Below, piece by piece: positions 1 to 61,698 of a DNA stretch of 61,698 bases; within the stretch, counting starts at the first letter, position 1, and each line of letters opens with the position of its first letter. The stretch is from Glaciecola sp. HTCC2999 (GTDB lineage Bacteria; Pseudomonadota; Gammaproteobacteria; Enterobacterales; Alteromonadaceae), in NCBI RefSeq assembly GCF_000155775.1, contig NZ_DS989813.1:141344-203041 (forward strand). The letters are read 5' to 3'. The translations under genes and the position numbers were made by a program. The notes beneath the pieces were generated by a model. That model did not search any database and was not told the DNA's origin. It was given only the letters and a program-made list of their open reading frames with translations.

Positions 1-40
1 TTTAGTTGTCATGATTGTTAACCTAAACAAGGACATTACT

Positions 41-913
41 ATGTCAAATATTACCCCTATATCGACTGTAAAATCGCGCTTCTCATTAAAACACCTTTCT
101 GCTTTGTTGATTGCAGTGCCGTTACTCACGACGTTAACGGTATCATCAGCACTCGCTAAAGGCCCTCATGGCGGGTCATCACATGATCCAGTCCGAGCGA
201 TGTTTAAAGGGTTAGATTTAACCGAGGCTCAAAAAGAACAGCTCCATACGATCCGTAAACAGGCACAAAATAATCGGGTCTTATATCGCGGTGAACGCGA
301 AGAAGGCCAAGCGTTAATGGAACAAGCTAACAAACTAGCAGCTTGGGATGAAGCCCAGATGCGCAGCTTAATTGAAAGTAAGATTGCGAATCGCCAAATA
401 AGCAAATTGGCACAGGCAGAAACGAAACATGCGATGTTTTCGGTGTTGACCGAAGCACAACAAGCTCAGTTAGCTGAAAAACGAGCACTGAAACGAGCGA
501 ATAAAACACCTGGGGTCCGTGCTGCTAAACAACTTAAGCGCTTACTTAACATGGCGAAACGGGTAGAGGCTACTGACACGCAAATCGATGAATTAAAGAC
601 ACTTCATACTCAACACCTCACCGCAATGAGTGCGTTAAAAGCATCTGCGATGGCTCATAAGGAGGCTGAGCGGGAATTGATTCATGCCGATGAATTTGAT
701 GTTGCTCAGTGGTATGAATTGCAGGCTAATTTTAAAGATACAGCAGTGAATATCGGTCTACAAAAAGCACAGCATCGTTATGCTATGAATCAAGTGTTTA
801 ATGATGAACAACAAGCACAACTGCAAGTAATGAAACAAAAAATGCAGAAGAAAATGAAACGTAAAATGAAACCAAAAACCAAAAAAGAACAGGCTCGTAA
901 TCAAGCTGGTTAA
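41..913 (+). CDS. Spy/CpxP family periplasmic protein (LTxxQ-like)
   Basis: Secreted protein of about 290 residues resembling the Spy/CpxP/ZraP group, periplasmic helical chaperones that respond to envelope stress. A basic start followed by a hydrophobic segment (LLIAVPLLTTLTVSSALA) forms a signal peptide ending near AKG. The mature part is Gln/Ala/Lys-rich and helical, with the LTEAQKEQL motif soon after the signal and similar LTEAQQAQL and FNDEQQAQL elements later. The tail is strongly basic (KKMKRKMKPK). I chose the ATG at 41 because AAGGAC precedes it at a good distance; an upstream in-frame ATG at 11 lacks such a site. It is longer than E. coli Spy (about 160 residues), suggesting a repeated helical unit. 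Its upstream partner lies outside the window. Family assignment is fairly sure; exact role is not. Confidence 0.75.
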   Translation: MSNITPISTVKSRFSLKHLSALLIAVPLLTTLTVSSALAKGPHGGSSHDPVRAMFKGLDLTEAQKEQLHTIRKQAQNNRVLYRGEREEGQALMEQANKLAAWDEAQMRSLIESKIANRQISKLAQAETKHAMFSVLTEAQQAQLAEKRALKRANKTPGVRAAKQLKRLLNMAKRVEATDTQIDELKTLHTQHLTAMSALKASAMAHKEAERELIHADEFDVAQWYELQANFKDTAVNIGLQKAQHRYAMNQVFNDEQQAQLQVMKQKMQKKMKRKMKPKTKKEQARNQAG

Positions 914-931
914 TTCCATAAAAATCAAAAT

Positions 932-961
932 CGTTGACCGAGTCCACTGACGAGGTCAACG
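932..961 (+). terminator. Weak stem-loop after the Spy-like gene
   Basis: CGTTGACC at 932-939 pairs perfectly with GGTCAACG at 954-961 around a 14-base loop, 20 bases after the stop codon. The sequence after the stem (TCTTGTAAAAC) has only a poor T tract, so it may be an inefficient terminator or a 3' stabilising hairpin. Confidence 0.4.
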
Positions 962-1065
962 TCTTGTAAAACGCAAAACCACAACCACTGTTTACAGCGC
1001 AACAAAGATTATTTTGTCGTTAATTTACTTAAAATAGATATCAAGGTAAAATTGAATCTCAATTC

Positions 1066-3246
1066 ATGTTTTGTGATAGTGCAGTGATCAAATTACAAAT
1101 TGCCTTGTTCTTCTTACTTTTTAGCTCAGTGATACAAGCTGATACTCTAGTCATTTTAGAACGGTCAGGGACGCTCACCTTTACTCATTCTTTGGCACAA
1201 GAACTGCAAAAAAAGCAACTTCCCGAACACGTGCATGTTGGGTATGTTGATACTATTTATTCAACATTAAAACCGGATACAAAGAGCACATCCATAGAAT
1301 TGTATAAATCAGCTATCTTATTATCCGCAGGTATCGACGAGTTCACACCTATTGATAAGGTCATCAGTCAAGGCTCTGCATCGGCTCGGTTTCTAGAAGA
1401 TCACCCAGAACTATTCAGCCAAGCTGAGCGTTTCTTTACACATATAGCATGGCAGCCTACCACTGGTACTTTAATACCCTCTGATGTGAATGTTATCGAG
1501 AATATTCGTCACCTCACCACTCTCTTCCCTCAAAGAACGCATTTATTATTGATAGGTAACATTGGCACAGACACAGGCGATTTAATTAAACTCAACATTG
1601 ATGTAACAGACTCGTTTCCATCGATTGCTCGTGTGAATGACCTCGACTATCAGAGCTTTTTTGAAGAAATCAATGAGTTGACTGTCAATACCCAGGACAT
1701 GGTCGCACTAATAACTAACCCGCCAGTAGTCCAATCTGAACTAGCCACGTTGAATTGGTTAAAAGCACAATCGATTCCGATTCTCTTCTTATTTGCAAAT
1801 CATTTAGATTTAGAAGTGTATAAAACGGTTGGGGGGTTAGTTGTCGATCCTATTAAAATTGCTGACATCATCGCCACACTTGCAAACAATGACCCTGTCT
1901 CGCCACAACAACATAACGTCACCACTGCGCTTTACCATGCTGATGCGATTGAAAAATATAACCTCGAACCTGATACCTATAGTACACAATACCAAATTAT
2001 TGGCGAACATTATTACACGAAACTAGACGCTCAAATTTTTACCCTAAGCGCGCTGGTTATACTTATCTTTATCTTATTGTTATATATAAAAAGCCGCTTT
2101 AAATACATCAAATTGCTTAGTGAAAAAACGACGATCGCAGAAAAAGCTAATCAGGCAAAAGATATTCTTCTTGCCAATATTTCTCATGAACTAAGAACTC
2201 CTCTAAACGCAATTAATCTTGCTTTTTATTCGCTTGGTCAACATCAAAAAGACGAAGATAGCCCACTCATAAAAGCCGGTCAAAAATCTACAGCTCACCT
2301 GAAATCTATTGTAGATAATGTGTTGGATTATCACCAAACGTCAATTAATGCCATGCAAGTTAATCTAGAATGGAGTAATAAAGACAATCTACTAGATGCG
2401 ATAAAATTACACCAGCATGCTGCACAGGCCAAAGCCTTACATTTCAATATTATAGGATATAATGAGTTACCTTCATGGCTGTATACTGATGAAAAATTGT
2501 TCATACAAATACTGCATAACATCCTATCTAATGCGCTAAAGTTTACCGAAAATGGCGCGATTACCATGACATTTACTCATACCCCCGAGCAGTTAAGTAT
2601 GGCTATCGCAGATACCGGTATTGGCATGTCAGAATCTACAATAGCTGATATTTTTGAACCATTTAAACAAGCTGACTTGTCTATTCGTAAAAAGTATCAA
2701 GGTACAGGTCTTGGAATGGCTTTATGTGACAATTTAATCACATTACTGAAAGGTCGCCTTGATATTCAATCTACCTTGGGAAAAGGGACAACGTTCACTG
2801 TGACAGTTCCCATCAAATTTCAAGATAGTATGGCTGAGGAAACACCGACAACGATAGCTTCAACACGCACATTACTAGATTTAGAACTATTGATTGTAGA
2901 AGACGAGCCGATTAATCGAGAGCTCATGAGCTATGCTATCGCTGACCAAGTGACTCATGTAAACGCGGTTGAGTCGGCTAAAGCCGCGCTTGAATTTATC
3001 GCGGAACATAAAGTGGATGTGGTGTTAACTGATATACAAATGCCTGATATGGACGGAACAGAATTGTTTTATTTGTTGCGTAAACAGTTGCCAGACTTAC
3101 CCATCATTGCAATAACGGGTAATGTACTTCCTCACGAACAACAACTGTATGCAGAAATGGGATTTAATGCCGTTCTTGGAAAACCCTTTAATATGGCTGA
3201 GCTTATGGATATTTTAGAACAACATTTCTATCCTCAAAACAGGTAA
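1066..3246 (+). CDS. Hybrid sensor histidine kinase with periplasmic sensor and C-terminal receiver
   Basis: A 726-residue inner-membrane hybrid kinase. Residues 1-25 are a signal peptide. A periplasmic Rossmann-like domain of about 300 residues resembles the ABC_sub_bind type of substrate-binding proteins. One membrane helix lies near 325-345 (LSALVILIFILLLYI). The HisKA domain has the phospho-acceptor His374 in ISHELRTPLN. The ATPase domain shows N box (NILSNALKFTENG), G1 (DTGIGM) and G2 (GTGLGMAL). The receiver domain has phospho-acceptor Asp656 in LTDIQMPD. No HPt domain or DNA-binding regulator is encoded beside it, so the output partner must be elsewhere. No clear ribosome site precedes the start, which was chosen because the signal peptide begins there. 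The ligand is unknown. It is on its own in the plus direction, ending 20 bases before a convergent gene. Confidence 0.85.
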   Translation: MFCDSAVIKLQIALFFLLFSSVIQADTLVILERSGTLTFTHSLAQELQKKQLPEHVHVGYVDTIYSTLKPDTKSTSIELYKSAILLSAGIDEFTPIDKVISQGSASARFLEDHPELFSQAERFFTHIAWQPTTGTLIPSDVNVIENIRHLTTLFPQRTHLLLIGNIGTDTGDLIKLNIDVTDSFPSIARVNDLDYQSFFEEINELTVNTQDMVALITNPPVVQSELATLNWLKAQSIPILFLFANHLDLEVYKTVGGLVVDPIKIADIIATLANNDPVSPQQHNVTTALYHADAIEKYNLEPDTYSTQYQIIGEHYYTKLDAQIFTLSALVILIFILLLYIKSRFKYIKLLSEKTTIAEKANQAKDILLANISHELRTPLNAINLAFYSLGQHQKDEDSPLIKAGQKSTAHLKSIVDNVLDYHQTSINAMQVNLEWSNKDNLLDAIKLHQHAAQAKALHFNIIGYNELPSWLYTDEKLFIQILHNILSNALKFTENGAITMTFTHTPEQLSMAIADTGIGMSESTIADIFEPFKQADLSIRKKYQGTGLGMALCDNLITLLKGRLDIQSTLGKGTTFTVTVPIKFQDSMAEETPTTIASTRTLLDLELLIVEDEPINRELMSYAIADQVTHVNAVESAKAALEFIAEHKVDVVLTDIQMPDMDGTELFYLLRKQLPDLPIIAITGNVLPHEQQLYAEMGFNAVLGKPFNMAELMDILEQHFYPQNR

Positions 3247-3266
3247 ACAGAAAAGATTAGCTAAAA

Positions 3267-3488
3267 CTAATACTGCCAACCTTGGGACCACTTGTTAGGA
3301 TCTTTGAGTTCAGTCCAATCAATAGAGTATGCATTGTTGGAGATCACCGCCTCAATCACGCAGGATTCCACATCCCCTTCCTCATCAAACGTCACTTTTG
3401 AAACCAAAAAGTGCTTTTCTTTATTCACAGGTTTTACTGCTGTCCACTTACTATGGTGTAATTTTTTAGGATTGAATTTATTAGTCAT
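3267..3488 (-). CDS. TIGR02450/DUF2389 family Trp-rich small protein
   Basis: A 73-residue cytosolic protein matching the small tryptophan-rich TIGR02450 (DUF2389) family. It has the typical opening NPKKLHHSKWTAVKPVNKEK, a VTFDEEG turn, and late tryptophans in IDWTELKDPNKWSQGWQY. The function of the family is unknown. The ATG at 3488 overlaps the TGA of a still smaller upstream reading frame (ATGA), which points to translational coupling. It ends 20 bases from the convergent hybrid kinase gene. The family call is confident because of the dense matches over a very short protein; no role is proposed. Confidence 0.8.
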   Translation of the reverse strand: MTNKFNPKKLHHSKWTAVKPVNKEKHFLVSKVTFDEEGDVESCVIEAVISNNAYSIDWTELKDPNKWSQGWQY

Positions 3489-3645
3489 AATGTTGCCAAT
3501 CGTTTCGCCCAGTTGTTCTGATGCTCTTGTTCACACATTTCTTCTGTGTCATAAACCACTATTTTTACATTAGGTTTAAGTGAAACATCTAAGGTGGTTA
3601 ATACACGCCGAATGTGATTATCCATTTTTTTATCTGTTTTTTCAT
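3485..3645 (-). CDS. Tiny hypothetical gene (53 aa) requiring a -1 shift at an A7 run
   Basis: On the minus strand an ATG at 3645 has a strong ribosome site (GAAAGGGGG) but its frame closes after 15 codons. A second frame opens at the ATG at 3625 and runs 46 residues (MDNHIRRVLTTLDVSLKPNV and on) to a TGA that overlaps the next gene's ATG. The two frames join exactly if one base is gained, or the ribosome slips back by one, at the A7 run (T7 at 3625-3631 on the plus strand). In the zero frame this run reads A-AAA-AAA, a classic slippery heptamer. Alternatives are translation from 3625 without a Shine-Dalgarno, or a sequencing error of one A. The protein family was not recognised. The overlap with the downstream gene argues that it is translated. 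Confidence 0.45.
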
Positions 3646-3715
3646 GGCTAACCCCCTTTCAACGATGCTTCAAGTTAACTATTGTCTTCAATATCCGCAT
3701 TTATATGACAATCGC

Positions 3716-5980
3716 TTAATCTATTTGATGGGCCGCCAATATAAATGCCAACTCTTCGGCTTTATCCAATAATCGACCATAACGACCTGAATTAGCATAA
3801 TGACCAGCACTCATGTTCATACGCATGATTAATAAATTATCATCGGTTTTAGTATGGCGCATTTTCGCCGTCCATTTAGCCGGCTCCCAATAAGTCACTC
3901 GAGGATCGTTAAGCCCACCGGTTACCATCATCGGGGGATATTCCCGTGCTTCAATTTGGTCATATGGGGAGTACGACAAAAGACGCTCAAATGCCACTTT
4001 ATCTGTTATCGGATTACCCCATTCGCTCCACTCTGGCGGTGTTAATGGTAAACTTGCATCGAGCATAGTATTTAAAACATCTACAAAGGGTACTGCCAAT
4101 AACACGGAACGCCACAAGTTAGGCGTCATAGTGACCACCGCCCCCATCATCTTCCCACCGGCAGAGCCGCCCATGATAGAAATGTTACCTGCTGACGTGT
4201 ATCGTTGGTCTACTAGGAAATTCGCCACATCCACAAAATCATTAAATGCGTTTTGACGTTTATCCATCTTGCCATCTAAATACCACTGATAGCCCATTTC
4301 ATCTCCACCTCGCGTGTGGGCAATGGCATAAGCAAAACCTCGATCGAGCATACTTAAACGGGTAATGGAAAAGTTCGGTGACATACTCACCCCATAAGCA
4401 CCGTATGCATAAAGTAATACAGGGGCTTTTCCATCTGGTTTAAAGTCTTTGTGATGTACAATCGATACTGGTATTAGAGCACCATCTTGAGCCGGTGCCA
4501 TTAGACGGGTCGTAATGTACTCGTCTGGATTATATCCTGAAGGAATGCGTTGCTGTTTACGAATGGTGTGTTGTTTGGTTTGTATATTTACATCTATGAT
4601 TGATGCTGGTGTCACCATCGATTCATACTTTACGCGCACGATATCAGAGATAAATTCAGGGTTTACATCTAGACGGACATCATAAATAGTCTCTGTAAAC
4701 TCAATATCCGACATCTCAGAATTATCATATGGCTGAATCGCTAATGCCTCCACAGCATTGCGCGTCAGATGAAGCACAACCCCAAAATTAAACGTCTGCA
4801 GCGATTTTAAATATTGGGTATCGCTTCCCGCAATTACGGTTTCCCAGTTTATATATTCGGGACTCGCTGATGCCACTTTGGCTAAGCGATTATTCACATG
4901 CTGGTCATTGGTTAATATATAGAAATGGTCATTGGCATGGTCAATTTGTGCATTAATTGCCTGGTCGCGCATGACGATAGGTTGTAACGCTTGAGTCACG
5001 TCATTTACTGGTACCGTAAATGCTTCTGTAATATCGTTATTGCCGGTATAAATCACCAAAAATCGCTCGTCCGACGTTAAGGAAAAATCTAACGAAAATT
5101 CTTCGTCATCCTCACTCAATAAGACGGTGTCCTTACCACTTAGAATATCGTAGTAATGAATAGCTTTGGTCGCCCAGCGCTGTTCATGCAACTGAGCATA
5201 GACAATGCCTTTACCGTCATTGACATATAATACATCTTCACGAATATTGGTTAACACGTTAGGTTGTACTTTCCCTGTCTTTAAGTCCTTGATGGAAGCG
5301 ACATATCGTTCACTACCATCAGTATCAATGGTGTACACAATGTGCTGATTATCGGGTGATATATCGTAATCACCTAAGACGAAATAATCTTCACCTTTGG
5401 CTAGTGAGGGTAAATCTAAATAGACTTGTTCACCTCCACTAACTATCTCTTTACGGATCAAGGTTTTATAGTCAGCACCTTCACTATATTCATATCGGTA
5501 CTCAAAACCATTTTTGACAAAAGGTACAGACACATCCGTCGCATCCATTCGTCCTTTAAACTCTTCAAACAAGGTATTCACCAGCGCTCTTCTTGGTTCA
5601 AGAAACGCTTGATAATACTCATTCTCAGCCACTAAATAATCGAGCACAGGCTGATCGTCAATCACAGGATAGCCTTGGTCTTTTAGCCAATGATACGGAT
5701 CGTCTCGACTGATTCCATGAAGCGTATCAATATGATCAATCCGCTTTGCGATTGGGGCAACTTGCTCAATTTGGGGAATGCGTTTAAATGGAGCATTATA
5801 TTGCGTATTATCATAAAGGCGCTGCACCTGTGTTCCAACTTCAACCTCGCTGTTTACGTCTGTAATTGACTCTGTTGATTGTGGCGAACATCCACTCATA
5901 AAAACTCCTATTAGACAGGTAAGACCCAGTAAGCTACGTGTAGGTAATGATGGTAAACAAATAAAATGGTGAAGTGACAT
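3716..5980 (-). CDS. ptrB: Oligopeptidase B-like S9A peptidase, predicted lipoprotein
   Basis: A 754-residue serine peptidase of the prolyl oligopeptidase family, closest by eye to oligopeptidase B, which cleaves peptides after basic residues. After the leader comes the N-terminal arm (DDPYHWLKD, VLDYLVAENEYYQ), a seven-bladed propeller region, and an alpha/beta-hydrolase domain. That domain has the nucleophile Ser606 in GGSAGGK, an Asp candidate in GGLNDPRV and a His candidate in MSAGHYANSGR. The first 31 residues are unusual. They form a signal with a lipobox-like FMSGC at Cys31, followed by an acidic linker, so I infer an envelope-anchored enzyme, whereas E. coli PtrB is cytosolic. AGGGGG lies 7 bases before the start. 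It is transcribed away from the pst operon, behind a bidirectional terminator. Confidence 0.88.
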   Translation of the reverse strand: MSLHHFICLPSLPTRSLLGLTCLIGVFMSGCSPQSTESITDVNSEVEVGTQVQRLYDNTQYNAPFKRIPQIEQVAPIAKRIDHIDTLHGISRDDPYHWLKDQGYPVIDDQPVLDYLVAENEYYQAFLEPRRALVNTLFEEFKGRMDATDVSVPFVKNGFEYRYEYSEGADYKTLIRKEIVSGGEQVYLDLPSLAKGEDYFVLGDYDISPDNQHIVYTIDTDGSERYVASIKDLKTGKVQPNVLTNIREDVLYVNDGKGIVYAQLHEQRWATKAIHYYDILSGKDTVLLSEDDEEFSLDFSLTSDERFLVIYTGNNDITEAFTVPVNDVTQALQPIVMRDQAINAQIDHANDHFYILTNDQHVNNRLAKVASASPEYINWETVIAGSDTQYLKSLQTFNFGVVLHLTRNAVEALAIQPYDNSEMSDIEFTETIYDVRLDVNPEFISDIVRVKYESMVTPASIIDVNIQTKQHTIRKQQRIPSGYNPDEYITTRLMAPAQDGALIPVSIVHHKDFKPDGKAPVLLYAYGAYGVSMSPNFSITRLSMLDRGFAYAIAHTRGGDEMGYQWYLDGKMDKRQNAFNDFVDVANFLVDQRYTSAGNISIMGGSAGGKMMGAVVTMTPNLWRSVLLAVPFVDVLNTMLDASLPLTPPEWSEWGNPITDKVAFERLLSYSPYDQIEAREYPPMMVTGGLNDPRVTYWEPAKWTAKMRHTKTDDNLLIMRMNMSAGHYANSGRYGRLLDKAEELAFILAAHQID

Positions 5981-6025
5981 GCGCCGTCCCCCTGATCAAA
6001 ATTCATTTAATAATAAGGTAAAAAC

Positions 6026-6062
6026 AAAAAAGCGCAATGATATGAAATCATCGCGCTTTTTT
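6026..6062. terminator. Bidirectional terminator between phoU and ptrB
   Basis: An A6-GCGC-AATGAT arm and an ATCAT-CGCGC-T6 arm form a long stem with one mismatch. A/T runs on both sides suit transcripts in either direction. It closes the minus-strand pst-phoU operon, about 45 bases after the phoU stop. Confidence 0.8.
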
Positions 6063-6105
6063 AATTCATGAATGTGATTGACGAAACCACAGATTAAGCT
6101 AGATC

Positions 6106-6825
6106 TTATTCTTCGTTTAGAATTTCTTCGAGGTCTTCTAAATCGATATGTCTAACATCTTTACCATTCACTAAGTAGATTAAGTACTCATTAATATTAA
6201 CTAAATGATCGCCAATTCTTTCTAACGCACGAGCACTCCAGCTAATCGATAATCCACTTTTGATTGTTTTGGGCTTGTCTTTCATACGGCTAACGAGGAA
6301 GTTAAGAAATTCCTCATACTCATCGTTAACAGCCTGGTCTTGTTTTATCACCTCTAGCGCTTGATCAACGTTTAACGTTTCAATCACTTCTAACGTTTGG
6401 GTTAACATTTCAATGACCATGTCACCCATTGAACGAAGGTACTGATATTCTTGTTCACTAATATGCTTTTCTTTGACGTTACGCGTGCTAACAGCAAGCT
6501 TTTCAGCTTCATCGCCAATACGCTCAAAATCCGTAATCGTTTTAATTAAACTTAGCACAAAACGTAGATCAGTCGCAGCCGGCTGTCGGATGGCAATAAT
6601 ACTGGTACACGCTTCATCAATTTTGACTTCTAGCGCATTCACCTTGTTATCACGTTTAATGACTTTTTTAGCGAGCTTTTCATCACCGTCTAATAATGCG
6701 GTAAGACCATCACGTAATTGCTTTTTAACCAAAGCGCCCATCTTAAGCACTTGGCTTTTTATATTTTCTAACTCAACATCAAATTGTTGTGAAATGTGCT
6801 GAGTTGGTTGGTATTCATTTTCCAT
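6106..6825 (-). CDS. phoU: Phosphate signalling complex regulator PhoU
   Basis: A 239-residue all-helical protein with the duplicated PhoU helical domains. It mediates the inhibitory signal from the Pst transporter to PhoR and helps control phosphate import. Typical segments include HISQQFDVELENIKSQVLKM near the start, RQPAATDLRFVLSLIKTI in the middle and ISWSARALERIGDHLVNI near the end. I prefer the ATG at 6825 because AGGG lies about 8 bases upstream; a GTG two codons earlier sits too near that site. The gene begins 13 bases after pstB and ends just before the bidirectional stem-loop, so it is the last gene of the porin-pst operon. Confidence 0.95.
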   Translation of the reverse strand: MENEYQPTQHISQQFDVELENIKSQVLKMGALVKKQLRDGLTALLDGDEKLAKKVIKRDNKVNALEVKIDEACTSIIAIRQPAATDLRFVLSLIKTITDFERIGDEAEKLAVSTRNVKEKHISEQEYQYLRSMGDMVIEMLTQTLEVIETLNVDQALEVIKQDQAVNDEYEEFLNFLVSRMKDKPKTIKSGLSISWSARALERIGDHLVNINEYLIYLVNGKDVRHIDLEDLEEILNEE

Positions 6826-6837
6826 TATCACACCCTA

Positions 6838-7674
6838 TTAGCCAAAACGACCAGATATATAATTTTCAGTTAATTCATGACGAGGATTGGTAAATATCTG
6901 CTTAGTATCCCCCATTTCCACAAGTTTGCCTAAGTGGAAATATGCTGTTTTTTGTGACACTCGTGCAGCCTGTTGCATGGAGTGAGTCACTATAGCAATC
7001 GTATATTTTTCTTTTAATTCGTGGATCAATTCTTCAATGACCGCTGTTGCAATAGGATCCAATGCAGAAGCAGGTTCATCCATTAGAATGACTTCGGGAC
7101 TTACCGCAATAGTCCGAGCGATACATAAGCGTTGCTGTTGGCCACCTGATAAACCTGTACCAGGTTGGTCTAATCGGTCTTTAACTTCATTAAACAAACC
7201 CGCTTTGCGTAAGCTCGTTTCTACGATTTCATCTAATTCAGATTTGTCTGTTGCCAAACCATGGATCTTAGGACCGTATGCGACATTTTCGTATATCGAC
7301 TTAGGGAAGGGATTAGGCTTTTGAAACACCATACCCACTCGCGCTCTTAGCAATACAGGATCCATTTGCTTCCCATAGATTTCTTCACCATCGAGTTGTA
7401 ATGAGCCTTTCACATTACAGATAGGGATCAAATCATTCATACGGTTTAAGCAACGTAGAAATGTTGATTTACCACAACCCGATGGACCGATAAGTGCAGT
7501 CACTTGGTTTTTTTCAAGATCAAAACTGACGTCATGTATCGCTTGGTTATCACCGTAAAATACATCAACATTACGCATAGACATTTTAGCGTCATCACAA
7601 AATGGTTCGCCTACCGCCCCATCGATTTTAATATCGTTAGATCCGAGACTTTTAGCAGAAATAATATCAACCAT
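6838..7674 (-). CDS. pstB: Phosphate ABC transporter ATP-binding protein PstB
   Basis: The ATPase subunit of the high-affinity phosphate importer PstSCAB, a cytosolic protein acting at the inner membrane. Walker A is GPSGCGKST at residues 63-71, the signature is LSGGQQQR, Walker B is [13 protein letters not shown], and the switch His lies in [12 protein letters not shown]. The 278-residue protein is about 20 residues longer than E. coli PstB because of an N-terminal extension before [17 protein letters not shown] precedes the start, only 8 bases after the pstA stop. It is cotranscribed with pstA upstream and phoU downstream. Confidence 0.97.
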
Positions 7675-7682
7675 GATTTGTC

Positions 7683-8972
7683 CTATTTTGATTCAAAACG
7701 ACGTCGTAAATACGCCGCCGAAGCATTCATTAAAAATAAAAAGCCCAATAACACAAGTATTGCAGCAGATGTTTTAGCTAAGAAGCCACGCTCTGGACTA
7801 TCTGCCCATAAGAATATTTGTACCGGCATTACTGTTGATGCATCCGTAATAGAAGCAGGTACATCAACAATAAACGCCACCATACCAATCATCAACAATG
7901 GCGCCGTTTCACCTAACGCTTGGGCCATACCAATAATCGTACCAGTTAAGATACCCGGCATCGCCATAGGTAACACGTGACTGAAGGTGGTTTGTATTTT
8001 CGAAGCCCCTAAACCAGTAGCCGCTTCTCGTATTGACGGTGGTACGGCTTTGATCGATGCTCGACTCGCGATGATGATAGTGGGCAGTGTCATTAGGGTT
8101 AACACGATCCCGCCCACCAATGGTGCTGAACGCGGTAAACCAAATAAATTAATAATCACCGCTAGACCCAACAGACCAAAGATGATCGACGGTACTGCGG
8201 CTAAGTTATTAATGTTCACTTCAATCATATCGGTCCACTTATTCTTAGGCGCAAACTCCTCTAAATATAAGGCTGCCGCAACGCCTAGTGGGAAAGATAA
8301 AACCAATGTGACTAGCATTGTCAGCATCGTGCCCGTTAATGCTCCGCGAACACCAGCAAGCTCAGGCTCACGCGAATCACTGCTAGTGAAAAACTGGATA
8401 TTAAAGCGCTTATCGATTTGTCCAGCCTCGACCAATGATTTGATCCACTGTGCTTCTTTTTCATCAATACGGATTAATGGCTCACCTAGGGATGTCGTTT
8501 CTTTAAGATAAATATCAACATCATCGTCCACTCTAACCCATACGTTTTGAACCGTGTTTAATGCTTGAGGATTAGCGATTAAGAAATCTTTAATTGCGAA
8601 TTCTGCATTACTAGAATATAAACCATTGAGTTGACGCTTATCACGGCGTGACTTCACATCAGGAAACTGATTGGCTATAGCCTTTCTTAACGTACTGCGG
8701 TAGCGAAGATTTTCAAGAGAGTCGCCTTCTGAATAACGAAGGTTACTGGCCGAATAATCAACTTCAAGTTGCACCCAGTGCTGGTGAAATGCCGGTAATG
8801 CTTTGCTGGTAATATCAAATAACAGTACAAACACTAACATAAAACCTAACAACACGGCCGCTAAACCCGTTGTTTTAAACATCATTTCACTGCGATGACG
8901 TTTTTTTAAGCCTAATTTGATTTTTTCTGTTACTGCCGATGTCGGAAGTGACTCATTCACTGCTTTAGTCAT
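7683..8972 (-). CDS. pstA: Phosphate ABC transporter permease PstA (long form)
   Basis: An inner-membrane permease that pairs with PstC to form the phosphate channel. The C-terminal two-thirds carries the usual membrane domain, with the ATPase-contact loop [20 protein letters not shown]. An N-terminal membrane helix ([17 protein letters not shown]) is followed by about 150 periplasmic residues before the core. This makes the protein 429 residues against about 296 in E. coli. Such long forms are familiar in marine gammaproteobacteria. The start overlaps the pstC end by 8 bases, so the two are translationally coupled. Confidence 0.93.
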
Positions 8973-10362
8973 ATTGCTCTCGATACTTACGAACTATTTT
9001 TAACGCGGCTATGTTTAATGCCAGTGTAGTGATAAATAACATCAGACCTAATGCAAAGGCCGCTAACGTTTTAGCACTATCAAATTCTTGGTCACCTTTT
9101 AACAGCGATACAATTTGTACAGTCACCGTGGTCACTGACTCTATTGGATTAAAGGTTAAGTTAGCCGCTAATCCTGCCGCCATTACCACGATCATCGTTT
9201 CACCGATAGCCCGTGACACCGCTAATAAAATCGCACCGACGATACCGGGAATAGCTGCCGGTAAAATGACTTTCTTAATGGTCTCAGAGTGCGTGGCACC
9301 CATGCCTAATGAACCTTCTTTCAATGCGACTGGCACGGCCGTCATGGCATCTTCAGATAATGATGATACAAAAGGAATAATCATAATACCCATGACTAAA
9401 CCGGCGGCTAATGCGCTCTCAGCAGCAATAGGTAAATCAATGAGTAAACCAAAATCACGAATTAACGGGGCGACGGTAAGCGCGGCAAAGAATCCGTATA
9501 CAACGGTAGGCACACCGGCTAATACTTCTAGCATCGGCTTGGCAATAGAACGGATACGCTTAGTCGCATATTGAGATAAATATATCGCTATCATTAAGCC
9601 GACAGGAATCGCTAAACACATCGCAATCGTACTGATTAATATCGTACCGACGAATAATGGAATGGCTCCAAAAGCACCAGAACCACCAACTTGGTCAGCT
9701 CGCATCGCAATTTGTGGGCTCCACTGAGTACCAAACAGGAATTCAGTAATCGGGACTTGTGAGAAAAACGAAATCGATTCAAATAACACCGACATCACGA
9801 TACCGATGGTCGTCAATAATGCGATGCCAGAACAAGTAAATAAAAGACCGCTGACGATACGCTCTAGGTTATTGCGCGCGTGAAAACTGTGTTTTATTTT
9901 AGCTAATATAGTAGAAACACAACCGACCGCAATGACCAAGGTTAATAATGTTTTTAACCATGTCGCTTTTTCATTTAATGCGATGAAAAATTGAGCATTT
10001 TGTAACTGAATATCAGTCGCGCTCGAGATGTCTTCTGATAAGGTGATCTTTTCTGCAAGCAATTTTACATTGTTAACGATCAATCCCATATTCTGTTGGA
10101 TTTGCCCATCAGCACTTAATACGACTTTATCAATCAGAAGTGAATCAATGACGCTACTTTCGATGGCAGACCAGAGCAACAAAAATAAGATTGCTGGAAT
10201 ACCGCACCAAAACGCGGTGAGCAGTCCATATTGGCTGGGCAATGAAACAAGGTCTTTTACTTGCTGCTTGCCACCGGCAACTTTTATTGAGCGTTGAATG
10301 CCCAACCAGTAACTGGCCAATGCAATTAACATCACGATAAAGACTAAGTTCGCAGTGGTCAT
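8965..10362 (-). CDS. pstC: Phosphate ABC transporter permease PstC (long form)
   Basis: Partner permease of PstA in the inner membrane. The ATPase-contact loop is KEGSLGMGATHSETIKKVIL, followed by AIPGIVGAILLAVSRAIGET. Like PstA it is long: 465 residues against 319 in E. coli. It has two extra membrane helices near the N terminus and a periplasmic stretch of about 70 residues between helices. AAGGAA lies at a normal distance before the ATG. A strong hairpin separates it from pstS, which would allow PstS to be made in excess over the membrane parts. Confidence 0.93.
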   Translation of the reverse strand: MTTANLVFIVMLIALASYWLGIQRSIKVAGGKQQVKDLVSLPSQYGLLTAFWCGIPAILFLLLWSAIESSVIDSLLIDKVVLSADGQIQQNMGLIVNNVKLLAEKITLSEDISSATDIQLQNAQFFIALNEKATWLKTLLTLVIAVGCVSTILAKIKHSFHARNNLERIVSGLLFTCSGIALLTTIGIVMSVLFESISFFSQVPITEFLFGTQWSPQIAMRADQVGGSGAFGAIPLFVGTILISTIAMCLAIPVGLMIAIYLSQYATKRIRSIAKPMLEVLAGVPTVVYGFFAALTVAPLIRDFGLLIDLPIAAESALAAGLVMGIMIIPFVSSLSEDAMTAVPVALKEGSLGMGATHSETIKKVILPAAIPGIVGAILLAVSRAIGETMIVVMAAGLAANLTFNPIESVTTVTVQIVSLLKGDQEFDSAKTLAAFALGLMLFITTLALNIAALKIVRKYREQYD

Positions 10363-10378
10363 GAATTATTCCTTAGCT

Positions 10379-10420
10379 TAAAAACAAATGACGAGATAGT
10401 GTTTACCACTATCTCGTCAT
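10379..10420 (-). terminator. Intercistronic hairpin between pstS and pstC
   Basis: A perfect 14-base-pair stem (ATGACGAGATAGTG at 10388-10401 against 10407-10420) has a 5-base loop and is followed on the minus strand by TTGTTTTT. It lies between the pstS stop and the pstC ribosome site. It is probably a partial terminator or a 3' end protector giving more PstS than PstCAB. Confidence 0.8.
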
Positions 10421-10443
10421 ACACCAACAATGTGGATGGTATT

Positions 10444-11481
10444 TTACAATGAAACGCTTTGAAGTGACATCACTGATTTTCTCATTTCTTCTAACTTTTC
10501 ATAGCTTAGCGGAATGAGACCTTTGTCAGTCGTGTAACCTTCATCACCAATGGCGTCTTCACTGGTAAACTCTTCCAGAAACTCCATTATACCTGGTACT
10601 TTACCAACATGCGCTTTTTTCACATAAAAATATAACGGACGAGAAATTGGGTACGCACCGTCAGCGATATCTTCAAACGTTGGATACGCGCCACTCACCT
10701 TTGAGCCTTGTAAGGTATCTGAATTTTGATCTAAGAAACTAAATCCAAAAATCCCAAACGCTTTAGGGTTTGTAGTCAATTTTTGTACAATTAAGTTATC
10801 ATTTTCACCGGTTTCAATATACGCACCGTCTTCACGGACAGAATGACAAATACTCTTATAACGATTTTTATCCGCTTTTTTCAATGCCTTGATCCAGCTG
10901 TATGTTTTACAACCACCTTCTAAGGCTAATTCAGCAAACGCATCACGCGTACCTGATGTTGGCGGTGGTCCATATACCGAAATCTTCATATCAGGTAATG
11001 AAGGATTCACTTCATTCCAATTGTTATATGGGTTTTCAATTAAGGTCGCTGAACCATCTGGATTAGGGATTTCTTTAGCTAAAGCTAAGAAAATTTCTTG
11101 TAAGCTAATAGAGATATTGGGAGCGCCGATAGCATTAGAGAATACAATGCCGTCATACCCAACTAATACTTCAACCACCTCATCAACGCCATTAGCTTTA
11201 CACATCTCAAGCTCTGACGCTTTAATACGACGTGACGCATTTGACATATCAGGCGTATCCACACCCACACCTGCACAAAATAACTTCATACCGCCGCCGG
11301 TACCGGTTGATTCAATCTTTGGAGTCGCAAAATCAGTTGCTTTACCAAAACGCTCAGCCACAACAGTGGAGAACGGATAGACAGTTGATGAACCCACCAC
11401 TGAAATTGTATCTCGACCAGCAGCCATTGATGTTGTTGCCACTGCCGCTAAGCTTAATGCCATTAATTTTCTGTAAAACAT
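10444..11481 (-). CDS. pstS: Phosphate-binding protein PstS
   Basis: Periplasmic phosphate-binding subunit of PstSCAB, 345 residues. The signal peptide MFYRKLMALSLAAVATTSMA is followed by the binding domain: VGSSTVYPFSTVVAERFG, a Gly-rich STGTGGGMKLFC loop and PPPTSGTRDAFAELA, which are the usual phosphate-contact regions. I chose the ATG at 11481 because AAAGGTGA precedes it and the signal peptide starts there; an in-frame ATG 21 codons earlier has neither. No terminator or Pho box is visible in the 82 bases to the porin gene upstream, so I infer that the porin and pst genes share one transcript. Confidence 0.95.
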   Translation of the reverse strand: MFYRKLMALSLAAVATTSMAAGRDTISVVGSSTVYPFSTVVAERFGKATDFATPKIESTGTGGGMKLFCAGVGVDTPDMSNASRRIKASELEMCKANGVDEVVEVLVGYDGIVFSNAIGAPNISISLQEIFLALAKEIPNPDGSATLIENPYNNWNEVNPSLPDMKISVYGPPPTSGTRDAFAELALEGGCKTYSWIKALKKADKNRYKSICHSVREDGAYIETGENDNLIVQKLTTNPKAFGIFGFSFLDQNSDTLQGSKVSGAYPTFEDIADGAYPISRPLYFYVKKAHVGKVPGIMEFLEEFTSEDAIGDEGYTTDKGLIPLSYEKLEEMRKSVMSLQSVSL

Positions 11482-11563
11482 TGGATCACCTTTGTTTGTC
11501 AATTTCATTATGTATTGATGGAAGGTGACAAAGCACCATGCCATCGGTCAAATTCATTCGCTG

Positions 11564-12643
11564 TTAGTAAGTTAACTGTAAACGAACTCTAAACTCTTTA
11601 CCTTGGTCGTCACTACCGGCTTCATTGCTCTCACCGTCTGAGTAGTTCACACCTAGTTTCACGTTATTGGCTACGTACCAATTCACCCCTACAGAGTAGG
11701 CACTCGCATCAACACGACCTAACTCAATATCACTGTGGTTGCCGTCGCCTTCTTCCATTCTAGCGAACACTTCCCAAGCACCAGTGCTGTTACTTGGTTT
11801 AACACGACCAAACTTACCGCCTTTATAAGGACGAGTTTCACCCGTTAAAATATAACCCGCTTGGATGTAGTAACCATCACGGTCTGTCGCACCTTGCTCT
11901 TCGTCAAAGTACTCCGATTGGATGTGGAATGAACCAACATTTGCTGCTAATTCTAGACCAACAGCTTGACGATCACCACCTCGTTGTACATAACCGGCAC
12001 CTACGTGCACTAACATATCATCATTTTTGATCGGTAAATATGCTACTCGCGCACCAAAACCAAAGTCATCATCACCGGCGCTACTATCTTCAAATGCCGA
12101 TACTGAATAAAAAGCGTTGCCTACCGCACCATTTAATTTTACCGCGTTTTGGCGACCAACCGCATACTGCTCAGTAATACCTGAACGCTCTAAAGCAGTG
12201 ATATCTTTTGAGCTAGTCATCTCTTCTAAACCAAATGCGACTTTTTGTTTACCGACAGTCAGCTTAGCGGCTTTGCCCCAACCACCGTAAGAAATATATA
12301 AATCTTCTGGTGTACCGCCATTGCCATTACCCACATTAAACTGGGCTTTATAAGACCAGTCATCACCAATGCTACCTTTAGCATAAATACGTGCTCGGCG
12401 AATACTCAAGGTATCTTCGTCAGTAACCCCATTTAATTGCGCATTATTATAGTCCCACATAATACGTCCACCAAGTTGGAATGCAAAATCCCCATCAGTG
12501 GTTTTCACTGAAAAACCGCCCTTAGTGTTAATTTTAATGTCCGCGCCATCAGTAGTTACATTACCTGCAACAGCAGGTGCTGAAGCGAGGAGTAAACCAA
12601 TAGTGGTTGCTAATAATGTTTTTGATGTTGTGTTAATAGACAT
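11564..12643 (-). CDS. OprO/OprP-like phosphate-starvation porin
   Basis: A 359-residue outer-membrane beta-barrel of the Porin_O_P (OprO/OprP) type, whose known members form phosphate- or polyphosphate-selective channels. It has a signal peptide ending APAVA-G, then an early FAFQLGGRIMWDYN strand, SIRRARIYAKGSIGDDWSYK, many alternating aromatic strands and the C-terminal strand FRVRLQLTY. GAGGGA precedes the ATG. It is the first gene of the pst operon and lies directly behind three Pho boxes and a -10. That supports passage of phosphate across the outer membrane for PstS. Whether the channel is truly anion-selective cannot be read from sequence. Confidence 0.87.
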   Translation of the reverse strand: MSINTTSKTLLATTIGLLLASAPAVAGNVTTDGADIKINTKGGFSVKTTDGDFAFQLGGRIMWDYNNAQLNGVTDEDTLSIRRARIYAKGSIGDDWSYKAQFNVGNGNGGTPEDLYISYGGWGKAAKLTVGKQKVAFGLEEMTSSKDITALERSGITEQYAVGRQNAVKLNGAVGNAFYSVSAFEDSSAGDDDFGFGARVAYLPIKNDDMLVHVGAGYVQRGGDRQAVGLELAANVGSFHIQSEYFDEEQGATDRDGYYIQAGYILTGETRPYKGGKFGRVKPSNSTGAWEVFARMEEGDGNHSDIELGRVDASAYSVGVNWYVANNVKLGVNYSDGESNEAGSDDQGKEFRVRLQLTY

Positions 12644-12680
12644 AATTCCCTCGAATTGAATATTTTTAAAATCTGAGCAT

Positions 12681-12774
12681 ATAGTAAAATGCCTTTATGA
12701 CAGAAATATTACAATTTGAGTTATTTATGACACAAATATTAAAGTTTTGTGTATTTATGACAAAAACATTACAT
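12681..12774 (-). promoter_or_regulatory. PhoB-activated promoter with three Pho boxes
   Basis: Three boxes face the porin gene. They read TTGTAAT-ATTT-CTGTCAT (12697-12714), CTTTAAT-ATTT-GTGTCAT (12727-12744) and ATGTAAT-GTTT-TTGTCAT (12757-12774). They repeat at exactly 30-base steps. Exactly 10 bases after the nearest box comes a -10 hexamer, TACTAT (12681-12686), the spacing known for E. coli PhoB promoters where the box replaces the -35. The porin ATG is 38 bases further on. Confidence 0.9.
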
Positions 12775-12900
12775 TTGCATGTGGAATATACCTCTTTAAA
12801 AATATGTACTTATCATAAAATAAACGTATTACAATTTAATGATAGTTTTATTAAAATAATATGACGTTCACATATATTCAGTTCGTGCTGACTCTAGTAT

Positions 12901-13884
12901 CTACCCTGATGTTTGAAACAAGTTGTTTAACTGCGCTTGCTGCTGATTTGATGATATCGGAAAGTATCCCAATTGACGTACAATGTATTGTCCTTGCTGT
13001 GATAAAATATAACGCAAAAACTGAGCAACGCCCGGTGCAAGCGATTTATCTGGTGACTGGTTTACAAGTAAATACAGTTGTCGAGCTAATGGGTATTGTC
13101 CTGATTGGACGGTTTTAGCATTCACTTCCACTTCTTTACCACCATTAGCGATAGATAATGCTTTAACGCCAGGAATGGTAGAACCTAAAGAGGCATACCC
13201 TATCCCCCCCATTCGATTGGCAACTGTATGAATAATCGAGGCAGAACTAGATAGCTGCTTAACTGTGTTACGATAATCACCATGACACAGTGCTTTTTGT
13301 TTAAAGTAGCTATAAGTACCAGAAGCAGAGTTCCTGCCAAATAACTGAACTGGAAATTCGGGGAACTTTGCAAAATCAGATAATGAGTATTCACTGTCAT
13401 CTAATAATTCATGCCAATAATTAATTGGCTGTCCGAATGTGCAATAACGCGTGGCACTAAACAAACGATCTAGTTGATCCACGCTGAGACTTTGGAGAGG
13501 GTTACTCTCCTGAACAAACACACCTATTGCATCAATTGCTACCGTGACCATAGTAGGTTCATATCCAAAACGGTTAATAAACGACTGGCGCTCTGATGGC
13601 TTAAGTGGCCGTGACATTGGTCCAAGTGAAGCGGTTCCTGCGGTAATCGCAATTGGAGCCGCAGAGGAGCCTGTCGTTTGGATTTGAATTTTAGCCTGTG
13701 GATATAAGCGATTGAATTCAGTCGCCCATTCTGTCATTAAACTCGATAATGTTTCTGAACCAATAGATGTAATACTACCCACAACACCAGGCGTCAGTTC
13801 CTGATTAGCATGCGTTAAAGATACGTATGACAAATTAAACATTAGACCTATTAAAATGGTCTTAGTCGCGAGGTAAATTCTCAT
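12901..13884 (-). CDS. Second PstS-type phosphate-binding protein
   Basis: A 327-residue periplasmic binding protein of the PstS class, clearly different from the pst-operon PstS. It has a signal peptide (ILIGLMFNLSYVSLTHA), SIGSETLSSLMTEWATEFN, a TTGSSAAPIAI loop and FGRNSASGTYSYFKQKAL, corresponding to the phosphate-contact loops. Its start lies inside the end of phoR (23-base overlap), so it is the third gene of a phoB-phoR-pstS operon. It could feed the same permease or act in sensing alongside PhoR; the sequence does not decide. The intergenic region after its stop holds the Pho boxes of the porin-pst promoter. Confidence 0.88.
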   Translation of the reverse strand: MRIYLATKTILIGLMFNLSYVSLTHANQELTPGVVGSITSIGSETLSSLMTEWATEFNRLYPQAKIQIQTTGSSAAPIAITAGTASLGPMSRPLKPSERQSFINRFGYEPTMVTVAIDAIGVFVQESNPLQSLSVDQLDRLFSATRYCTFGQPINYWHELLDDSEYSLSDFAKFPEFPVQLFGRNSASGTYSYFKQKALCHGDYRNTVKQLSSSASIIHTVANRMGGIGYASLGSTIPGVKALSIANGGKEVEVNAKTVQSGQYPLARQLYLLVNQSPDKSLAPGVAQFLRYILSQQGQYIVRQLGYFPISSNQQQAQLNNLFQTSG

Positions 13885-15199
13885 TATTTTTATAAGGACT
13901 ATCCGATGGGATCAAATCATTACTTAAGATAAACGAAAATTCAGCTCCTTGTCCAACCTTACTTTTCACTTCCAAGAAAGTATTGTGATGGTTTAAGACA
14001 TGTTTGACAATCGACAACCCTAATCCAGAACCGCCCGTATCACGCGAGCGAGCTTTGTCTACACGGTAAAATCGTTCGGTGAGACGTAACAAGTGCTTTT
14101 CATCAATACCGTCACCATTATCTACAACACGAAACTGCGCATCAGCACCAGACTTCGACCAATACACATCAATTTGTCCTTCATCCGGTGTATAACGAAT
14201 CGCATTAAATATAAGATTGGAACACGCAGAGCGAAGTTCACTTTCCACACCATAAACATTCAAACCCGCTTCAATATGAAATTGAATAACATGACGTTTA
14301 TCTTTATTTAGCCGCTCTGCTTCCATATTGATTTGTTGAAACATACGAGACATATCGACAATATTTTCATAAATACGCTCTGAGCTTGACTCAATACGCG
14401 ATAACACCAATAAATCTTCAATGAGATTTTGCATCCGTCGAGTTTGGGTGCTCATTTCATAAATGGCTTTATATGCGAGTGGATCATCATTCAACATCGT
14501 CATCGGTAGCATTTCTAAATATCCACTAATGACAGTTAAAGGGGTACGCATCTCATGAGAAACATTCGCCACAAAATCTCGACGCATATCTTCCAATTGT
14601 GAAACACGTGTAATATCTCGGGAGATCAACAATAAATTATCGTCTCCATATGGCATTATCCGATATTCATTGGTTTTTCTTGGGTTTGCTGGGGACGGGA
14701 CTTCAATCGGATAAGTAAAATCTCCGGCTTGGAAATACTCAACAAACTCTGGATGACGTAATAAATTATCTATTCGCATACCCATATCATCAGGCCATTT
14801 TATGCCTAATTCAAACCTAGCCAGTCGATTACACCATAATATCGTGGCATCATTATCAATAATCACTACCGAATCTGGCAGCGCCTCAGCCCCTTTGCGA
14901 AATCGCTTAACTAATTCTCCTAACTCTTTGCGTTTGCCACGCTGGCGGCGTTGTAATTGATATATACCCTCGTAGATATATTCCCATACGCCATGTACTT
15001 TTGGAGGAGATAGTTTTTTACTTTGCCGGATCCATTGATTTAATTTATATAATTGATATAAATTAAATCCCAGCATGACCAATGTCGAAAGCGTTACACC
15101 AAACATGTAATTATCCAACAACATACCCAGTATCAGTGCAAGTATGATCAGCACGATAAGCTGAGATATATTTTTTGACCATGTAAATGGATAATACAT
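13862..15199 (-). CDS. phoR: Phosphate regulon sensor histidine kinase PhoR
   Basis: Inner-membrane kinase that phosphorylates PhoB when phosphate is scarce. Two hydrophobic N-terminal helices (LIVLIILALILGMLLDNY and TLVMLGFNLYQLY) are joined by a very short loop, so it lacks a real periplasmic sensor, as usual for PhoR. A PAS domain (ALPDSVVIIDNDATILWCN) follows, then HisKA with His215 in VSHEMRTPLTV, the N box LIFNAIRYTPDEG and the G2 box GGSGLGLSIVKHVL. It is 445 residues, close to the family length of 431. It lies 21 bases after phoB and overlaps the second pstS, so all three are cotranscribed. Confidence 0.95.
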   Translation of the reverse strand: MYYPFTWSKNISQLIVLIILALILGMLLDNYMFGVTLSTLVMLGFNLYQLYKLNQWIRQSKKLSPPKVHGVWEYIYEGIYQLQRRQRGKRKELGELVKRFRKGAEALPDSVVIIDNDATILWCNRLARFELGIKWPDDMGMRIDNLLRHPEFVEYFQAGDFTYPIEVPSPANPRKTNEYRIMPYGDDNLLLISRDITRVSQLEDMRRDFVANVSHEMRTPLTVISGYLEMLPMTMLNDDPLAYKAIYEMSTQTRRMQNLIEDLLVLSRIESSSERIYENIVDMSRMFQQINMEAERLNKDKRHVIQFHIEAGLNVYGVESELRSACSNLIFNAIRYTPDEGQIDVYWSKSGADAQFRVVDNGDGIDEKHLLRLTERFYRVDKARSRDTGGSGLGLSIVKHVLNHHNTFLEVKSKVGQGAEFSFILSNDLIPSDSPYKNNENLPRD

Positions 15200-15220
15200 A
15201 AACTAAATAGCCTTAAATCA

Positions 15221-15907
15221 TTATTTAACAGAGAAACGGTAGCCAGCACCACGCACCGTTTGGATCATAGCATCATATCCTTGCGACTCTAAAGCCTTAC
15301 GTAGTCGTCTAATATGTACATCGACAGTCCGATCCTCTACATAGACATTGGTCCCCCAGACATTATCCAGGAGCTGTTCACGTGAGTACACACGCTCCGC
15401 ATGGGACATAAAAAAGTGTAATAATTTAAATTCAGTAGGGCCCATTTCAATACTGACACCATTGGCTGTAACTCGATGAGAAATAGGATCTAATACCAAA
15501 CCCGAAAAGTGAATAGGTTCTTCTTTCGCTGTAGGTGTCACACGTCGCATGACTGCCTTAATGCGCGCAACGAGCTCTTTTGGAGAAAAAGGTTTAGTAA
15601 TGTAATCATCCGCACCGGCATCTAAGCCTCTGATTTTATCATCTTCTTCTCCACGCGCTGTCAACAAAATAACCGGAATCTCTCGGGTGAACTCATGTTC
15701 TTTAAATTTACGCGCTAACTGTACACCACTGCCACCAGGTAACATCCAATCTAATAACACCAGATCAGGATACGGTTCGACCATTTTATCTAGTGCAATA
15801 TCAAAGTCTTCGGCTTCGTTCACGGTGAAACCTGCTTGTTCTAAGATTATTTTGATCATTTCCCTGATTGGGGCTTCATCTTCAACTAACAAGATTGAAC
15901 GAGACAT
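15221..15907 (-). CDS. phoB: Phosphate regulon response regulator PhoB
   Basis: A 228-residue OmpR-type regulator that binds Pho boxes after phosphorylation by PhoR. The receiver has acidic residues E9/D10, phospho-acceptor Asp53 in [11 protein letters not shown] and the Lys of ITKPFSP. The winged-helix domain has the recognition region [23 protein letters not shown] lies about 8 bases before the ATG. A Pho box with correct spacing precedes the gene, so it should activate its own operon. The recognition helix is nearly identical to that of E. coli PhoB, which supports using the E. coli Pho-box pattern to read this window. Confidence 0.97.
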
Positions 15908-15950
15908 GGTTTTTCCTAATTTAAAATTACTACATTATTCATATAAGATA

Positions 15951-15984
15951 ATTATTCACTTTTTCTATGACAGTTTTATTAATC
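15951..15984 (-). promoter_or_regulatory. Pho box and -10 of the phoBR operon
   Basis: On the minus strand GATTAAT-AAAA-CTGTCAT (15967-15984) is followed after exactly 10 bases by AATAAT (15951-15956). The second 7-mer is a perfect consensus. This matches an autoregulated PhoB promoter, with the phoB ATG 43 bases beyond the -10. Confidence 0.82.
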
Positions 15985-16081
15985 CCTCGTCATATTTGTA
16001 AATTAATTTGTATAATTGTCATCAACACTAATTATTGATACTCTGCGCATCCTTTTTTCGACCCCCTTTGGAGATTACATT

Positions 16082-16978
16082 ATGTGGTTTAAAAACGCTA
16101 AAATGTATCAACTTACCCAACCACTTTCTTTTACTGATGATAATTTACAGGATTGTCTTGAAACTGTCACATTCCGCCCTTGTGGATCTCAAGAACTTGC
16201 TACCATGGGGTTTGCAGCACCGTTACCTGATTCATCTCAGTTATTTCATCAGGCAAATGGCCGTTATTTATTCACATTAAAAAAACAAGAGCGCATCTTG
16301 CCTGCTGCGGTGATCAATGCAGAATTAGCCGAAAAAGTAACCCAAATAGAACAAGAAACGGGCAGTCCCGTCGGTAAAAAAGCCCAACAAGATCTAAAAC
16401 AAGAGATCGTCGCACGTTTATTACCCCAAGCCTTTACTAAAAACTCTTATTCTCACGGGTATATTTGTCCTAAGCATAAGCTGGTTATTGTCGATGCTTC
16501 TGCCGATGGTAAAGCGGAAACCTTTTTGGCGATGTTGCGTAAAGCACTTGGCTCTTTACCTGTTGTGCCTTTATGTCGCTCAGGGATCCAAACGTATTTA
16601 ACTAATTGGGTCACCGCAAATCCACCAGAACAGATTCAATTATTAACCGATATTGAACTCAAAGCCCATGATGATGAAGCTGCTGTCGCGCGTTGTAAAA
16701 ACCAAGATTTACAAGCCGAAGAAGTCTTGCGTCATATCGATGCGGGTAAATGGGTGGAGAAATTAGGGATTGATTTTAATGAACAACTGACATGTATGAT
16801 CGAAAGCGATGGATCAATTATACGTATTAAATATGCCGATTCATTAAAAGAAGAAAATCAAGATATCCCCAAAGACCAGCAAGCAGCTCGTTTGGATGCT
16901 GATTTTGTTTTGATGTCAGCAGAACTCGTCGCGTTAGCCGATTATTTAACGGAAGTGTTAGAGCTAAACAAAGACTAA
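16082..16978 (+). CDS. rdgC: Recombination-associated protein RdgC
   Basis: A 298-residue DNA-binding protein that forms a ring around duplex DNA and restrains RecA in E. coli. It starts with the typical MWFKNAKMYQLTQPLSF and shows the family segments CGSQELATMGFAAP, LPVVPLCRSGIQTYLTNWV and IRIKYADSLKEENQD. The ATG at 16082 has TGGAGAT 9 bases before it; the open frame extends further upstream but without a start signal or family similarity. It is transcribed divergently from phoB and ends at a stem-loop shared with the converging kinase gene. Length is close to the E. coli protein (303). Confidence 0.95.
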   Translation: MWFKNAKMYQLTQPLSFTDDNLQDCLETVTFRPCGSQELATMGFAAPLPDSSQLFHQANGRYLFTLKKQERILPAAVINAELAEKVTQIEQETGSPVGKKAQQDLKQEIVARLLPQAFTKNSYSHGYICPKHKLVIVDASADGKAETFLAMLRKALGSLPVVPLCRSGIQTYLTNWVTANPPEQIQLLTDIELKAHDDEAAVARCKNQDLQAEEVLRHIDAGKWVEKLGIDFNEQLTCMIESDGSIIRIKYADSLKEENQDIPKDQQAARLDADFVLMSAELVALADYLTEVLELNKD

Positions 16979-16981
16979 GAA

Positions 16982-17008
16982 TGAAAGGGCTTCCTAGGAG
17001 CCCTTTCA
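16982..17008. terminator. Convergent terminator between rdgC and the hybrid kinase
   Basis: TGAAAGGGCT (16982-16991) pairs perfectly with AGCCCTTTCA (16999-17008) around a 7-base loop. The flanking T runs are short on both strands, so efficiency is uncertain. The position between two converging genes supports the call. Confidence 0.7.
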
Positions 17009-17014
17009 ATTAGA

Positions 17015-18679
17015 TTATTGGCATACAGCATTAAGCGATTTTGATATGCTAAGAGCTGTAAAAGGTTTATTTAGTTCGTCTTGTATCAAGGTTAGATTAT
17101 TGACTACGTCAGTAAATTTAACCTTGAATTGCTCATTAGCGGCAGATATAGCGATGATAGGTTGACTTATACCCATTTCTCGAAGCGCTCTTGATGCATC
17201 TATACCGCTCATATTAGGCATCATCATATCCATTAAGATCACATCAAATGCGTCATTTGTTTGACAAAAATCAATACATGCTTTACCCGACAAAAACGAA
17301 ATCACATTAACATTACACATCTTGAGTTGCTCAGTTAATATTGCAATATTAATTTCACTATCATCTACTATGACCACTGTATCAATATGAGCAGTTAATA
17401 ATGACAAATCAGTGTCCGTTTGCAAAAGCTCATTGACCTCCTCTAATGGCGTCATGAATGAGATTTCAAATGAAAACGTCGAACCCGACCCTAACGCTGA
17501 CTGTATATGTAACTGACTCCCAAATGCTCGCAATAAATTTTCACAAATATATAAGCCCAACCCAGTACCATGATTAATATAACTGGTTTGATAAAACGCG
17601 TTGGCAACATGAGTCAATTGCTCTCGCGTCATTCCTTGCCCTGTGTCACTGATTATAAAAGTTACATTATGTAGGCCTGTAGAGTCCAACTTATGCTCTG
17701 CCGATAAGTGGATCGTACCAGTGTCGGTATATTTTATTGCGTTTGATAACAAGTTTTGAATGATTTGGTGAAGCCTATCACTATCAGTATTCACCCAAGA
17801 TGGTATATTTTCATCAATAGATAATTCAAGGGTGATCGGTTTATCGCCTATATTTAGTTGAGCTTCCTTGTATTCTGATTCTAATAACGCCACTACACTA
17901 GTAGGCTGTAATCTTAATCCATCAATGTCCTGCTCAGATTTAGAAAAGGTTAAAATATCATTGATCGTACGTAACAAGTAATTTGACTGTCTTTGCGCCG
18001 ATAATAAATAGTTTTCGTGCTCAGGGATAATCTTTTCTTTGATAATGTCGTGTGTACCGATAATAGACTGTAAAGGCGATCGTAATTCATGACTAAAACT
18101 GGCAAGAAAACGTTTAAGATCTTGCGTTTGTCGTTCTGCTTGGTTTCTTAATTCTTGTAGTCTTGAATTGTAAAAAAGTGTAAGAAGTCCAATCCCAGCT
18201 GCAGCTATTAACACTTGCAGATCGATATACATATTTTTATTACTAATATTGAAATCATGCAATAAAAATAGTGATAAATAGACAGCAATATAATAACTAA
18301 GCAGCCAGCGCCATGTAAATATAATAGATATTAAAAACCCTGATGCTAGAGCTAGCAATACCCAGTCTATGCCACCTCCACCATTGTATAAGCGAAACAG
18401 CAAGGCCAAATTAATAGCAATAATATAAAATCCACCAACCATTTTGATGGTTAAACGGTATCTAAATTGTTCTAAAATCAACGTAAGGAATATTAAACTA
18501 GGACCAATAAAAGCAAAGTTTTCTGGAGAGAATATCAGATTCATCAAACCCGCAAACATCCCACAAAATCCAATCACTAAAATAGTGACATTCAATGTTT
18601 GCGCTTGGGGCTCATTATCATTACATTCACGAAATCCTCGTTGAATATAACCTTTAAAATACTTCAATAATCGTTGCAT
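17015..18679 (-). CDS. Hybrid sensor histidine kinase with multi-helix membrane domain
   Basis: A 554-residue inner-membrane hybrid kinase. The first 170 residues contain about six membrane helices (for example VTILVIGFCGMFAGLMNLIF and SLIFLTLILE) with no large periplasmic loop, so the signal may be membrane-borne. A short coiled segment leads to HisKA, with His197 in FSHELRSPLQS. The ATPase domain has NLLSNAIKYTDTG, DTGQGM and GTGLGLYICENL. The receiver has acidic VVDDSE and phospho-acceptor Asp in FDVILMDMMMPN. No regulator gene is adjacent. Upstream is a purine-rich repeated GAAAGGAAAGAA element that also supplies the ribosome site. Its signal and target are unknown. Confidence 0.85.
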   Translation of the reverse strand: MQRLLKYFKGYIQRGFRECNDNEPQAQTLNVTILVIGFCGMFAGLMNLIFSPENFAFIGPSLIFLTLILEQFRYRLTIKMVGGFYIIAINLALLFRLYNGGGGIDWVLLALASGFLISIIFTWRWLLSYYIAVYLSLFLLHDFNISNKNMYIDLQVLIAAAGIGLLTLFYNSRLQELRNQAERQTQDLKRFLASFSHELRSPLQSIIGTHDIIKEKIIPEHENYLLSAQRQSNYLLRTINDILTFSKSEQDIDGLRLQPTSVVALLESEYKEAQLNIGDKPITLELSIDENIPSWVNTDSDRLHQIIQNLLSNAIKYTDTGTIHLSAEHKLDSTGLHNVTFIISDTGQGMTREQLTHVANAFYQTSYINHGTGLGLYICENLLRAFGSQLHIQSALGSGSTFSFEISFMTPLEEVNELLQTDTDLSLLTAHIDTVVIVDDSEINIAILTEQLKMCNVNVISFLSGKACIDFCQTNDAFDVILMDMMMPNMSGIDASRALREMGISQPIIAISAANEQFKVKFTDVVNNLTLIQDELNKPFTALSISKSLNAVCQ

Positions 18680-18747
18680 CCGTGTATCTCTTCTTTCCTT
18701 TCTTCTTTCCTTGATGAGTCAACGCACATCTTTATATAATTAAGTAC

Positions 18748-19107
18748 TTATTTTAATCGTTCTTGGTAGGGTGGCCAACCTAGTGGTTTACCCGCTAATA
18801 CATGTAAATGAATGTGGTATACCGTCTGTCCGCCATATTCATTACAATTCATAACGGTTCGAAACCCTTTATCAGCTTCGCCATGTTCAGCCACTATCAG
18901 TGCGGCTATGCCAGATAATTTCCCTACTATTGTATAATCATCAGGCGTAATATCGTTGATGGTCGCAATCTGTTTTTTAGGGATCACTAAAAAATGCAAC
19001 GGTGCTTGAGGATTAATATCGCGAAAGGCTAACACGTCGTCATCTTCATATAAGATATCGGCAGGGATCGATTTATCTATAATTTTATTAAAAATGGTTT
19101 CACTCAT
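18748..19107 (-). CDS. hinT: HIT family nucleotide hydrolase HinT
   Basis: A 119-residue cytosolic histidine-triad protein that hydrolyses adenosine phosphoramidates and acyl-adenylates. The triad is His98, His100 and His102 in YHIHLHVLAG, the last in place to attack the phosphate. Other family marks are the DDVLAFRDINPQAPLHFLVI strand and GFRTVMNCNEYGGQTV. Length matches E. coli HinT (119). It follows uppP in the opposite order of transcription (upstream of uppP on the minus strand relative to coordinate order) only by being its left-hand neighbour. The gap on the right is 20 bases, so hinT is likely read from the folB-folK-uppP transcript. Confidence 0.95.
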   Translation of the reverse strand: MSETIFNKIIDKSIPADILYEDDDVLAFRDINPQAPLHFLVIPKKQIATINDITPDDYTIVGKLSGIAALIVAEHGEADKGFRTVMNCNEYGGQTVYHIHLHVLAGKPLGWPPYQERLK

Positions 19108-19127
19108 CGGATGACTCCTAGCGATAA

Positions 19128-19928
19128 TTAAATGTAAATAAAGAAAATCAGCACGGCACCTAACAATAATCGATATATAACAAACGGGAACATCCCAATA
19201 CGATTAATCCATGTTAAAAACAATGAGATACAAATATAAGCTGACACAAAAGAAAATAACGCACCATAAGCCAATGCAGACCAATCCACCGCGTTCGGCT
19301 CAGCGACTAAATCCAGTGTCGCTAACAGGCCGGCACCTAAAATGACAGGAATAGACAGTAAAAATGAAAAACGGGCACTACTTTCACGATCATAACCCAG
19401 TAATAACCCCGTGGTCATCGTGATCCCCGAACGAGATGTGCCAGGAATAAGCGCGATGGCTTGGGATAATCCGATAATTAAACTGTGTTTCCACGTCATA
19501 TTATCGACGACTTTGACACATTTAGCTTTAGCATCGGCATACCATAACAACAAACCAAACACGATAGTGGTAAAAGCGATGACCGCACCTGAACGTGCAT
19601 ATACTTCAATAAACGACTTAAACGTGAATCCAATAATAATAGCAGGGATAGTTGCTAGCACCACAAACCATGCCAGCTTACTATTAGTAGTTTGTTGACG
19701 AGTAAACCCAAAACGACACCAGTCAATGGTCATATTGATAATGTCATGACGAAAATAAATAATTACCGCAAGTAAGCTGCCGACATGAACAGCCACGTCA
19801 AAAGCAAGACCTTGACTGTCCCAGCCAAGTAACGCTTCAGGTAAAATAAGGTGTGCGGAAGATGAGATCGGTAAGAACTCAGTGATCCCTTGAATGATAG
19901 CTAAGATCACAATTTCAAAAAAGGTCAT
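19128..19928 (-). CDS. uppP: Undecaprenyl-diphosphatase UppP (BacA)
   Basis: A 266-residue inner-membrane enzyme that dephosphorylates undecaprenyl diphosphate to recycle the lipid carrier for peptidoglycan and other glycans. The catalytic motifs are GITEFLPISSSAHLILP near the start and PGTSRSGITMTTGLLLG past the middle. The rest is six to eight hydrophobic helices. I chose the ATG at 19928 because GGAG lies just upstream and the usual MTFFEIVILAIIQG start fits; the open frame extends 26 codons further without a family match. It starts 7 bases after the folK stop. Confidence 0.95.
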   Translation of the reverse strand: MTFFEIVILAIIQGITEFLPISSSAHLILPEALLGWDSQGLAFDVAVHVGSLLAVIIYFRHDIINMTIDWCRFGFTRQQTTNSKLAWFVVLATIPAIIIGFTFKSFIEVYARSGAVIAFTTIVFGLLLWYADAKAKCVKVVDNMTWKHSLIIGLSQAIALIPGTSRSGITMTTGLLLGYDRESSARFSFLLSIPVILGAGLLATLDLVAEPNAVDWSALAYGALFSFVSAYICISLFLTWINRIGMFPFVIYRLLLGAVLIFFIYI

Positions 19929-19935
19929 ACTATGA

Positions 19936-20430
19936 CTAACTCCATGTAATATCGATTGTCCATAATTTTTGTTCAGGCTGATCAAATTCAGCCCACATTT
20001 GTGCATAACTCATTTGTGTACTGGGGTGTAACTTATTCGGTAATAATTCCGCTAAGGGTGCTAACACAAACGCATGATACTCGATTTCCGGGCGCGGTAA
20101 TACTACTGGTTCCACACATACCACATCATCGTAGGTCAATAAATCAATGTCCAAAGTCCGAGGTGCAAATTTAATATCGGCACGCGTGCGGCCATTTTTA
20201 TGTTCAATATCTTTAAAAAATCGCACCACCTCAGCAATACTCATATCAGTGTAAGCGCTCATTACGAGGTTATAAAACGCCGCGCCAGAAAAACCCACAG
20301 CTTCACTTTCATAGGTACTAGATAAATGGATATCCGTTAAGCGCTCAGTGAGTGCGGTAATCCCCGCTTGAGTATAATATTCGCGATCGACGTTAGATCC
20401 TAAACTGATTAAAATATGATGCTGACTCAT
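19936..20430 (-). CDS. folK: Hydroxymethyldihydropterin pyrophosphokinase FolK
   Basis: A 164-residue cytosolic enzyme that transfers pyrophosphate from ATP to 6-hydroxymethyl-7,8-dihydropterin in folate synthesis. It shows the ILISLGSNVDREY opening, AVGFSGAAFYNLV, and the signature FAPRTLDIDLLTYDD followed by LPRPEIEYHAFVLAPLAEL. The start at 20430 gives the normal N terminus MSQHHILISLGSN and lies only one base beyond the folB stop, so the two folate enzymes are coupled. An open frame upstream of this ATG overlaps folB and is not family-like. Confidence 0.95.
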   Translation of the reverse strand: MSQHHILISLGSNVDREYYTQAGITALTERLTDIHLSSTYESEAVGFSGAAFYNLVMSAYTDMSIAEVVRFFKDIEHKNGRTRADIKFAPRTLDIDLLTYDDVVCVEPVVLPRPEIEYHAFVLAPLAELLPNKLHPSTQMSYAQMWAEFDQPEQKLWTIDITWS

Positions 20431-20431
20431 A

Positions 20432-20821
20432 CTATTTCTCACCATTCTCACGATATCGTGTGATCGCAACAGCCACTTTAACATCATTAGGCATGATATC
20501 CGGCTTATGAATAGTCACGTCAATGGCTGACACTTTTACAAAATTATCTAACACCGCTCGGGCAACATGCTCGGCAAGGGCTTCTAACAACTGATATTCA
20601 CTTTGCTGACTGATATCAGTAATTAATTGAGTCACACTCGCATAATCCACCGCGTCTTGCACATTATCACTTAAACCTGCTGGACGATTATTAGTATGTA
20701 AATCAACTTCGAAAATTACCCGTTGAGGGGCTTCTCGTTCAAAATCATACACACCGATGAGTACATCTAATTGTAAGTTACGAATCAAGACTCGGTCGGT
20801 GTGGGGTAAAGAAGATGTCAT
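20432..20821 (-). CDS. folB: Dihydroneopterin aldolase FolB
   Basis: A 129-residue cytosolic enzyme that cleaves dihydroneopterin to 6-hydroxymethyldihydropterin, the substrate of FolK encoded next to it. Typical segments are DRVLIRNLQLDVLIGVYDFE, the Glu of REAPQRVIFEVDL, DAVDYASVTQLITD, the conserved LLEALAEHVARAVL and IHKPDIMPNDVKVAVAI. It is the first gene of folB-folK-uppP on the minus strand and is divergent from plsY with an 88-base gap. Confidence 0.95.
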   Translation of the reverse strand: MTSSLPHTDRVLIRNLQLDVLIGVYDFEREAPQRVIFEVDLHTNNRPAGLSDNVQDAVDYASVTQLITDISQQSEYQLLEALAEHVARAVLDNFVKVSAIDVTIHKPDIMPNDVKVAVAITRYRENGEK

Positions 20822-20909
20822 AAGTTGGGGCCGATAGATAATAGCTAGTCAAACATGACTTTATTTAGTAAATTGACCATAGTGTAGCGTGAATGGAGGG
20901 AGGAAGTAC

Positions 20910-21488
20910 ATGGAAATCACAATAATGCTGACGATTTTAGCGGCTTATGTTCTTGGCTCTTGTACCAGTGCCGTCTTAATTGCAAAAGTGTTTCAATTAC
21001 CCGACCCTCGTTCGACCGGTTCAGCTAATCCCGGTGCGACAAACGTCTTTCGTATTGGTGGGAAAATACCAGCCATCATTGTTTTGGTCTTGGATTTATT
21101 AAAAGGCAGTATTGCCGTTTATAGTGCTCATGAGTTAGGACTCAGCGATGCCTGGTTAGGTATCGTGGCAATTGCCGTATGTTTAGGTCACATGTACCCC
21201 ATTTTCTATCATTTTTCAGGAGGCAAAGGGGTAGCCACGGCCTTTGGCTGTTTAATGCCTTTGGGATTTAATATTATTGTCACGTTAACCATGGTGTGGA
21301 TAATAACTTATCGATTATTTCGATATTCTTCCCTTGCAGCATTGGTCACTGTCGGTATTGCGCCATTAGCTACTTACTTTTTCAATCCTAAATATACTCT
21401 AGCGGTCAGTATGCTCGCTGTACTTATTATATGGCGACACCAGCACAATATCACAAGATTACTGCAAGGAAGCGAACCCAAAGTGTAA
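20910..21488 (+). CDS. plsY: Glycerol-3-phosphate acyltransferase PlsY
   Basis: A 192-residue membrane enzyme that acylates glycerol-3-phosphate with acyl-phosphate, the first step of phospholipid synthesis. It has the family motifs GSCTSAVLIAKV, SGSANPGATNVFRIGGK-like (here STGSANPGATNVFRIGG), VCLGHMYPIFYHFSGGKGVA and IIWRHQHNITRLLQGSEPKV. Four to five hydrophobic helices are visible. The start at 20910 is chosen because GGAGGGAGGAAG lies directly before it; an ATG seven codons earlier would place that site inside the gene. It ends 3 bases before the convergent tsaD. Confidence 0.94.
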   Translation: MEITIMLTILAAYVLGSCTSAVLIAKVFQLPDPRSTGSANPGATNVFRIGGKIPAIIVLVLDLLKGSIAVYSAHELGLSDAWLGIVAIAVCLGHMYPIFYHFSGGKGVATAFGCLMPLGFNIIVTLTMVWIITYRLFRYSSLAALVTVGIAPLATYFFNPKYTLAVSMLAVLIIWRHQHNITRLLQGSEPKV

Positions 21489-21491
21489 TAC

Positions 21492-22508
21492 TTATAGCGG
21501 TGGCAGTGAATCCAGCGGCCAGCGCGGTTTAACTTGTTCATCATAGCCATCGAATTGCTGTGCCTTCAAACGTTCCATGCCAGCATATGCGATCATCGCC
21601 CCATTATCCGTACAAAAAGCCAAGGACGGATAAAAGACATTTTTACCATTTGGTCCAATTTTAGCTTCAAATACTTCACGTAAATGCGTGTTTGCACTTA
21701 CTCCACCCGCAATCACCACACGTGAATAACCGGTCTGTTTTAATGCGCGTTTGCATTTTATTAATAATGTGTCCACCACGGCTTCTTGGAAGGCATACGC
21801 AATATTTGCATGCGTCTGTTCATCATTATCAGCCGCACGGATCGTATTTGCTGCAAAGGTTTTTAAACCGCTAAAGGATAAATCTAAACCGGGTTTATTG
21901 GTCATGGGACGAGGAAATTGATAATGACCAGGCTCACCCTTTGCAGCCAACTTCGCTAGTAATGGACCACCAGGATAATCTAAACCAAGTAATTTAGCCG
22001 TTTTATCAAACGCTTCTCCCGCGGCGTCATCAATGGATTCACCTAGTACCTGATATTCGCCAATACCTTTAACATCGACAATCATACTATGACCACCAGA
22101 GACTAATAACGCAATAAACGGAAATTCAGGCGTATTTCCCTCATCTAACATTGGGGCAAGTAAATGGCCTTCCATATGATGCACACCCACTAGCGGTTTA
22201 TCCCAAGCAAAGGCTAAACTTCGCGCCACCGATGATCCAACTAAGAGCGCTCCTATTAAACCAGGGCCTTTCGTGTAAGCTATTCCATCTAAATCATCGG
22301 CTGAGGTATCAGCGTCTTTAAGCGCGCGTTGAATCAACGGAATAATTTTGCGAACGTGATCACGTGATGCTAATTCAGGGACGACACCACCATAATCAGC
22401 ATGAAGTTTTACTTGAGAATAAAGTTGGTGAGATAATAAACCAAGTTTATCATCATAAACTGCAATGCCAGTTTCATCACACGAAGTTTCAAAGCCTAAT
22501 ATGCGCAT
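21492..22508 (-). CDS. tsaD: tRNA N6-adenosine threonylcarbamoyltransferase TsaD
   Basis: A 338-residue cytosolic enzyme that transfers the threonylcarbamoyl group to A37 of ANN-decoding tRNAs with TsaB, TsaC and TsaE. The N terminus [19 protein letters not shown] is typical of the ASKHA fold. Metal ligands His111 and His115 occur in [10 protein letters not shown], and further signatures are [47 protein letters not shown] and [13 protein letters not shown]. Length equals the E. coli protein. It is divergent from rpsU, the same arrangement as in E. coli. Confidence 0.96.
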
Positions 22509-22692
22509 AATAATGAGTGTACTTATGGGTTATGTGCCAAATATGTGAAAGAGTTTACCCATATCATCAGATAATGACTAGACCTTGGTCAAAAAATTAG
22601 CACCTATCTTGAATTTGTACTTTACAAGCGTTGCTAACATGTTTACTATTACGCACCATTTTTAGCCAGAGTGACTTTTCTGGTGATAGAAA

Positions 22693-22715
22693 GTTCGAAT
22701 GGTATCGATTCGAAC
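22693..22715. repeat. Inverted repeat in the rpsU leader
   Basis: GTTCGAAT (22693-22700) and ATTCGAAC (22708-22715) form a perfect 8-base inverted repeat with a 7-base centre, about 64 bases before the rpsU ATG. It could be an mRNA hairpin in the leader or a protein site. It does not match the LexA CTGT-N8-ACAG pattern found upstream of rpsU in E. coli. No confident -35/-10 pair was found in 22509-22778. Confidence 0.45.
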
Positions 22716-22778
22716 ATAAGTACATCACCGCTATAAAACTCGCTCTGAAGATTCATAATTTTTGAGGTTTACATTTAA

Positions 22779-22994
22779 ATGCCTATCGTTAAAGTTAGAG
22801 AGAACGAACCGTTTGACGTAGCTCTTCGTCGTTTCAAACGTTCATGTGAAAAAGCGGGTGTATTATCAGAAGTTCGTAAGCGCGAATTCTTTGAAAAGCC
22901 AACTTGGGAACGTAAGCGTAAGAAAGCTGCCGCTAAAAAGCGTCATTTGAAGAAGCTTTCTCGCGAAAACGCACGTCGCGTTAAACTTTACTAA
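22779..22994 (+). CDS. rpsU: Small ribosomal subunit protein bS21
   Basis: A 71-residue, very basic protein of the 30S subunit, involved in translation initiation. It starts [20 protein letters not shown], continues [20 protein letters not shown], and ends in the basic tail [14 protein letters not shown]. It is the same length as E. coli S21. TTTGAGGTTT gives the ribosome site. It is the first gene of the macromolecular synthesis operon; a stem-loop terminator follows, so dnaG and rpoD downstream depend on read-through or on their own promoters. Confidence 0.98.
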
Positions 22995-23001
22995 GCAATT
23001 T

Positions 23002-23063
23002 TAGTAAATATTCCTATTTACTAGGAATAGATGTATTAAGGCAGCCAATTAGGTTGCCTTTTT
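23002..23063 (+). terminator. Hairpin pair after rpsU, the second a terminator
   Basis: TAGTAAATA (23002-23010) pairs with TATTTACTA (23015-23023) around TTCC. A second hairpin, AAGGCAGCC (23038-23046) with GGTTGCCTT (23052-23060), is followed by TTTTTAG and looks like a true rho-independent terminator. In E. coli a terminator at the same place lowers dnaG expression relative to rpsU. Confidence 0.8.
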
Positions 23064-23194
23064 AGTTTGTGCAATGGCTATTTTTCAATCTGATACTCTG
23101 TTAATCTGAACACTGATGTCTTTCCTTCAGCTATGCTTGAAAGGAAAATATGAAGATCAATCAACGCTATCAGTGTTTTTTATAAGGATAAATC

Positions 23195-23638
23195 ATGACT
23201 TTACTAGAAACGCTCAAAGAAGCACAAAAAGATGCGATGCGCGCCAAAGACAAATTACGTCTTGGAACCATCCGCATGACTTTAGCTGCAGTTAAACAAC
23301 GTGAAATAGATGAGCGTATTGAATTAACTGAAGGTGATGTATTAGCGATTGTGACCAAAATGGTCAAACAGCGTAAGGATGCGGCCCAACAATTTGCTGA
23401 TGCTGACCGTCTTGATTTAGCAGATAAAGAATTAGAAGAAATCGTCATCTTAGAAAGTTTTTTACCTCAACCACTAACGCCAGAAGAAATTGACACACTA
23501 ATTGCTACCGCGATTAGCGACACAGGTGCAGCTGGCATGCAAGATATGGGTAAGGTAATGGGATTATTAAAACCACAACTGCAAGGACGTGCAGATATGG
23601 GTAAAGTCAGCGGATTGATTAAAGCAAAATTAGGCTAA
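23195..23638 (+). CDS. GatB/YqeY domain protein
   Basis: A 147-residue cytosolic protein made only of the YqeY domain, the same helical module found at the C terminus of the amidotransferase subunit GatB. Typical segments are LKEAQKDAMRAKDKLRLGTI, ILESFLPQPLTPEEIDTLI and GAAGMQDMGKVMGLLKPQLQ followed by GRADMGKVSGLIKAKL. A role with tRNA is suggested by the domain but unproven. AAGGAT precedes the ATG. It sits between rpsU and dnaG, 10 bases before dnaG, the arrangement usual in Vibrio and Shewanella but not in E. coli. Confidence 0.93.
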   Translation: MTLLETLKEAQKDAMRAKDKLRLGTIRMTLAAVKQREIDERIELTEGDVLAIVTKMVKQRKDAAQQFADADRLDLADKELEEIVILESFLPQPLTPEEIDTLIATAISDTGAAGMQDMGKVMGLLKPQLQGRADMGKVSGLIKAKLG

Positions 23639-23648
23639 CCAAGATATC

Positions 23649-25430
23649 ATGGCAGGCAGGATCCCTCGAGATTTCATTGACGATTTAATCGCACGTACCG
23701 ATATCGTGGATATCGTTGATAGCCGAGTCAAACTAAAAAAAGCAGGTAAGAATTATCAAGCCTGCTGCCCTTTTCATAATGAAAAATCCCCATCTTTCAC
23801 CGTATCTGCTGAAAAACAGTTTTATCACTGTTTTGGTTGTGGTGAACACGGCAATGCATTGTCTTTTATTATGGAGTTTGATCGGTTGGAGTTTGTCGAA
23901 GCGATTGAAGAACTTGCCGCCCATCACTCTCTTGATGTGCCTCGTGAACAAACCAATACTCCCTTTAATCCACAAGCTTCACAAGAAAAAAAACAACAAC
24001 GTGAAAATGATTATGAGTTAATGGAAAAAGCAGCCAAATTTTTTCAGCATCAGCTCAAACATCACGCCAACTCAAGCAAAGTCATTGATTATTTAAAAGA
24101 TCGTGGACTTAGCGGCGAAATTGTCAAATCGTGGGAAATCGGTTATGCGCCACCAGAGTGGCAAGCATTAGCGGATACACTGGGAGCCACACCCGAAAAA
24201 GCCCAACAGTGTGTCGATTTAAAAATCATGACCCAAAATGATAATGGCAAACGTTATGATTTTTTCCGTGATCGATTAATGTTTCCCATCCGTGATAAAC
24301 GTGGACGTGTCATTGGTTTTGGGGGGCGCGTTTTGGATGCTGAGCAAGGACCGAAATATTTAAACTCTCCCGAAACTCGCATCTTTTTTAAAGGTTCGGA
24401 ACTATATGGGCTTCATCGTGCACGAAATATGCAGCGCCATATTGACCGCATTGTGGTGGTCGAAGGCTATATGGATGTGGTTGCGTTGAGCCAATTTGAA
24501 ATTAATTATGCCGTTGCATCACTCGGCACGTCCACCACTCCAGAACATGTGCAGTTGATGTTACGCAATACCGATGAAATTGTATGTTGTTATGATGGGG
24601 ATAAAGCGGGACGTTCTGCGGCATGGCGTACCATGGAAAATGCATTACCGTTACTCAAAGACGGTAAACAGATGAAGTTTATGTTTCTACCTGATGGTGA
24701 AGACCCTGATACAATGGTCAGGAAAATCGGTAAAACTGCGCTTGAAACTTTATTTTCAGAGGCTATGCCTTTATCTAAATTCTTATTTGATAATTTATTA
24801 ACACGCCATAATGTTGGGTCAATTGAAGGCAAAGCATCTCTTCGAGCTGAAGCAGAACCTTTAATTAATATTGTTGGTGGGAATATTCAAAAAGAGATCC
24901 TCTTAGGCGAACTAAGTAAATTACTTGGCGACTATGATCGCCATCAGCTTGAACGTGATATTACTAAAGCCAACGCGACCCCTAATCGCATGTTACCACC
25001 GAAACGTGGCGCTCCTCAAAAATTATCACAAACGCCGGTACGTATGTTAATTCGTTTGTTAATCGAGCACCCCTCGTTAGCCCAAGCACTACCGAAAGTA
25101 AATCCAGCGGCAATTACTGATGCCGGCTTACCCGGTCTACCATTTTTAATTGAGCTACATCAATTTTGTTCCCAGCAAACTAACGTTAACACAGCCTTAG
25201 TATTTGAGTATTTCCGAGAACACCCATTTGCTCAGCATTTGCAAACATTATTAGCTCAAGAGTGGTTAGTCAAAGACGACGAAATACAAACCGTGTATGT
25301 AAGTACATTTAAGCGACTCATCGACCAATTTTTAGTGGGCCAAACAGAAGCTTTAATTGCTAAATCCAGAAGTATTGGATTAAGTGATGAAGAGAAAACA
25401 ACACTCAAAAAATTATTGATGAAAAAATAA
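23649..25430 (+). CDS. dnaG: DNA primase DnaG
   Basis: A 593-residue primase that makes RNA primers at the replication fork. The zinc ribbon ligands are Cys40, His43, Cys61 and Cys64 (CCPFHNEKSPSF and YHCFGCGEHGNA). The catalytic core includes FGGRVLD, KYLNSPET and the TOPRIM acidic motifs VVVEGYMDVVAL and CYDGDKAGR. The C-terminal helicase-interacting domain (LAQEWLVKDDEIQ onward) is complete. Length is close to E. coli DnaG (581). It follows yqeY by 10 bases with only a weak AAG-type ribosome site, as expected for a protein kept at low copy. Confidence 0.97.
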   Translation: MAGRIPRDFIDDLIARTDIVDIVDSRVKLKKAGKNYQACCPFHNEKSPSFTVSAEKQFYHCFGCGEHGNALSFIMEFDRLEFVEAIEELAAHHSLDVPREQTNTPFNPQASQEKKQQRENDYELMEKAAKFFQHQLKHHANSSKVIDYLKDRGLSGEIVKSWEIGYAPPEWQALADTLGATPEKAQQCVDLKIMTQNDNGKRYDFFRDRLMFPIRDKRGRVIGFGGRVLDAEQGPKYLNSPETRIFFKGSELYGLHRARNMQRHIDRIVVVEGYMDVVALSQFEINYAVASLGTSTTPEHVQLMLRNTDEIVCCYDGDKAGRSAAWRTMENALPLLKDGKQMKFMFLPDGEDPDTMVRKIGKTALETLFSEAMPLSKFLFDNLLTRHNVGSIEGKASLRAEAEPLINIVGGNIQKEILLGELSKLLGDYDRHQLERDITKANATPNRMLPPKRGAPQKLSQTPVRMLIRLLIEHPSLAQALPKVNPAAITDAGLPGLPFLIELHQFCSQQTNVNTALVFEYFREHPFAQHLQTLLAQEWLVKDDEIQTVYVSTFKRLIDQFLVGQTEALIAKSRSIGLSDEEKTTLKKLLMKK

Positions 25431-25540
25431 TTGCTATATCAGATTTAATTTTTCATCAATCAAGCCGATATTTAATATTCATTATGACAAATAGTCATTA
25501 TATTCGATTTAGCAGCTAGTGATTTTTATCCAATATCTGC

Positions 25541-25546
25541 TATAAT
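25541..25546 (+). promoter_or_regulatory. Candidate -10 upstream of rpoD
   Basis: A consensus TATAAT stands at 25541-25546, 124 bases before the rpoD ATG, in an AT-rich gap after dnaG. The bases about 17 upstream (around AGTGAT) are a poor -35. It could supply rpoD separately from the rpsU promoter. Confidence 0.45.
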
Positions 25547-25669
25547 TATCTATCCGTAAACGTCTCAGTGAAGAGTAGCGTTTCCAAACATCAACGAATC
25601 AATGAACCTCAGCATTGGACGCTAGGGTAAGCAGTAATGATTTGATTCGCATGAGAAGTGTAAATATTT

Positions 25670-27493
25670 ATGCAAAGTAAGCAGTCTCAGATTAAACTAC
25701 TGATTGCCAAAGGTAAAGAACAAGGTTATTTAACCTTCGCCGAAGTCAATGACCACCTACCTCAAGATATTGTAGATTCAGATCAAATCGAAGATATTAT
25801 TCGAATGATCAATGATATGGGTATCCAAGTATTTGAATCTGCTCCTGATTCAGATGAGTTGTTAATGGCCGAAACCACGACGGATGAAGAGGTTGCCGAA
25901 GCCGCTGCTCAAGCACTTGCAACAGTAGAAAGTGAAATCGGTCGTACAACCGATCCGGTTCGCATGTACATGCGAGAAATGGGTACTGTTGAGTTATTGA
26001 CCCGTGAAGGTGAGATTGAAATTGCAAAGCGCATTGAAGATGGGATTAACCAAGTCCAATGCTCAGTCGCGGAATATCCTGAAGCCATTACTTATCTATT
26101 AGACCAATGGGACCTGTACGAAGCCGAAGAGATTCGTCTAAGTGACATCATTATTGGGTTTGTCGATCCGAACGAAGATGAAAACCTTGCCCCAACTGCT
26201 ACTCACATTGGTTCTGAATTATCTGAAGAAGAACTTGAAGATGAAGATGATGATGATGCTGAAGAAGAAGAAGTCGATACCGGTGTTGATCCAGAATTAG
26301 CGCGCGAAAAATTTGATGCCTTACGTAAACAATATAACAAAACACGTGATGTTATTGAGGCTAAAGGTCGCTCTAATGCTGCAGCTAAAAAGCAAATCGC
26401 TAAGTTATCAGATGTATTCAAAGAATTTCGTTTAATTCCAAAGCAGTTTGACCGAATGGTTAAAAACATGCGTGGTATGATGGATCGCGTTCGAATTCAA
26501 GAACGTTTGATTATGAAACACTGCGTTGCACAAGCTAAAATGCCTAAGAAAGACTTTATTAAGGCGTTCGCTGGTAACGAAACTTCGACAGATTGGTATT
26601 ATAAAATACTGAAAACATCTAAACCTTACGTATTGGTGTTAGAGACCTTCCAAGAAGACATCGAACGTAGCGTCAGCAAGATGAATGCTGTTGAGGCTGA
26701 AACCGGTTTATGTATTGCTGATATTAAAGATATTAATCGACGCATGTCAATTGGTGAAGCCAAGGCACGTCGAGCCAAAAAAGAGATGGTTGAAGCCAAC
26801 TTGCGTCTAGTGATATCCATCGCTAAAAAATATACCAACCGTGGTTTACAATTCTTGGATCTTATCCAAGAAGGTAATATTGGTTTGATGAAAGCGGTTG
26901 ATAAATTTGAATACCGCCGTGGTTATAAGTTTTCAACTTATGCTACTTGGTGGATCCGCCAAGCAATCACCCGTTCTATTGCAGACCAAGCGCGTACGAT
27001 CCGTATACCCGTTCACATGATTGAAACGATTAATAAACTCAATCGTATTTCACGTCAAATGTTGCAAGAAATGGGTCGCGAACCGACACCGGAAGAATTA
27101 TCGGAACGCATGATCATGCCTGAAGATAAAATTCGCAAAGTGCTAAAAATCGCTAAAGAGCCAATCTCTATGGAAACCCCAATTGGTGATGATGAAGATT
27201 CACACTTAGGCGATTTCATTGAAGATAATACCATTATCCAACCGTTAGATTCTGCCACTGGTGGTTCATTAAAAGATGCGACTCAAGACGTATTAGCCGG
27301 ATTAACACAACGTGAAGCAAAAGTGTTACGTATGCGTTTTGGTATCGATATGAATACTGACCACACGCTAGAAGAGGTAGGTAAACAGTTTGATGTAACA
27401 CGTGAACGTATACGTCAAATTGAAGCTAAAGCGTTACGTAAACTTCGTCACCCTAGCCGTTCTGAGCAATTAAGAAGCTTCTTAGACGAATAA
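25670..27493 (+). CDS. rpoD: RNA polymerase primary sigma factor RpoD (sigma-70)
   Basis: The housekeeping sigma factor, 607 residues (E. coli 613). Region 1.1 lies at the start ([20 protein letters not shown]), then 1.2 ([20 protein letters not shown]), and an acidic non-conserved region with a run of Asp and Glu near 183-206. Region 2 follows ([20 protein letters not shown], then the -10 binding [19 protein letters not shown]), region 3 ([17 protein letters not shown]), and region 4 ([20 protein letters not shown]). All key residues appear intact. It is last in rpsU-yqeY-dnaG-rpoD and ends at a strong terminator. Confidence 0.98.
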
Positions 27494-27542
27494 CCTTGTA
27501 TGTTGCGTGTTATTATTATTAACGCGCTATAGCAAAACATTT

Positions 27543-27573
27543 AAGCCCTGAGAGCAATCTCGGGGCTTTTTAT
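27543..27573 (+). terminator. Terminator after rpoD
   Basis: AAGCCCTGAGA (27543-27553) pairs with TCTCGGGGCTT (27558-27568), loop GCAA with one T-G pair, followed by TTTTATT. It is a typical rho-independent terminator about 50 bases after the rpoD stop. Confidence 0.92.
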
Positions 27574-27603
27574 TGTTAACACTCTTATTTTGACGAGAAT
27601 AAT

Positions 27604-27731
27604 ATGTTCATAGAATTTTTTGGTTACACCGCAGCATTCTGTACGTCGATGTCATTACCTTAATTTTTGCTGGAACTATTTTAATAATCAAAATAACCAA
27701 CCGAAAAAAAGATAAGGAAGGGTCTATATAA
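27604..27731 (+). pseudogene. SemiSWEET sugar transporter remnant with internal deletion
   Basis: The N-terminal frame from the ATG at 27604 reads MFIEFFGYTAAFCTS, the usual start of SemiSWEET proteins (about 90-residue, three-helix sugar transporters). It then meets a stop at 27661. A different frame from about 27648 reads DVITLIFAGTILIIKI, then TNRKKDKEGSI and a stop at 27731. That matches the third helix and C terminus of the same family (compare the usual NxVTLxLAGTIL). The segment for most of helix 1, helix 2 and the connecting loop, roughly 45-50 codons, is missing. The two ends abut near 27645 out of frame. I therefore read this as a gene broken by an internal deletion. Family assignment comes from recalled sequence patterns and not from a search. 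Confidence 0.65.
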
Positions 27732-27732
27732 T

Positions 27733-30700
27733 TTAGACCCCATCCCCTTTACGATATGGAATTTGACTTTCAAATTCATCAACTTGTTGACTCAGTGCTT
27801 CGGGTGAAGAAGTGTTCCTCGCTAAGACGTGATACATCGTTGGAATAACAAATAACGTTAAGAACGTTGAGAATAGTACCCCTGCAAATATCACCATGCC
27901 AATGACTGCCCGACTTTCTGAACCTGGACCTACGGCTAACACTAATGGTAATGCACTAAATACTGTAGTAAAACCGGTCATCACAATGGGACGTAAACGC
28001 TGCGTAGATGCGGTACAAAGTGCTTCTTTGAACTCCATCCCGGCATCACGAAGTTGGTTGGTGAATTCCACTATCAAAATACCGTTTTTAGCTGCCAGCC
28101 CAATGAGCATCACCAGCCCTATCTGAGAATAGATATTTAATGACATTCCATTAAGATATAAACCAATAAAAGCACCGACTAAGGCGAGCGGAACCGTGAA
28201 CATAATGACTAATGGATGGATCCAGCTTTCAAACTGAGCTGCTAGCACCAGATAAGTAACGGCGAGTGCCATCGCAAAGATAAATAAGAATGAATTACCT
28301 GATTCTTGATAAAGTAACGATTCACCTTTGTAATCAATCGAGACATCTTCTGGCAGCTCTGTCGCTACAATATTCTCTAAGTAAGCCAGCGCTTCACCTA
28401 ATGTGTAACCATCGGCTAAGTTGGCATTAATAGTAATGGCGCGCATTCGATTGTAACGATTTAAGTTTGATGCTGTCGCTTGTTCGGCCACACTGACTAG
28501 ATTATCCAGTGGGATCAATTCATTGGTCGTGCTTGAACGAACATAGATATTATCGATACTGTCAGGACTACCAAAATCACTTTCTTCACCTTCAAGAATG
28601 ACTTCATATTCTTGACCGCGATCTAAATAGCGCGATACACGACGTTGCCCCAGCATGGTTTCAAGGGTGCGACCGACTTCAGAAATGGAGACTCCTAGAT
28701 CCGCAGCGCGTTCGCGATCAATATTCACGGATAACTGGGGCGTTGTCTCTTTATAGTCTGAATCCAAACGGAGTAACTTGGGATTTTCAGCTGCTTTTTC
28801 TAAGACAATATCGCGCCATTGTACTAGCTCTTCATAAGTATTACCTTGCAACACGAACTGTACTGGTCTTCCTAGACCACGCCCACCAAGAGACGAACGC
28901 ATGATAGAGAACGCACGTACATCTGGTATTTGCGACAGTTTACCGGTCACTTCATTCATCAAGTCAAAGGTACTACGTTGACGTTTATCCCATTTTGCTG
29001 CACCGATTATGGCAATACCTGCACTACCACCAAAACCTGGTGTACGAACCAGAACACGTTCTGCTTCACCTGTTTCTAAATAGGGTAATAACAGATCTTC
29101 AATTTTCTTGATATTTTCACTATTTGATTCAAAACTGGCGCCTTCTTGGGCTTGCATCAAAACAAAAAAAGTACCTCGATCTTCTTTCGGAACAAACTCA
29201 CGAGGGATTAAATTGTTTAACTGATACATGAGCAGTAAGCTAGCTCCAATCAAAATAAACACTAATAAAGGTTGGTGTATTGTTTTTTGTAACCGGGCAT
29301 TATAAGCACCCTCTACGCGTTTAAACGCACCTTCAACCCAAGAACCAAACCCGCTACTACGACTGCGTTTAGTTAACAAATATGAACTTAACATGGGCGA
29401 TAGCGTCAGTGCGGTAAAGCTCGAAAATGCGACTGCAGCAGCAATAGCTAAAGCGAATTCTGTAAATAAGCTACCAATATTGCCTTCTAAAAAGACTAAT
29501 GGCACAAAGACGGATATGAGTACCAAGGTCGTCGCAATAACAGCAAAGCCAACTTCTCGCGCCCCTCGGTATGAGGCTAATAAAGGTGGCTCACCCATTT
29601 CAATACGGCGATAAATATTTTCTAACACAACGATGGCGTCATCTACTACCAACCCAATAGCAAGCACTAATGCTAATAGCGTTAACAAGTTAATCGAAAA
29701 CCCTAACGCATACATGACAATAAACGCAGAGACTAAGGAAACAGGCACTGTTATTGCTGGAATAATTGTCGCTCGCACATTTCCTAAGAAAATATAGATC
29801 ACGACCACAACCATAAACATCGCAATGGCGAGGGTGTTATATACTTCGTTAATTGACTCTTCAATGAAAATCGAAGAATCATAACTAGGTACAATAAAAA
29901 TATTATCTGGTAGTGTTTGGGAAATCTGTGCAATGGCTTTTTTCGCATTTTTCGCCACTTCCAGTGTGTTGGATTTAGATTGCTTTACAATCCCCAGTCC
30001 AATCATATTCACACCGTCACCGCGAAACTCAGTTTCATCATCTTCAGCGGCTAATTCAACCCGAGCAACTTCTGATAAACGCACTAGATAACCATCAAGA
30101 TTTGATTTCACCGTTAAGCGCGCAAAATCATCTGGGGTAAGAAAAGAACGGGTCACCCTTACTTCAAAATCGCGATAACTTGATTCTACGCGACCGGCGG
30201 GTAACTCGACATTTTCACTGCGGATCACGCGCTCTACATCCGCGACCGTCACGCCACGCGCTGCCATCGCGTCTTTATCAAGCCATACTTTCATCGCATA
30301 ACTTCGACCGCCACCTAAGCGGACACGCGCTACACCATCAACAATAGAAAGTTGATCAACAATAAAACGATCCGCGTAATCGGTAAGTTCCATTACAGAT
30401 AGATTGGTTGATCGTAAGTTATACCAGACAATAACGTCTTCATCCGAACCGGATTTAGATACTTCGGGTGGAAATGCTTGGTCTGGGAGGTTATTTAACG
30501 CACGACTAATTCGCTCTCTTACATCATTAGAGGCCGCATCAATATCTCGTGATAGATTAAACTCTATTGAAATTCTAGAGCGACCATTACTAGAAGATGA
30601 ACTGATATTTTTAATACCCTCAATACCACTAATACGATCTTCGAGTAGTTGGGTAATACGTGTTTCTATAATCGCAGCTGAGGCACCTGGATAGCTGGTG

Positions 30701-30843
30701 CTGACAGATACTATGGGCGGATCAATGTCTGGGTATTCACGCAAAGACAATAAGCTAATTGCGACGACACCAAAGACAATCAATAATAAATTAACGACAC
30801 TGGCAAAAACGGGGCGTTTCACCGATAAATCAGATAATAACAT
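27733..30843 (-). CDS. RND efflux transporter permease (HAE1 type)
   Basis: A 1036-residue inner-membrane proton/drug antiporter of the AcrB/MexB superfamily. It has twelve membrane helices in two homologous halves, each followed by a large periplasmic loop. Helix 4 carries the proton-relay aspartates in LVLAIGLVVDDAIVVLENI. The N terminus MLLSDLSVKRPVFASVVNLL and pore-domain segment YPDIDPPIVSVSTSYPGAS are typical. Substrates cannot be predicted; the closest impression is of the VexH/MexF-like efflux group. AAGGATAG precedes the start, 5 bases after the adaptor gene. No outer-membrane factor gene is nearby, so a shared TolC is likely. The C terminus is intact. Confidence 0.92.
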   Translation of the reverse strand: MLLSDLSVKRPVFASVVNLLLIVFGVVAISLLSLREYPDIDPPIVSVSTSYPGASAAIIETRITQLLEDRISGIEGIKNISSSSSNGRSRISIEFNLSRDIDAASNDVRERISRALNNLPDQAFPPEVSKSGSDEDVIVWYNLRSTNLSVMELTDYADRFIVDQLSIVDGVARVRLGGGRSYAMKVWLDKDAMAARGVTVADVERVIRSENVELPAGRVESSYRDFEVRVTRSFLTPDDFARLTVKSNLDGYLVRLSEVARVELAAEDDETEFRGDGVNMIGLGIVKQSKSNTLEVAKNAKKAIAQISQTLPDNIFIVPSYDSSIFIEESINEVYNTLAIAMFMVVVVIYIFLGNVRATIIPAITVPVSLVSAFIVMYALGFSINLLTLLALVLAIGLVVDDAIVVLENIYRRIEMGEPPLLASYRGAREVGFAVIATTLVLISVFVPLVFLEGNIGSLFTEFALAIAAAVAFSSFTALTLSPMLSSYLLTKRSRSSGFGSWVEGAFKRVEGAYNARLQKTIHQPLLVFILIGASLLLMYQLNNLIPREFVPKEDRGTFFVLMQAQEGASFESNSENIKKIEDLLLPYLETGEAERVLVRTPGFGGSAGIAIIGAAKWDKRQRSTFDLMNEVTGKLSQIPDVRAFSIMRSSLGGRGLGRPVQFVLQGNTYEELVQWRDIVLEKAAENPKLLRLDSDYKETTPQLSVNIDRERAADLGVSISEVGRTLETMLGQRRVSRYLDRGQEYEVILEGEESDFGSPDSIDNIYVRSSTTNELIPLDNLVSVAEQATASNLNRYNRMRAITINANLADGYTLGEALAYLENIVATELPEDVSIDYKGESLLYQESGNSFLFIFAMALAVTYLVLAAQFESWIHPLVIMFTVPLALVGAFIGLYLNGMSLNIYSQIGLVMLIGLAAKNGILIVEFTNQLRDAGMEFKEALCTASTQRLRPIVMTGFTTVFSALPLVLAVGPGSESRAVIGMVIFAGVLFSTFLTLFVIPTMYHVLARNTSSPEALSQQVDEFESQIPYRKGDGV

Positions 30844-30848
30844 GGTAA

Positions 30849-31967
30849 CTATCCTTGTACGTGAGCACTTACAGGCTGTTGGGTTTGCGTGCTTTTGTCA
30901 TTGTTTGCCGGAGCATTATTGGTACTTAAAATACGTAGCGCAGAACCATCACGGATACGTAATGTACCTTCTACGACAATTTCTTCGCCTTCGGTGATAC
31001 CCGATAAGATTTGCACAATGCCAGGGCGACGCTCACCGATAGTCACCTGCGTTTTCACTGCTTTACCATCGATAACTTTAAATACAAATTGCTTTTCATG
31101 ATCGGGTACCAATGCTTTTTCATCAATGGTTAGTGTACTTAACACGCGTTTTTGTAACGTCACTGTCAATAACATGCCTGGACGTAATTGTTGGTGTGTA
31201 TTATCAATCTCTGTACGAATATTGAATGAACGTGTCGATGGGTCAATACGAGAATCTACATTCGTAATCATGCCCGTAAATTGCACCCCAGGATAAGCAA
31301 CCGATTCAGCAAAGACCGTTTGTCCCTCTTGAACGCTAGGAAGATGACGCTCTGAAATAGAAAAATCGACCTTGATAGTATCTAAATCATCTAGTGTGGT
31401 GAGTACATCACCGGGTTTTACATAGGCTCCAAGAGAAAATTGACGTAAGCCGAGTTTCCCAGAGAATGGCGCTAAAATTTGACGTTTATCTAAATTTTCT
31501 TGGGCGACTTCACGTTGCGCAGTCAATGCTTTTACACGTGCCTCTTGCTCATCTAATAACTGTGCAGAAGTTGAATTGGATAATGCTAAGTTTTTGATAC
31601 GAGCTAATTGGCGCTCTGCTTCTGCAAGATTAATGTTGATTTCATTTAAGCGGGCTTTTTGTTCATTACTATTTAATTGTGCCAGCAAAGTACCGGCTTC
31701 CACACGTTGACCATCTGTAAAGTTCAAGACAGTAATCACATCCGATTGTTGCGGAGTAATATTCACTGACTCATTGGCTTTAGCAGTACCTAGGGCTTTT
31801 AGAGTGATGGGAAAATCAGTGATTTGTACAATTTCAGTGATAACAGGTGTCGAACGAGCACCTCGCTGAGAAGTTTGTTCAGTCACCGGTACATTAATGT
31901 AAATAAGTAAGGCCGCTAGTGCAATAACGCCTAGCCATAAAGGGGAAAAACCAAAACGCTGTGACAT
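30849..31967 (-). CDS. RND efflux periplasmic adaptor subunit
   Basis: A 372-residue membrane fusion protein linking the RND pump to an outer-membrane channel. An N-terminal membrane helix (PLWLGVIALAALLIYINV) anchors it. A split biotinyl-lipoyl domain (VNITPQQSDVITVLNFTDGQ and LAPFSGKLGLRQFSLGAYVK) flanks a helical hairpin (KARLNEININLAEAERQLAR), followed by barrel and membrane-proximal domains (FKVIDGKAVKTQVTIGERRP). The hairpin is short. AAAGGAAT precedes the ATG. It is the first gene of a two-gene operon with the permease. No regulator gene is adjacent. Confidence 0.92.
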   Translation of the reverse strand: MSQRFGFSPLWLGVIALAALLIYINVPVTEQTSQRGARSTPVITEIVQITDFPITLKALGTAKANESVNITPQQSDVITVLNFTDGQRVEAGTLLAQLNSNEQKARLNEININLAEAERQLARIKNLALSNSTSAQLLDEQEARVKALTAQREVAQENLDKRQILAPFSGKLGLRQFSLGAYVKPGDVLTTLDDLDTIKVDFSISERHLPSVQEGQTVFAESVAYPGVQFTGMITNVDSRIDPSTRSFNIRTEIDNTHQQLRPGMLLTVTLQKRVLSTLTIDEKALVPDHEKQFVFKVIDGKAVKTQVTIGERRPGIVQILSGITEGEEIVVEGTLRIRDGSALRILSTNNAPANNDKSTQTQQPVSAHVQG

Positions 31968-32091
31968 GATATTCCTTTAAAATTAATAGCGATATCGCTA
32001 TGTGTAATTATTGATGAGCGGTTTATTGTGCATTATTAACGCTAATCAGCGTATTATAAGCGCATTATTAGCGTTTGTACTGATTTATGTC

Positions 32092-32628
32092 ATGTTTAGA
32101 TTAGTTTATTTGTTGTTATTTATCGTGATGCTCCTGTCTGGATGCAATGCCGATACGCCTGTTGCCCCATTTTGTCGAACTAAACATACTGCAACGATGA
32201 ATCAACATGATCTACAGTTAAACAATGCAGGCTGTTTAATCCGTTTTGACCAACGTATCCTGTTAGTCACTCACCGTCTTACTGGAAAACTCGATATTCC
32301 TGGTGGCATGCAAAGGACAGATGAATCTCTAGCTTGTACCGCGCATCGTGAAACGTTTGAAGAAACGGGTTTGAATGTAGAGGTATTACTGCCTGTCGCT
32401 CAAACCACAAATGGGATGCTCGTTTTTAGCTGTTTGGCAGATAACATGCTCAATATTACTCATTTCCCACGTCCGGTCCCCAACTTTGCCCTCGTTGAAA
32501 CGACCACCCTAGACTTATATAATTTATATGAATTAGATGATAACCATTTACGCTTTGCAGATGACCTCATCCGATTACGAGATGGCTATGTGCTAACACC
32601 AGTCTCATCTCCCTTACAGCCTCGTTAA
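32092..32628 (+). CDS. Nudix hydrolase with predicted lipoprotein signal
   Basis: A 178-residue protein with a perfect Nudix box, GMQRTDESLACTAHRETFEE then TGL (G-x5-E-x7-RE-x2-EE-x-G). This box binds the metal and cleaves nucleoside diphosphate-X compounds. The domain opens with NNAGCLIRFDQRILLVTHRL and IPGGM. The oddity is the N terminus: MFRLVYLLLFIVMLLSGC looks like a lipoprotein signal with Cys at position 18, placing a Nudix enzyme outside the cytosol. I favour the ATG at 32092 because it starts this signal, although no good ribosome site is visible; the frame also has an ATG at 32014. Substrate unknown. It stands alone between the divergent efflux genes and an acyl-CoA dehydrogenase. 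Confidence 0.78.
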   Translation: MFRLVYLLLFIVMLLSGCNADTPVAPFCRTKHTATMNQHDLQLNNAGCLIRFDQRILLVTHRLTGKLDIPGGMQRTDESLACTAHRETFEETGLNVEVLLPVAQTTNGMLVFSCLADNMLNITHFPRPVPNFALVETTTLDLYNLYELDDNHLRFADDLIRLRDGYVLTPVSSPLQPR

Positions 32629-32716
32629 CTATTTATTTACATTCGCTTTAAATTTACCTTTATTTGCATTAGTATTTGAAATTAAATACTGGTCAAACCA
32701 CTTATAAAGGATAGTT

Positions 32717-34477
32717 ATGGCGACATATAAGGCACCATTAGTCGATTTTGCTTTTTTACTCAATGATTGGCTGAACATTGACGCTCATTATCAAAATATT
32801 AACGCTGAAGGCATGGATAGTGAACTGGCTTTAGAAGTGTTGGCTCAAGGCGCGAAGTTTGCTGAAAGTGAAATTGCGCCATTAAACCAAATTGGAGATG
32901 AACAGGGTTGCCGTTTACATAATGGTGCAGTGACGACGCCTGATGGCTTTGCAGCAGCCTACCAAACCTATATCGAAAATGGTTGGAACGCCATGCTCGG
33001 GAACCCCGATTTTGAAGGACAAGACTTACCTTACTCAATGGCAGTGCCCGTCCATGAAATGCTTAATTCTGCTAACTTAAGTTGGCGTTTAACCACCATG
33101 CTCACCGAAAGTGCGGTATTAGCAATCAATAAACACGGTTCAGAGGAATTGAAACAACGTTACTTAGCCAAGATTATTTCTGGTGAATGGACGGGTACCA
33201 TGAATCTGACTGAACCGCATGCGGGAACCGATTTAAGTTTATTATCGACTAAAGCGGTACCGCAAAATGATGGTTCCTATGCCATTACGGGGAACAAAAT
33301 TTTTATTACGGCCGGTGATCATGATTGGTCTGAAAATATCATTCACTTAGTACTTGCTCGATTACCAGATGCGCCAAAAGGTGTGAAGGGTATCAGTTTA
33401 TTCTTAGTGCCTAAAATTAATGTCAATGACGATGGCACTCTTGGTTCTCCAAACGCCGTGAGTGTGGGCAGTATTGAAAAGAAAATGGGGCTGAAAGCTT
33501 CACCGACTTGTGTGATGAATTATGATGAGGCTCAAGGATTCTTAATTGGTGAGGAGCATTCAGGGTTAGCATGCATGTTTACCATGATGAATGATGCACG
33601 CTTCCAAGTTGGCCTACAAGGTTTAGGTATTGGTGAAGCATCCTATCAAGGTGCATTAGAATATGCGGTCGAGCGACTCCAATCTCGGGCCCCTCAAGGT
33701 ATCCAAGCACCAGATAAAAAAGCAGACCCGATCATTTTTCAACCCGATGTCCGTCGCATGTTATTAACCCAGCGCAGTTTAACTGAGGGTTGCCGAGCCC
33801 TATCCATGCTATATGCGAAATTCATGGATATTGAAAAATACGCGACGGGTGAAGCAAAAACAAATGCTGAAGTCGTTATTGCTTATCTCACACCAATTTG
33901 TAAGGCTTTTTTCACGGATATGGCGACTGAAGTGTCTAACTACGGTATTCAAATCTACGGTGGCCATGGTTATATCCGTGAATGGGGTATGGAGCAATAT
34001 GTACGTGATACCCGTATTGCTCAACTTTACGAAGGTACTAATGGCATTCAAGCTGCCGATCTTATCGGCCGTAAATTGACCCGTTCAAATGGCGCTATGA
34101 TGAACATTACCCATAACGTCTTCAACGAAATCGTGAATGATATCGCTGACAGTGACTATCAGGCTCATGCATTAGGGTTACTCACCCAATGGCATACCGT
34201 CTCAGAATCATTATTAGACAAATCACCTGAATATTGTGCCGCGATCGCATGCGATTATTTGAATTACTGTGCGTATAACTTAATTGGTATCTTATGGTTA
34301 TCTATGTTAGATAAATTACCTGACACTGAAAACCAGGCATATGCCAAAGGTAAAATTAAAACAGGTCAATTTTATATTGCTTATATTCTACCTAGAGCAC
34401 AGCAACACCTACATGCCATAGAACAGGGTGCTGATACTGTCAACGCCACTCATCTTGCAGATTTTGTTTTTGCATAA
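32717..34477 (+). CDS. Acyl-CoA dehydrogenase (large, C-terminal extended type)
   Basis: A 586-residue flavoenzyme of fatty-acid beta-oxidation or a related acyl-CoA pathway. The N-terminal helical domain is followed by the FAD-binding middle domain (GEWTGTMNLTEPHAGTDLSL, ITGNKIFITAGDHD) and the C-terminal helical domain. That domain has the conserved IYGGHGYIREWGMEQYVRD and the catalytic-Glu segment IAQLYEGTNGIQAADLIGRK. A final domain of about 120 residues is typical of the 590-600-residue AcdA-like class and not of FadE. AAAGGATAG precedes the ATG. It is monocistronic, closed by a strong terminator. Chain-length specificity cannot be told. Confidence 0.93.
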   Translation: MATYKAPLVDFAFLLNDWLNIDAHYQNINAEGMDSELALEVLAQGAKFAESEIAPLNQIGDEQGCRLHNGAVTTPDGFAAAYQTYIENGWNAMLGNPDFEGQDLPYSMAVPVHEMLNSANLSWRLTTMLTESAVLAINKHGSEELKQRYLAKIISGEWTGTMNLTEPHAGTDLSLLSTKAVPQNDGSYAITGNKIFITAGDHDWSENIIHLVLARLPDAPKGVKGISLFLVPKINVNDDGTLGSPNAVSVGSIEKKMGLKASPTCVMNYDEAQGFLIGEEHSGLACMFTMMNDARFQVGLQGLGIGEASYQGALEYAVERLQSRAPQGIQAPDKKADPIIFQPDVRRMLLTQRSLTEGCRALSMLYAKFMDIEKYATGEAKTNAEVVIAYLTPICKAFFTDMATEVSNYGIQIYGGHGYIREWGMEQYVRDTRIAQLYEGTNGIQAADLIGRKLTRSNGAMMNITHNVFNEIVNDIADSDYQAHALGLLTQWHTVSESLLDKSPEYCAAIACDYLNYCAYNLIGILWLSMLDKLPDTENQAYAKGKIKTGQFYIAYILPRAQQHLHAIEQGADTVNATHLADFVFA

Positions 34478-34495
34478 ACAAGACAAATAACACTC

Positions 34496-34534
34496 AAAAA
34501 AAGGGTAATGTTCTCTCCTACATTGCCCTTTTTC
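34496..34534. terminator. Bidirectional terminator between acyl-CoA dehydrogenase and DUF3016 gene
   Basis: AAAAAGGGTAATGT (34498-34511) pairs with ACATTGCCCTTTTT (34520-34533) with one T-G pair and an 8-base loop, flanked by A and T runs. It serves two converging genes. Confidence 0.9.
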
Positions 34535-34547
34535 TATTTATTGTGTT

Positions 34548-35090
34548 TTAAGACTCAAGAAAGGTTTCATTAAACCAACTGCGTAACATATTCTTCTCGT
34601 ATTTTAACGAGTCGGAACGAAACACGGGGTTATGTCGAGACAAGAAACTCATATCTTTTATATTCACGTCATCACGTTTTAATTCTACCCCATCCTGGTC
34701 AGCATAAATGTAAGTAAACTTAATTCTCGGAATATCGATCTGTTTAATCACCCTAATACTATCTGCACTATGCATACCTAATCCAGCAAAACTCGCCGGT
34801 AACACACGCCCAGCCAAATCTAAATCAGTCACTTCAATATTAAGTTGATGCCCTTTAGGTAAATCGCTAGCCAGCTTCACAATATACTTTTCCAGATCAG
34901 CAAAAGTACGTTGGGCAAAGCGTTTTCGAGATTCATTTGCAGACTTCACATCCGTAAATTCTTTATAATCACCCCACTTGACTTGTACCGCTGGTAAATT
35001 ATCGCTATCAGCCATCACTATATTACTCAATAATAACGTACCTAGTAGTCCCGATAACATGCCACTTTTTACGAGTAATGGTAATTTCAT
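34548..35090 (-). CDS. DUF3016 family secreted protein
   Basis: A 180-residue protein with a signal peptide (SGMLSGLLGTLLLSNIVMA-D) and the DUF3016 pattern: VQVKWGDYKEFTDVKSANES near the start, LEKYIVKLASDLPKGHQLNI, VTDLDLAGRVLP and a C-terminal FRSDSLKYEKNMLRSWFNE. The family is known in gammaproteobacteria but its function is not. It is probably periplasmic. It ends at the terminator shared with the acyl-CoA dehydrogenase gene and is divergent from ccoG across 266 bases. Confidence 0.85.
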   Translation of the reverse strand: MKLPLLVKSGMLSGLLGTLLLSNIVMADSDNLPAVQVKWGDYKEFTDVKSANESRKRFAQRTFADLEKYIVKLASDLPKGHQLNIEVTDLDLAGRVLPASFAGLGMHSADSIRVIKQIDIPRIKFTYIYADQDGVELKRDDVNIKDMSFLSRHNPVFRSDSLKYEKNMLRSWFNETFLES

Positions 35091-35275
35091 TATTTTCCCC
35101 TTTACACTAACGTTGGTGATTCGCTATAACAATATAACAACCCATTATCATTATGACCAGCATCGCCATAGACAGTTCCACTCTTTTGCATAATAGTATC
35201 GCGCTGACAGGTTATTAGATTACATCTTCATATAACAATTTAATCCGACAAAACATCATAAAATCGTCATAAATA

Positions 35276-35317
35276 TTGATATACTTCAAACAATTACCGC
35301 ATGAATTGTTTTATGCT
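35276..35317 (+). promoter_or_regulatory. FNR-type site and -10 upstream of ccoG
   Basis: TTGAT-ATAC-TTCAA at 35276-35289 differs by one base from the FNR consensus TTGAT-N4-ATCAA. A -10 hexamer TATGCT stands at 35312-35317. This puts the site centre about 41 bases before the expected start of transcription, the spacing of a class II FNR-activated promoter. Control of a cbb3-oxidase assembly gene by oxygen limitation makes biological sense. Confidence 0.7.
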
Positions 35318-35356
35318 ACTTGGTAAACAGCAGTCACTATATAAGGCAATGGCCCC

Positions 35357-36820
35357 ATGAGCGATAAAATTCCCATTAAAGTCATCCCAACCGATGCAAG
35401 TGGGCGCAAAAAAATCCCAGAAAAAGTCACCATCAAACCATCACATGATACTGATGTAGGCATTTATCCTGCTCGCTCACAAATTTATGTGCGGGCAGTC
35501 AAAGGCACTTTAGAGACATTTCGACGCTTATTTGGGTTTATCTTTTTAGGTATATTCGCACTGATCCCATGGCTTCAATATAATAACCAACAAGCTATCT
35601 TATTTGATATCCCTGAACAGCGTTTTAACTTATTTGCGATTACCCTGTGGCCACAAGACCTCACTGTATTAGCCTATATTTTTATTGTTGGTGCGTTCGC
35701 GTTATTTTTCATCACCACCTTTGCCGGACGTGTGTGGTGTGGGTTTATGTGTCCACAAACGACATGGACCTATATGTATATTTGGATTGAGGAAAAAATT
35801 GAAGGAAGCGCAAACAAGCGCATGAAACTCGATCAACGCAAGATGGATGCTGATAAATTTATTCGTAAAGCTCTCAAACATACTGCCTGGGTTGCTGTCG
35901 CACTGCTAACCTCATTAACGTTTGTCGGGTACTTTACCCCCATTGATGAATTGTTTATTGATTTTTTTACCTTTCAAACCAGTTTTTGGATAAGTTTTTG
36001 GGTGTTATTTTTCACCTTTTGCACCTATGGTAATGCTGGTTGGATGCGCGAAATCATGTGTATTCACATGTGTCCTTATGCGCGTTTTCAATCCGCTATG
36101 TTTGACAAAGATACATTTACGGTTGCCTATGATGCTAGGCGTGGAGAAGGCCGAGGACCTCGATCACGCAAAACCACACCTGAACAACGCGAAGAAAAAG
36201 GCCTAGGCGACTGTATTGATTGTAATTTATGTGTGCAAGTCTGCCCTACCGGTATTGATATTAGAAACGGTCTACAATATGAATGTATCAACTGCGGAGC
36301 ATGCGTCGATGCCTGTAATGGTGTGATGGATAAAATGGGTTATGACAAAGGCCTAATTAGTTTTACATCTGAACATGAACTTAATGGCGGTACAACAAAA
36401 ATTTTCCGTCCCAAACTCATCGGCTATGCAGTCGTATTGTGTGTTATGGTGGGATTATTAGGCTTAGATTTCGCTCTGCGTAAACCGCTTGAAGTTGATA
36501 TTATTCGTGACCGTAATTCACTTTACCGAGAAACGAATGAAGGGCTTATTGAGAATGTTTACACTCTTAAAGTACTTAACAAATCTCAAACTGAGCAGAC
36601 TTATCGGATTGAAGTTCGAGGCTTAGTCGAAGCGGTCTTTATTGGCGACCAAGAAGTGACTGTCGCAGGGGGTGAGGTCTTCAGTTTACCTATCAGTGTC
36701 GCCACTGATGCTTATAATTTAGAACAGGCCGTCACCGAAATTAGCTTTTATGTGTCGACGGTACAAAATGATGGTACATTAGTGGAAATAGAAGAACCCA
36801 GTAAGTTTTTATACCGTTAA
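35357..36820 (+). CDS. ccoG: Cytochrome c oxidase accessory protein CcoG (FixG-like)
   Basis: A 487-residue inner-membrane iron-sulfur protein that helps deliver copper to cbb3-type cytochrome oxidase, probably by reducing copper. It has about five membrane helices (for example FGFIFLGIFALIPWL and FWISFWVLFFTFCTYG). A conserved CGFMCPQTTWTYMY segment and two 4Fe-4S motifs follow (CIDCNLCVQVCPTG and CINCGACVDACNG). After the last helix comes a periplasmic immunoglobulin-like domain with LNKSQTEQTYRIEVRGL. The rest of the ccoNOPQ set is not in this window. The stop overlaps the srkA start (TAATG), suggesting coupling. Confidence 0.95.
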   Translation: MSDKIPIKVIPTDASGRKKIPEKVTIKPSHDTDVGIYPARSQIYVRAVKGTLETFRRLFGFIFLGIFALIPWLQYNNQQAILFDIPEQRFNLFAITLWPQDLTVLAYIFIVGAFALFFITTFAGRVWCGFMCPQTTWTYMYIWIEEKIEGSANKRMKLDQRKMDADKFIRKALKHTAWVAVALLTSLTFVGYFTPIDELFIDFFTFQTSFWISFWVLFFTFCTYGNAGWMREIMCIHMCPYARFQSAMFDKDTFTVAYDARRGEGRGPRSRKTTPEQREEKGLGDCIDCNLCVQVCPTGIDIRNGLQYECINCGACVDACNGVMDKMGYDKGLISFTSEHELNGGTTKIFRPKLIGYAVVLCVMVGLLGLDFALRKPLEVDIIRDRNSLYRETNEGLIENVYTLKVLNKSQTEQTYRIEVRGLVEAVFIGDQEVTVAGGEVFSLPISVATDAYNLEQAVTEISFYVSTVQNDGTLVEIEEPSKFLYR

Positions 36821-37839
36821 TGAATCAATTACCTCCTCAAACACACTCATCGGGTTTATCTAATACCGATGAGTGTGTCGATTTTAGTTTTGCCAACCTC
36901 AACCCTGATGTGATTTTGGATGCCTTAGAAAGCATTGATATCCAAGTCGCTACCGGTCTACTGGCACTGAATAGCTATGAGAATCGCGTTTATCAATTTG
37001 CTGATGACCACCAGCGTTATGTGGTGAAATTTTACCGTGCTGGTCGCTGGACTGATACTCAAATTCAAGAGGAACATGACTTTGCGCTAGAACTAGCAAG
37101 TAACGAGATCCCATTAGTTGCACCTTGCGTCATTAATGGCAATACCTTACATCATTATCAAGACACCCGTTTTGCATTATTTCCGTCTGTCGGCGGACGT
37201 CAATTTGAAGTGGATAATCTTGATCAGCTTGAGTGGATGGGACGTTTTATCGGACGAATGCACCGTGTAGCCCAATCATCACCGTTTGTTTATCGCGCAC
37301 CGTTAAATGCATCAACCCATCTACAAACTCCGTTGATTCAGTTACAACACAGTCAGCTAGTGCCTTCTCACTTACAAACCGCTTTTTTCGCTATTCTCAA
37401 TCCAGTTATCGAAGCAACAACTGAACTATACCAACCAAAAAATGAACTGATCCGGCTGCATGGCGATTGTCATCCAGGCAATATACTGTGGCGCGATGGC
37501 CCTAGTTTTGTGGATCTAGATGATTGTCGCATGGGGCCCGCAGTACAAGATTTGTGGATGATGCTATCAGGTGATAAGCACCAACAATTTATCCAGCTTG
37601 ATACCTTGATTGAAGCCTACGATGAGTTTCATACGTTTGCCCCAGAACAAACCCAATTAATCGAGCCACTGCGAGCCATGCGGATGGTACATTACATGGC
37701 ATGGCTCTCTGAACGCTGGCAAGATCCGGCGTTTCCCCAAGCATTCCCTTGGTTTGCCGAAGATAAGTATTGGGAAGGGCAGATCCTAGCGTTAAAAGAA
37801 CAAATGTCTGCACTCCAAGAAGCCCCTATTCGCTTATAA
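36820..37839 (+). CDS. srkA: Stress response kinase SrkA (YihE)
   Basis: A 339-residue cytosolic Ser/Thr protein kinase of the aminoglycoside-phosphotransferase fold, known in E. coli to protect against programmed death under stress. Typical elements are LLALNSYENRVYQFAD, the Lys of YVVKFYRAGRW, FALFPSVGGRQFE, the catalytic loop LHGDCHPGNILWRDG and the metal-binding VDLDDCRMGPAVQDLW. It overlaps ccoG by one base. In E. coli srkA is followed directly by dsbA; here a riboswitch and btuB lie between them. Confidence 0.93.
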   Translation: MNQLPPQTHSSGLSNTDECVDFSFANLNPDVILDALESIDIQVATGLLALNSYENRVYQFADDHQRYVVKFYRAGRWTDTQIQEEHDFALELASNEIPLVAPCVINGNTLHHYQDTRFALFPSVGGRQFEVDNLDQLEWMGRFIGRMHRVAQSSPFVYRAPLNASTHLQTPLIQLQHSQLVPSHLQTAFFAILNPVIEATTELYQPKNELIRLHGDCHPGNILWRDGPSFVDLDDCRMGPAVQDLWMMLSGDKHQQFIQLDTLIEAYDEFHTFAPEQTQLIEPLRAMRMVHYMAWLSERWQDPAFPQAFPWFAEDKYWEGQILALKEQMSALQEAPIRL

Positions 37840-37937
37840 ATAATGGTTAGTAATTCATAGTTAGTAGCGCATGTTTTTTGCCTAAACTTGTCGTCTGACC
37901 ATCCGCTTTGCCTGTAGCCCCACATCTTCTTCTAGGC

Positions 37938-37943
37938 TATAAT
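37938..37943 (+). promoter_or_regulatory. -10 hexamer before the cobalamin riboswitch
   Basis: TATAAT at 37938-37943 lies about 10 bases before the first conserved riboswitch element. No good -35 is seen at 17 bases (TAGCCC). The stretch 37840-37937 after srkA contains no other feature I can support. Confidence 0.55.
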
Positions 37944-37949
37944 CCGCTT

Positions 37950-38160
37950 TGCTTAGGTGCTACCTCATATTGAGACCAGTTAAACGGGAAAAAAGTGAAA
38001 TGCTTTTGCTGCCCCCGCAACGGTAAAATAAGGTCACCCTCATTCATATCGAGTGTCGTCTTTGCGACAATCTCTTGCCACTGTTTAATTACGGGAAGGC
38101 GAATGATGGGTTTGTGAATGCTTACTATCACAACTTATTGAGCCCGGATACCGGCCTATG
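37950..38160 (+). ncRNA. Cobalamin (B12) riboswitch
   Basis: The region carries the conserved landmarks of the cobalamin aptamer in order. These are AGGTGCTACC in the first stem, the CCAGTTAAACGGGAA element near 37975-37989, the core GCTGCCCCCGCAACGGTAA near 38008-38026, a GCCACTG/CGGGAAGGCG pair near 38077-38102, and the B12 box GAGCCCGGATACCGGCC at 38140-38156. It is followed at 38201-38219 by a hairpin CCTGTTC/GAACAGG just before the btuB ribosome region, a plausible expression platform. Adenosylcobalamin binding would reduce expression of the downstream B12 receptor. Confidence 0.95.
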
Positions 38161-38237
38161 CATTGATAACGTCATACTCTGTGATGTTGCGATTATTTAC
38201 CCTGTTCGGTGGGAACAGGCTCTGGAATTTACTTACC

Positions 38238-40201
38238 ATGACATTTCACAAATACGCTCTTCGTGCTGCTATCAGCGGTGCTCTTTCTTGTGCCTTATTG
38301 ATGACCACTGTCGCACATGCACAAAATACAAACGAACCACTGGAAACCATTGTTGTATCAGGCTCTCATAGTGCCATGTCGATAGCACAACTTGCTGGCA
38401 ATGTATCAGTAATGACGGCAGCTGAGATTGCCAACAGCCAGGCTGCTTTTGTTTCTGAACTATTAGTCCAGTTCGCTGGCGTAGATATCTCAACCAACGG
38501 TGGTGTTGGTCAATTTGCTGAGCTGCGTTTGCGTGGCAGTGAAACTAACCATATTTTAGTCCTACTTGATGGTATTGCGATCAATGATCAGGGGCAAGGC
38601 GGATTGGTTGATTTAGCCCATTTATCGACGCAAAACATTGCCCGTATTGAACTGTATCGCGGTGCACAAAGCGCGCTATGGGGCGATGGCGCAGTCGGTG
38701 GCGTACTTAATATCATTACTCAAAGCGGCGCTGATAACGATACAACCACGCATTCACTTAAAGCGGGATTGGGAACGAAAAACACCCAACAACTTCATTA
38801 CCAACAACAGGGCCAATTCACTGATGGTCACTACGGGTTAACTGTCAGTCGTCAACAGACCGATGGCCAAAATATCAGTATCGTTGATGGGAATACCGAA
38901 AAAGATGGCTATCAAAATACCTCTATGAGTGCCCAACTTGGTTATGTCGTTAACCATGAGCATACTGTGAGCGCGGTACTACATAACATCGACTATCTGA
39001 CGATGTTTGATGCGACAGATTTTGTCACCACAGGTTTACCGGTAGACGCTGATAACGTCACCGATGGTCGTCAACAAAGCGCAGCGCTTCGCTGGGCGTT
39101 TACCCCGACAGGCATCACTAGCAATCGTTATTCTTATACTTTAGATTCATCCGCTAAATATCATCGTAATTTTGTAGAAAATACTAGTAGCGGTGCATTA
39201 TCGGGGTTAACCGATGCTAAAACAGTATCACTTCGTTCAGTGGCTCGCCTCGCCTCTAATAATGGGCTGACGCGTCAGTATCATATTGGGTTAAGTGCGG
39301 ATAAAACGGATTTTGAACAACGTGGTCCGTCTGGTTTTGGTGATCCAAACCAATCACAACGCATTGAAAGTCATAGTATTTTCGGTGATGCCGTGATCGC
39401 TTTATCTGACAACATTTATACAAATAGTTCTATTCGCTACACCGATAATAGTGAATTTGATGCGGCGATTGATTATCGTATTGGTGCGAATTACCAAAAT
39501 TCAGATAAGTTGACGTGGTTTGCCAGTATCGGACGAGCCAGTAAAAACCCGTCTTTTACGGAACGCTTTGGCTTTTTTGCTGGTACTTTCCAAGGTAACC
39601 CCAATTTAAAACCTGAGCAGTCTAGCAATATAGAAATAGGACTTAGAAGTAAGTATGTACTAGCTAACAGTCAACTTAACCAACAAATTAATGTGTTTGT
39701 AGGTAAGTTGGAAAACGAAATCAATGGCTTTGTATATGATGCACAAACGGGTAACTTTACTTCCGATAATGTCGCGGGTACCAGTGATCGTAGCGGAATA
39801 GAATGGGAACTTTCATGGATAAGTGCCGATGTCTCCATTAATGCTTCTTACAGTTATTTAGATGCTTCTCAAGGTGATGAGGAAACGGTAGAACTGCGTC
39901 GTGCCCGTCATAATGGGTCGATAAATATGTCCTACACGGTGACCCCAACAATGAGCACGTATGTCAGTGCAAGTTATGTCGGCAGCAAATCGGATCAATT
40001 CTTCCCACCTACCCTGAACCATCGAAAATCATTGGTTTGCGAGCGTATTGGCTAGTGAATGCGAATCTTACATACCAAATTTCATCCGCGTTAAATGTCA
40101 GTGCGAAAGTGGATAATCTATTTGATCATGGATATCAAGATATCGTGGGTTATCGTGGTCTTGAGCGCAAAGCCATGCTTGCGGTGAAATATCAATGGTA
40201 A
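38238..40201 (+). pseudogene. btuB: TonB-dependent vitamin B12 receptor BtuB, frameshifted
   Basis: An outer-membrane cobalamin receptor: signal peptide (ISGALSCALLMTTVAHA), TonB box region LETIVVSGSHS, plug domain (DISTNGGVGQFAELRLRGSE, ILVLLDGIAINDQG) and a 22-strand barrel. The B12 riboswitch upstream supports the name. The reading frame breaks near 40007. There the frame passes from DQFFPP into a false tail ending at 40055. The adjacent frame gives YPEPSKIIGLRAYWLVNANL and then a normal barrel end (VDNLFDHGYQDI, LAVKYQW, stop at 40201). One missing C in CCCACC(C)TACCC would restore FFPPYPEPSK. About 65 C-terminal residues, including the last strands, are lost in the frame as written. It is a recent mutation or an assembly error; the rest is intact. 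Confidence 0.9.
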
Positions 40202-40416
40202 TATAGCATCATAGTTTAGCAGCGGTTATTACGTATCGTTTATCGTACGAGAATGAGCACTTTCTCTTAGATTAAGCCATGATTCAGCTTGTCAGTGTAT
40301 ACTTAACGTATCAAATTATGTATATGCTGACATTTTTTGTCACAATCTCTGGTTTCATTCCCCTTCGAGCCTGTGTATTATCAGCATCAATTCCACCTTT
40401 ATAAGCGAATATCAAT

Positions 40417-41049
40417 ATGAAAAAATTGTTTACCAGTATGTTATTTGTCATTGTCAGTGCATTAATAGCTTCACAAGCTGCCGCGCAAATCCGGTTTGTT
40501 GAAGGTGAGCACTATAAAGTGATCAGCAGCCAAGCTACAGCAACCCCCGAAGTAAAAGAATTCTTTTCTTTTTGGTGCCCGCATTGTTTCAACTTTGAAC
40601 CGTTAGTTGTGCAAATGAAAAAGAAGCTGGACCCGAGTGTAACGTTTGAAAAAGTGCATGTGAACTTCATGGGTTTTGCTGGCAAAGATTTACAAGATGA
40701 TGTCACCAAAGCCATGATGATTGGCCAAGCGCTGAAAAAATCTGAACAAGTCAATGCTGCCATCTTTAACTATATTCATCGTCAACGTGGCAAAATCACT
40801 AGCTCAGATGATGTACGAAGTATATTAAGTGTCAATGGAATTGACCCTGCTGAGTACGATAAAATGAATAAAAGTTTTGCTGTGAACTCTATGTTGAAAA
40901 AGAACAACAAGGCCATCAGTGAGTATCGCCGATTTGTGAGTGGTGTGCCTAACTTCATCGTTAATGGTAAATACCAAGCACAATTCACCCGTGATATGAC
41001 AGCCGATGACATGGTTGATCTAATCGTGTTTCTATCTGAAATGAAATAG
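40417..41049 (+). CDS. dsbA: Thiol:disulfide interchange protein DsbA
   Basis: A 210-residue periplasmic oxidase that introduces disulfide bonds into secreted proteins and is re-oxidised by DsbB. The signal peptide is MKKLFTSMLFVIVSALIASQAAA. The thioredoxin fold carries the active site Cys53-Pro-His-Cys56 in FSFWCPHCFNFEP, the helical insert, and the cis-Pro loop in VSGVPNFIVNGKYQ. Length equals that of E. coli DsbA (208). It follows btuB after a 215-base gap in which I see no clear promoter or terminator. In E. coli it follows srkA directly. Confidence 0.96.
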   Translation: MKKLFTSMLFVIVSALIASQAAAQIRFVEGEHYKVISSQATATPEVKEFFSFWCPHCFNFEPLVVQMKKKLDPSVTFEKVHVNFMGFAGKDLQDDVTKAMMIGQALKKSEQVNAAIFNYIHRQRGKITSSDDVRSILSVNGIDPAEYDKMNKSFAVNSMLKKNNKAISEYRRFVSGVPNFIVNGKYQAQFTRDMTADDMVDLIVFLSEMK

Positions 41050-41087
41050 TCTTTACTTCATTGTAAATACAATTGGGAGTGTAATAC

Positions 41088-41489
41088 ATGAGTGGCGAAA
41101 CGAATCTAACTAAGTTATTAGCCAGTATGTCTCCGGCATGCGATAACATGATGTATGGCTTTGCCACTCTCCCGTCAAAAGATGCTCAAGGGCTATCTTT
41201 TGTGCCCAAGTGTATGTTTCAAGAAGATGAAGGTATCACTGTTATCGCCACCATTGATCAGTTAGTCGATAACAATATTGAGTGTATGGGACCGTTTGCG
41301 TGTATTACCCTTACCGTCCACTCATCACTTGAAGCGGTGGGGCTAACAGCTGCCTTTGCTACCGCACTGGGTAAAGCTGATATCAGTGCCAACGTGGTAG
41401 CGGCTTACTACCATGACCATATCTTTGTGGCATGGGAAGACAGAGACAGTGCGATGGCGACGTTGAATGCGTTACCTGAGCATAATTAA
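41088..41489 (+). CDS. ACT-like DUF2241 domain protein
   Basis: A 133-residue cytosolic protein of the DUF2241/ACT-like group. It shows NLTKLLASMSPACDNMMYGF, the middle ITLTVHSSLEAVGLTAAFAT and the end ANVVAAYYHDHIFVAWEDRD. ACT-type folds often bind amino acids, but no ligand is known for this family. GGGAGTG precedes the ATG. It lies 38 bases after dsbA, so may be cotranscribed. Its last bases overlap the convergent TPR gene by 4 bases. Confidence 0.8.
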   Translation: MSGETNLTKLLASMSPACDNMMYGFATLPSKDAQGLSFVPKCMFQEDEGITVIATIDQLVDNNIECMGPFACITLTVHSSLEAVGLTAAFATALGKADISANVVAAYYHDHIFVAWEDRDSAMATLNALPEHN

Positions 41490-42802
41490 TCTGCTGCTAT
41501 AACCGTCTCATTTTGTTTAAACGAGCGTTGTTCCCCACTCACAAATTTCTGCCATTGTTCAGCCATCTTTTGACTAGATTTAAATGACTCAGCTTGAGCT
41601 AGTTGATCTAAAGATTTAGCAAACTCACGCTTGTTATAGTAAGCCATACCCAGAACTAAATGTATCGTTCCTTGATTACGCAGGCTCCCTTTTTTAATGG
41701 CAAGTTCAGCACTTTCAATCGCCAAATCAAATTCATCAATGTTTAATAACAACTGACTTAATTGGGCATAGATTTCGCCATCATTTGATAACGCCGCCGC
41801 AGCTTGCATTACCGGCACAGCTTTATCGATTTCCTTAGCTAATTGATAACATTGTCCTAGGAATTTCAAGTTACGTAAATTCTCTTCCAAAATACCGTTA
41901 TTCATTGCTTGCAACATCATCTCAGCACACTTGTAAGGGGCTTTGTGATAGTAGTATAGCTGTGCCATATTAAAGATGTCAGACGCTTTTTCTAAATAGC
42001 CTTGTTGCTTTGCAGCTTCCATAATACCAAGTTGATGCTTCTCCATTCCAAGCTCTCCATACATCCCAGCTAGCTGAATCCAATACTTAGGTTCATCAAA
42101 AAGCTTCACCATTTTGACTAAGATATCTTTCACTTTTTCAGGTTGTTTTAACTCATAATAAATCGCACGTTGGAGGATCAGCCAACCTTCGTCTGGGATC
42201 ATGCCTGCTGCTTCTTTATTTTTTACAGCTTGAGTGACAAACTTACCAGCCTGCTCATATTGCTTATCTTGATAATAGGCTTGGGCTTTGATAAATAAAT
42301 GCTTTGGTGGCACGTCACCCACATTTAAGTATTCCCAGCGTTCTAAGAAGTGAATAGAGTCTTTATAGTTACCTTGCATCAATGACAATTGCGCAAGCGT
42401 AAATAATGTACTTTGTTCAAAGGATTCAGGTATACCAGGCTCTTCTATTACTTTTTTAAACGACTCTAGCGCGTTATCAGCTTGCTCAAGATTATAGTAA
42501 ATGAAGCCATAAAAGTTATATAGCATGGCTATTTCGTAACTATTCATCGAGCTTTTTTTATCTTCAATGTCTTTTAATGCTGCAAATGCTTCTTGCGGCT
42601 GATCATTGTCAGCAAACGATTGAGCACGAGCGAGTTGCTCATAGACTTTTCCACGTAGTGTAGGTACACGACGAGTCTTTTTTTCACTGGCTTTTTGCGT
42701 ATCCGCATTTACGTTGGCGGAAACAGAGAAAGATAATGCAGGTAAAGTGATGATAGTACCGACGCACAATGCCATTACTATAGTATGAAAGAAACGAGTC
42801 AT
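41486..42802 (-). CDS. TPR-repeat periplasmic protein of the TonB2 cluster
   Basis: A 438-residue secreted protein with a signal peptide (TIVMALCVGTIITLPALSFSVSA) and many tetratricopeptide-type helix pairs, for example AMLYNFYGFIYYNLEQADNA and GTIHLVLGMAYYNKREFAKS. TPR proteins are a regular last member of Vibrio/Shewanella TonB2 clusters and may stabilise the complex. I chose the ATG at 42802 because AAGGAG lies 8 bases before it and the signal peptide begins there; the longer frame overlaps tonB. It is the last gene of the DUF3450-ttpC-exbB-exbD-tonB operon, 11 bases after tonB. Confidence 0.88.
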   Translation of the reverse strand: MTRFFHTIVMALCVGTIITLPALSFSVSANVNADTQKASEKKTRRVPTLRGKVYEQLARAQSFADNDQPQEAFAALKDIEDKKSSMNSYEIAMLYNFYGFIYYNLEQADNALESFKKVIEEPGIPESFEQSTLFTLAQLSLMQGNYKDSIHFLERWEYLNVGDVPPKHLFIKAQAYYQDKQYEQAGKFVTQAVKNKEAAGMIPDEGWLILQRAIYYELKQPEKVKDILVKMVKLFDEPKYWIQLAGMYGELGMEKHQLGIMEAAKQQGYLEKASDIFNMAQLYYYHKAPYKCAEMMLQAMNNGILEENLRNLKFLGQCYQLAKEIDKAVPVMQAAAALSNDGEIYAQLSQLLLNIDEFDLAIESAELAIKKGSLRNQGTIHLVLGMAYYNKREFAKSLDQLAQAESFKSSQKMAEQWQKFVSGEQRSFKQNETVIAAD

Positions 42803-42812
42803 GAAAATCTCC

Positions 42813-43424
42813 TTAACCATCGATTTTAAATGTAATACGGTTTTGCACACCTGATACCTCGGTTGCGACACCATTGACTACACGCGGCTTATACTTGAAT
42901 TTTTTAGCCGCATCAATTGCTGCTTGCTCAAATATACCTTGTGGTTGAGCTTCTATAACGAAGGGGTCTTTGACTGCGCCAATAGTATTCACCGTAAACT
43001 CAACAATCACAAAACCCTCAATGCCACGCTGTAATGCACGGCGTGGGTATACAGGTGCAACTTTAACTATAGGCAAATACTCACCATCACCCGACTCCAA
43101 ACCTAATCCACCGTCAAGTGATACATCTGTAGCAACCTCAGCAGCGAAGTTCATACCTGCCCCCTCAGCATCAGGTGAAGGCGCATCCATTTGTGGTGTT
43201 TCCATCTGTGGAGGCGGTTCCTCGGGCTGAGGCGGTTTCTTCGGTTTACGATCCTTTTTTTCAACCGCTTCTTCTTTTTTGACTCGAACAAAATCCATGA
43301 CGCTACCCTTTGGTGGTTCGGTTAGCGCACTGCCCCCACTTTTAATCAGAGATTGCATCAAAAAGAATAGACCTAGGGTTATTACAGCCGAGACAAATAT
43401 TGCAATGATAAAACGTGAAATCAT
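42813..43424 (-). CDS. tonB2: TonB2-type energy transducer
   Basis: A 203-residue inner-membrane protein spanning the periplasm to energise outer-membrane receptors. It has an N-terminal membrane helix (FIIAIFVSAVITLGLFFLM), a Lys-Pro/Glu-Pro linker (KKPPQPEEPPPQ) and the C-terminal domain (YPRRALQRGIEGFVIVEFTV, then AAIDAAKKFKYKPRVVNG). The TonB2 class is shorter than E. coli TonB (239), matching this protein and its neighbours. It starts 4 bases after exbD. Confidence 0.93.
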   Translation of the reverse strand: MISRFIIAIFVSAVITLGLFFLMQSLIKSGGSALTEPPKGSVMDFVRVKKEEAVEKKDRKPKKPPQPEEPPPQMETPQMDAPSPDAEGAGMNFAAEVATDVSLDGGLGLESGDGEYLPIVKVAPVYPRRALQRGIEGFVIVEFTVNTIGAVKDPFVIEAQPQGIFEQAAIDAAKKFKYKPRVVNGVATEVSGVQNRITFKIDG

Positions 43425-43428
43425 AAGG

Positions 43429-43836
43429 TTATGGCTCTTGGGCAGCTATCGACACATCATACACACCTGCAGATCGTGATGCGTCCATGACTTTAATTAA
43501 CACATCTGTTGTTGCTTTTTTATCTGCTTGTATCACAACACTGCCTTGAGGATTTTCAGCGCGTAATCGTTCTATATTTGCTTGGACCGCGCGTTCATCG
43601 ATACGGCGCTTGTTGATCCAAATCTCACCTTTATCACTTATTGCAATTAAGATATTCGCACGATCTTTTTTGACAGCCGTAGCGGCATCCGGACGATTGA
43701 CATCAATACCGGCTTCTTTAACAAAAGACGCTGTCACAATGAAAAATATCAACATTATAAATACGACATCTAGCATCGGCGTCATGTCAATCGCAGCTTC
43801 TTCTTCATCAATCAAATTTTGAAAATGTTGTTTCAT
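43429..43836 (-). CDS. exbD2: ExbD-type biopolymer transport protein
   Basis: A 135-residue inner-membrane protein with one helix (DVVFIMLIFFIVTASFV) and a periplasmic domain. It carries the essential membrane aspartate just before the helix (MTPMLDVVF) and the typical INVSRP-like segment, here IDVNRPDAA. It couples the proton gradient to TonB together with ExbB. Spacing to exbB is 30 bases and to tonB 4 bases. Confidence 0.94.
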   Translation of the reverse strand: MKQHFQNLIDEEEAAIDMTPMLDVVFIMLIFFIVTASFVKEAGIDVNRPDAATAVKKDRANILIAISDKGEIWINKRRIDERAVQANIERLRAENPQGSVVIQADKKATTDVLIKVMDASRSAGVYDVSIAAQEP

Positions 43837-43866
43837 ACTTTTACCTGTTATGCCTATAACATCGCA

Positions 43867-44403
43867 TTAAGCTGATGCAGTAGTACGTTTAATTTCGATG
43901 GCATCTTCTAAATGCATGCGTTCAGTTTTGACTTTACGAGTTAACCATGTTGAGGCGAATACGCCTGATAACGCACCCACCATACCGGCCATTGTAGGAA
44001 TAGTGGCTTTAGAAACACCCGATGCCATTGAACGAGCACTGCCTGAACCGGATATAGCCATGACATCAAATACTTCTATCATACCTGTCACTGTACCCAT
44101 CAAACCTAGCAGTGGACACAGCGCAACTAGCGCCTGAATAATAGGAGTGCTGCCATTCAGATTCATGATTAAACGCGATATGATTTTTTGGCGAACTTGT
44201 TCTGCGTTCCAGGACGACTTATCTGATCTTGCTAGCCACTCTTGCATAGCACTACGTTTTTTTGCTTTGTGCCATATAAACACATACAACACACGTTCTA
44301 AAATGAGCATCCACATCACAAAAATAAGTAACCCGATGACCAAGAGTACTTGGCCACCTGTTTCTGTAAAATCGCGAATGGCTTCAAAAAACTCGGTCAT
44401 CAT
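43867..44403 (-). CDS. exbB2: ExbB-type biopolymer transport protein
   Basis: A 178-residue inner-membrane protein with three helices: VLLVIGLLIFVMWMLILERV, then LVALCPLLGLMGTVTGMIEV and MAGMVGALSGVFASTWL. The LLGLMGTVTGMI motif is the hallmark of the MotA/TolQ/ExbB family. It forms the pentameric motor around ExbD. The gene directly abuts ttpC (stop and start adjacent), which encodes a second ExbB-like protein, so the motor here probably has both, as in the Vibrio TonB2 system. Confidence 0.93.
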   Translation of the reverse strand: MMTEFFEAIRDFTETGGQVLLVIGLLIFVMWMLILERVLYVFIWHKAKKRSAMQEWLARSDKSSWNAEQVRQKIISRLIMNLNGSTPIIQALVALCPLLGLMGTVTGMIEVFDVMAISGSGSARSMASGVSKATIPTMAGMVGALSGVFASTWLTRKVKTERMHLEDAIEIKRTTASA

Positions 44404-45768
44404 TTAGCCTCGTTCTGAACGCTCTGCAATGACACCTGCAGCTTGTTCTTGCAGAATATAAACAATGTTCTTACTACGTGTATTGAGCATCGCATACAAT
44501 AACGTCATGGGAATGGCGACCACTAACCCTAAGACTGTGGTAACAAGCGCGGTCGAAATACCACCCGCCATCAATTTCGGATCACCAGTACCAAATAATG
44601 TAATCGCCTGAAAGGTGTTAATCATTCCGGTAACTGTACCCAGTAGGCCCATTAATGGCGCTACTACCGAGATAATTTTAATGATGGTTAAGTTACGCCC
44701 AAGCTTGGGTACTTCACCTAAAATCGCTTCAGTTAAATGTAACTCTAGAGACTCACTATCTGCACTGGGATAATCATCTTTCACTTTCATGACACGTCCT
44801 AAAGGATTGTTACTGCTAAACGTTTCTGATTTAAGCTGTTTATTCACTTTAGCTTTGATAATGGTCAAAGATACTAAGCGCTCTAAAGCAAGTAGCAAAC
44901 CAATCGCACCAACAATTAAGATGATGTAACCGACAAGGCCACCCTGTTCCACGCGCTCTTGTAAATTTGGTGCTTGAACTAGCAGGCCTAAAATCGATCC
45001 ACCCGTTGGATCAATGCCAAATTGCACTGTTTCACCATTAGATGCTTCAAGCGTCGCTACTGATGCCCCAAAACGGTCAGCCGGTTGGCGAATCAATTCT
45101 GACACAGTCCCTGTTACCCCGTTGTATTCAAGGTATTTGCCATCTGCAACTAATGCAAAAGGCCCAACACGTACTACTTCTTTATTGACTTTATTCCCGT
45201 CTGCTTCCACAACAGAAGTGGTGAAACGAGTCACTTTTCCGGCTTCAGTCATTTCACGTTGAATTTCAAACCAAACCCTCTCAATTTCATCGATAGATGC
45301 TAATTTAGATGATTTACCCATCGTTTGCGCCATTTCATCTAAAAACTCAGACCTGCCTGGGATTTGTGCTGATATAACAGAGTTGTAAAATTTATTTTTA
45401 GTATCACCAGACACTTGCTGCAAGACACCAAAAAGCTCTTTTAATGAACCTAGGCGCGTATTTAATGCATCATTTAAATCAGCCAATTTAAATTCATTTT
45501 CTTCGAATTGTGTTTCTAAACGCTCCGAAGTTGCCAATGCTTGATTTCTTACTTGCACAGTATCGCGAAGAATTTGGTCTTGCTCGGCACGTTTTTGAAT
45601 AAAGGCTTGCTCACGTTCTGTGTTTTGCGCTTTTTGCGCAAACTGTCCTTGCTCAAGCTGTTGTAATAATGCATCTAAATCTAATGCTTGTTTATTTTCT
45701 GCCACCGCACCTACACTAAATAATGAGGCACATACGATGGCAATGATGGGAGTAAGTAATCGTTTCAT
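44404..45768 (-). CDS. ttpC: TtpC-like large MotA/TolQ/ExbB family protein
   Basis: A 454-residue inner-membrane protein. A signal peptide (LLTPIIAIVCASLFSVGAVA) precedes a coiled-coil periplasmic part (residues about 25-120, rich in Glu, Gln and Leu) and a beta-rich linker. The ExbB-like domain has three helices (GGLVGYIILIVGAIGLLLAL, APLMGLLGTVTGMINTFQAI and TALVTTVLGLVVAIPMTLL). This architecture is that of TtpC, required by the TonB2 complex of Vibrio. The ATG at 45768 is preferred over one two codons earlier because AAGG is then 8 bases away. Confidence 0.9.
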   Translation of the reverse strand: MKRLLTPIIAIVCASLFSVGAVAENKQALDLDALLQQLEQGQFAQKAQNTEREQAFIQKRAEQDQILRDTVQVRNQALATSERLETQFEENEFKLADLNDALNTRLGSLKELFGVLQQVSGDTKNKFYNSVISAQIPGRSEFLDEMAQTMGKSSKLASIDEIERVWFEIQREMTEAGKVTRFTTSVVEADGNKVNKEVVRVGPFALVADGKYLEYNGVTGTVSELIRQPADRFGASVATLEASNGETVQFGIDPTGGSILGLLVQAPNLQERVEQGGLVGYIILIVGAIGLLLALERLVSLTIIKAKVNKQLKSETFSSNNPLGRVMKVKDDYPSADSESLELHLTEAILGEVPKLGRNLTIIKIISVVAPLMGLLGTVTGMINTFQAITLFGTGDPKLMAGGISTALVTTVLGLVVAIPMTLLYAMLNTRSKNIVYILQEQAAGVIAERSERG

Positions 45769-45778
45769 TGTCATTACC

Positions 45779-46546
45779 TTAGTCTGTGATTGCTACAGGA
45801 AGCATTAATAAATCAGGGGCTAATTGTTTCTTGGCCATACGTAACCCTTTAGTGATCTGGGTACGATAGCTAGAATCTAATGCTTCCCACTGGCGCGTTT
45901 GTTTATTCCATACGCCTTGACTTGATGCATCACGTGTTTGATAAATAAGTGCAGTACGCCCGAGACGTAGAAATTCTACATCGCGCTCTTGACCATCGAT
46001 AATATGTAATCCTTGATATGCTTCTAAAGTACGCCCGTAATCCATTTCTACTTGGAATGCCTCCATCACACGACGAAATTTCTCTGAGGGTGCCACATCA
46101 GCACGATCCATCATGGCACGCAGTCCAGTGACACGTTGAGCACGCTCCTCAGGCAAAAACGGTACATCGAGCGCAACAAACTGAGCTAGACCATCAATCA
46201 TATTCATCATTAAAGGGGTAATCTGACGTTCAATCACACTCACTTCATCAATCGCGGCATTAAGATCAGCCATTTCTTGGTTCTGATTGTTAACTTGATT
46301 TTGTAACTGACTGTTGTAGACATTTAAGCCTGCAATCTCTTTGTTCAGCGCTTTAAATTGTTGTAGTTTGCTATCAATTTGATCGGCAATATTATCAATC
46401 TTAGCTTGAGAAGCTGCCGCTGATTGGTTAATCATGGCCGAGTTATCAATGACTTTTTTAACCGTGCTATCTTCTTGAGCAAATAAGCTAGTGCTTACCA
46501 TTAATGTGCTCAATAAGACGAGTGCAAGAGAGCTTACGCGTTCCAT
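45779..46546 (-). CDS. DUF3450 domain protein, first gene of TonB2 operon
   Basis: A 255-residue secreted protein with a signal peptide (SLALVLLSTLMVSTSLFA-Q). A long coiled coil follows (SQAKIDNIADQIDSKLQQFK, AGLNVYNSQLQNQVNNQNQE), then the DUF3450 features FLPEERAQRVTGLRAMMDRA and RTLEAYQGLHIIDGQERD. The family nearly always lies next to ttpC/exbB genes; function unknown, presumably periplasmic. I chose the ATG at 46546, start of the signal peptide, with AGGT upstream. A Pho box promoter precedes it, so the whole six-gene operon should be induced by phosphate starvation. Confidence 0.9.
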   Translation of the reverse strand: MERVSSLALVLLSTLMVSTSLFAQEDSTVKKVIDNSAMINQSAAASQAKIDNIADQIDSKLQQFKALNKEIAGLNVYNSQLQNQVNNQNQEMADLNAAIDEVSVIERQITPLMMNMIDGLAQFVALDVPFLPEERAQRVTGLRAMMDRADVAPSEKFRRVMEAFQVEMDYGRTLEAYQGLHIIDGQERDVEFLRLGRTALIYQTRDASSQGVWNKQTRQWEALDSSYRTQITKGLRMAKKQLAPDLLMLPVAITD

Positions 46547-46604
46547 ATATGAAGACCTATTTTGATGGTGGTTGCTATGAAATGGCAACTTTAAAACAGC
46601 GCTA

Positions 46605-46638
46605 AGGATAAATAATCTAAGTGACACTTTTATTACAA
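46605..46638 (-). promoter_or_regulatory. Pho box and -10 of the TonB2 operon
   Basis: On the minus strand TTGTAAT-AAAA-GTGTCAC (46621-46638) is followed after exactly 10 bases by the -10 hexamer TATCCT (46605-46610). Geometry equals that of the phoB and porin-pst promoters here. The second 7-mer has two changes from CTGTCAT, so affinity may be moderate. The DUF3450 ATG is 58 bases beyond the -10. Confidence 0.75.
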
Positions 46639-46718
46639 AACTAGCACTAGATTACATCTTCATAAAAGTGTCATATTCGACAGTGATTTGCTGTTATAAG
46701 GCCTAAAACACTAGATAA

Positions 46719-46749
46719 TAAAAAAGGAAGCACATGGCTTCCTTTTTAT
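46719..46749 (-). terminator. Terminator after the TonB-dependent receptor gene
   Basis: AAAAAGGAAGC (46721-46731) pairs with GCTTCCTTTTT (46737-46747) around 5 bases. On the minus strand a T run follows. It ends the lipoprotein-receptor transcript about 20 bases after the receptor stop, so the TonB2 operon has to start from its own promoter. Confidence 0.9.
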
Positions 46750-46767
46750 GACAGTGATATGACGTTA

Positions 46768-49446
46768 TTAAAAGTCGTATTTAAAAGACACACTCACACC
46801 ACGCCCTTTAGTTTCTGAACGCAGTAACACGTTTTCAAACTCTAGCTCTTTTTGTTCGTCGAACATGTTTTTGAGCTTAAATGTAATGGTCGTATTAAAA
46901 TCTGGGTAATACTTATACACCGCATCCAAAGAATGGAAGGGTAGTTCCATATTGTCATCAAATCCATCAATACCCGGGATTAAAATACGTTCGCCAAAGA
47001 CGTTATATACCAATGATGCACTGTGCTCTCCATTATCAGAGTCAAAACCAAGCTGTAAGTTAACAACATACTCAGAATGACCTGTCAAACGACGTGTCGT
47101 ATTAGTAATCGCAGCAGAAACACCAGTTTGGTCAACAATGTTTTGACGGTCAAGTTCGATTTCTGAATCAGAAAGCGTCACGTTACCAGACAAAAACATG
47201 TTATCCCATACACCGTCACCGATGACTTCAAGACCTTGTAAAAACTCGATCTCAACACCAGTAAGTGAGCCAGTTTCAGCATTTGCAATGCGAATTAATG
47301 GAGGACCATCCTGAGCAGGTGATTGCACCGATTCAATTGGATTCGTCATATCCTTATAGAACACACCAATTGATAGGTTATTACCTGCTTCTCGATACCA
47401 TTCCCAACGTAAATCATAATTAATGATAGAGGTGGTGAGTAGGCCAGGCGTTCCAGCCACTGGAAATTCAGTTAATGGATCAATATATGTCGCAGAAGAG
47501 ACTTCACGCAAATCAGGACGAACGACGGTTTCACCAACACTAGCACGGAATTGCATTGAATCATCTTTGATGTATGTCACAGCAAGTGCAGGATAAAAAT
47601 CATCCTCTTGGAACGCAAGCTGTGCACGATCATCTTCATCTGATAAATCAATTTGGTTAGTACGCGGATCCATTGGCACAACGGCTTGTCGGAAATCTTC
47701 GAAACGAGCACCACCACTGAAACGCCATTGACCTTGATAGAACAAATCCGCTTCTAGATAAAACGCATCCACTTTTTGTGCTGCAGAGTAATCATCACCC
47801 GCGATGGTAGTATCACGTACTAAGAATTGACTAGCAGAATACATCGCGTTATCCAAAGCGCTATCACTTAAAATAGCAGCAAACGAATTACCTGATAACG
47901 TATTACCGTCAGCAAAAGCACGGGTATTAATGGCTATTCGACGGTTTTCTGCAACACGCGCTTTTGTTAAGAAATCACCACCAAATTTAAATTCCATTTC
48001 CCAATCTTGAGTAGTAAATGGGATAGTAGTATTCCACCCATAATTTTCAACACGGTCATGTAATGTTTGGAAGTCGTACTGCGCAGCACCCGTTGAGTTT
48101 GAAAGCGTACTTTCATTAACCACATCGAAAACACCATCTTCATTCACATCGGAAAGAATAAAACGAGCACCGAAACTACCAGGCGCATTTCGTACTGAAC
48201 GACCCAAAGAATATTTCCAATCAAAACCAGCAAAATTCAACTCAGGAAATGTATGCATACCTTTGATTTGGTTGGTATACATTTTACGCTCTTCATAATC
48301 GATACTGATATCGCGCACACGAAGACCATCGTTCTGGTTCAAGTTTTCCGTATTCCCGAACTTTTCTTTGACTTCATCAGACGTATCACTTAAAGCAATT
48401 AATGAATAATCGATGCGGTGATTGCGTTGATAATCAATCCCCATGTTTAACAGGGTCGACCATTTTGTCGTGTATTCGGTTACAAGCACATCATCGAAGA
48501 AACGTACGATTTCAATGGTGTCACCGACGCGGTTTGCTTGCTCAAGTTCATACTCTTCAGAAACATTCACACCACGGCTGTAGCCAGAAGCTAACAAGTA
48601 ACCGGTACGAATATCATCCGACAAATCAAAGTTGTTACCAACAGAGACATTAAAACCATAATTCGGGTCCACTGATGCATCAACCGGATCATAATCACGC
48701 TTCATGCTTTTCAGGACTTGGACGGCTTCATCTTGTGTAAATGCATTGTCAGCTTGTCTAGGAATTAATGGGTTGTTACCCAAGAAATCCTTAGTCGCCC
48801 AACTATTTACTAAGGTTGAAGGTGCAGCAAGGTTACCATCGTCTTGACCTAAGAAATTATCGTCACGACCATAGTCAAGCGCATCACCAGAATTTTCTGT
48901 ATTTGTGCCAATACTACCTGAAACATTAAAGATGAAATCAGAAGGGATGGACTTTAATCGAATATCAACGTTACCACCACCAAAAGAGGCAGGCATAGAC
49001 GGAGAATATGATTTTTGTACTGATAAACTTTCAATGATATCTGATGGAAATAAATCCAATGGAATAACATTACGCGTTGGATCGGGCGAAGGTACGTTAG
49101 CGCCATTTAATAGCGTACTTGAGTAACGTTCACCTAAACCACGCACATATATGAACTTACCGTCAACAAGTGTCAGACCTGTTACACGTCTTAATGCTGA
49201 GGCAGCATCACCATCACCCGTTCGTGAAATCTGTTCGGCACCTAAGATATCAGCAACAAAGGCTTGATTCTTTCGCTCTTCTAGAACTGCTGTTGCAGTC
49301 CCTTTTAATCGAGTGCCCGTTGCAACCACTTCTTCAATGATTTCTTCATCTGACTCTTGCGCTAATGCGGCAGGTGTAACTAGCAGAGAAGATAAAATTG
49401 CTAATGTAAGTGTTTTTAACGGAAACTGAGTATTAGGTTGTTTCAT
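46768..49446 (-). CDS. TonB-dependent receptor, predicted phosphate-starvation induced
   Basis: An 892-residue outer-membrane transporter. After a signal peptide (TLTLAILSSLLVTPAALA-Q) comes a probable TonB box in EEIIEEVVATGTRL. The plug follows (ADILGAEQISRTGDGDAASA, VTGLTLVDGKFIYVRGLGER, YSSTLLNGANVPSPDPTRNV), then a long barrel ending in VSVSFKYDF with terminal Phe. The RGLGERYSSTLLNG type is common among large marine receptors of unknown ligand. The ATG at 49446 has TGAGGT 7 bases upstream; the longer frame uses a TTG. It follows the 941-residue lipoprotein gene with only a hairpin between, and that gene has a Pho box. The partner energiser operon downstream also has one. I infer a phosphorus-containing ligand; which one is unknown. 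Confidence 0.88.
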   Translation of the reverse strand: MKQPNTQFPLKTLTLAILSSLLVTPAALAQESDEEIIEEVVATGTRLKGTATAVLEERKNQAFVADILGAEQISRTGDGDAASALRRVTGLTLVDGKFIYVRGLGERYSSTLLNGANVPSPDPTRNVIPLDLFPSDIIESLSVQKSYSPSMPASFGGGNVDIRLKSIPSDFIFNVSGSIGTNTENSGDALDYGRDDNFLGQDDGNLAAPSTLVNSWATKDFLGNNPLIPRQADNAFTQDEAVQVLKSMKRDYDPVDASVDPNYGFNVSVGNNFDLSDDIRTGYLLASGYSRGVNVSEEYELEQANRVGDTIEIVRFFDDVLVTEYTTKWSTLLNMGIDYQRNHRIDYSLIALSDTSDEVKEKFGNTENLNQNDGLRVRDISIDYEERKMYTNQIKGMHTFPELNFAGFDWKYSLGRSVRNAPGSFGARFILSDVNEDGVFDVVNESTLSNSTGAAQYDFQTLHDRVENYGWNTTIPFTTQDWEMEFKFGGDFLTKARVAENRRIAINTRAFADGNTLSGNSFAAILSDSALDNAMYSASQFLVRDTTIAGDDYSAAQKVDAFYLEADLFYQGQWRFSGGARFEDFRQAVVPMDPRTNQIDLSDEDDRAQLAFQEDDFYPALAVTYIKDDSMQFRASVGETVVRPDLREVSSATYIDPLTEFPVAGTPGLLTTSIINYDLRWEWYREAGNNLSIGVFYKDMTNPIESVQSPAQDGPPLIRIANAETGSLTGVEIEFLQGLEVIGDGVWDNMFLSGNVTLSDSEIELDRQNIVDQTGVSAAITNTTRRLTGHSEYVVNLQLGFDSDNGEHSASLVYNVFGERILIPGIDGFDDNMELPFHSLDAVYKYYPDFNTTITFKLKNMFDEQKELEFENVLLRSETKGRGVSVSFKYDF

Positions 49447-49502
49447 TTTAAACCTCAATTCACTGCTTGAATAACTGTTGTATTTGGAAGTGTTTGAAAC
49501 AC

Positions 49503-49529
49503 AAGTGCGCTACCGAAGGTAACGCACTT
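49503..49529 (-). other. Intercistronic hairpin between surface lipoprotein and receptor genes
   Basis: AAGTGCGCTACC (49503-49514) pairs with GGTAACGCACTT (49518-49529), one mismatch and a 3-base loop. No T run follows on the minus strand, so it looks like an mRNA 3' end stabiliser or partial attenuator. That would allow more lipoprotein than receptor, like the pstS-pstC hairpin. Confidence 0.65.
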
Positions 49530-49557
49530 GATCATCAAGCATTACTGACTTGCTAGG

Positions 49558-52383
49558 TTATAGACCTACAGTCCAACCAGCAGTCCAGTTATTTTCAGCG
49601 TCTTTAACAGCACCGATGAAGTCAGTTGTAGTGAAGAATGAATCAACAGCGTTTACGTCTGTAGCATCCACACCAGTTGCGATAGTAAAGATATCATTCA
49701 CAACAGCCGCTTCATCAGCTGCAACAGCATTGTTACGCGCCGCATCGTTCCACCATGCTTCAACACCTGCAGTGTCAAGTCCTGGTGCATCAACACCTTT
49801 GAAGTTTTCAGCACATGCAACAACTGACGTTTGAATGTTGATATCACCATCAGTCAAGTTACCTTGAACTGTGTCGTCGTTATCAAACTCGAGACATTCA
49901 CCAGCCGCGCCAGTGATAACAAAGTTATATAGCTGCGCAGACGTTTGGTCACGAAGTAATATACCTTCAGAATCTGTGTCAGCTGTGTCAAATGCGTTAC
50001 CAATGATAGTCATGTTTGCAACAGTTGGGTTTGAGAATTCAAAGCCTTCGCCTGAACCTGCGTTTCCGCCATCACCGTCACCTTCAATACCACGGTTAGC
50101 ATCAGAATCATCATCAGCGTGCTTAACAAGTACGAACTGCATCTTACCGTCATAACCGTTATCCCAATCAACTGAGTCATCTTGGATACCGGTTAGAACA
50201 ACATATTTAGCATTCACAGCACCACCGAAGAACTCGACACCATCATCCGCATTTTTGTGCACTTGAATGTACTCAACCGTTGTTGCAGAGCCAACGCCAC
50301 CGAATGTGATTCCGTTTAACTCGTTGTCAGGTGCAATTTCAAATCCACCGTGCATGACACGAACATAACGTAAGGTACCTGAGTTATCCGCATCATCAGT
50401 GCCACCAAATACTGCACCTTCTTGTACACCTTCTACTTGAAGCGCACATGCTGTTCCGTCCGTTGGACACTTAGTAGATTGACCGTTACCTAAGATAACC
50501 ATACCACCCCACTGACCTGGCGCACCGTTTACTAGTGTGCTTGGGTCTTGTGCGTGCTGACGAGAAGTGAAAGTAATTGGGTTTGTCGCGGTTCCGTTCG
50601 CATCGATTTGTGAACCTCGGCTTACCACTAGGTAATCGTTACCAGAAGAACCATATATAATAACACCAGGCTCTACTGTCAATGTAGCAGAATCAGTGTT
50701 ATCGCCACCAACAAATACAGCACCAGAAAGTGCGTACATGTTCCCAGCTGTTAATGTTAAGTCTGAAGTAATACGACCTGAAACTTGACATGTGTTTGTT
50801 TCGCCGTCAACAGAAGCAATCGTAGTGGTGCCTGCGGGACAACCTGACTGAGAAGCCGCAACCGCAACTTGGCCACCGCCAAATCCGAATGCCCAACCTT
50901 GACGCCAATCAGTCGCACCTATAGCACCTACAAAGCTGTTTTCTGCAAAGAAACCATCTAATGTAGAAGGGTTGCCACCCGCTGTTAGCAATGAAGACTC
51001 AGAAGTCAAAGAACCATCGTTGTTTATACCAAGCGCATTGCGTGCATCTGCATCAGTAAAATCAACAATTTGGTTACCTACTTGACCTTCAAACCAAGTT
51101 ACTAATTCTTCAGTGGTCTTCCCTGGAACATCTACACCTTTGACAGGCTCACTACATACTAACGCAGAGTATGTGATAGTTAGGTCGCCATCGTCTAAGT
51201 TACCTTGAACAGTCGCATCGCTATCAAACTCAAGACACTCACCCATTTCTTCAGGGCCAGTCACTAATAAGTTCATAATTTTAGCGGCTGTTTGGTCACG
51301 TAGTAATAAACCTTCAGAATCTGAATCTTCAGTGTCAAAGGTATTACCAATGACAGTCATGTTAGCAACCATTGGTGCCGAGAACTGGAATGCACCGCCA
51401 TCATCGTTTGCGTTACCGCCGTCACCGTCGCCTTCTATACCACGGTTCGCATCTGAGCCGTCACGTGCGTGCTCTACGTAAACGTATTGTAATTTACCGT
51501 TATAACCGTTATCCCAGTCAACAGAATCGTCTTGGTTACCCGTTAATACTAAGTACTTAGCGTTAACAGAACCACCGAAGAATTCAACACCGTCATCAGA
51601 GTTAGCGTGAACCTGAACATATTCAACCGTTGTTTCAGAACCAACACCACCGAATGTGATACCGTTTAATTCGTTATCAGGAGCAATTTCGAAACCGGCA
51701 TACTTAACGACGGTGTAACGTAAAATCCCAGAATTATCAGTCGCGTCAGTTCCACCGAATACAGAACCTTCGACAGCACCTTCTACTTGAAGCGCACATG
51801 CTGTGCCATCTGTTGGACACTTAGTTGATGGTGCGTTACCTAAGATAACTAAACCACCCCATTGGCCTGGACCAACTTCTGCACCAACAACATCATTGTA
51901 AGATGTCATGATTACCGGGTCTGTTGCAGAACCTGTTGATTCAATTTTTGAACCACGGCTAATAACTAAATAATCAGCACCTGAACGACCAAAAATAATT
52001 GTACCTGGTTCGATTTCAAGCGTGACGGAATTTTCGTTGTCATCACCAATAATCACAGGACCTTCTAATGCCCATACAGTGTCATTCGTTAATGTAATAG
52101 TTTCTGCAGCGTCACCTACAGATGAAATACGACCTGATAAAGAGCGCACTTCTACAGAAGAGCCCAATGCAGTGGACACTTGAGAACTCAAAAATGGAGA
52201 TGCGACACCAGGTGCACTATCATCAACTACAGGTGTTGAAGGCGTGCTTGGTGCATTATTAGTCGTCGTAGTAGTATTAGTGTTAGTAATATCACCTTCA
52301 GTAATATTAATATCGCCACCACAGCCGGCTAATACTAATGCCGATGCAACAGCAGATGCTTGAAATATGTGTTTTATATTCAT
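49558..52383 (-). CDS. Tandem-duplicated beta-helix-like surface lipoprotein, Pho-box controlled
   Basis: A 941-residue lipoprotein: signal with lipobox LVLAGC (Cys21), then a Thr/Asn/Pro-rich linker to about residue 65. Two homologous halves follow (about 83-500 and 535-941), offset by 450 residues. Each half has GPVIIGDD/GAVFVGGD-like turns, GQWGG(L/M)VILGN, STKCPTDGTACALQVEG, FEIAPDNELNGITFGGVGS, DDGVEFFGG, QDDSVDWDNGY, SDANRGIEGDGDGGNA and SEG(L/I)LLRDQT. The short repeated valine-rich turns suggest a parallel beta-helix; the Asp/Gly-rich loops suggest calcium or ligand binding. I recognise no enzyme family. It heads a transcript with the TonB-dependent receptor and has its own Pho box. 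A role as a surface phosphoester-binding or -hydrolysing partner of the receptor is inference. AGGGAA precedes the ATG. Confidence 0.85.
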   Translation of the reverse strand: MNIKHIFQASAVASALVLAGCGGDINITEGDITNTNTTTTTNNAPSTPSTPVVDDSAPGVASPFLSSQVSTALGSSVEVRSLSGRISSVGDAAETITLTNDTVWALEGPVIIGDDNENSVTLEIEPGTIIFGRSGADYLVISRGSKIESTGSATDPVIMTSYNDVVGAEVGPGQWGGLVILGNAPSTKCPTDGTACALQVEGAVEGSVFGGTDATDNSGILRYTVVKYAGFEIAPDNELNGITFGGVGSETTVEYVQVHANSDDGVEFFGGSVNAKYLVLTGNQDDSVDWDNGYNGKLQYVYVEHARDGSDANRGIEGDGDGGNANDDGGAFQFSAPMVANMTVIGNTFDTEDSDSEGLLLRDQTAAKIMNLLVTGPEEMGECLEFDSDATVQGNLDDGDLTITYSALVCSEPVKGVDVPGKTTEELVTWFEGQVGNQIVDFTDADARNALGINNDGSLTSESSLLTAGGNPSTLDGFFAENSFVGAIGATDWRQGWAFGFGGGQVAVAASQSGCPAGTTTIASVDGETNTCQVSGRITSDLTLTAGNMYALSGAVFVGGDNTDSATLTVEPGVIIYGSSGNDYLVVSRGSQIDANGTATNPITFTSRQHAQDPSTLVNGAPGQWGGMVILGNGQSTKCPTDGTACALQVEGVQEGAVFGGTDDADNSGTLRYVRVMHGGFEIAPDNELNGITFGGVGSATTVEYIQVHKNADDGVEFFGGAVNAKYVVLTGIQDDSVDWDNGYDGKMQFVLVKHADDDSDANRGIEGDGDGGNAGSGEGFEFSNPTVANMTIIGNAFDTADTDSEGILLRDQTSAQLYNFVITGAAGECLEFDNDDTVQGNLTDGDINIQTSVVACAENFKGVDAPGLDTAGVEAWWNDAARNNAVAADEAAVVNDIFTIATGVDATDVNAVDSFFTTTDFIGAVKDAENNWTAGWTVGL

Positions 52384-52425
52384 ATTTATTCCCTATGAAA
52401 TATCTTTAGTAAAAAAACTCTCTGT

Positions 52426-52459
52426 AGAATATCGAGGGAAAATGACAGAATTGTTACAT
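52426..52459 (-). promoter_or_regulatory. Pho box and -10 of the surface lipoprotein-receptor operon
   Basis: On the minus strand ATGTAAC-AATT-CTGTCAT (52442-52459) is followed after exactly 10 bases by TATTCT (52426-52431). The second 7-mer is perfect. The ATG is 42 bases beyond the -10. Geometry is identical to the phoB promoter. Confidence 0.82.
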
Positions 52460-52615
52460 TGATAAATTGTCATAAAAGTTTCATTTTATGAAATGGAGCG
52501 AACGCTTATTAGTTATGTGGCGAGATTTAGGTAGTGCATAATTAAGATAACAGCTACGAACAACAGCCACCATACTGATGATGATAGCTGTTGTCGTATC
52601 TAGAGTTAGATAGGT

Positions 52616-54193
52616 TTAACCTAATTCATCCGTCGCGACAAAGTAACGCGGATCTTCGTTGACGTTAATTTCAACGTAACGAGATGCTTTACGCAATAAC
52701 ACACGACATTCTGGAGAGATATGACGAATATGCAGTTTTTTACCTGCTGCTTCATATTTACCTGCTAGCGTATCTAATGCATCAATACCCGATGAATCCC
52801 AAATCCGCGATTCATTGAAATCAATCACCACATCAGTCGGGTCATTTTCTGGATCAAAGATCTCTTTAAAGTGGGTTACCGAACCAAAGAATAAAGGACC
52901 TTCTAATTCATACACTTTCCAGCCATCTTTGTCATCATGGGTCTTTGCAGCGATATGGGTCGCATGTTTCCATGCGAACACTAAGGCTGAAACGATAACA
53001 CCAACAACTACCGCAATCGCTAAGTCAGCGATCACTGTGACAAAGGTCACAAGGAATAACACGAACGCATCTTCTTTGTTCACACCGCGAATAATTTTGA
53101 ATGATGCCCACTCAAAGGTGCCTATCACTACCATAAACATCACACCAACCAAGGCTGCTAATGGGATCATTTCGATAAGTTGTGAAGCAAAAAGGATAAA
53201 GCCTAATAATACTAGCGCAGCAGTGATCCCTGATAATCGACCTCGACCACCAGAATTAATGTTGATCATAGACTGACCAATCATGGCGCAACCACCCATT
53301 CCACCGAAGAAACCATTAACCGTATTCGCAACACCTTGACCAATACATTCTTTGTTACCACGACCACGAGTACTGGTCATCTCATCGATTAACGTTAAGG
53401 TTAATAACGATTCAATCAAACCCACTAAACATAGAATTATCGCGGTAGGTAATACGATATAAAGCGTTTCAAGCGTAAACGGTACCATTGGGATAGAGAA
53501 GCTAGGTAACTCCCCGGCTAATGTTGCTGACGCTTTTTCCGCTTCTGGTAGCATATCACGGACAAAATCAATGACCGTGCGCGCTTCTAAATCCAAACCG
53601 TGTACCAGTCCTGTCACTACGATTATCGCCGCTAGCGATGCTGGAACCGCTTTGGTTAATTTAGGTAAAAAGACTATGATCGCCATCGTTAATGCGGTTA
53701 AACCAAGCATTAAATACAGCATCTCACCTTGCATCCATGTTTGGATACCAGTAGTTTGATCAAAGATTTTGAACTGCCCAAGCTGGGCTAAGAAAATCAC
53801 AATTGCCAGGCCATTAACAAAGCCAAGCATAACAGGATAAGGCACTAAGCGGATAAATTTACCGAGCTTAAATACCCCCGCTAGGATTTGCAGCACACCG
53901 GCAACCACAACAGCAGCAAATAAGTATTGCACCCCGTGTTGAGCGACTAACGCGACCATCACAACAGCCATTGCCCCAGTAGCTCCAGAAATCATCCCCG
54001 GACGACCGCCAATCGCTGAAGTTATCAAGCCCATCATAAACGCTGCATAAAGACCCACCATCGGCTCTACGCCTGCGACAAACGCAAACGCTACAGCTTC
54101 TGGTACTAATGCCAATGCCACAGTAATGCCTGATAACACATCGTTTTTCACGTTGTTATTGGCAAACTTACCGGCAAAATCAAAATTAAACAT
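52616..54193 (-). CDS. SulP family anion transporter with STAS domain
   Basis: A 525-residue inner-membrane transporter of the SulP/SLC26 family (sulfate, bicarbonate or organic anions). About 10-14 helices carry the family motifs [40 protein letters not shown] and [13 protein letters not shown]. Then comes a cytosolic STAS domain ([40 protein letters not shown]). The substrate cannot be told; bicarbonate or sulfate are both possible. It is monocistronic, following an unrelated HD gene 83 bases upstream. After its stop there is an inverted repeat (AACAGCTA 52549-52556 with TAGCTGTT 52585-52592) without a T run. Confidence 0.92.
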
Positions 54194-54276
54194 ACTTTGT
54201 TACACCCATAAAAAATTCGGGTGCAGGGTAGCATATTTAAGGATATATTGCCGTTAAATATCTGTTAACAGATTAA

Positions 54277-54837
54277 CTAACCTATCGCGATAGGCTGGTC
54301 ATGAAATACCTTGCGCATAAGTGGAATAAAACTGTCTAGCGGATCCACTTCAAAATCAGGATCAAAAGCGGGTGCATCCCATTCATCCACCAATTTACAA
54401 GCCAATGGATACCAAGATTCATGTTGCCATTGCAAGCGTAAATCTGTAGGTGCGCCTAGATACTCATAATAATATTCACCTTGGAAGGCTTGATGGTTAT
54501 ACACCACATGATAACTGTCTTCAGAAATGTATGGGCGCATCATTTCTGCAGCGATTGCACCATGATTAGGTACATTAATGACTTTTGCAATATCATGGCA
54601 CAAAGCAATCACAATATGTTCATCACTCGCTCCATCGCGACGGGCTAAGGTACCCGCCATTAACGCATGTTGCAGTTGATCACAAGCAAACCCTAAGGTG
54701 TGTTGCTCGAGCGACTGGAGCATGCCAATGAATCGGTCTGCGGTGTTTTTGAACTCTTCATAATGCGCTGCACCAATAATTTGCCAATCTTCGAGAGTGC
54801 CATCTTGCATCCGGGTAAAGCTAGCCTGCTGTGTCAT
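54277..54837 (-). CDS. HD-domain protein resembling PhnZ/MIOX-type oxygenases
   Basis: A 186-residue cytosolic protein with metal-ligand motifs of the HD fold: LQHALMAG, ALCHDIAK (His-Asp), NHGAIAAEMM and VVYNHQAF, followed by LVDEWDAPAFDPDF. The order QLxH...ALxHD...H...H...WD parallels the diiron oxygenase PhnZ (about 190 residues), which cleaves hydroxyphosphonates. It also fits HD phosphohydrolases in general. The N-terminal extension EDWQIIGAAHYEEFKNTADR is not in HD hydrolases I know. Without an alignment, hydrolase or oxygenase remain open. AAGGAAT precedes the ATG. There is no Pho box and no phosphonate gene next to it. Confidence 0.7.
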   Translation of the reverse strand: MTQQASFTRMQDGTLEDWQIIGAAHYEEFKNTADRFIGMLQSLEQHTLGFACDQLQHALMAGTLARRDGASDEHIVIALCHDIAKVINVPNHGAIAAEMMRPYISEDSYHVVYNHQAFQGEYYYEYLGAPTDLRLQWQHESWYPLACKLVDEWDAPAFDPDFEVDPLDSFIPLMRKVFHDQPIAIG

Positions 54838-55047
54838 GATCGTATTCCTTGCTTGCTAATGAAAACGTCATTAGATTACCAAACAACTATTCTAGTCGTC
54901 CAAGTAATGTTATTAATTTGTAAAAATCAGTTAGGGTGATGTCTGTTTGATGAGAGAAAACATCAACTCGCCAACTGATAGCTTTGACTCAATCTTACTA
55001 TTTGGGAACAATCTATTATTTCACGTGAGTTCTCACCTTTAACCCCT

Positions 55048-55053
55048 TATAAT
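55048..55053 (+). promoter_or_regulatory. Candidate -10 of the AEC transporter gene
   Basis: TATAAT at 55048-55053 lies 30 bases before the ATG at 55084. A small palindrome, GTGAG-TT-CTCAC (55025-55036), occupies the -35 position and could be an operator. No good -35 is present. Confidence 0.5.
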
Positions 55054-55083
55054 CTTGATATACATCACACAGAAATTTCTAAA

Positions 55084-56043
55084 ATGAATTCACCCGCGCT
55101 TATTACTGCACTCCTCGTTATCGCCCCAGTCATGTGCCTGATTATTGCTGGAGTGGTGTTTAAACGCGTCGGTCTGATGAGTGAAGCGTTTGTTGAAGGT
55201 GGTTCAAAACTCATCTACAACGTGTCATTACCTGCATTACTGTTTAATGCTATCTATACTGCTGACTTTAGCACTGCCGCGAATCCAGATTTGATCCTCA
55301 CCAGTGTGATTGGCACCATCATATTTGTGCTATTAATGGTGTTAATGTGCCAATTTATTATTCCTGAGCGAACTGACCGTGGTGTTGTTATTCAAGGGGC
55401 ATATCGTTCAAATATAGGCATTGTGGGTCTGGCACTCAGTGCCAACGCTTACCCTGAATTTTTTGCAACCGCATCGGTCTTTATGGCGTGTACCACCTTA
55501 ATCTATAATTTATTGGCCGTGTTATTACTCAATTTTTATTCTGACAAACAACACTCTGTTAAAGATAACATTATCGCCTTACTCAAAAACCCAATCATAA
55601 TATCGATTGTACTTGCGCTAACGGCATCTTATTTTTCGGTACAATTACCCGGTGTCGCAAAAGTGAGTTTGGCGTATTTTGCCCAGCTCACCTTACCACT
55701 AGCATTACTATGTACCGGGGCTTCGTTAGAGTTTTTTGCAATGCGCGCGGCAATTGGTTCCATGATCATGACCAATATTGCTAAATGTCTTCTATATCCA
55801 GCTGTTATATTATCTATTGGATATACATTAGGTTTAGGAGGGGTGGAAATGGGCATTTTGTTTTTGATGAGTGCATCACCCACAGCTGCAGCTAGCTATA
55901 TCATGGCAAAGAAAACCAATTCAAATCCGGTGTTAGCTGCCAATATTGTCGTCTCGACAACGGTTATCGCTATCCCCATTATGATGGTATCCATGATTAT
56001 ATTAATTCAGTATGGCATCATTGCCCCTGCCACTCTTGAATAA
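55084..56043 (+). CDS. AEC family transporter
   Basis: A 319-residue inner-membrane protein with about ten helices in two five-helix halves. It is of the auxin efflux carrier (AEC) family, which in bacteria exports or imports small organic acids such as malate. Features include VFKRVGLMSEAFVEGGSKLI near the start, the broken-helix motif YRSNIGIVGLALSANAYPE and the closing SPTAAASYIMAKKTNSNPVL. It is probably cotranscribed with the small membrane protein gene 9 bases downstream. Substrate unknown. Confidence 0.9.
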   Translation: MNSPALITALLVIAPVMCLIIAGVVFKRVGLMSEAFVEGGSKLIYNVSLPALLFNAIYTADFSTAANPDLILTSVIGTIIFVLLMVLMCQFIIPERTDRGVVIQGAYRSNIGIVGLALSANAYPEFFATASVFMACTTLIYNLLAVLLLNFYSDKQHSVKDNIIALLKNPIIISIVLALTASYFSVQLPGVAKVSLAYFAQLTLPLALLCTGASLEFFAMRAAIGSMIMTNIAKCLLYPAVILSIGYTLGLGGVEMGILFLMSASPTAAASYIMAKKTNSNPVLAANIVVSTTVIAIPIMMVSMIILIQYGIIAPATLE

Positions 56044-56052
56044 GGTCAAATT

Positions 56053-56562
56053 ATGCCGCCCATTGTTCGATTATTACTATCTGCATTAGTCGCGTTTTGT
56101 TTTTATGGGGGGTGGGCATACTTTGCAAATATGTCATCAACAGTGTCAGCTGAAGCGTTATGGCAAGTAGCACTAGTACAAGCTTCTACCAGCGCAGCCA
56201 TTACGTTTGGCTTTACGTTAATCACAGAATGGAGTTATCGACGTTTTAAAGCCAGCTGTGTCTCGTTTGCGTTTGTCACTCCGCTCTTATGTTTACCCTA
56301 CCATCACACGCCATACGCATCCCAAATAAGGCGAAGCTTTAATCAGCTACTGGATAAATCGGCTGGATATTTGCGGGAGAACCGATTCACTGGCGCATTA
56401 TTTAGTCCACTCATACCCATGAGCGTACAAGGGATCATTGTCATCAGTGTGAATGTTATTAACGAGACACCTAACCTCTGGCTAACCGTGACTCCTTCTA
56501 TTTTATTTAGTGGAGTTTATGGATATATTTACACCTTCAGTTTATACAAAAAAGACCGATAA
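56053..56562 (+). CDS. Hypothetical membrane protein
   Basis: A 169-residue protein with about four hydrophobic segments: LLSALVAFCFYGGWAYFA, ASTSAAITFGFTLITEW, LIPMSVQGIIVISVNVI and a last SILFSGVYGYIYTFSLY. A basic, cytosol-like loop with CVSFAFVTPLLCLPYHHTPY lies between the pairs. I do not recognise a named family. It follows the AEC gene by 9 bases and ends exactly where the convergent folA ends, so it may share the AEC transcript. Confidence 0.7.
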   Translation: MPPIVRLLLSALVAFCFYGGWAYFANMSSTVSAEALWQVALVQASTSAAITFGFTLITEWSYRRFKASCVSFAFVTPLLCLPYHHTPYASQIRRSFNQLLDKSAGYLRENRFTGALFSPLIPMSVQGIIVISVNVINETPNLWLTVTPSILFSGVYGYIYTFSLYKKDR

Positions 56563-57072
56563 CTAAGTCTGTCTTTGTAATGTGACGAATTCGTAATCGT
56601 GTGGGTTTTTTTCGTCTCTTTGATGCTGCTCACGACTCACTTCTTCCCATTGACCATACTCAGTCCAATCTGGAAAAGTAGTATCTCCAGCGACAGCTTT
56701 ATCAATAAAGGTCAAATGCAGCGTCTGAGTATGTTCAATTAATAAGGCATAAATGCTACCACCACCAATGATCATTACTTCATCTTCCTGTGCACACAAA
56801 GCAAGAGCTTCATCAACGCTATACACAACGGAGGCATCTTCTAAGTGATAATCAGGATTCGTAGTAATAACGATGTTATGTCGACCTGGCAATGCCTTAC
56901 CAATAGACTCATAAGTCTTTCGACCCATGACCACAGGTTTACCCATTGTGGTGCGCTTGAAATGCTGTAGATCAGCCGGCAAATGCCATGGCATATCATT
57001 GTCAGCACCAATGATCCGGTTGTGTGCCATCGCAACAATTATGGCAAGTTTAGAATTGTGTGTAGTCGTCAT
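56563..57072 (-). CDS. folA: Dihydrofolate reductase FolA
   Basis: A 169-residue cytosolic enzyme that reduces dihydrofolate with NADPH. It has the N terminus LAIIVAMAHNRIIGADNDMP with Trp-His in the substrate loop (MPWHLPADLQHFKRTT), the NADPH motif PVVMGRKTYESIGKALPGR, EDEVMIIGGGSIYALLI and the closing FVTLQRQ. The acidic catalytic residue is Asp in ADLQHFK. It ends immediately next to the stop of the convergent membrane protein gene. The ribosome site is weak. Confidence 0.95.
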   Translation of the reverse strand: MTTTHNSKLAIIVAMAHNRIIGADNDMPWHLPADLQHFKRTTMGKPVVMGRKTYESIGKALPGRHNIVITTNPDYHLEDASVVYSVDEALALCAQEDEVMIIGGGSIYALLIEHTQTLHLTFIDKAVAGDTTFPDWTEYGQWEEVSREQHQRDEKNPHDYEFVTLQRQT

Positions 57073-57124
57073 TATTTTGCACTTTGATTAATAATTTGCT
57101 TAACTATAGTTTACTGCTAAAGCC

Positions 57125-57598
57125 ATGATTAAGACCATGAATTTCTTAGAATTAAAAATTCCACCCGTTGCTTTATTGCTAATTGCTATATCAGGAATGG
57201 GTTCTGCACAACTTTATTTGCCTAATTTAGGCTTACCTAACGGATTTGCTTTAAGCTTAGCTATAATAAATTTAACTATTGGACTGACTATTATCATATT
57301 GGCTGTATGGCATTTTCGTAAGCAGCGCACGACAGTTAATCCTCACTTTCCTGAGAATAGTTCATTGTTAATTACATCAGGTATTTTACAACGAACACGA
57401 AATCCTATGTATTTAGGATTTGTCTTCGTAATTATTGCAGCAGGCTTAGACATGCAAAGTTTTTTATTTCCTATTGTTGCTATTGGTTTTATATTATATA
57501 TAACACGTTTTCAAATCATCCCAGAAGAGCGTGCTTTACTTAAGCTTTTCTCACAAGAATTTGCCCAATATACAAAATCAACTCCACGCTGGATTTAG
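57125..57598 (+). CDS. Isoprenylcysteine carboxyl methyltransferase family protein
   Basis: A 157-residue membrane protein with about four helices (for example PPVALLLIAISGMGSAQLYL and GFALSLAIINLTIGLTIIIL) and the conserved methyltransferase region TSGILQRTRNPMYLGFVFVI. It ends in PEERALLKLFSQEFAQYTK. These are the marks of the ICMT/PEMT family, which binds S-adenosylmethionine at the membrane. The bacterial substrate is unknown. It stands alone between the divergent folA and a lipoprotein gene. Confidence 0.85.
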   Translation: MIKTMNFLELKIPPVALLLIAISGMGSAQLYLPNLGLPNGFALSLAIINLTIGLTIIILAVWHFRKQRTTVNPHFPENSSLLITSGILQRTRNPMYLGFVFVIIAAGLDMQSFLFPIVAIGFILYITRFQIIPEERALLKLFSQEFAQYTKSTPRWI

Positions 57599-57671
57599 GT
57601 CGCTATTTATTTTTAATCAGATTATTATTCAATCACTAAACACAATATAACATTTAGGATAGACAAAAACC

Positions 57672-58367
57672 GTGTCTACCAGACATTTAAAACTATTCTT
57701 CATTAGTGGCCTTGCACTGCTCTTATCTGCATGTGGCTCTACTCCGCAAGGATTTATACCGCTGGTCAAAAATGTGGTGCAAGAAGATGGGAAAAGTATT
57801 GGATTTGCTTATATCTCACCTAAAGCCAATGCTACGACCAATATTTATGGTGCAAATTGTTTGTTATGTTATGGCGTTGCCTCGGCACTAACGAGCGCTT
57901 TAGATACTCACTTAAAAAATACGATTTCAGCTGATGAATTATTGGTGTTGAAAACTGCTGTTATTGATAAATATAAGTCACTTGATGTTGATTTGATTGA
58001 AACCAATTTATCCTCACCGATTAATAAAATGAAGAAATTCAAAGGGGATATCGGATTCGCTAAACGTGATTTCAGAGTGCTTAAAGACACACTCGGTTTA
58101 GACATGCTAGTTGTCCTCGACATTCGTGAACATGGTGCGTATAGAAGTTTCAGTAGCTATATCCCAAATGGTGATCCTCAAGGCTATGTTGCAGGATTAG
58201 TGTATACCGTTGATTTAAATACCAATGCATATGTGCAATATATGAGGTTTAATGAATTAGTTCAGCCTCAAGGTGAGTGGGATGAACCTGATGATTTTCC
58301 TAGTGTCACCACCGCATATTATCAAGCATTAGAAAACGTGAAGTACTATATTGCCAGCCTATTGTAA
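57672..58367 (+). CDS. Hypothetical lipoprotein
   Basis: A 231-residue lipoprotein: basic start, hydrophobic core LFFISGLALLLSAC with the lipobox Cys21, then GSTPQGFIPLV. A Cys pair occurs in YGANCLLCYGVASAL. The later part is alpha/beta mixed (ELLVLKTAVIDKYKSL, GLDMLVVLDIREHGAY). No family is recognised. The start is a GTG at 57672, supported by AGGATAG 9 bases upstream and by the signal peptide. It ends at a strong bidirectional terminator. Confidence 0.8.
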   Translation: MSTRHLKLFFISGLALLLSACGSTPQGFIPLVKNVVQEDGKSIGFAYISPKANATTNIYGANCLLCYGVASALTSALDTHLKNTISADELLVLKTAVIDKYKSLDVDLIETNLSSPINKMKKFKGDIGFAKRDFRVLKDTLGLDMLVVLDIREHGAYRSFSSYIPNGDPQGYVAGLVYTVDLNTNAYVQYMRFNELVQPQGEWDEPDDFPSVTTAYYQALENVKYYIASLL

Positions 58368-58382
58368 AAGTGGAATCATAAT

Positions 58383-58414
58383 AAAAAAGGTCACCTCGCT
58401 AGGTGACCTTTTTT
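58383..58414. terminator. Bidirectional terminator
   Basis: A perfect 14-base-pair stem, AAAAAAGGTCACCT (58383-58396) with AGGTGACCTTTTTT (58401-58414), has a 4-base loop. It lies between the converging lipoprotein and VOC genes. Confidence 0.95.
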
Positions 58415-58441
58415 GTATCTCATTATTATCTCACTGGATAT

Positions 58442-58813
58442 TTAGCCAAAATGACTAAAGACTCCTTTATTCCCGTCAGGATCTTTAAAGTAACCACCAT
58501 AGAATACGTCAGGGATGCGCTGACCAGGTTCACCGTCACATGTTGCGCCAAGTGATAAGGCTAATGCATGTAACTCATTTACTTGTTCTTTTGAGCCGGG
58601 AGAAATAGCAAACATATTACCATTACCTGGATGTGGATCCTGTTCGTTGTAAGGCACGCAGATCGAAATCATTGGCTCTTGCATTGATTTACCAATAAAA
58701 ATAATACGATCCATTTTAATCAGGGTTTTTGCACCTAAAGGAGCGAGTAAAGCATTGTAGAAGGCTTCAGACTTTTCTAAATCCGATACACCAAGAGTGA
58801 TATAGCTTAACAT
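58442..58813 (-). CDS. VOC family protein
   Basis: A 123-residue cytosolic protein of the vicinal oxygen chelate (glyoxalase/bleomycin resistance) fold. It has the start MLSYITLGVSDLEKSEAFYN, a paired beta-alpha-beta arrangement, and the late GYFKDPDGNKGVFSHF with conserved Asp-Pro-Asp-Gly-Asn. Substrate unknown. The ATG at 58813 follows GAGGT closely; an upstream in-frame region lacks similarity. It follows obgE on no shared transcript, since obgE runs away on its left side toward it across 129 bases. Confidence 0.88.
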   Translation of the reverse strand: MLSYITLGVSDLEKSEAFYNALLAPLGAKTLIKMDRIIFIGKSMQEPMISICVPYNEQDPHPGNGNMFAISPGSKEQVNELHALALSLGATCDGEPGQRIPDVFYGGYFKDPDGNKGVFSHFG

Positions 58814-58942
58814 AGAGACCTCGTTATTTTGATGATAATGGTACTGTTGATAAGACAGCAATACCATTATCACGCTAGAGGATTTTGACTTATTTGTAAA
58901 ACACTTATGGGTAATTTAAGCGTTTAGTTTAATGTTAGATAA

Positions 58943-60106
<1,164 letters not shown>

Positions 60107-60213
60107 TTATCTTACTCAATATTATCGCTTGTGAACCTTAATTATACACGCATCAAGGCTAGGTTGCGCACTTCATCCATAAAACACGCAGAAATTAATG
60201 CTTTTGACGGTGC

Positions 60214-60246
60214 CAAAAACAAAAAACCCCGCTAAGTGCGAGGTTT
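60214..60246 (-). terminator. Terminator after rpmA
   Basis: AACCTCGC and GCGGGGTT on the minus strand (60238-60245 and 60225-60232) form a stem with one G-T pair, followed by a T-rich run (TTTTGTTTTT). It closes the rplU-rpmA transcript before obgE. Confidence 0.85.
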
Positions 60247-60267
60247 ATAAGAATCTTGTAGTATTAA

Positions 60268-60525
60268 TTACTCAGCAACAATACTTACGAATTTACGATT
60301 CTTAGGACCTTTAACTTCAAACTGAACTTTACCGTCAGTTAAAGCAAATAAAGTGTGGTCTTTACCGATACCCATGTTGTCACCGGCGTGGAACTTAGTA
60401 CCACGTTGACGAACAATGATATTACCAGCTAATACAGATTGACCGCCGTAGCGCTTAACGCCAAGACGTTTACTTTCTGAATCGCGACCGTTTTTGGTAC
60501 TACCACCAGCTTTTTTATGTGCCAT
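60268..60525 (-). CDS. rpmA: Large ribosomal subunit protein bL27
   Basis: An 85-residue basic protein of the 50S subunit whose N terminus reaches the peptidyl transferase centre. It starts [20 protein letters not shown], continues [20 protein letters not shown] and ends [15 protein letters not shown]. Same length as in E. coli (85). It follows rplU by 15 bases, with GGAGAG as ribosome site. Confidence 0.98.
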
Positions 60526-60540
60526 GTGTTAGCTCTCCTA

Positions 60541-60852
60541 TTATGCGTTGATACCAGTGATTTTCACTTCTGTGAACCACTGACGATGACCCATCTGCTT
60601 ACGTGAATGCTTACGACGACGGAACTTGACGATTTTTACTTTCTCGCCACGACCATGTGTAATCACTTCTGCAGTTACTTTACCACCGGCTACATAAGGT
60701 GTGCCGATCTTAACATCTTCACCATTGCTCACCATCAAGATGTCATCGAATTCTACTGATTCGCCTGGGGCGACTTCGATTTTCTCTAGACGAACGGTTT
60801 GGCCTTCAGCCACACGGTGTTGTTTACCACCACTTTGGAAAACCGCGTACAT
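60541..60852 (-). CDS. rplU: Large ribosomal subunit protein bL21
   Basis: A 103-residue 50S protein that binds 23S rRNA. It starts [20 protein letters not shown] and ends in the basic [20 protein letters not shown] segment. Length equals that of E. coli L21 (103). First gene of rplU-rpmA, divergent from ispB across 269 bases, as in E. coli. Confidence 0.98.
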
Positions 60853-61121
60853 ATTTAACTCCGCTCTGCGTACAAGGACGCTTTATTTAAAAATTAGGGC
60901 GCAGAGTATACGTAAAATGATAATTTGATACAAGTGATAATTTTAGTTTTGTAATAAATTCTAGCGTAGGGCACGACTTTAGGCGTATCTCTGTGATTTA
61001 TTTGTCTATTAGCGGGAAAAAACCAGATAAACGGGCTGAAATTTTTCAAAATTAATGTAACATTAATATATATTATTTACATCCATTTCCCATATTTGGA
61101 CCTCAGCAGTAAACACTATTC

Positions 61122-61698
61122 ATGACCGAAACCATGCACTCAGACGATATCAAACAACTTGCACATGATGACATGCAGCAAGTTAACCAATTGATCCAAA
61201 CTCAAGTTGACTCTGATGTCGCGCTGATCCAGCAACTCGGTTTTTATATTGTGAATAGTGGTGGGAAACGTTTAAGACCCCTACTATGCGTGCTATCAGC
61301 TCAGGCATTAGGTATCACCAACCAACAACACCACCATTTAGCTGCGATTATTGAGTTTATCCACACTGCAACTTTATTGCATGATGATGTTGTCGATGAA
61401 TCTTTATTACGCCGTGGTCGGGAGACCGCGAACGCATTATTTGGCAATCAAGCCAGTGTGTTAGTCGGTGACTTCTTATACTCACGTGCATTTCAGATGA
61501 TGGTCGAATTGGATAATATGAAAGTAATGCGTATTTTATCTGACGCGACGAACAGAATTGCGCAAGGTGAAGTCATGCAGTTGATGAATGTCAATGACCC
61601 AAACACCACGGAACAAAGCTATTTTGATGTCATTTATAGTAAAACTGCACGTTTATTTGAAGCGGCTACTCAGCTAGCAGCAGTGTAACCGACCAGAC
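61122..61698 (+). CDS. ispB: Octaprenyl diphosphate synthase IspB, frameshifted and cut by window end
   Basis: N-terminal part of the trans-polyprenyl synthase that makes the ubiquinone side chain. It has QLGFYIVNSGGKRLRPLLCV, the first Asp-rich motif LLHDDVVDES, GNQASVLVGDFLYSRAFQMM, EGEVMQLMNVNDP and YSKTARLFEAATQLAAV. The frame as written stops with TAA at 61686-61688 after QLAAV. Adding one T in GTG(T)TAACC restores AVLTDQ, matching how the family continues. So the stop looks like a one-base deletion rather than the real end; the family is about 320 residues. Because the gene is normally essential, an assembly error is likely. No good ribosome site is visible upstream of the ATG. Confidence 0.88.

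Follow-up and report, generated by a model that had tools for sequence, protein, structure and literature searches.

A Pho-box TonB2 motor beside an ElpS-type lipoprotein-receptor pair: a probable phosphate-starvation uptake system in Alteromonadaceae

TonB motors are usually seen as common machinery for iron, B12 and glycans. The TonB2 system of Vibrio, encoded by ttpB2-ttpC2-exbB2-exbD2-tonB2-ttpD2, has a Fur box, responds to iron and serves siderophores (PMC6957404); the names TtpB, TtpC and TtpD used here are taken from that source. TonB energiser genes that are linked to phosphate have precedents as well. In Pseudomonas aeruginosa, exbB2-exbD2-tonB4 belong to a VreI/PhoB cluster and are called uncharacterised (PMC7035377, PMC4971064), and in Bacteroides fragilis the MotA/TolQ/ExbB proton channel BF4134 appears in a table of phosphate-starvation/PhoB-dependent genes, with +3.78 and -1.42 in its two columns (PMC3547664).

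The combination of a lipoprotein with a TonB receptor is already known, too, and is phosphate-responsive in two phyla. ElpS (Cc0170) of Caulobacter crescentus is a surface lipoprotein of phosphate starvation whose gene lies beside that of the TonB receptor Cc0171; homologues in Shewanella are named (PMC2996285). The protein runs at about 50 kDa and is released from the surface, and its overexpression led to more alkaline phosphatase activity in supernatants, but ElpS showed no such activity after refolding or immunoprecipitation (PMC2996285). Cc0171 was reportedly expressed equally in rich and poor medium, and after a shift of Caulobacter to poor medium a change in intracellular phosphate went undetected, possibly due to an insensitive assay (PMC2996285). 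An arrangement of elpS, receptor and type II secretion system (T2SS) is on record for Caulobacter (cc0170/cc0171) and, with homologues of cc0170, for Xanthomonas, Sphingomonas and Hyphomonas (PMC2996285), and PhoB is reported to control several TonB receptors in Caulobacter (PMC11208175). The FI and FII lipoproteins of Flavobacterium johnsoniae (PUSIII/PUSIV) are related to the Caulobacter protein, polygalacturonase-like and encoded beside TonB-dependent transporters (TBDTs); FII is part of a phoBR operon that includes the OprP gene, and phosphate depletion strongly induces FI, FII and their TBDTs, the OprP gene not being induced (PMC8115612). Since the pair described below resembles this family (ElpS/Cc0171; FI/FII with TBDTs), which is reported to be induced by phosphate starvation in Caulobacter (PMC2996285) and Flavobacterium (PMC8115612), the lipoprotein-receptor half of the locus is not new.

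The window, that is, the whole stretch of 61,698 nucleotides that was analysed, is part of contig C5 in the genome (2.56 Mb, 82% complete) of a member of the Alteromonadaceae. On its minus strand, positions 41486-52459 hold two transcripts, the one for lipoprotein and TonB receptor and the other for a complete TonB2 set (Table 1). Here ORFs and Pfam matches agree with the earlier note, which had listed these genes with the same lengths of lipoprotein and receptor; a Pfam scan of the window ORFs gives six TonB2 gene types in the order TtpB-TtpC-ExbB-ExbD-TonB-TtpD. The receptor has 892 residues if read from ATG 49446 and 896 from an upstream TTG; for DUF3450 the start is ATG 46543; the longer GTG ORF (46627) would begin within the Pho box. 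The hairpin between the two transcripts is the longest of a scan whose total of 10 sites is not above chance (9.3 expected). In the same window, the phoB-phoR-PBP block lies about 36 kb from the start of the lipoprotein gene.

Table 1 Features of the phosphate-linked locus and of the reference Pho genes in the window.
Feature	Position	Strand	Basis or remark
ElpS-type lipoprotein, 941 aa	49558..52383	-	two tandem predicted beta-helix domains, ~aa 79-505 and 515-941
TonB-dependent receptor, 892 aa	46768..49446	-	PF00593 + PF07715; structure model; Foldseek matches TonB receptors
DUF3450 protein (TtpB-like), 254 aa	45779..46543	-	PF11932, E=2.3e-93
TtpC-like MotA/ExbB family protein, 456 aa	44404..45774	-	PF01618; tree
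ExbB, 178 aa	43867..44403	-	PF01618
ExbD, 135 aa	43429..43836	-	PF02472
TonB, 203 aa	42813..43424	-	PF03544
TPR protein (TtpD-like), up to 462 aa	41486..42874	-	TPR Pfam matches; ORF overlaps tonB
Pho box 52442-52459, 10-base spacer, -10 TATTCT 52426-52431	52426..52459	-	promoter of lipoprotein-receptor transcript (predicted)
Pho box 46621-46638, 10-base spacer, -10 TATCCT 46605-46610	46605..46638	-	promoter of TonB2 transcript (predicted)
Terminator-like hairpin + T run, 11 pairs	46721..46747	-	between both transcripts; likely end of lipoprotein-receptor transcript
phoB (15221-15907), phoR (13862-15199), PBP_like_2 binding protein (12901-13884)	12901..15907	-	homology
Porin O/P gene + upstream Pho boxes 12697-12714, 12757-12774	11564..12774	-	reference Pho promoter of the window

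Pho boxes were scored with a soft matrix built from the Pho box consensus, at thresholds of 11, 13 and 15 of our own choice. By this matrix the porin-pst box is the top site of the window and the two boxes of the locus are rank 2 and joint rank 3. Eight sites of the window score above 15, compared with a Markov mean of 0.4 and a largest value of 3 in 20 shuffles, and a strict half-site pattern has 4 matches where 0.28 are expected. If a spacer of 9-11 bases and a TANNNT hexamer are demanded in addition, five sites are left in the genome (reversed control, 0), of which three, the porin-pst, lipoprotein and DUF3450 promoters, lie in the window. The fourth precedes a receptor-like gene that is broken and encodes a CarboxypepD_reg domain, and the fifth, about 400 bases before an argC-like ORF, may be a chance match; argC-like, just as Oar-like, is a label that we presume by recognition, and CarboxypepD_reg alone comes from a family match. 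In the earlier note both transcripts begin with a Pho box, exactly 10 bases and a -10 hexamer, and the hexamers TATTCT and TATCCT are indeed found at this distance. The geometry had also been ascribed to the phoB and porin-pst promoters of the window; for phoB the likeness is weaker, and its box (15967-15984) is weak, with a score of 10.9, the Markov mean for scores above 11 being already 6.6 per window.

For a wider comparison, 79 loci were taken from one scan of named species genomes, and the best Pho score was sought in the 300 bases upstream of each gene. Among the loci found, the closest is that of Glaciecola sp. HTCC2999 (L031), with a lipoprotein 95% identical to that of the window. The receptor gene adjoins the lipoprotein gene in 78 of the 79 loci, and in the 79th the contig ends there; DUF3450 is found in the examined flank of 49, on the downstream side in all but one of these; if only the 70 loci with at least 9.5 kb downstream are counted, 47 have it. 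A score of at least 11 is reached before 78/79 lipoprotein and 48/49 DUF3450 genes (shuffles, about 2%), so that pair, TonB2 set and Pho boxes co-occur in related genomes, a search the earlier note had proposed. Inner genes have next to no such boxes (receptor 0/78, TtpC 0/49, ExbB 1/48, TPR 0/45). At a score of at least 13 the numbers are 70/79 and 45/49, with 0.4% in shuffles, and after dereplication at 85% lipoprotein identity a box is left before the lipoprotein gene in 36 of 37 loci and before DUF3450 in 24 of 25. A TANNNT hexamer stands exactly 10 bases from the box in 55/78 lipoprotein and 38/48 DUF3450 promoters and never at 9 or 11. The best site varies in position, lying at about 277 bases upstream in L036, L053 and L098 and at about 90-190 in most Colwelliaceae loci. 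Both transcripts of the window carry in their sequence what is expected of PhoB-regulon members, a conserved Pho box in promoter geometry.

The commonest neighbours beyond the system itself, as judged by clustering over the 79 loci, are homologues of PhoB, PhoR and PBP. In 39/79 loci the 5 kb before the lipoprotein gene contain genes for all three on the same strand, sometimes with another gene in between, and their PBP is 42-49% identical to the one that follows phoR in the window. In three Paraglaciecola loci, others than these 39, a homologue of porin O/P is encoded some 1.3 kb upstream. Among 13 representative neighbour sequences no phosphatase or nuclease was recognised, a family search having covered a minority of the clusters. 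Gene context does not name the ligand, since none of the recurrent neighbours stood out as a gene for an enzyme that acts on phosphorus substrates. The own genome has a gene for a PhoA-type phosphatase; PhoX was not found in this genome, which is 82% complete, and is present in 17 of 24 genomes of the family.

The TonB2 motor of the window is, judged by its genes, a paralogue separate from the other TonB2 set of the cell. Of 290 genomes of the order, 163 have a match to PF11932, the DUF3450 family, above its cut-off; the own genome has two matches, and the second TonB2 copy there has no Pho box. We examined 60 PF11932 regions, 44 of them from the own family, and sorted the latter, after the scores were known, into window-type clusters, whose DUF3450 is 52-82% identical to that of the window, and second-type clusters with 33-42%. 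A Pho box is present in 20/20 of the former and 0/23 of the latter; these make up 43 of the 44 family regions, and L164 (42%, score 2.7), which stands outside this count, is without a box, too. For a TtpC tree we took 24 of the 49 named loci that have DUF3450, together with the 60 regions and L230, which was dropped by the length filter. Among its 84 rows, one clade of 47 (support 100/100, stem 0.99) contains 44 of the 45 Pho-labelled rows, the remaining one being L189; the clade members without a box at threshold are L094 (9.3), L184 (10.2) and L186 (8.0).

All 23 G-coded genomes of this Pho clade have an ElpS-type match, three of these being weak (1e-40 to 1e-47). Seven other genomes have the lipoprotein (G005, G040, G052, G064, G071, G082 and G213), but of their 11 DUF3450 matches the nine clusters examined all fall outside the clade. 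Since no copy of the Pho-type motor is known from these seven genomes, the pair does not depend on it. Taken together, clade genomes that all have an ElpS-type match and pair genomes that have no clade motor suggest that the TonB2 motor follows the lipoprotein-receptor pair rather than vice versa.

That a complete energiser is under Pho control, as the earlier note had it, agrees with conserved boxes, a separate paralogue and linkage to phoBR. The conserved boxes, the geometry of the promoters, the comparison of paralogues and the linkage to phoBR together give strong support, all of it from sequence, to a predicted phosphate control of both transcripts and to a complete, separate TonB2 energiser. 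In distant relatives, which are often GC-rich, the 700 bases before the lipoprotein gene contained a Pho score of at least 13 in just 6 of 18 cases, and Pho control is therefore not claimed for them. One distant gammaproteobacterial genome, from another family of the class (G390), has DUF3450, TtpC, ExbB, ExbD, TonB, TPR, receptor and ElpS-like genes in one run, motor first, with a Pho box that scores 15.3, a spacer of 10 and TAGGAT.

The lipoprotein has the lipobox LAGC with C21, followed by GG and without Asp at +2, from which sorting to the outer membrane is predicted; C21 is invariant in an alignment of 37 rows, the window protein and those of 36 of the 79 loci. It is a tandem duplicate with halves 58% identical, and no Pfam or NCBIfam family matched it at E<=0.001. 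The structure model has two beta-rich repeats (mean pLDDT 86, pTM 0.55). Its Foldseek matches include PL6 alginate lyases, GH55 glucanases, tailspikes and pectate lyases, which are known to be right-handed beta-helices; the handedness given here is that of these matches. The TM scores on the query are low, 0.08-0.21 among the 50 matches listed, because the whole two-domain model fails to superpose, and for this reason we claim the fold class alone. When the domain was put to a lenient Pfam scan, 6 of 12 members had a weak match to Beta_helix (best E 0.00033). A role like that of SusD had been suggested for the protein. What stands is the analogy, a lipoprotein paired with a TonB receptor; the assignment to SusD itself was rejected, as there is no SusD Pfam match at E<=0.001 and a double beta-helix is predicted instead.

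Each half contains an acidic series, N-x-DDG-x-E, DDS-x-D, NR-x-IE-x-D, EG...R and GEC-x-E, that is invariant in the 37 aligned rows save for one Ser in one row. D713, D714, E717, D735, D736 and D739 of the window protein are among the invariant acids. A profile of the domain matches in 51 of 398 genomes of the phylum, in ORFs with one domain (mostly 507-626 aa), with two domains, or of about 1390 aa with 3 or 4 matched segments. Farther out just the core of the series persists, DDGxE and DDxxD being present in 27/27 matches from 20 distant regions, and the later acids and the Arg vary. A receptor match accompanies 17 of these 20 regions (19 genomes). The T2SS gene gspE, by whose family model alone the T2SS arrangement was judged, is found in 10 of the 20, nine times above the curated cut-off and once slightly below (G497), which agrees with the arrangement described for cc0170/cc0171 (PMC2996285). 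We provisionally place the lipoprotein with the ElpS/FI-FII family by gene order, predicted fold and published homology. The receptor scores 187.6 bits with TIGR01782 (TonB-Xanth-Caul) and is thereby below the curated cut-off of 310; its model is closest in Foldseek to heme and siderophore receptors, which dominate the solved TonB receptors. Sequence searches of solved structures with receptor and lipoprotein, singly and as profiles, gave nothing at the thresholds used.

We consider it likely that the locus encodes a PhoB-controlled, TonB-driven outer-membrane uptake system for a phosphorus-bearing ligand; that the cargo is a phosphorus compound is our best inference. At low phosphate, PhoB would bind both Pho boxes and activate the two transcripts. 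Anchored at the outer membrane and in all probability exposed at the surface, the lipoprotein would capture and perhaps trim the ligand by means of the conserved acidic series in each domain and pass it to the partner receptor, a handover suggested by the constant pairing. The TonB2-type motor, made under the same condition, would open the receptor, in analogy to the energising by TonB2 in Vibrio, and in the periplasm the PhoA-type phosphatase and Pst may finish the processing. We infer induction, surface exposure, complex formation, ligand and transport direction alike. In a more far-reaching version, the Alteromonadales would have a separate TonB2 lineage devoted to phosphate starvation, and this motor would drive the uptake of a large glycan or similar polymer that carries phosphorus and that the double beta-helix lipoprotein binds or cuts at the surface; this we put forward as a tentative proposal that may well turn out wrong.

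Could the motor be an ordinary housekeeping or iron TonB2 cluster that came to lie near a starvation gene by accident? In Vibrio, TonB2 sets with their genes in this order are under Fur and work for siderophores (PMC6957404), but the genome studied here has another, separate TonB2 set, the distribution of Pho boxes is all or none between the two cluster types, the window motor falls into a separate clade and there is no Fur signal, so that we regard this explanation as very improbable. The Fur scan used a consensus of 19 positions, the same letters of which appear in PMC6957404, and a cut of 13. At this cut it found sites before 4/79 lipoprotein genes compared with 5% of shuffles, and before 1/49 window-type DUF3450 genes compared with 11%; second-type TonB2 clusters had 4/23 compared with 7%, none of them at 14, which is a comparison of limited power. 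Iron control of the window transcripts is unsupported by this weak scan, in which Fur boxes are not above shuffles, and a Fur-controlled promoter as in Vibrio TonB2 was not found in the window-type clusters.

The nature of the cargo leaves more room. Phosphate might be the trigger only, and the Pho-controlled system might import a phosphorus-free substance that the starved cell needs, for example a metal complex or a glycan. The resemblance of the lipoprotein model to polysaccharide-active beta-helices would fit, as would that of the receptor to heme and siderophore receptors, prevalent as these are among solved structures, and the fact that no phosphoesterase was conspicuous among the recurrent neighbours. 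Since PhoB regulons consist mostly of genes for phosphorus acquisition, phoB, phoR and PBP lie that close in 39/79 loci and a Fur box signal is missing, we think a cargo of this kind unlikely. About equally improbable, in our opinion, is a lipoprotein that acts mainly as enzyme or as activator of an extracellular phosphatase, as proposed for ElpS, with receptor and motor serving its display, release or recycling. This would account for the increase of phosphatase activity in supernatants and the release of ElpS (PMC2996285) as well as for gspE beside ElpS-type genes in half of the distant regions; against it speak the inactivity of refolded or immunoprecipitated ElpS (PMC2996285), the own-genome gspE homologue, which sits on another contig (C3), and the linked partner in this lineage, a TonB motor of a type known for import. 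Uptake of a phosphorus-bearing ligand is the reading that we prefer.

Among the matches listed in the open-licence literature there was no Pho-controlled TonB2 (TtpC) system joined to such a pair. The full motor here is a second copy with Pho boxes beside a phosphate-starvation pair, often near phoBR, in relatives of Alteromonas and Glaciecola; a Pho-box motor is also present in Colwellia and Thalassotalea. If organic phosphorus is imported, this would be a route of marine phosphorus recycling that surveys of PhoX, PhoD or Pst genes do not count, and the hosts found here would offer themselves for finding the ligand of the ElpS family. If the cargo is a polymer, a major group of marine bacteria would have an energised outer-membrane route for macromolecular phosphorus.

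Like the SusCD and PusCD complexes, the locus combines a surface lipoprotein with a TonB-dependent porin, but the lipoprotein has a predicted double beta-helix and no SusD match. It shares the lipoprotein-receptor pair with Caulobacter Cc0170/Cc0171, and Shewanella loci among the 79 have the same pair; unlike ElpS, the window protein has two tandem domains, and whereas a type II secretion operon lies next to the pair in Caulobacter, the window pair adjoins a TonB motor. Flavobacterium FI/FII are likewise phosphate-linked, polygalacturonase-like lipoproteins beside a TonB receptor, but they are from Bacteroidetes and ExbB does not occur in the available text of PMC8115612. TonB energiser genes within a phosphate-starvation regulon are shared with P. 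aeruginosa, where, according to the cited parts of the two papers, the cluster is controlled by the sigma factor VreI, lacks TtpB, TtpC and TtpD and is linked to Hxc secretion, not to an ElpS-type pair. BF4134 of B. fragilis is a single listed gene, with neither a TonB2 set nor an ElpS-type pair in the part of the source cited. Vibrio TonB2 has the same six gene types in the same order; it is marked by a Fur box and a response to iron, whereas the set of the window is marked by a Pho box and linkage to phoBR.

Beyond the promoters of the lipoprotein-receptor and TonB2 transcripts, the Pho matrix scan returned two extra Pho-like sites in the window, which lie on the opposite strand, point away from these two promoters and have no evident gene to drive. 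A row of Pho-like sites stands upstream of the porin-pst operon.

Elsewhere in the same genome, a receptor-like gene with a CarboxypepD_reg domain, which we take to be Oar-like, is located behind a Pho-box promoter with the geometry of the window promoters. Its reading frame is interrupted by two adjacent stop codons, reflecting either a pseudogene or an assembly error. The second TonB2 cluster of this genome is without a Pho box, and matches to TonB receptor plugs are found near it. PhoX was not found in this genome, which is 82% complete; it is present in 17 of the 24 family genomes searched.

The number of domains in ElpS-type proteins is variable: those at four loci (L184, L185, L186 and L169) have about 1380-1400 residues with three or four matched segments each. 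In Shewanella sp. KJ10-1 the lipoprotein gene is interrupted in the matched frame, probably by a frameshift.

At one locus (L071) the TonB2 cluster is upstream, not downstream, of the lipoprotein gene. In a distant gammaproteobacterium, a single run with a Pho box begins with the motor and also holds the receptor and a one-domain lipoprotein, of which this organism has a second copy with a weaker Pho box.

Coordinates of the additional sites and loci
Feature	Position	Pho box
Extra Pho-like site, window	52467-52484 (+)	score 16.1
Extra Pho-like site, window	46657-46674 (+)	score 11.8
Pho-like row, porin-pst, window	12697-12867	sites at 12697, 12727, 12757, 12828, 12839, 12850
Receptor-like gene	L254 1501-2400 (G000:C7:468697)	
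Second TonB2 cluster	L140 (G000:C6:6349-7068)	
Receptor plug matches	C6:688, C6:15869	
Interrupted lipoprotein gene	L108 10001-12806	
TonB2 cluster upstream	L071 4741-12884	
Single run	L230 9481-19809	
Second one-domain copy	L231	score 12.7, spacer 10, TAAATT
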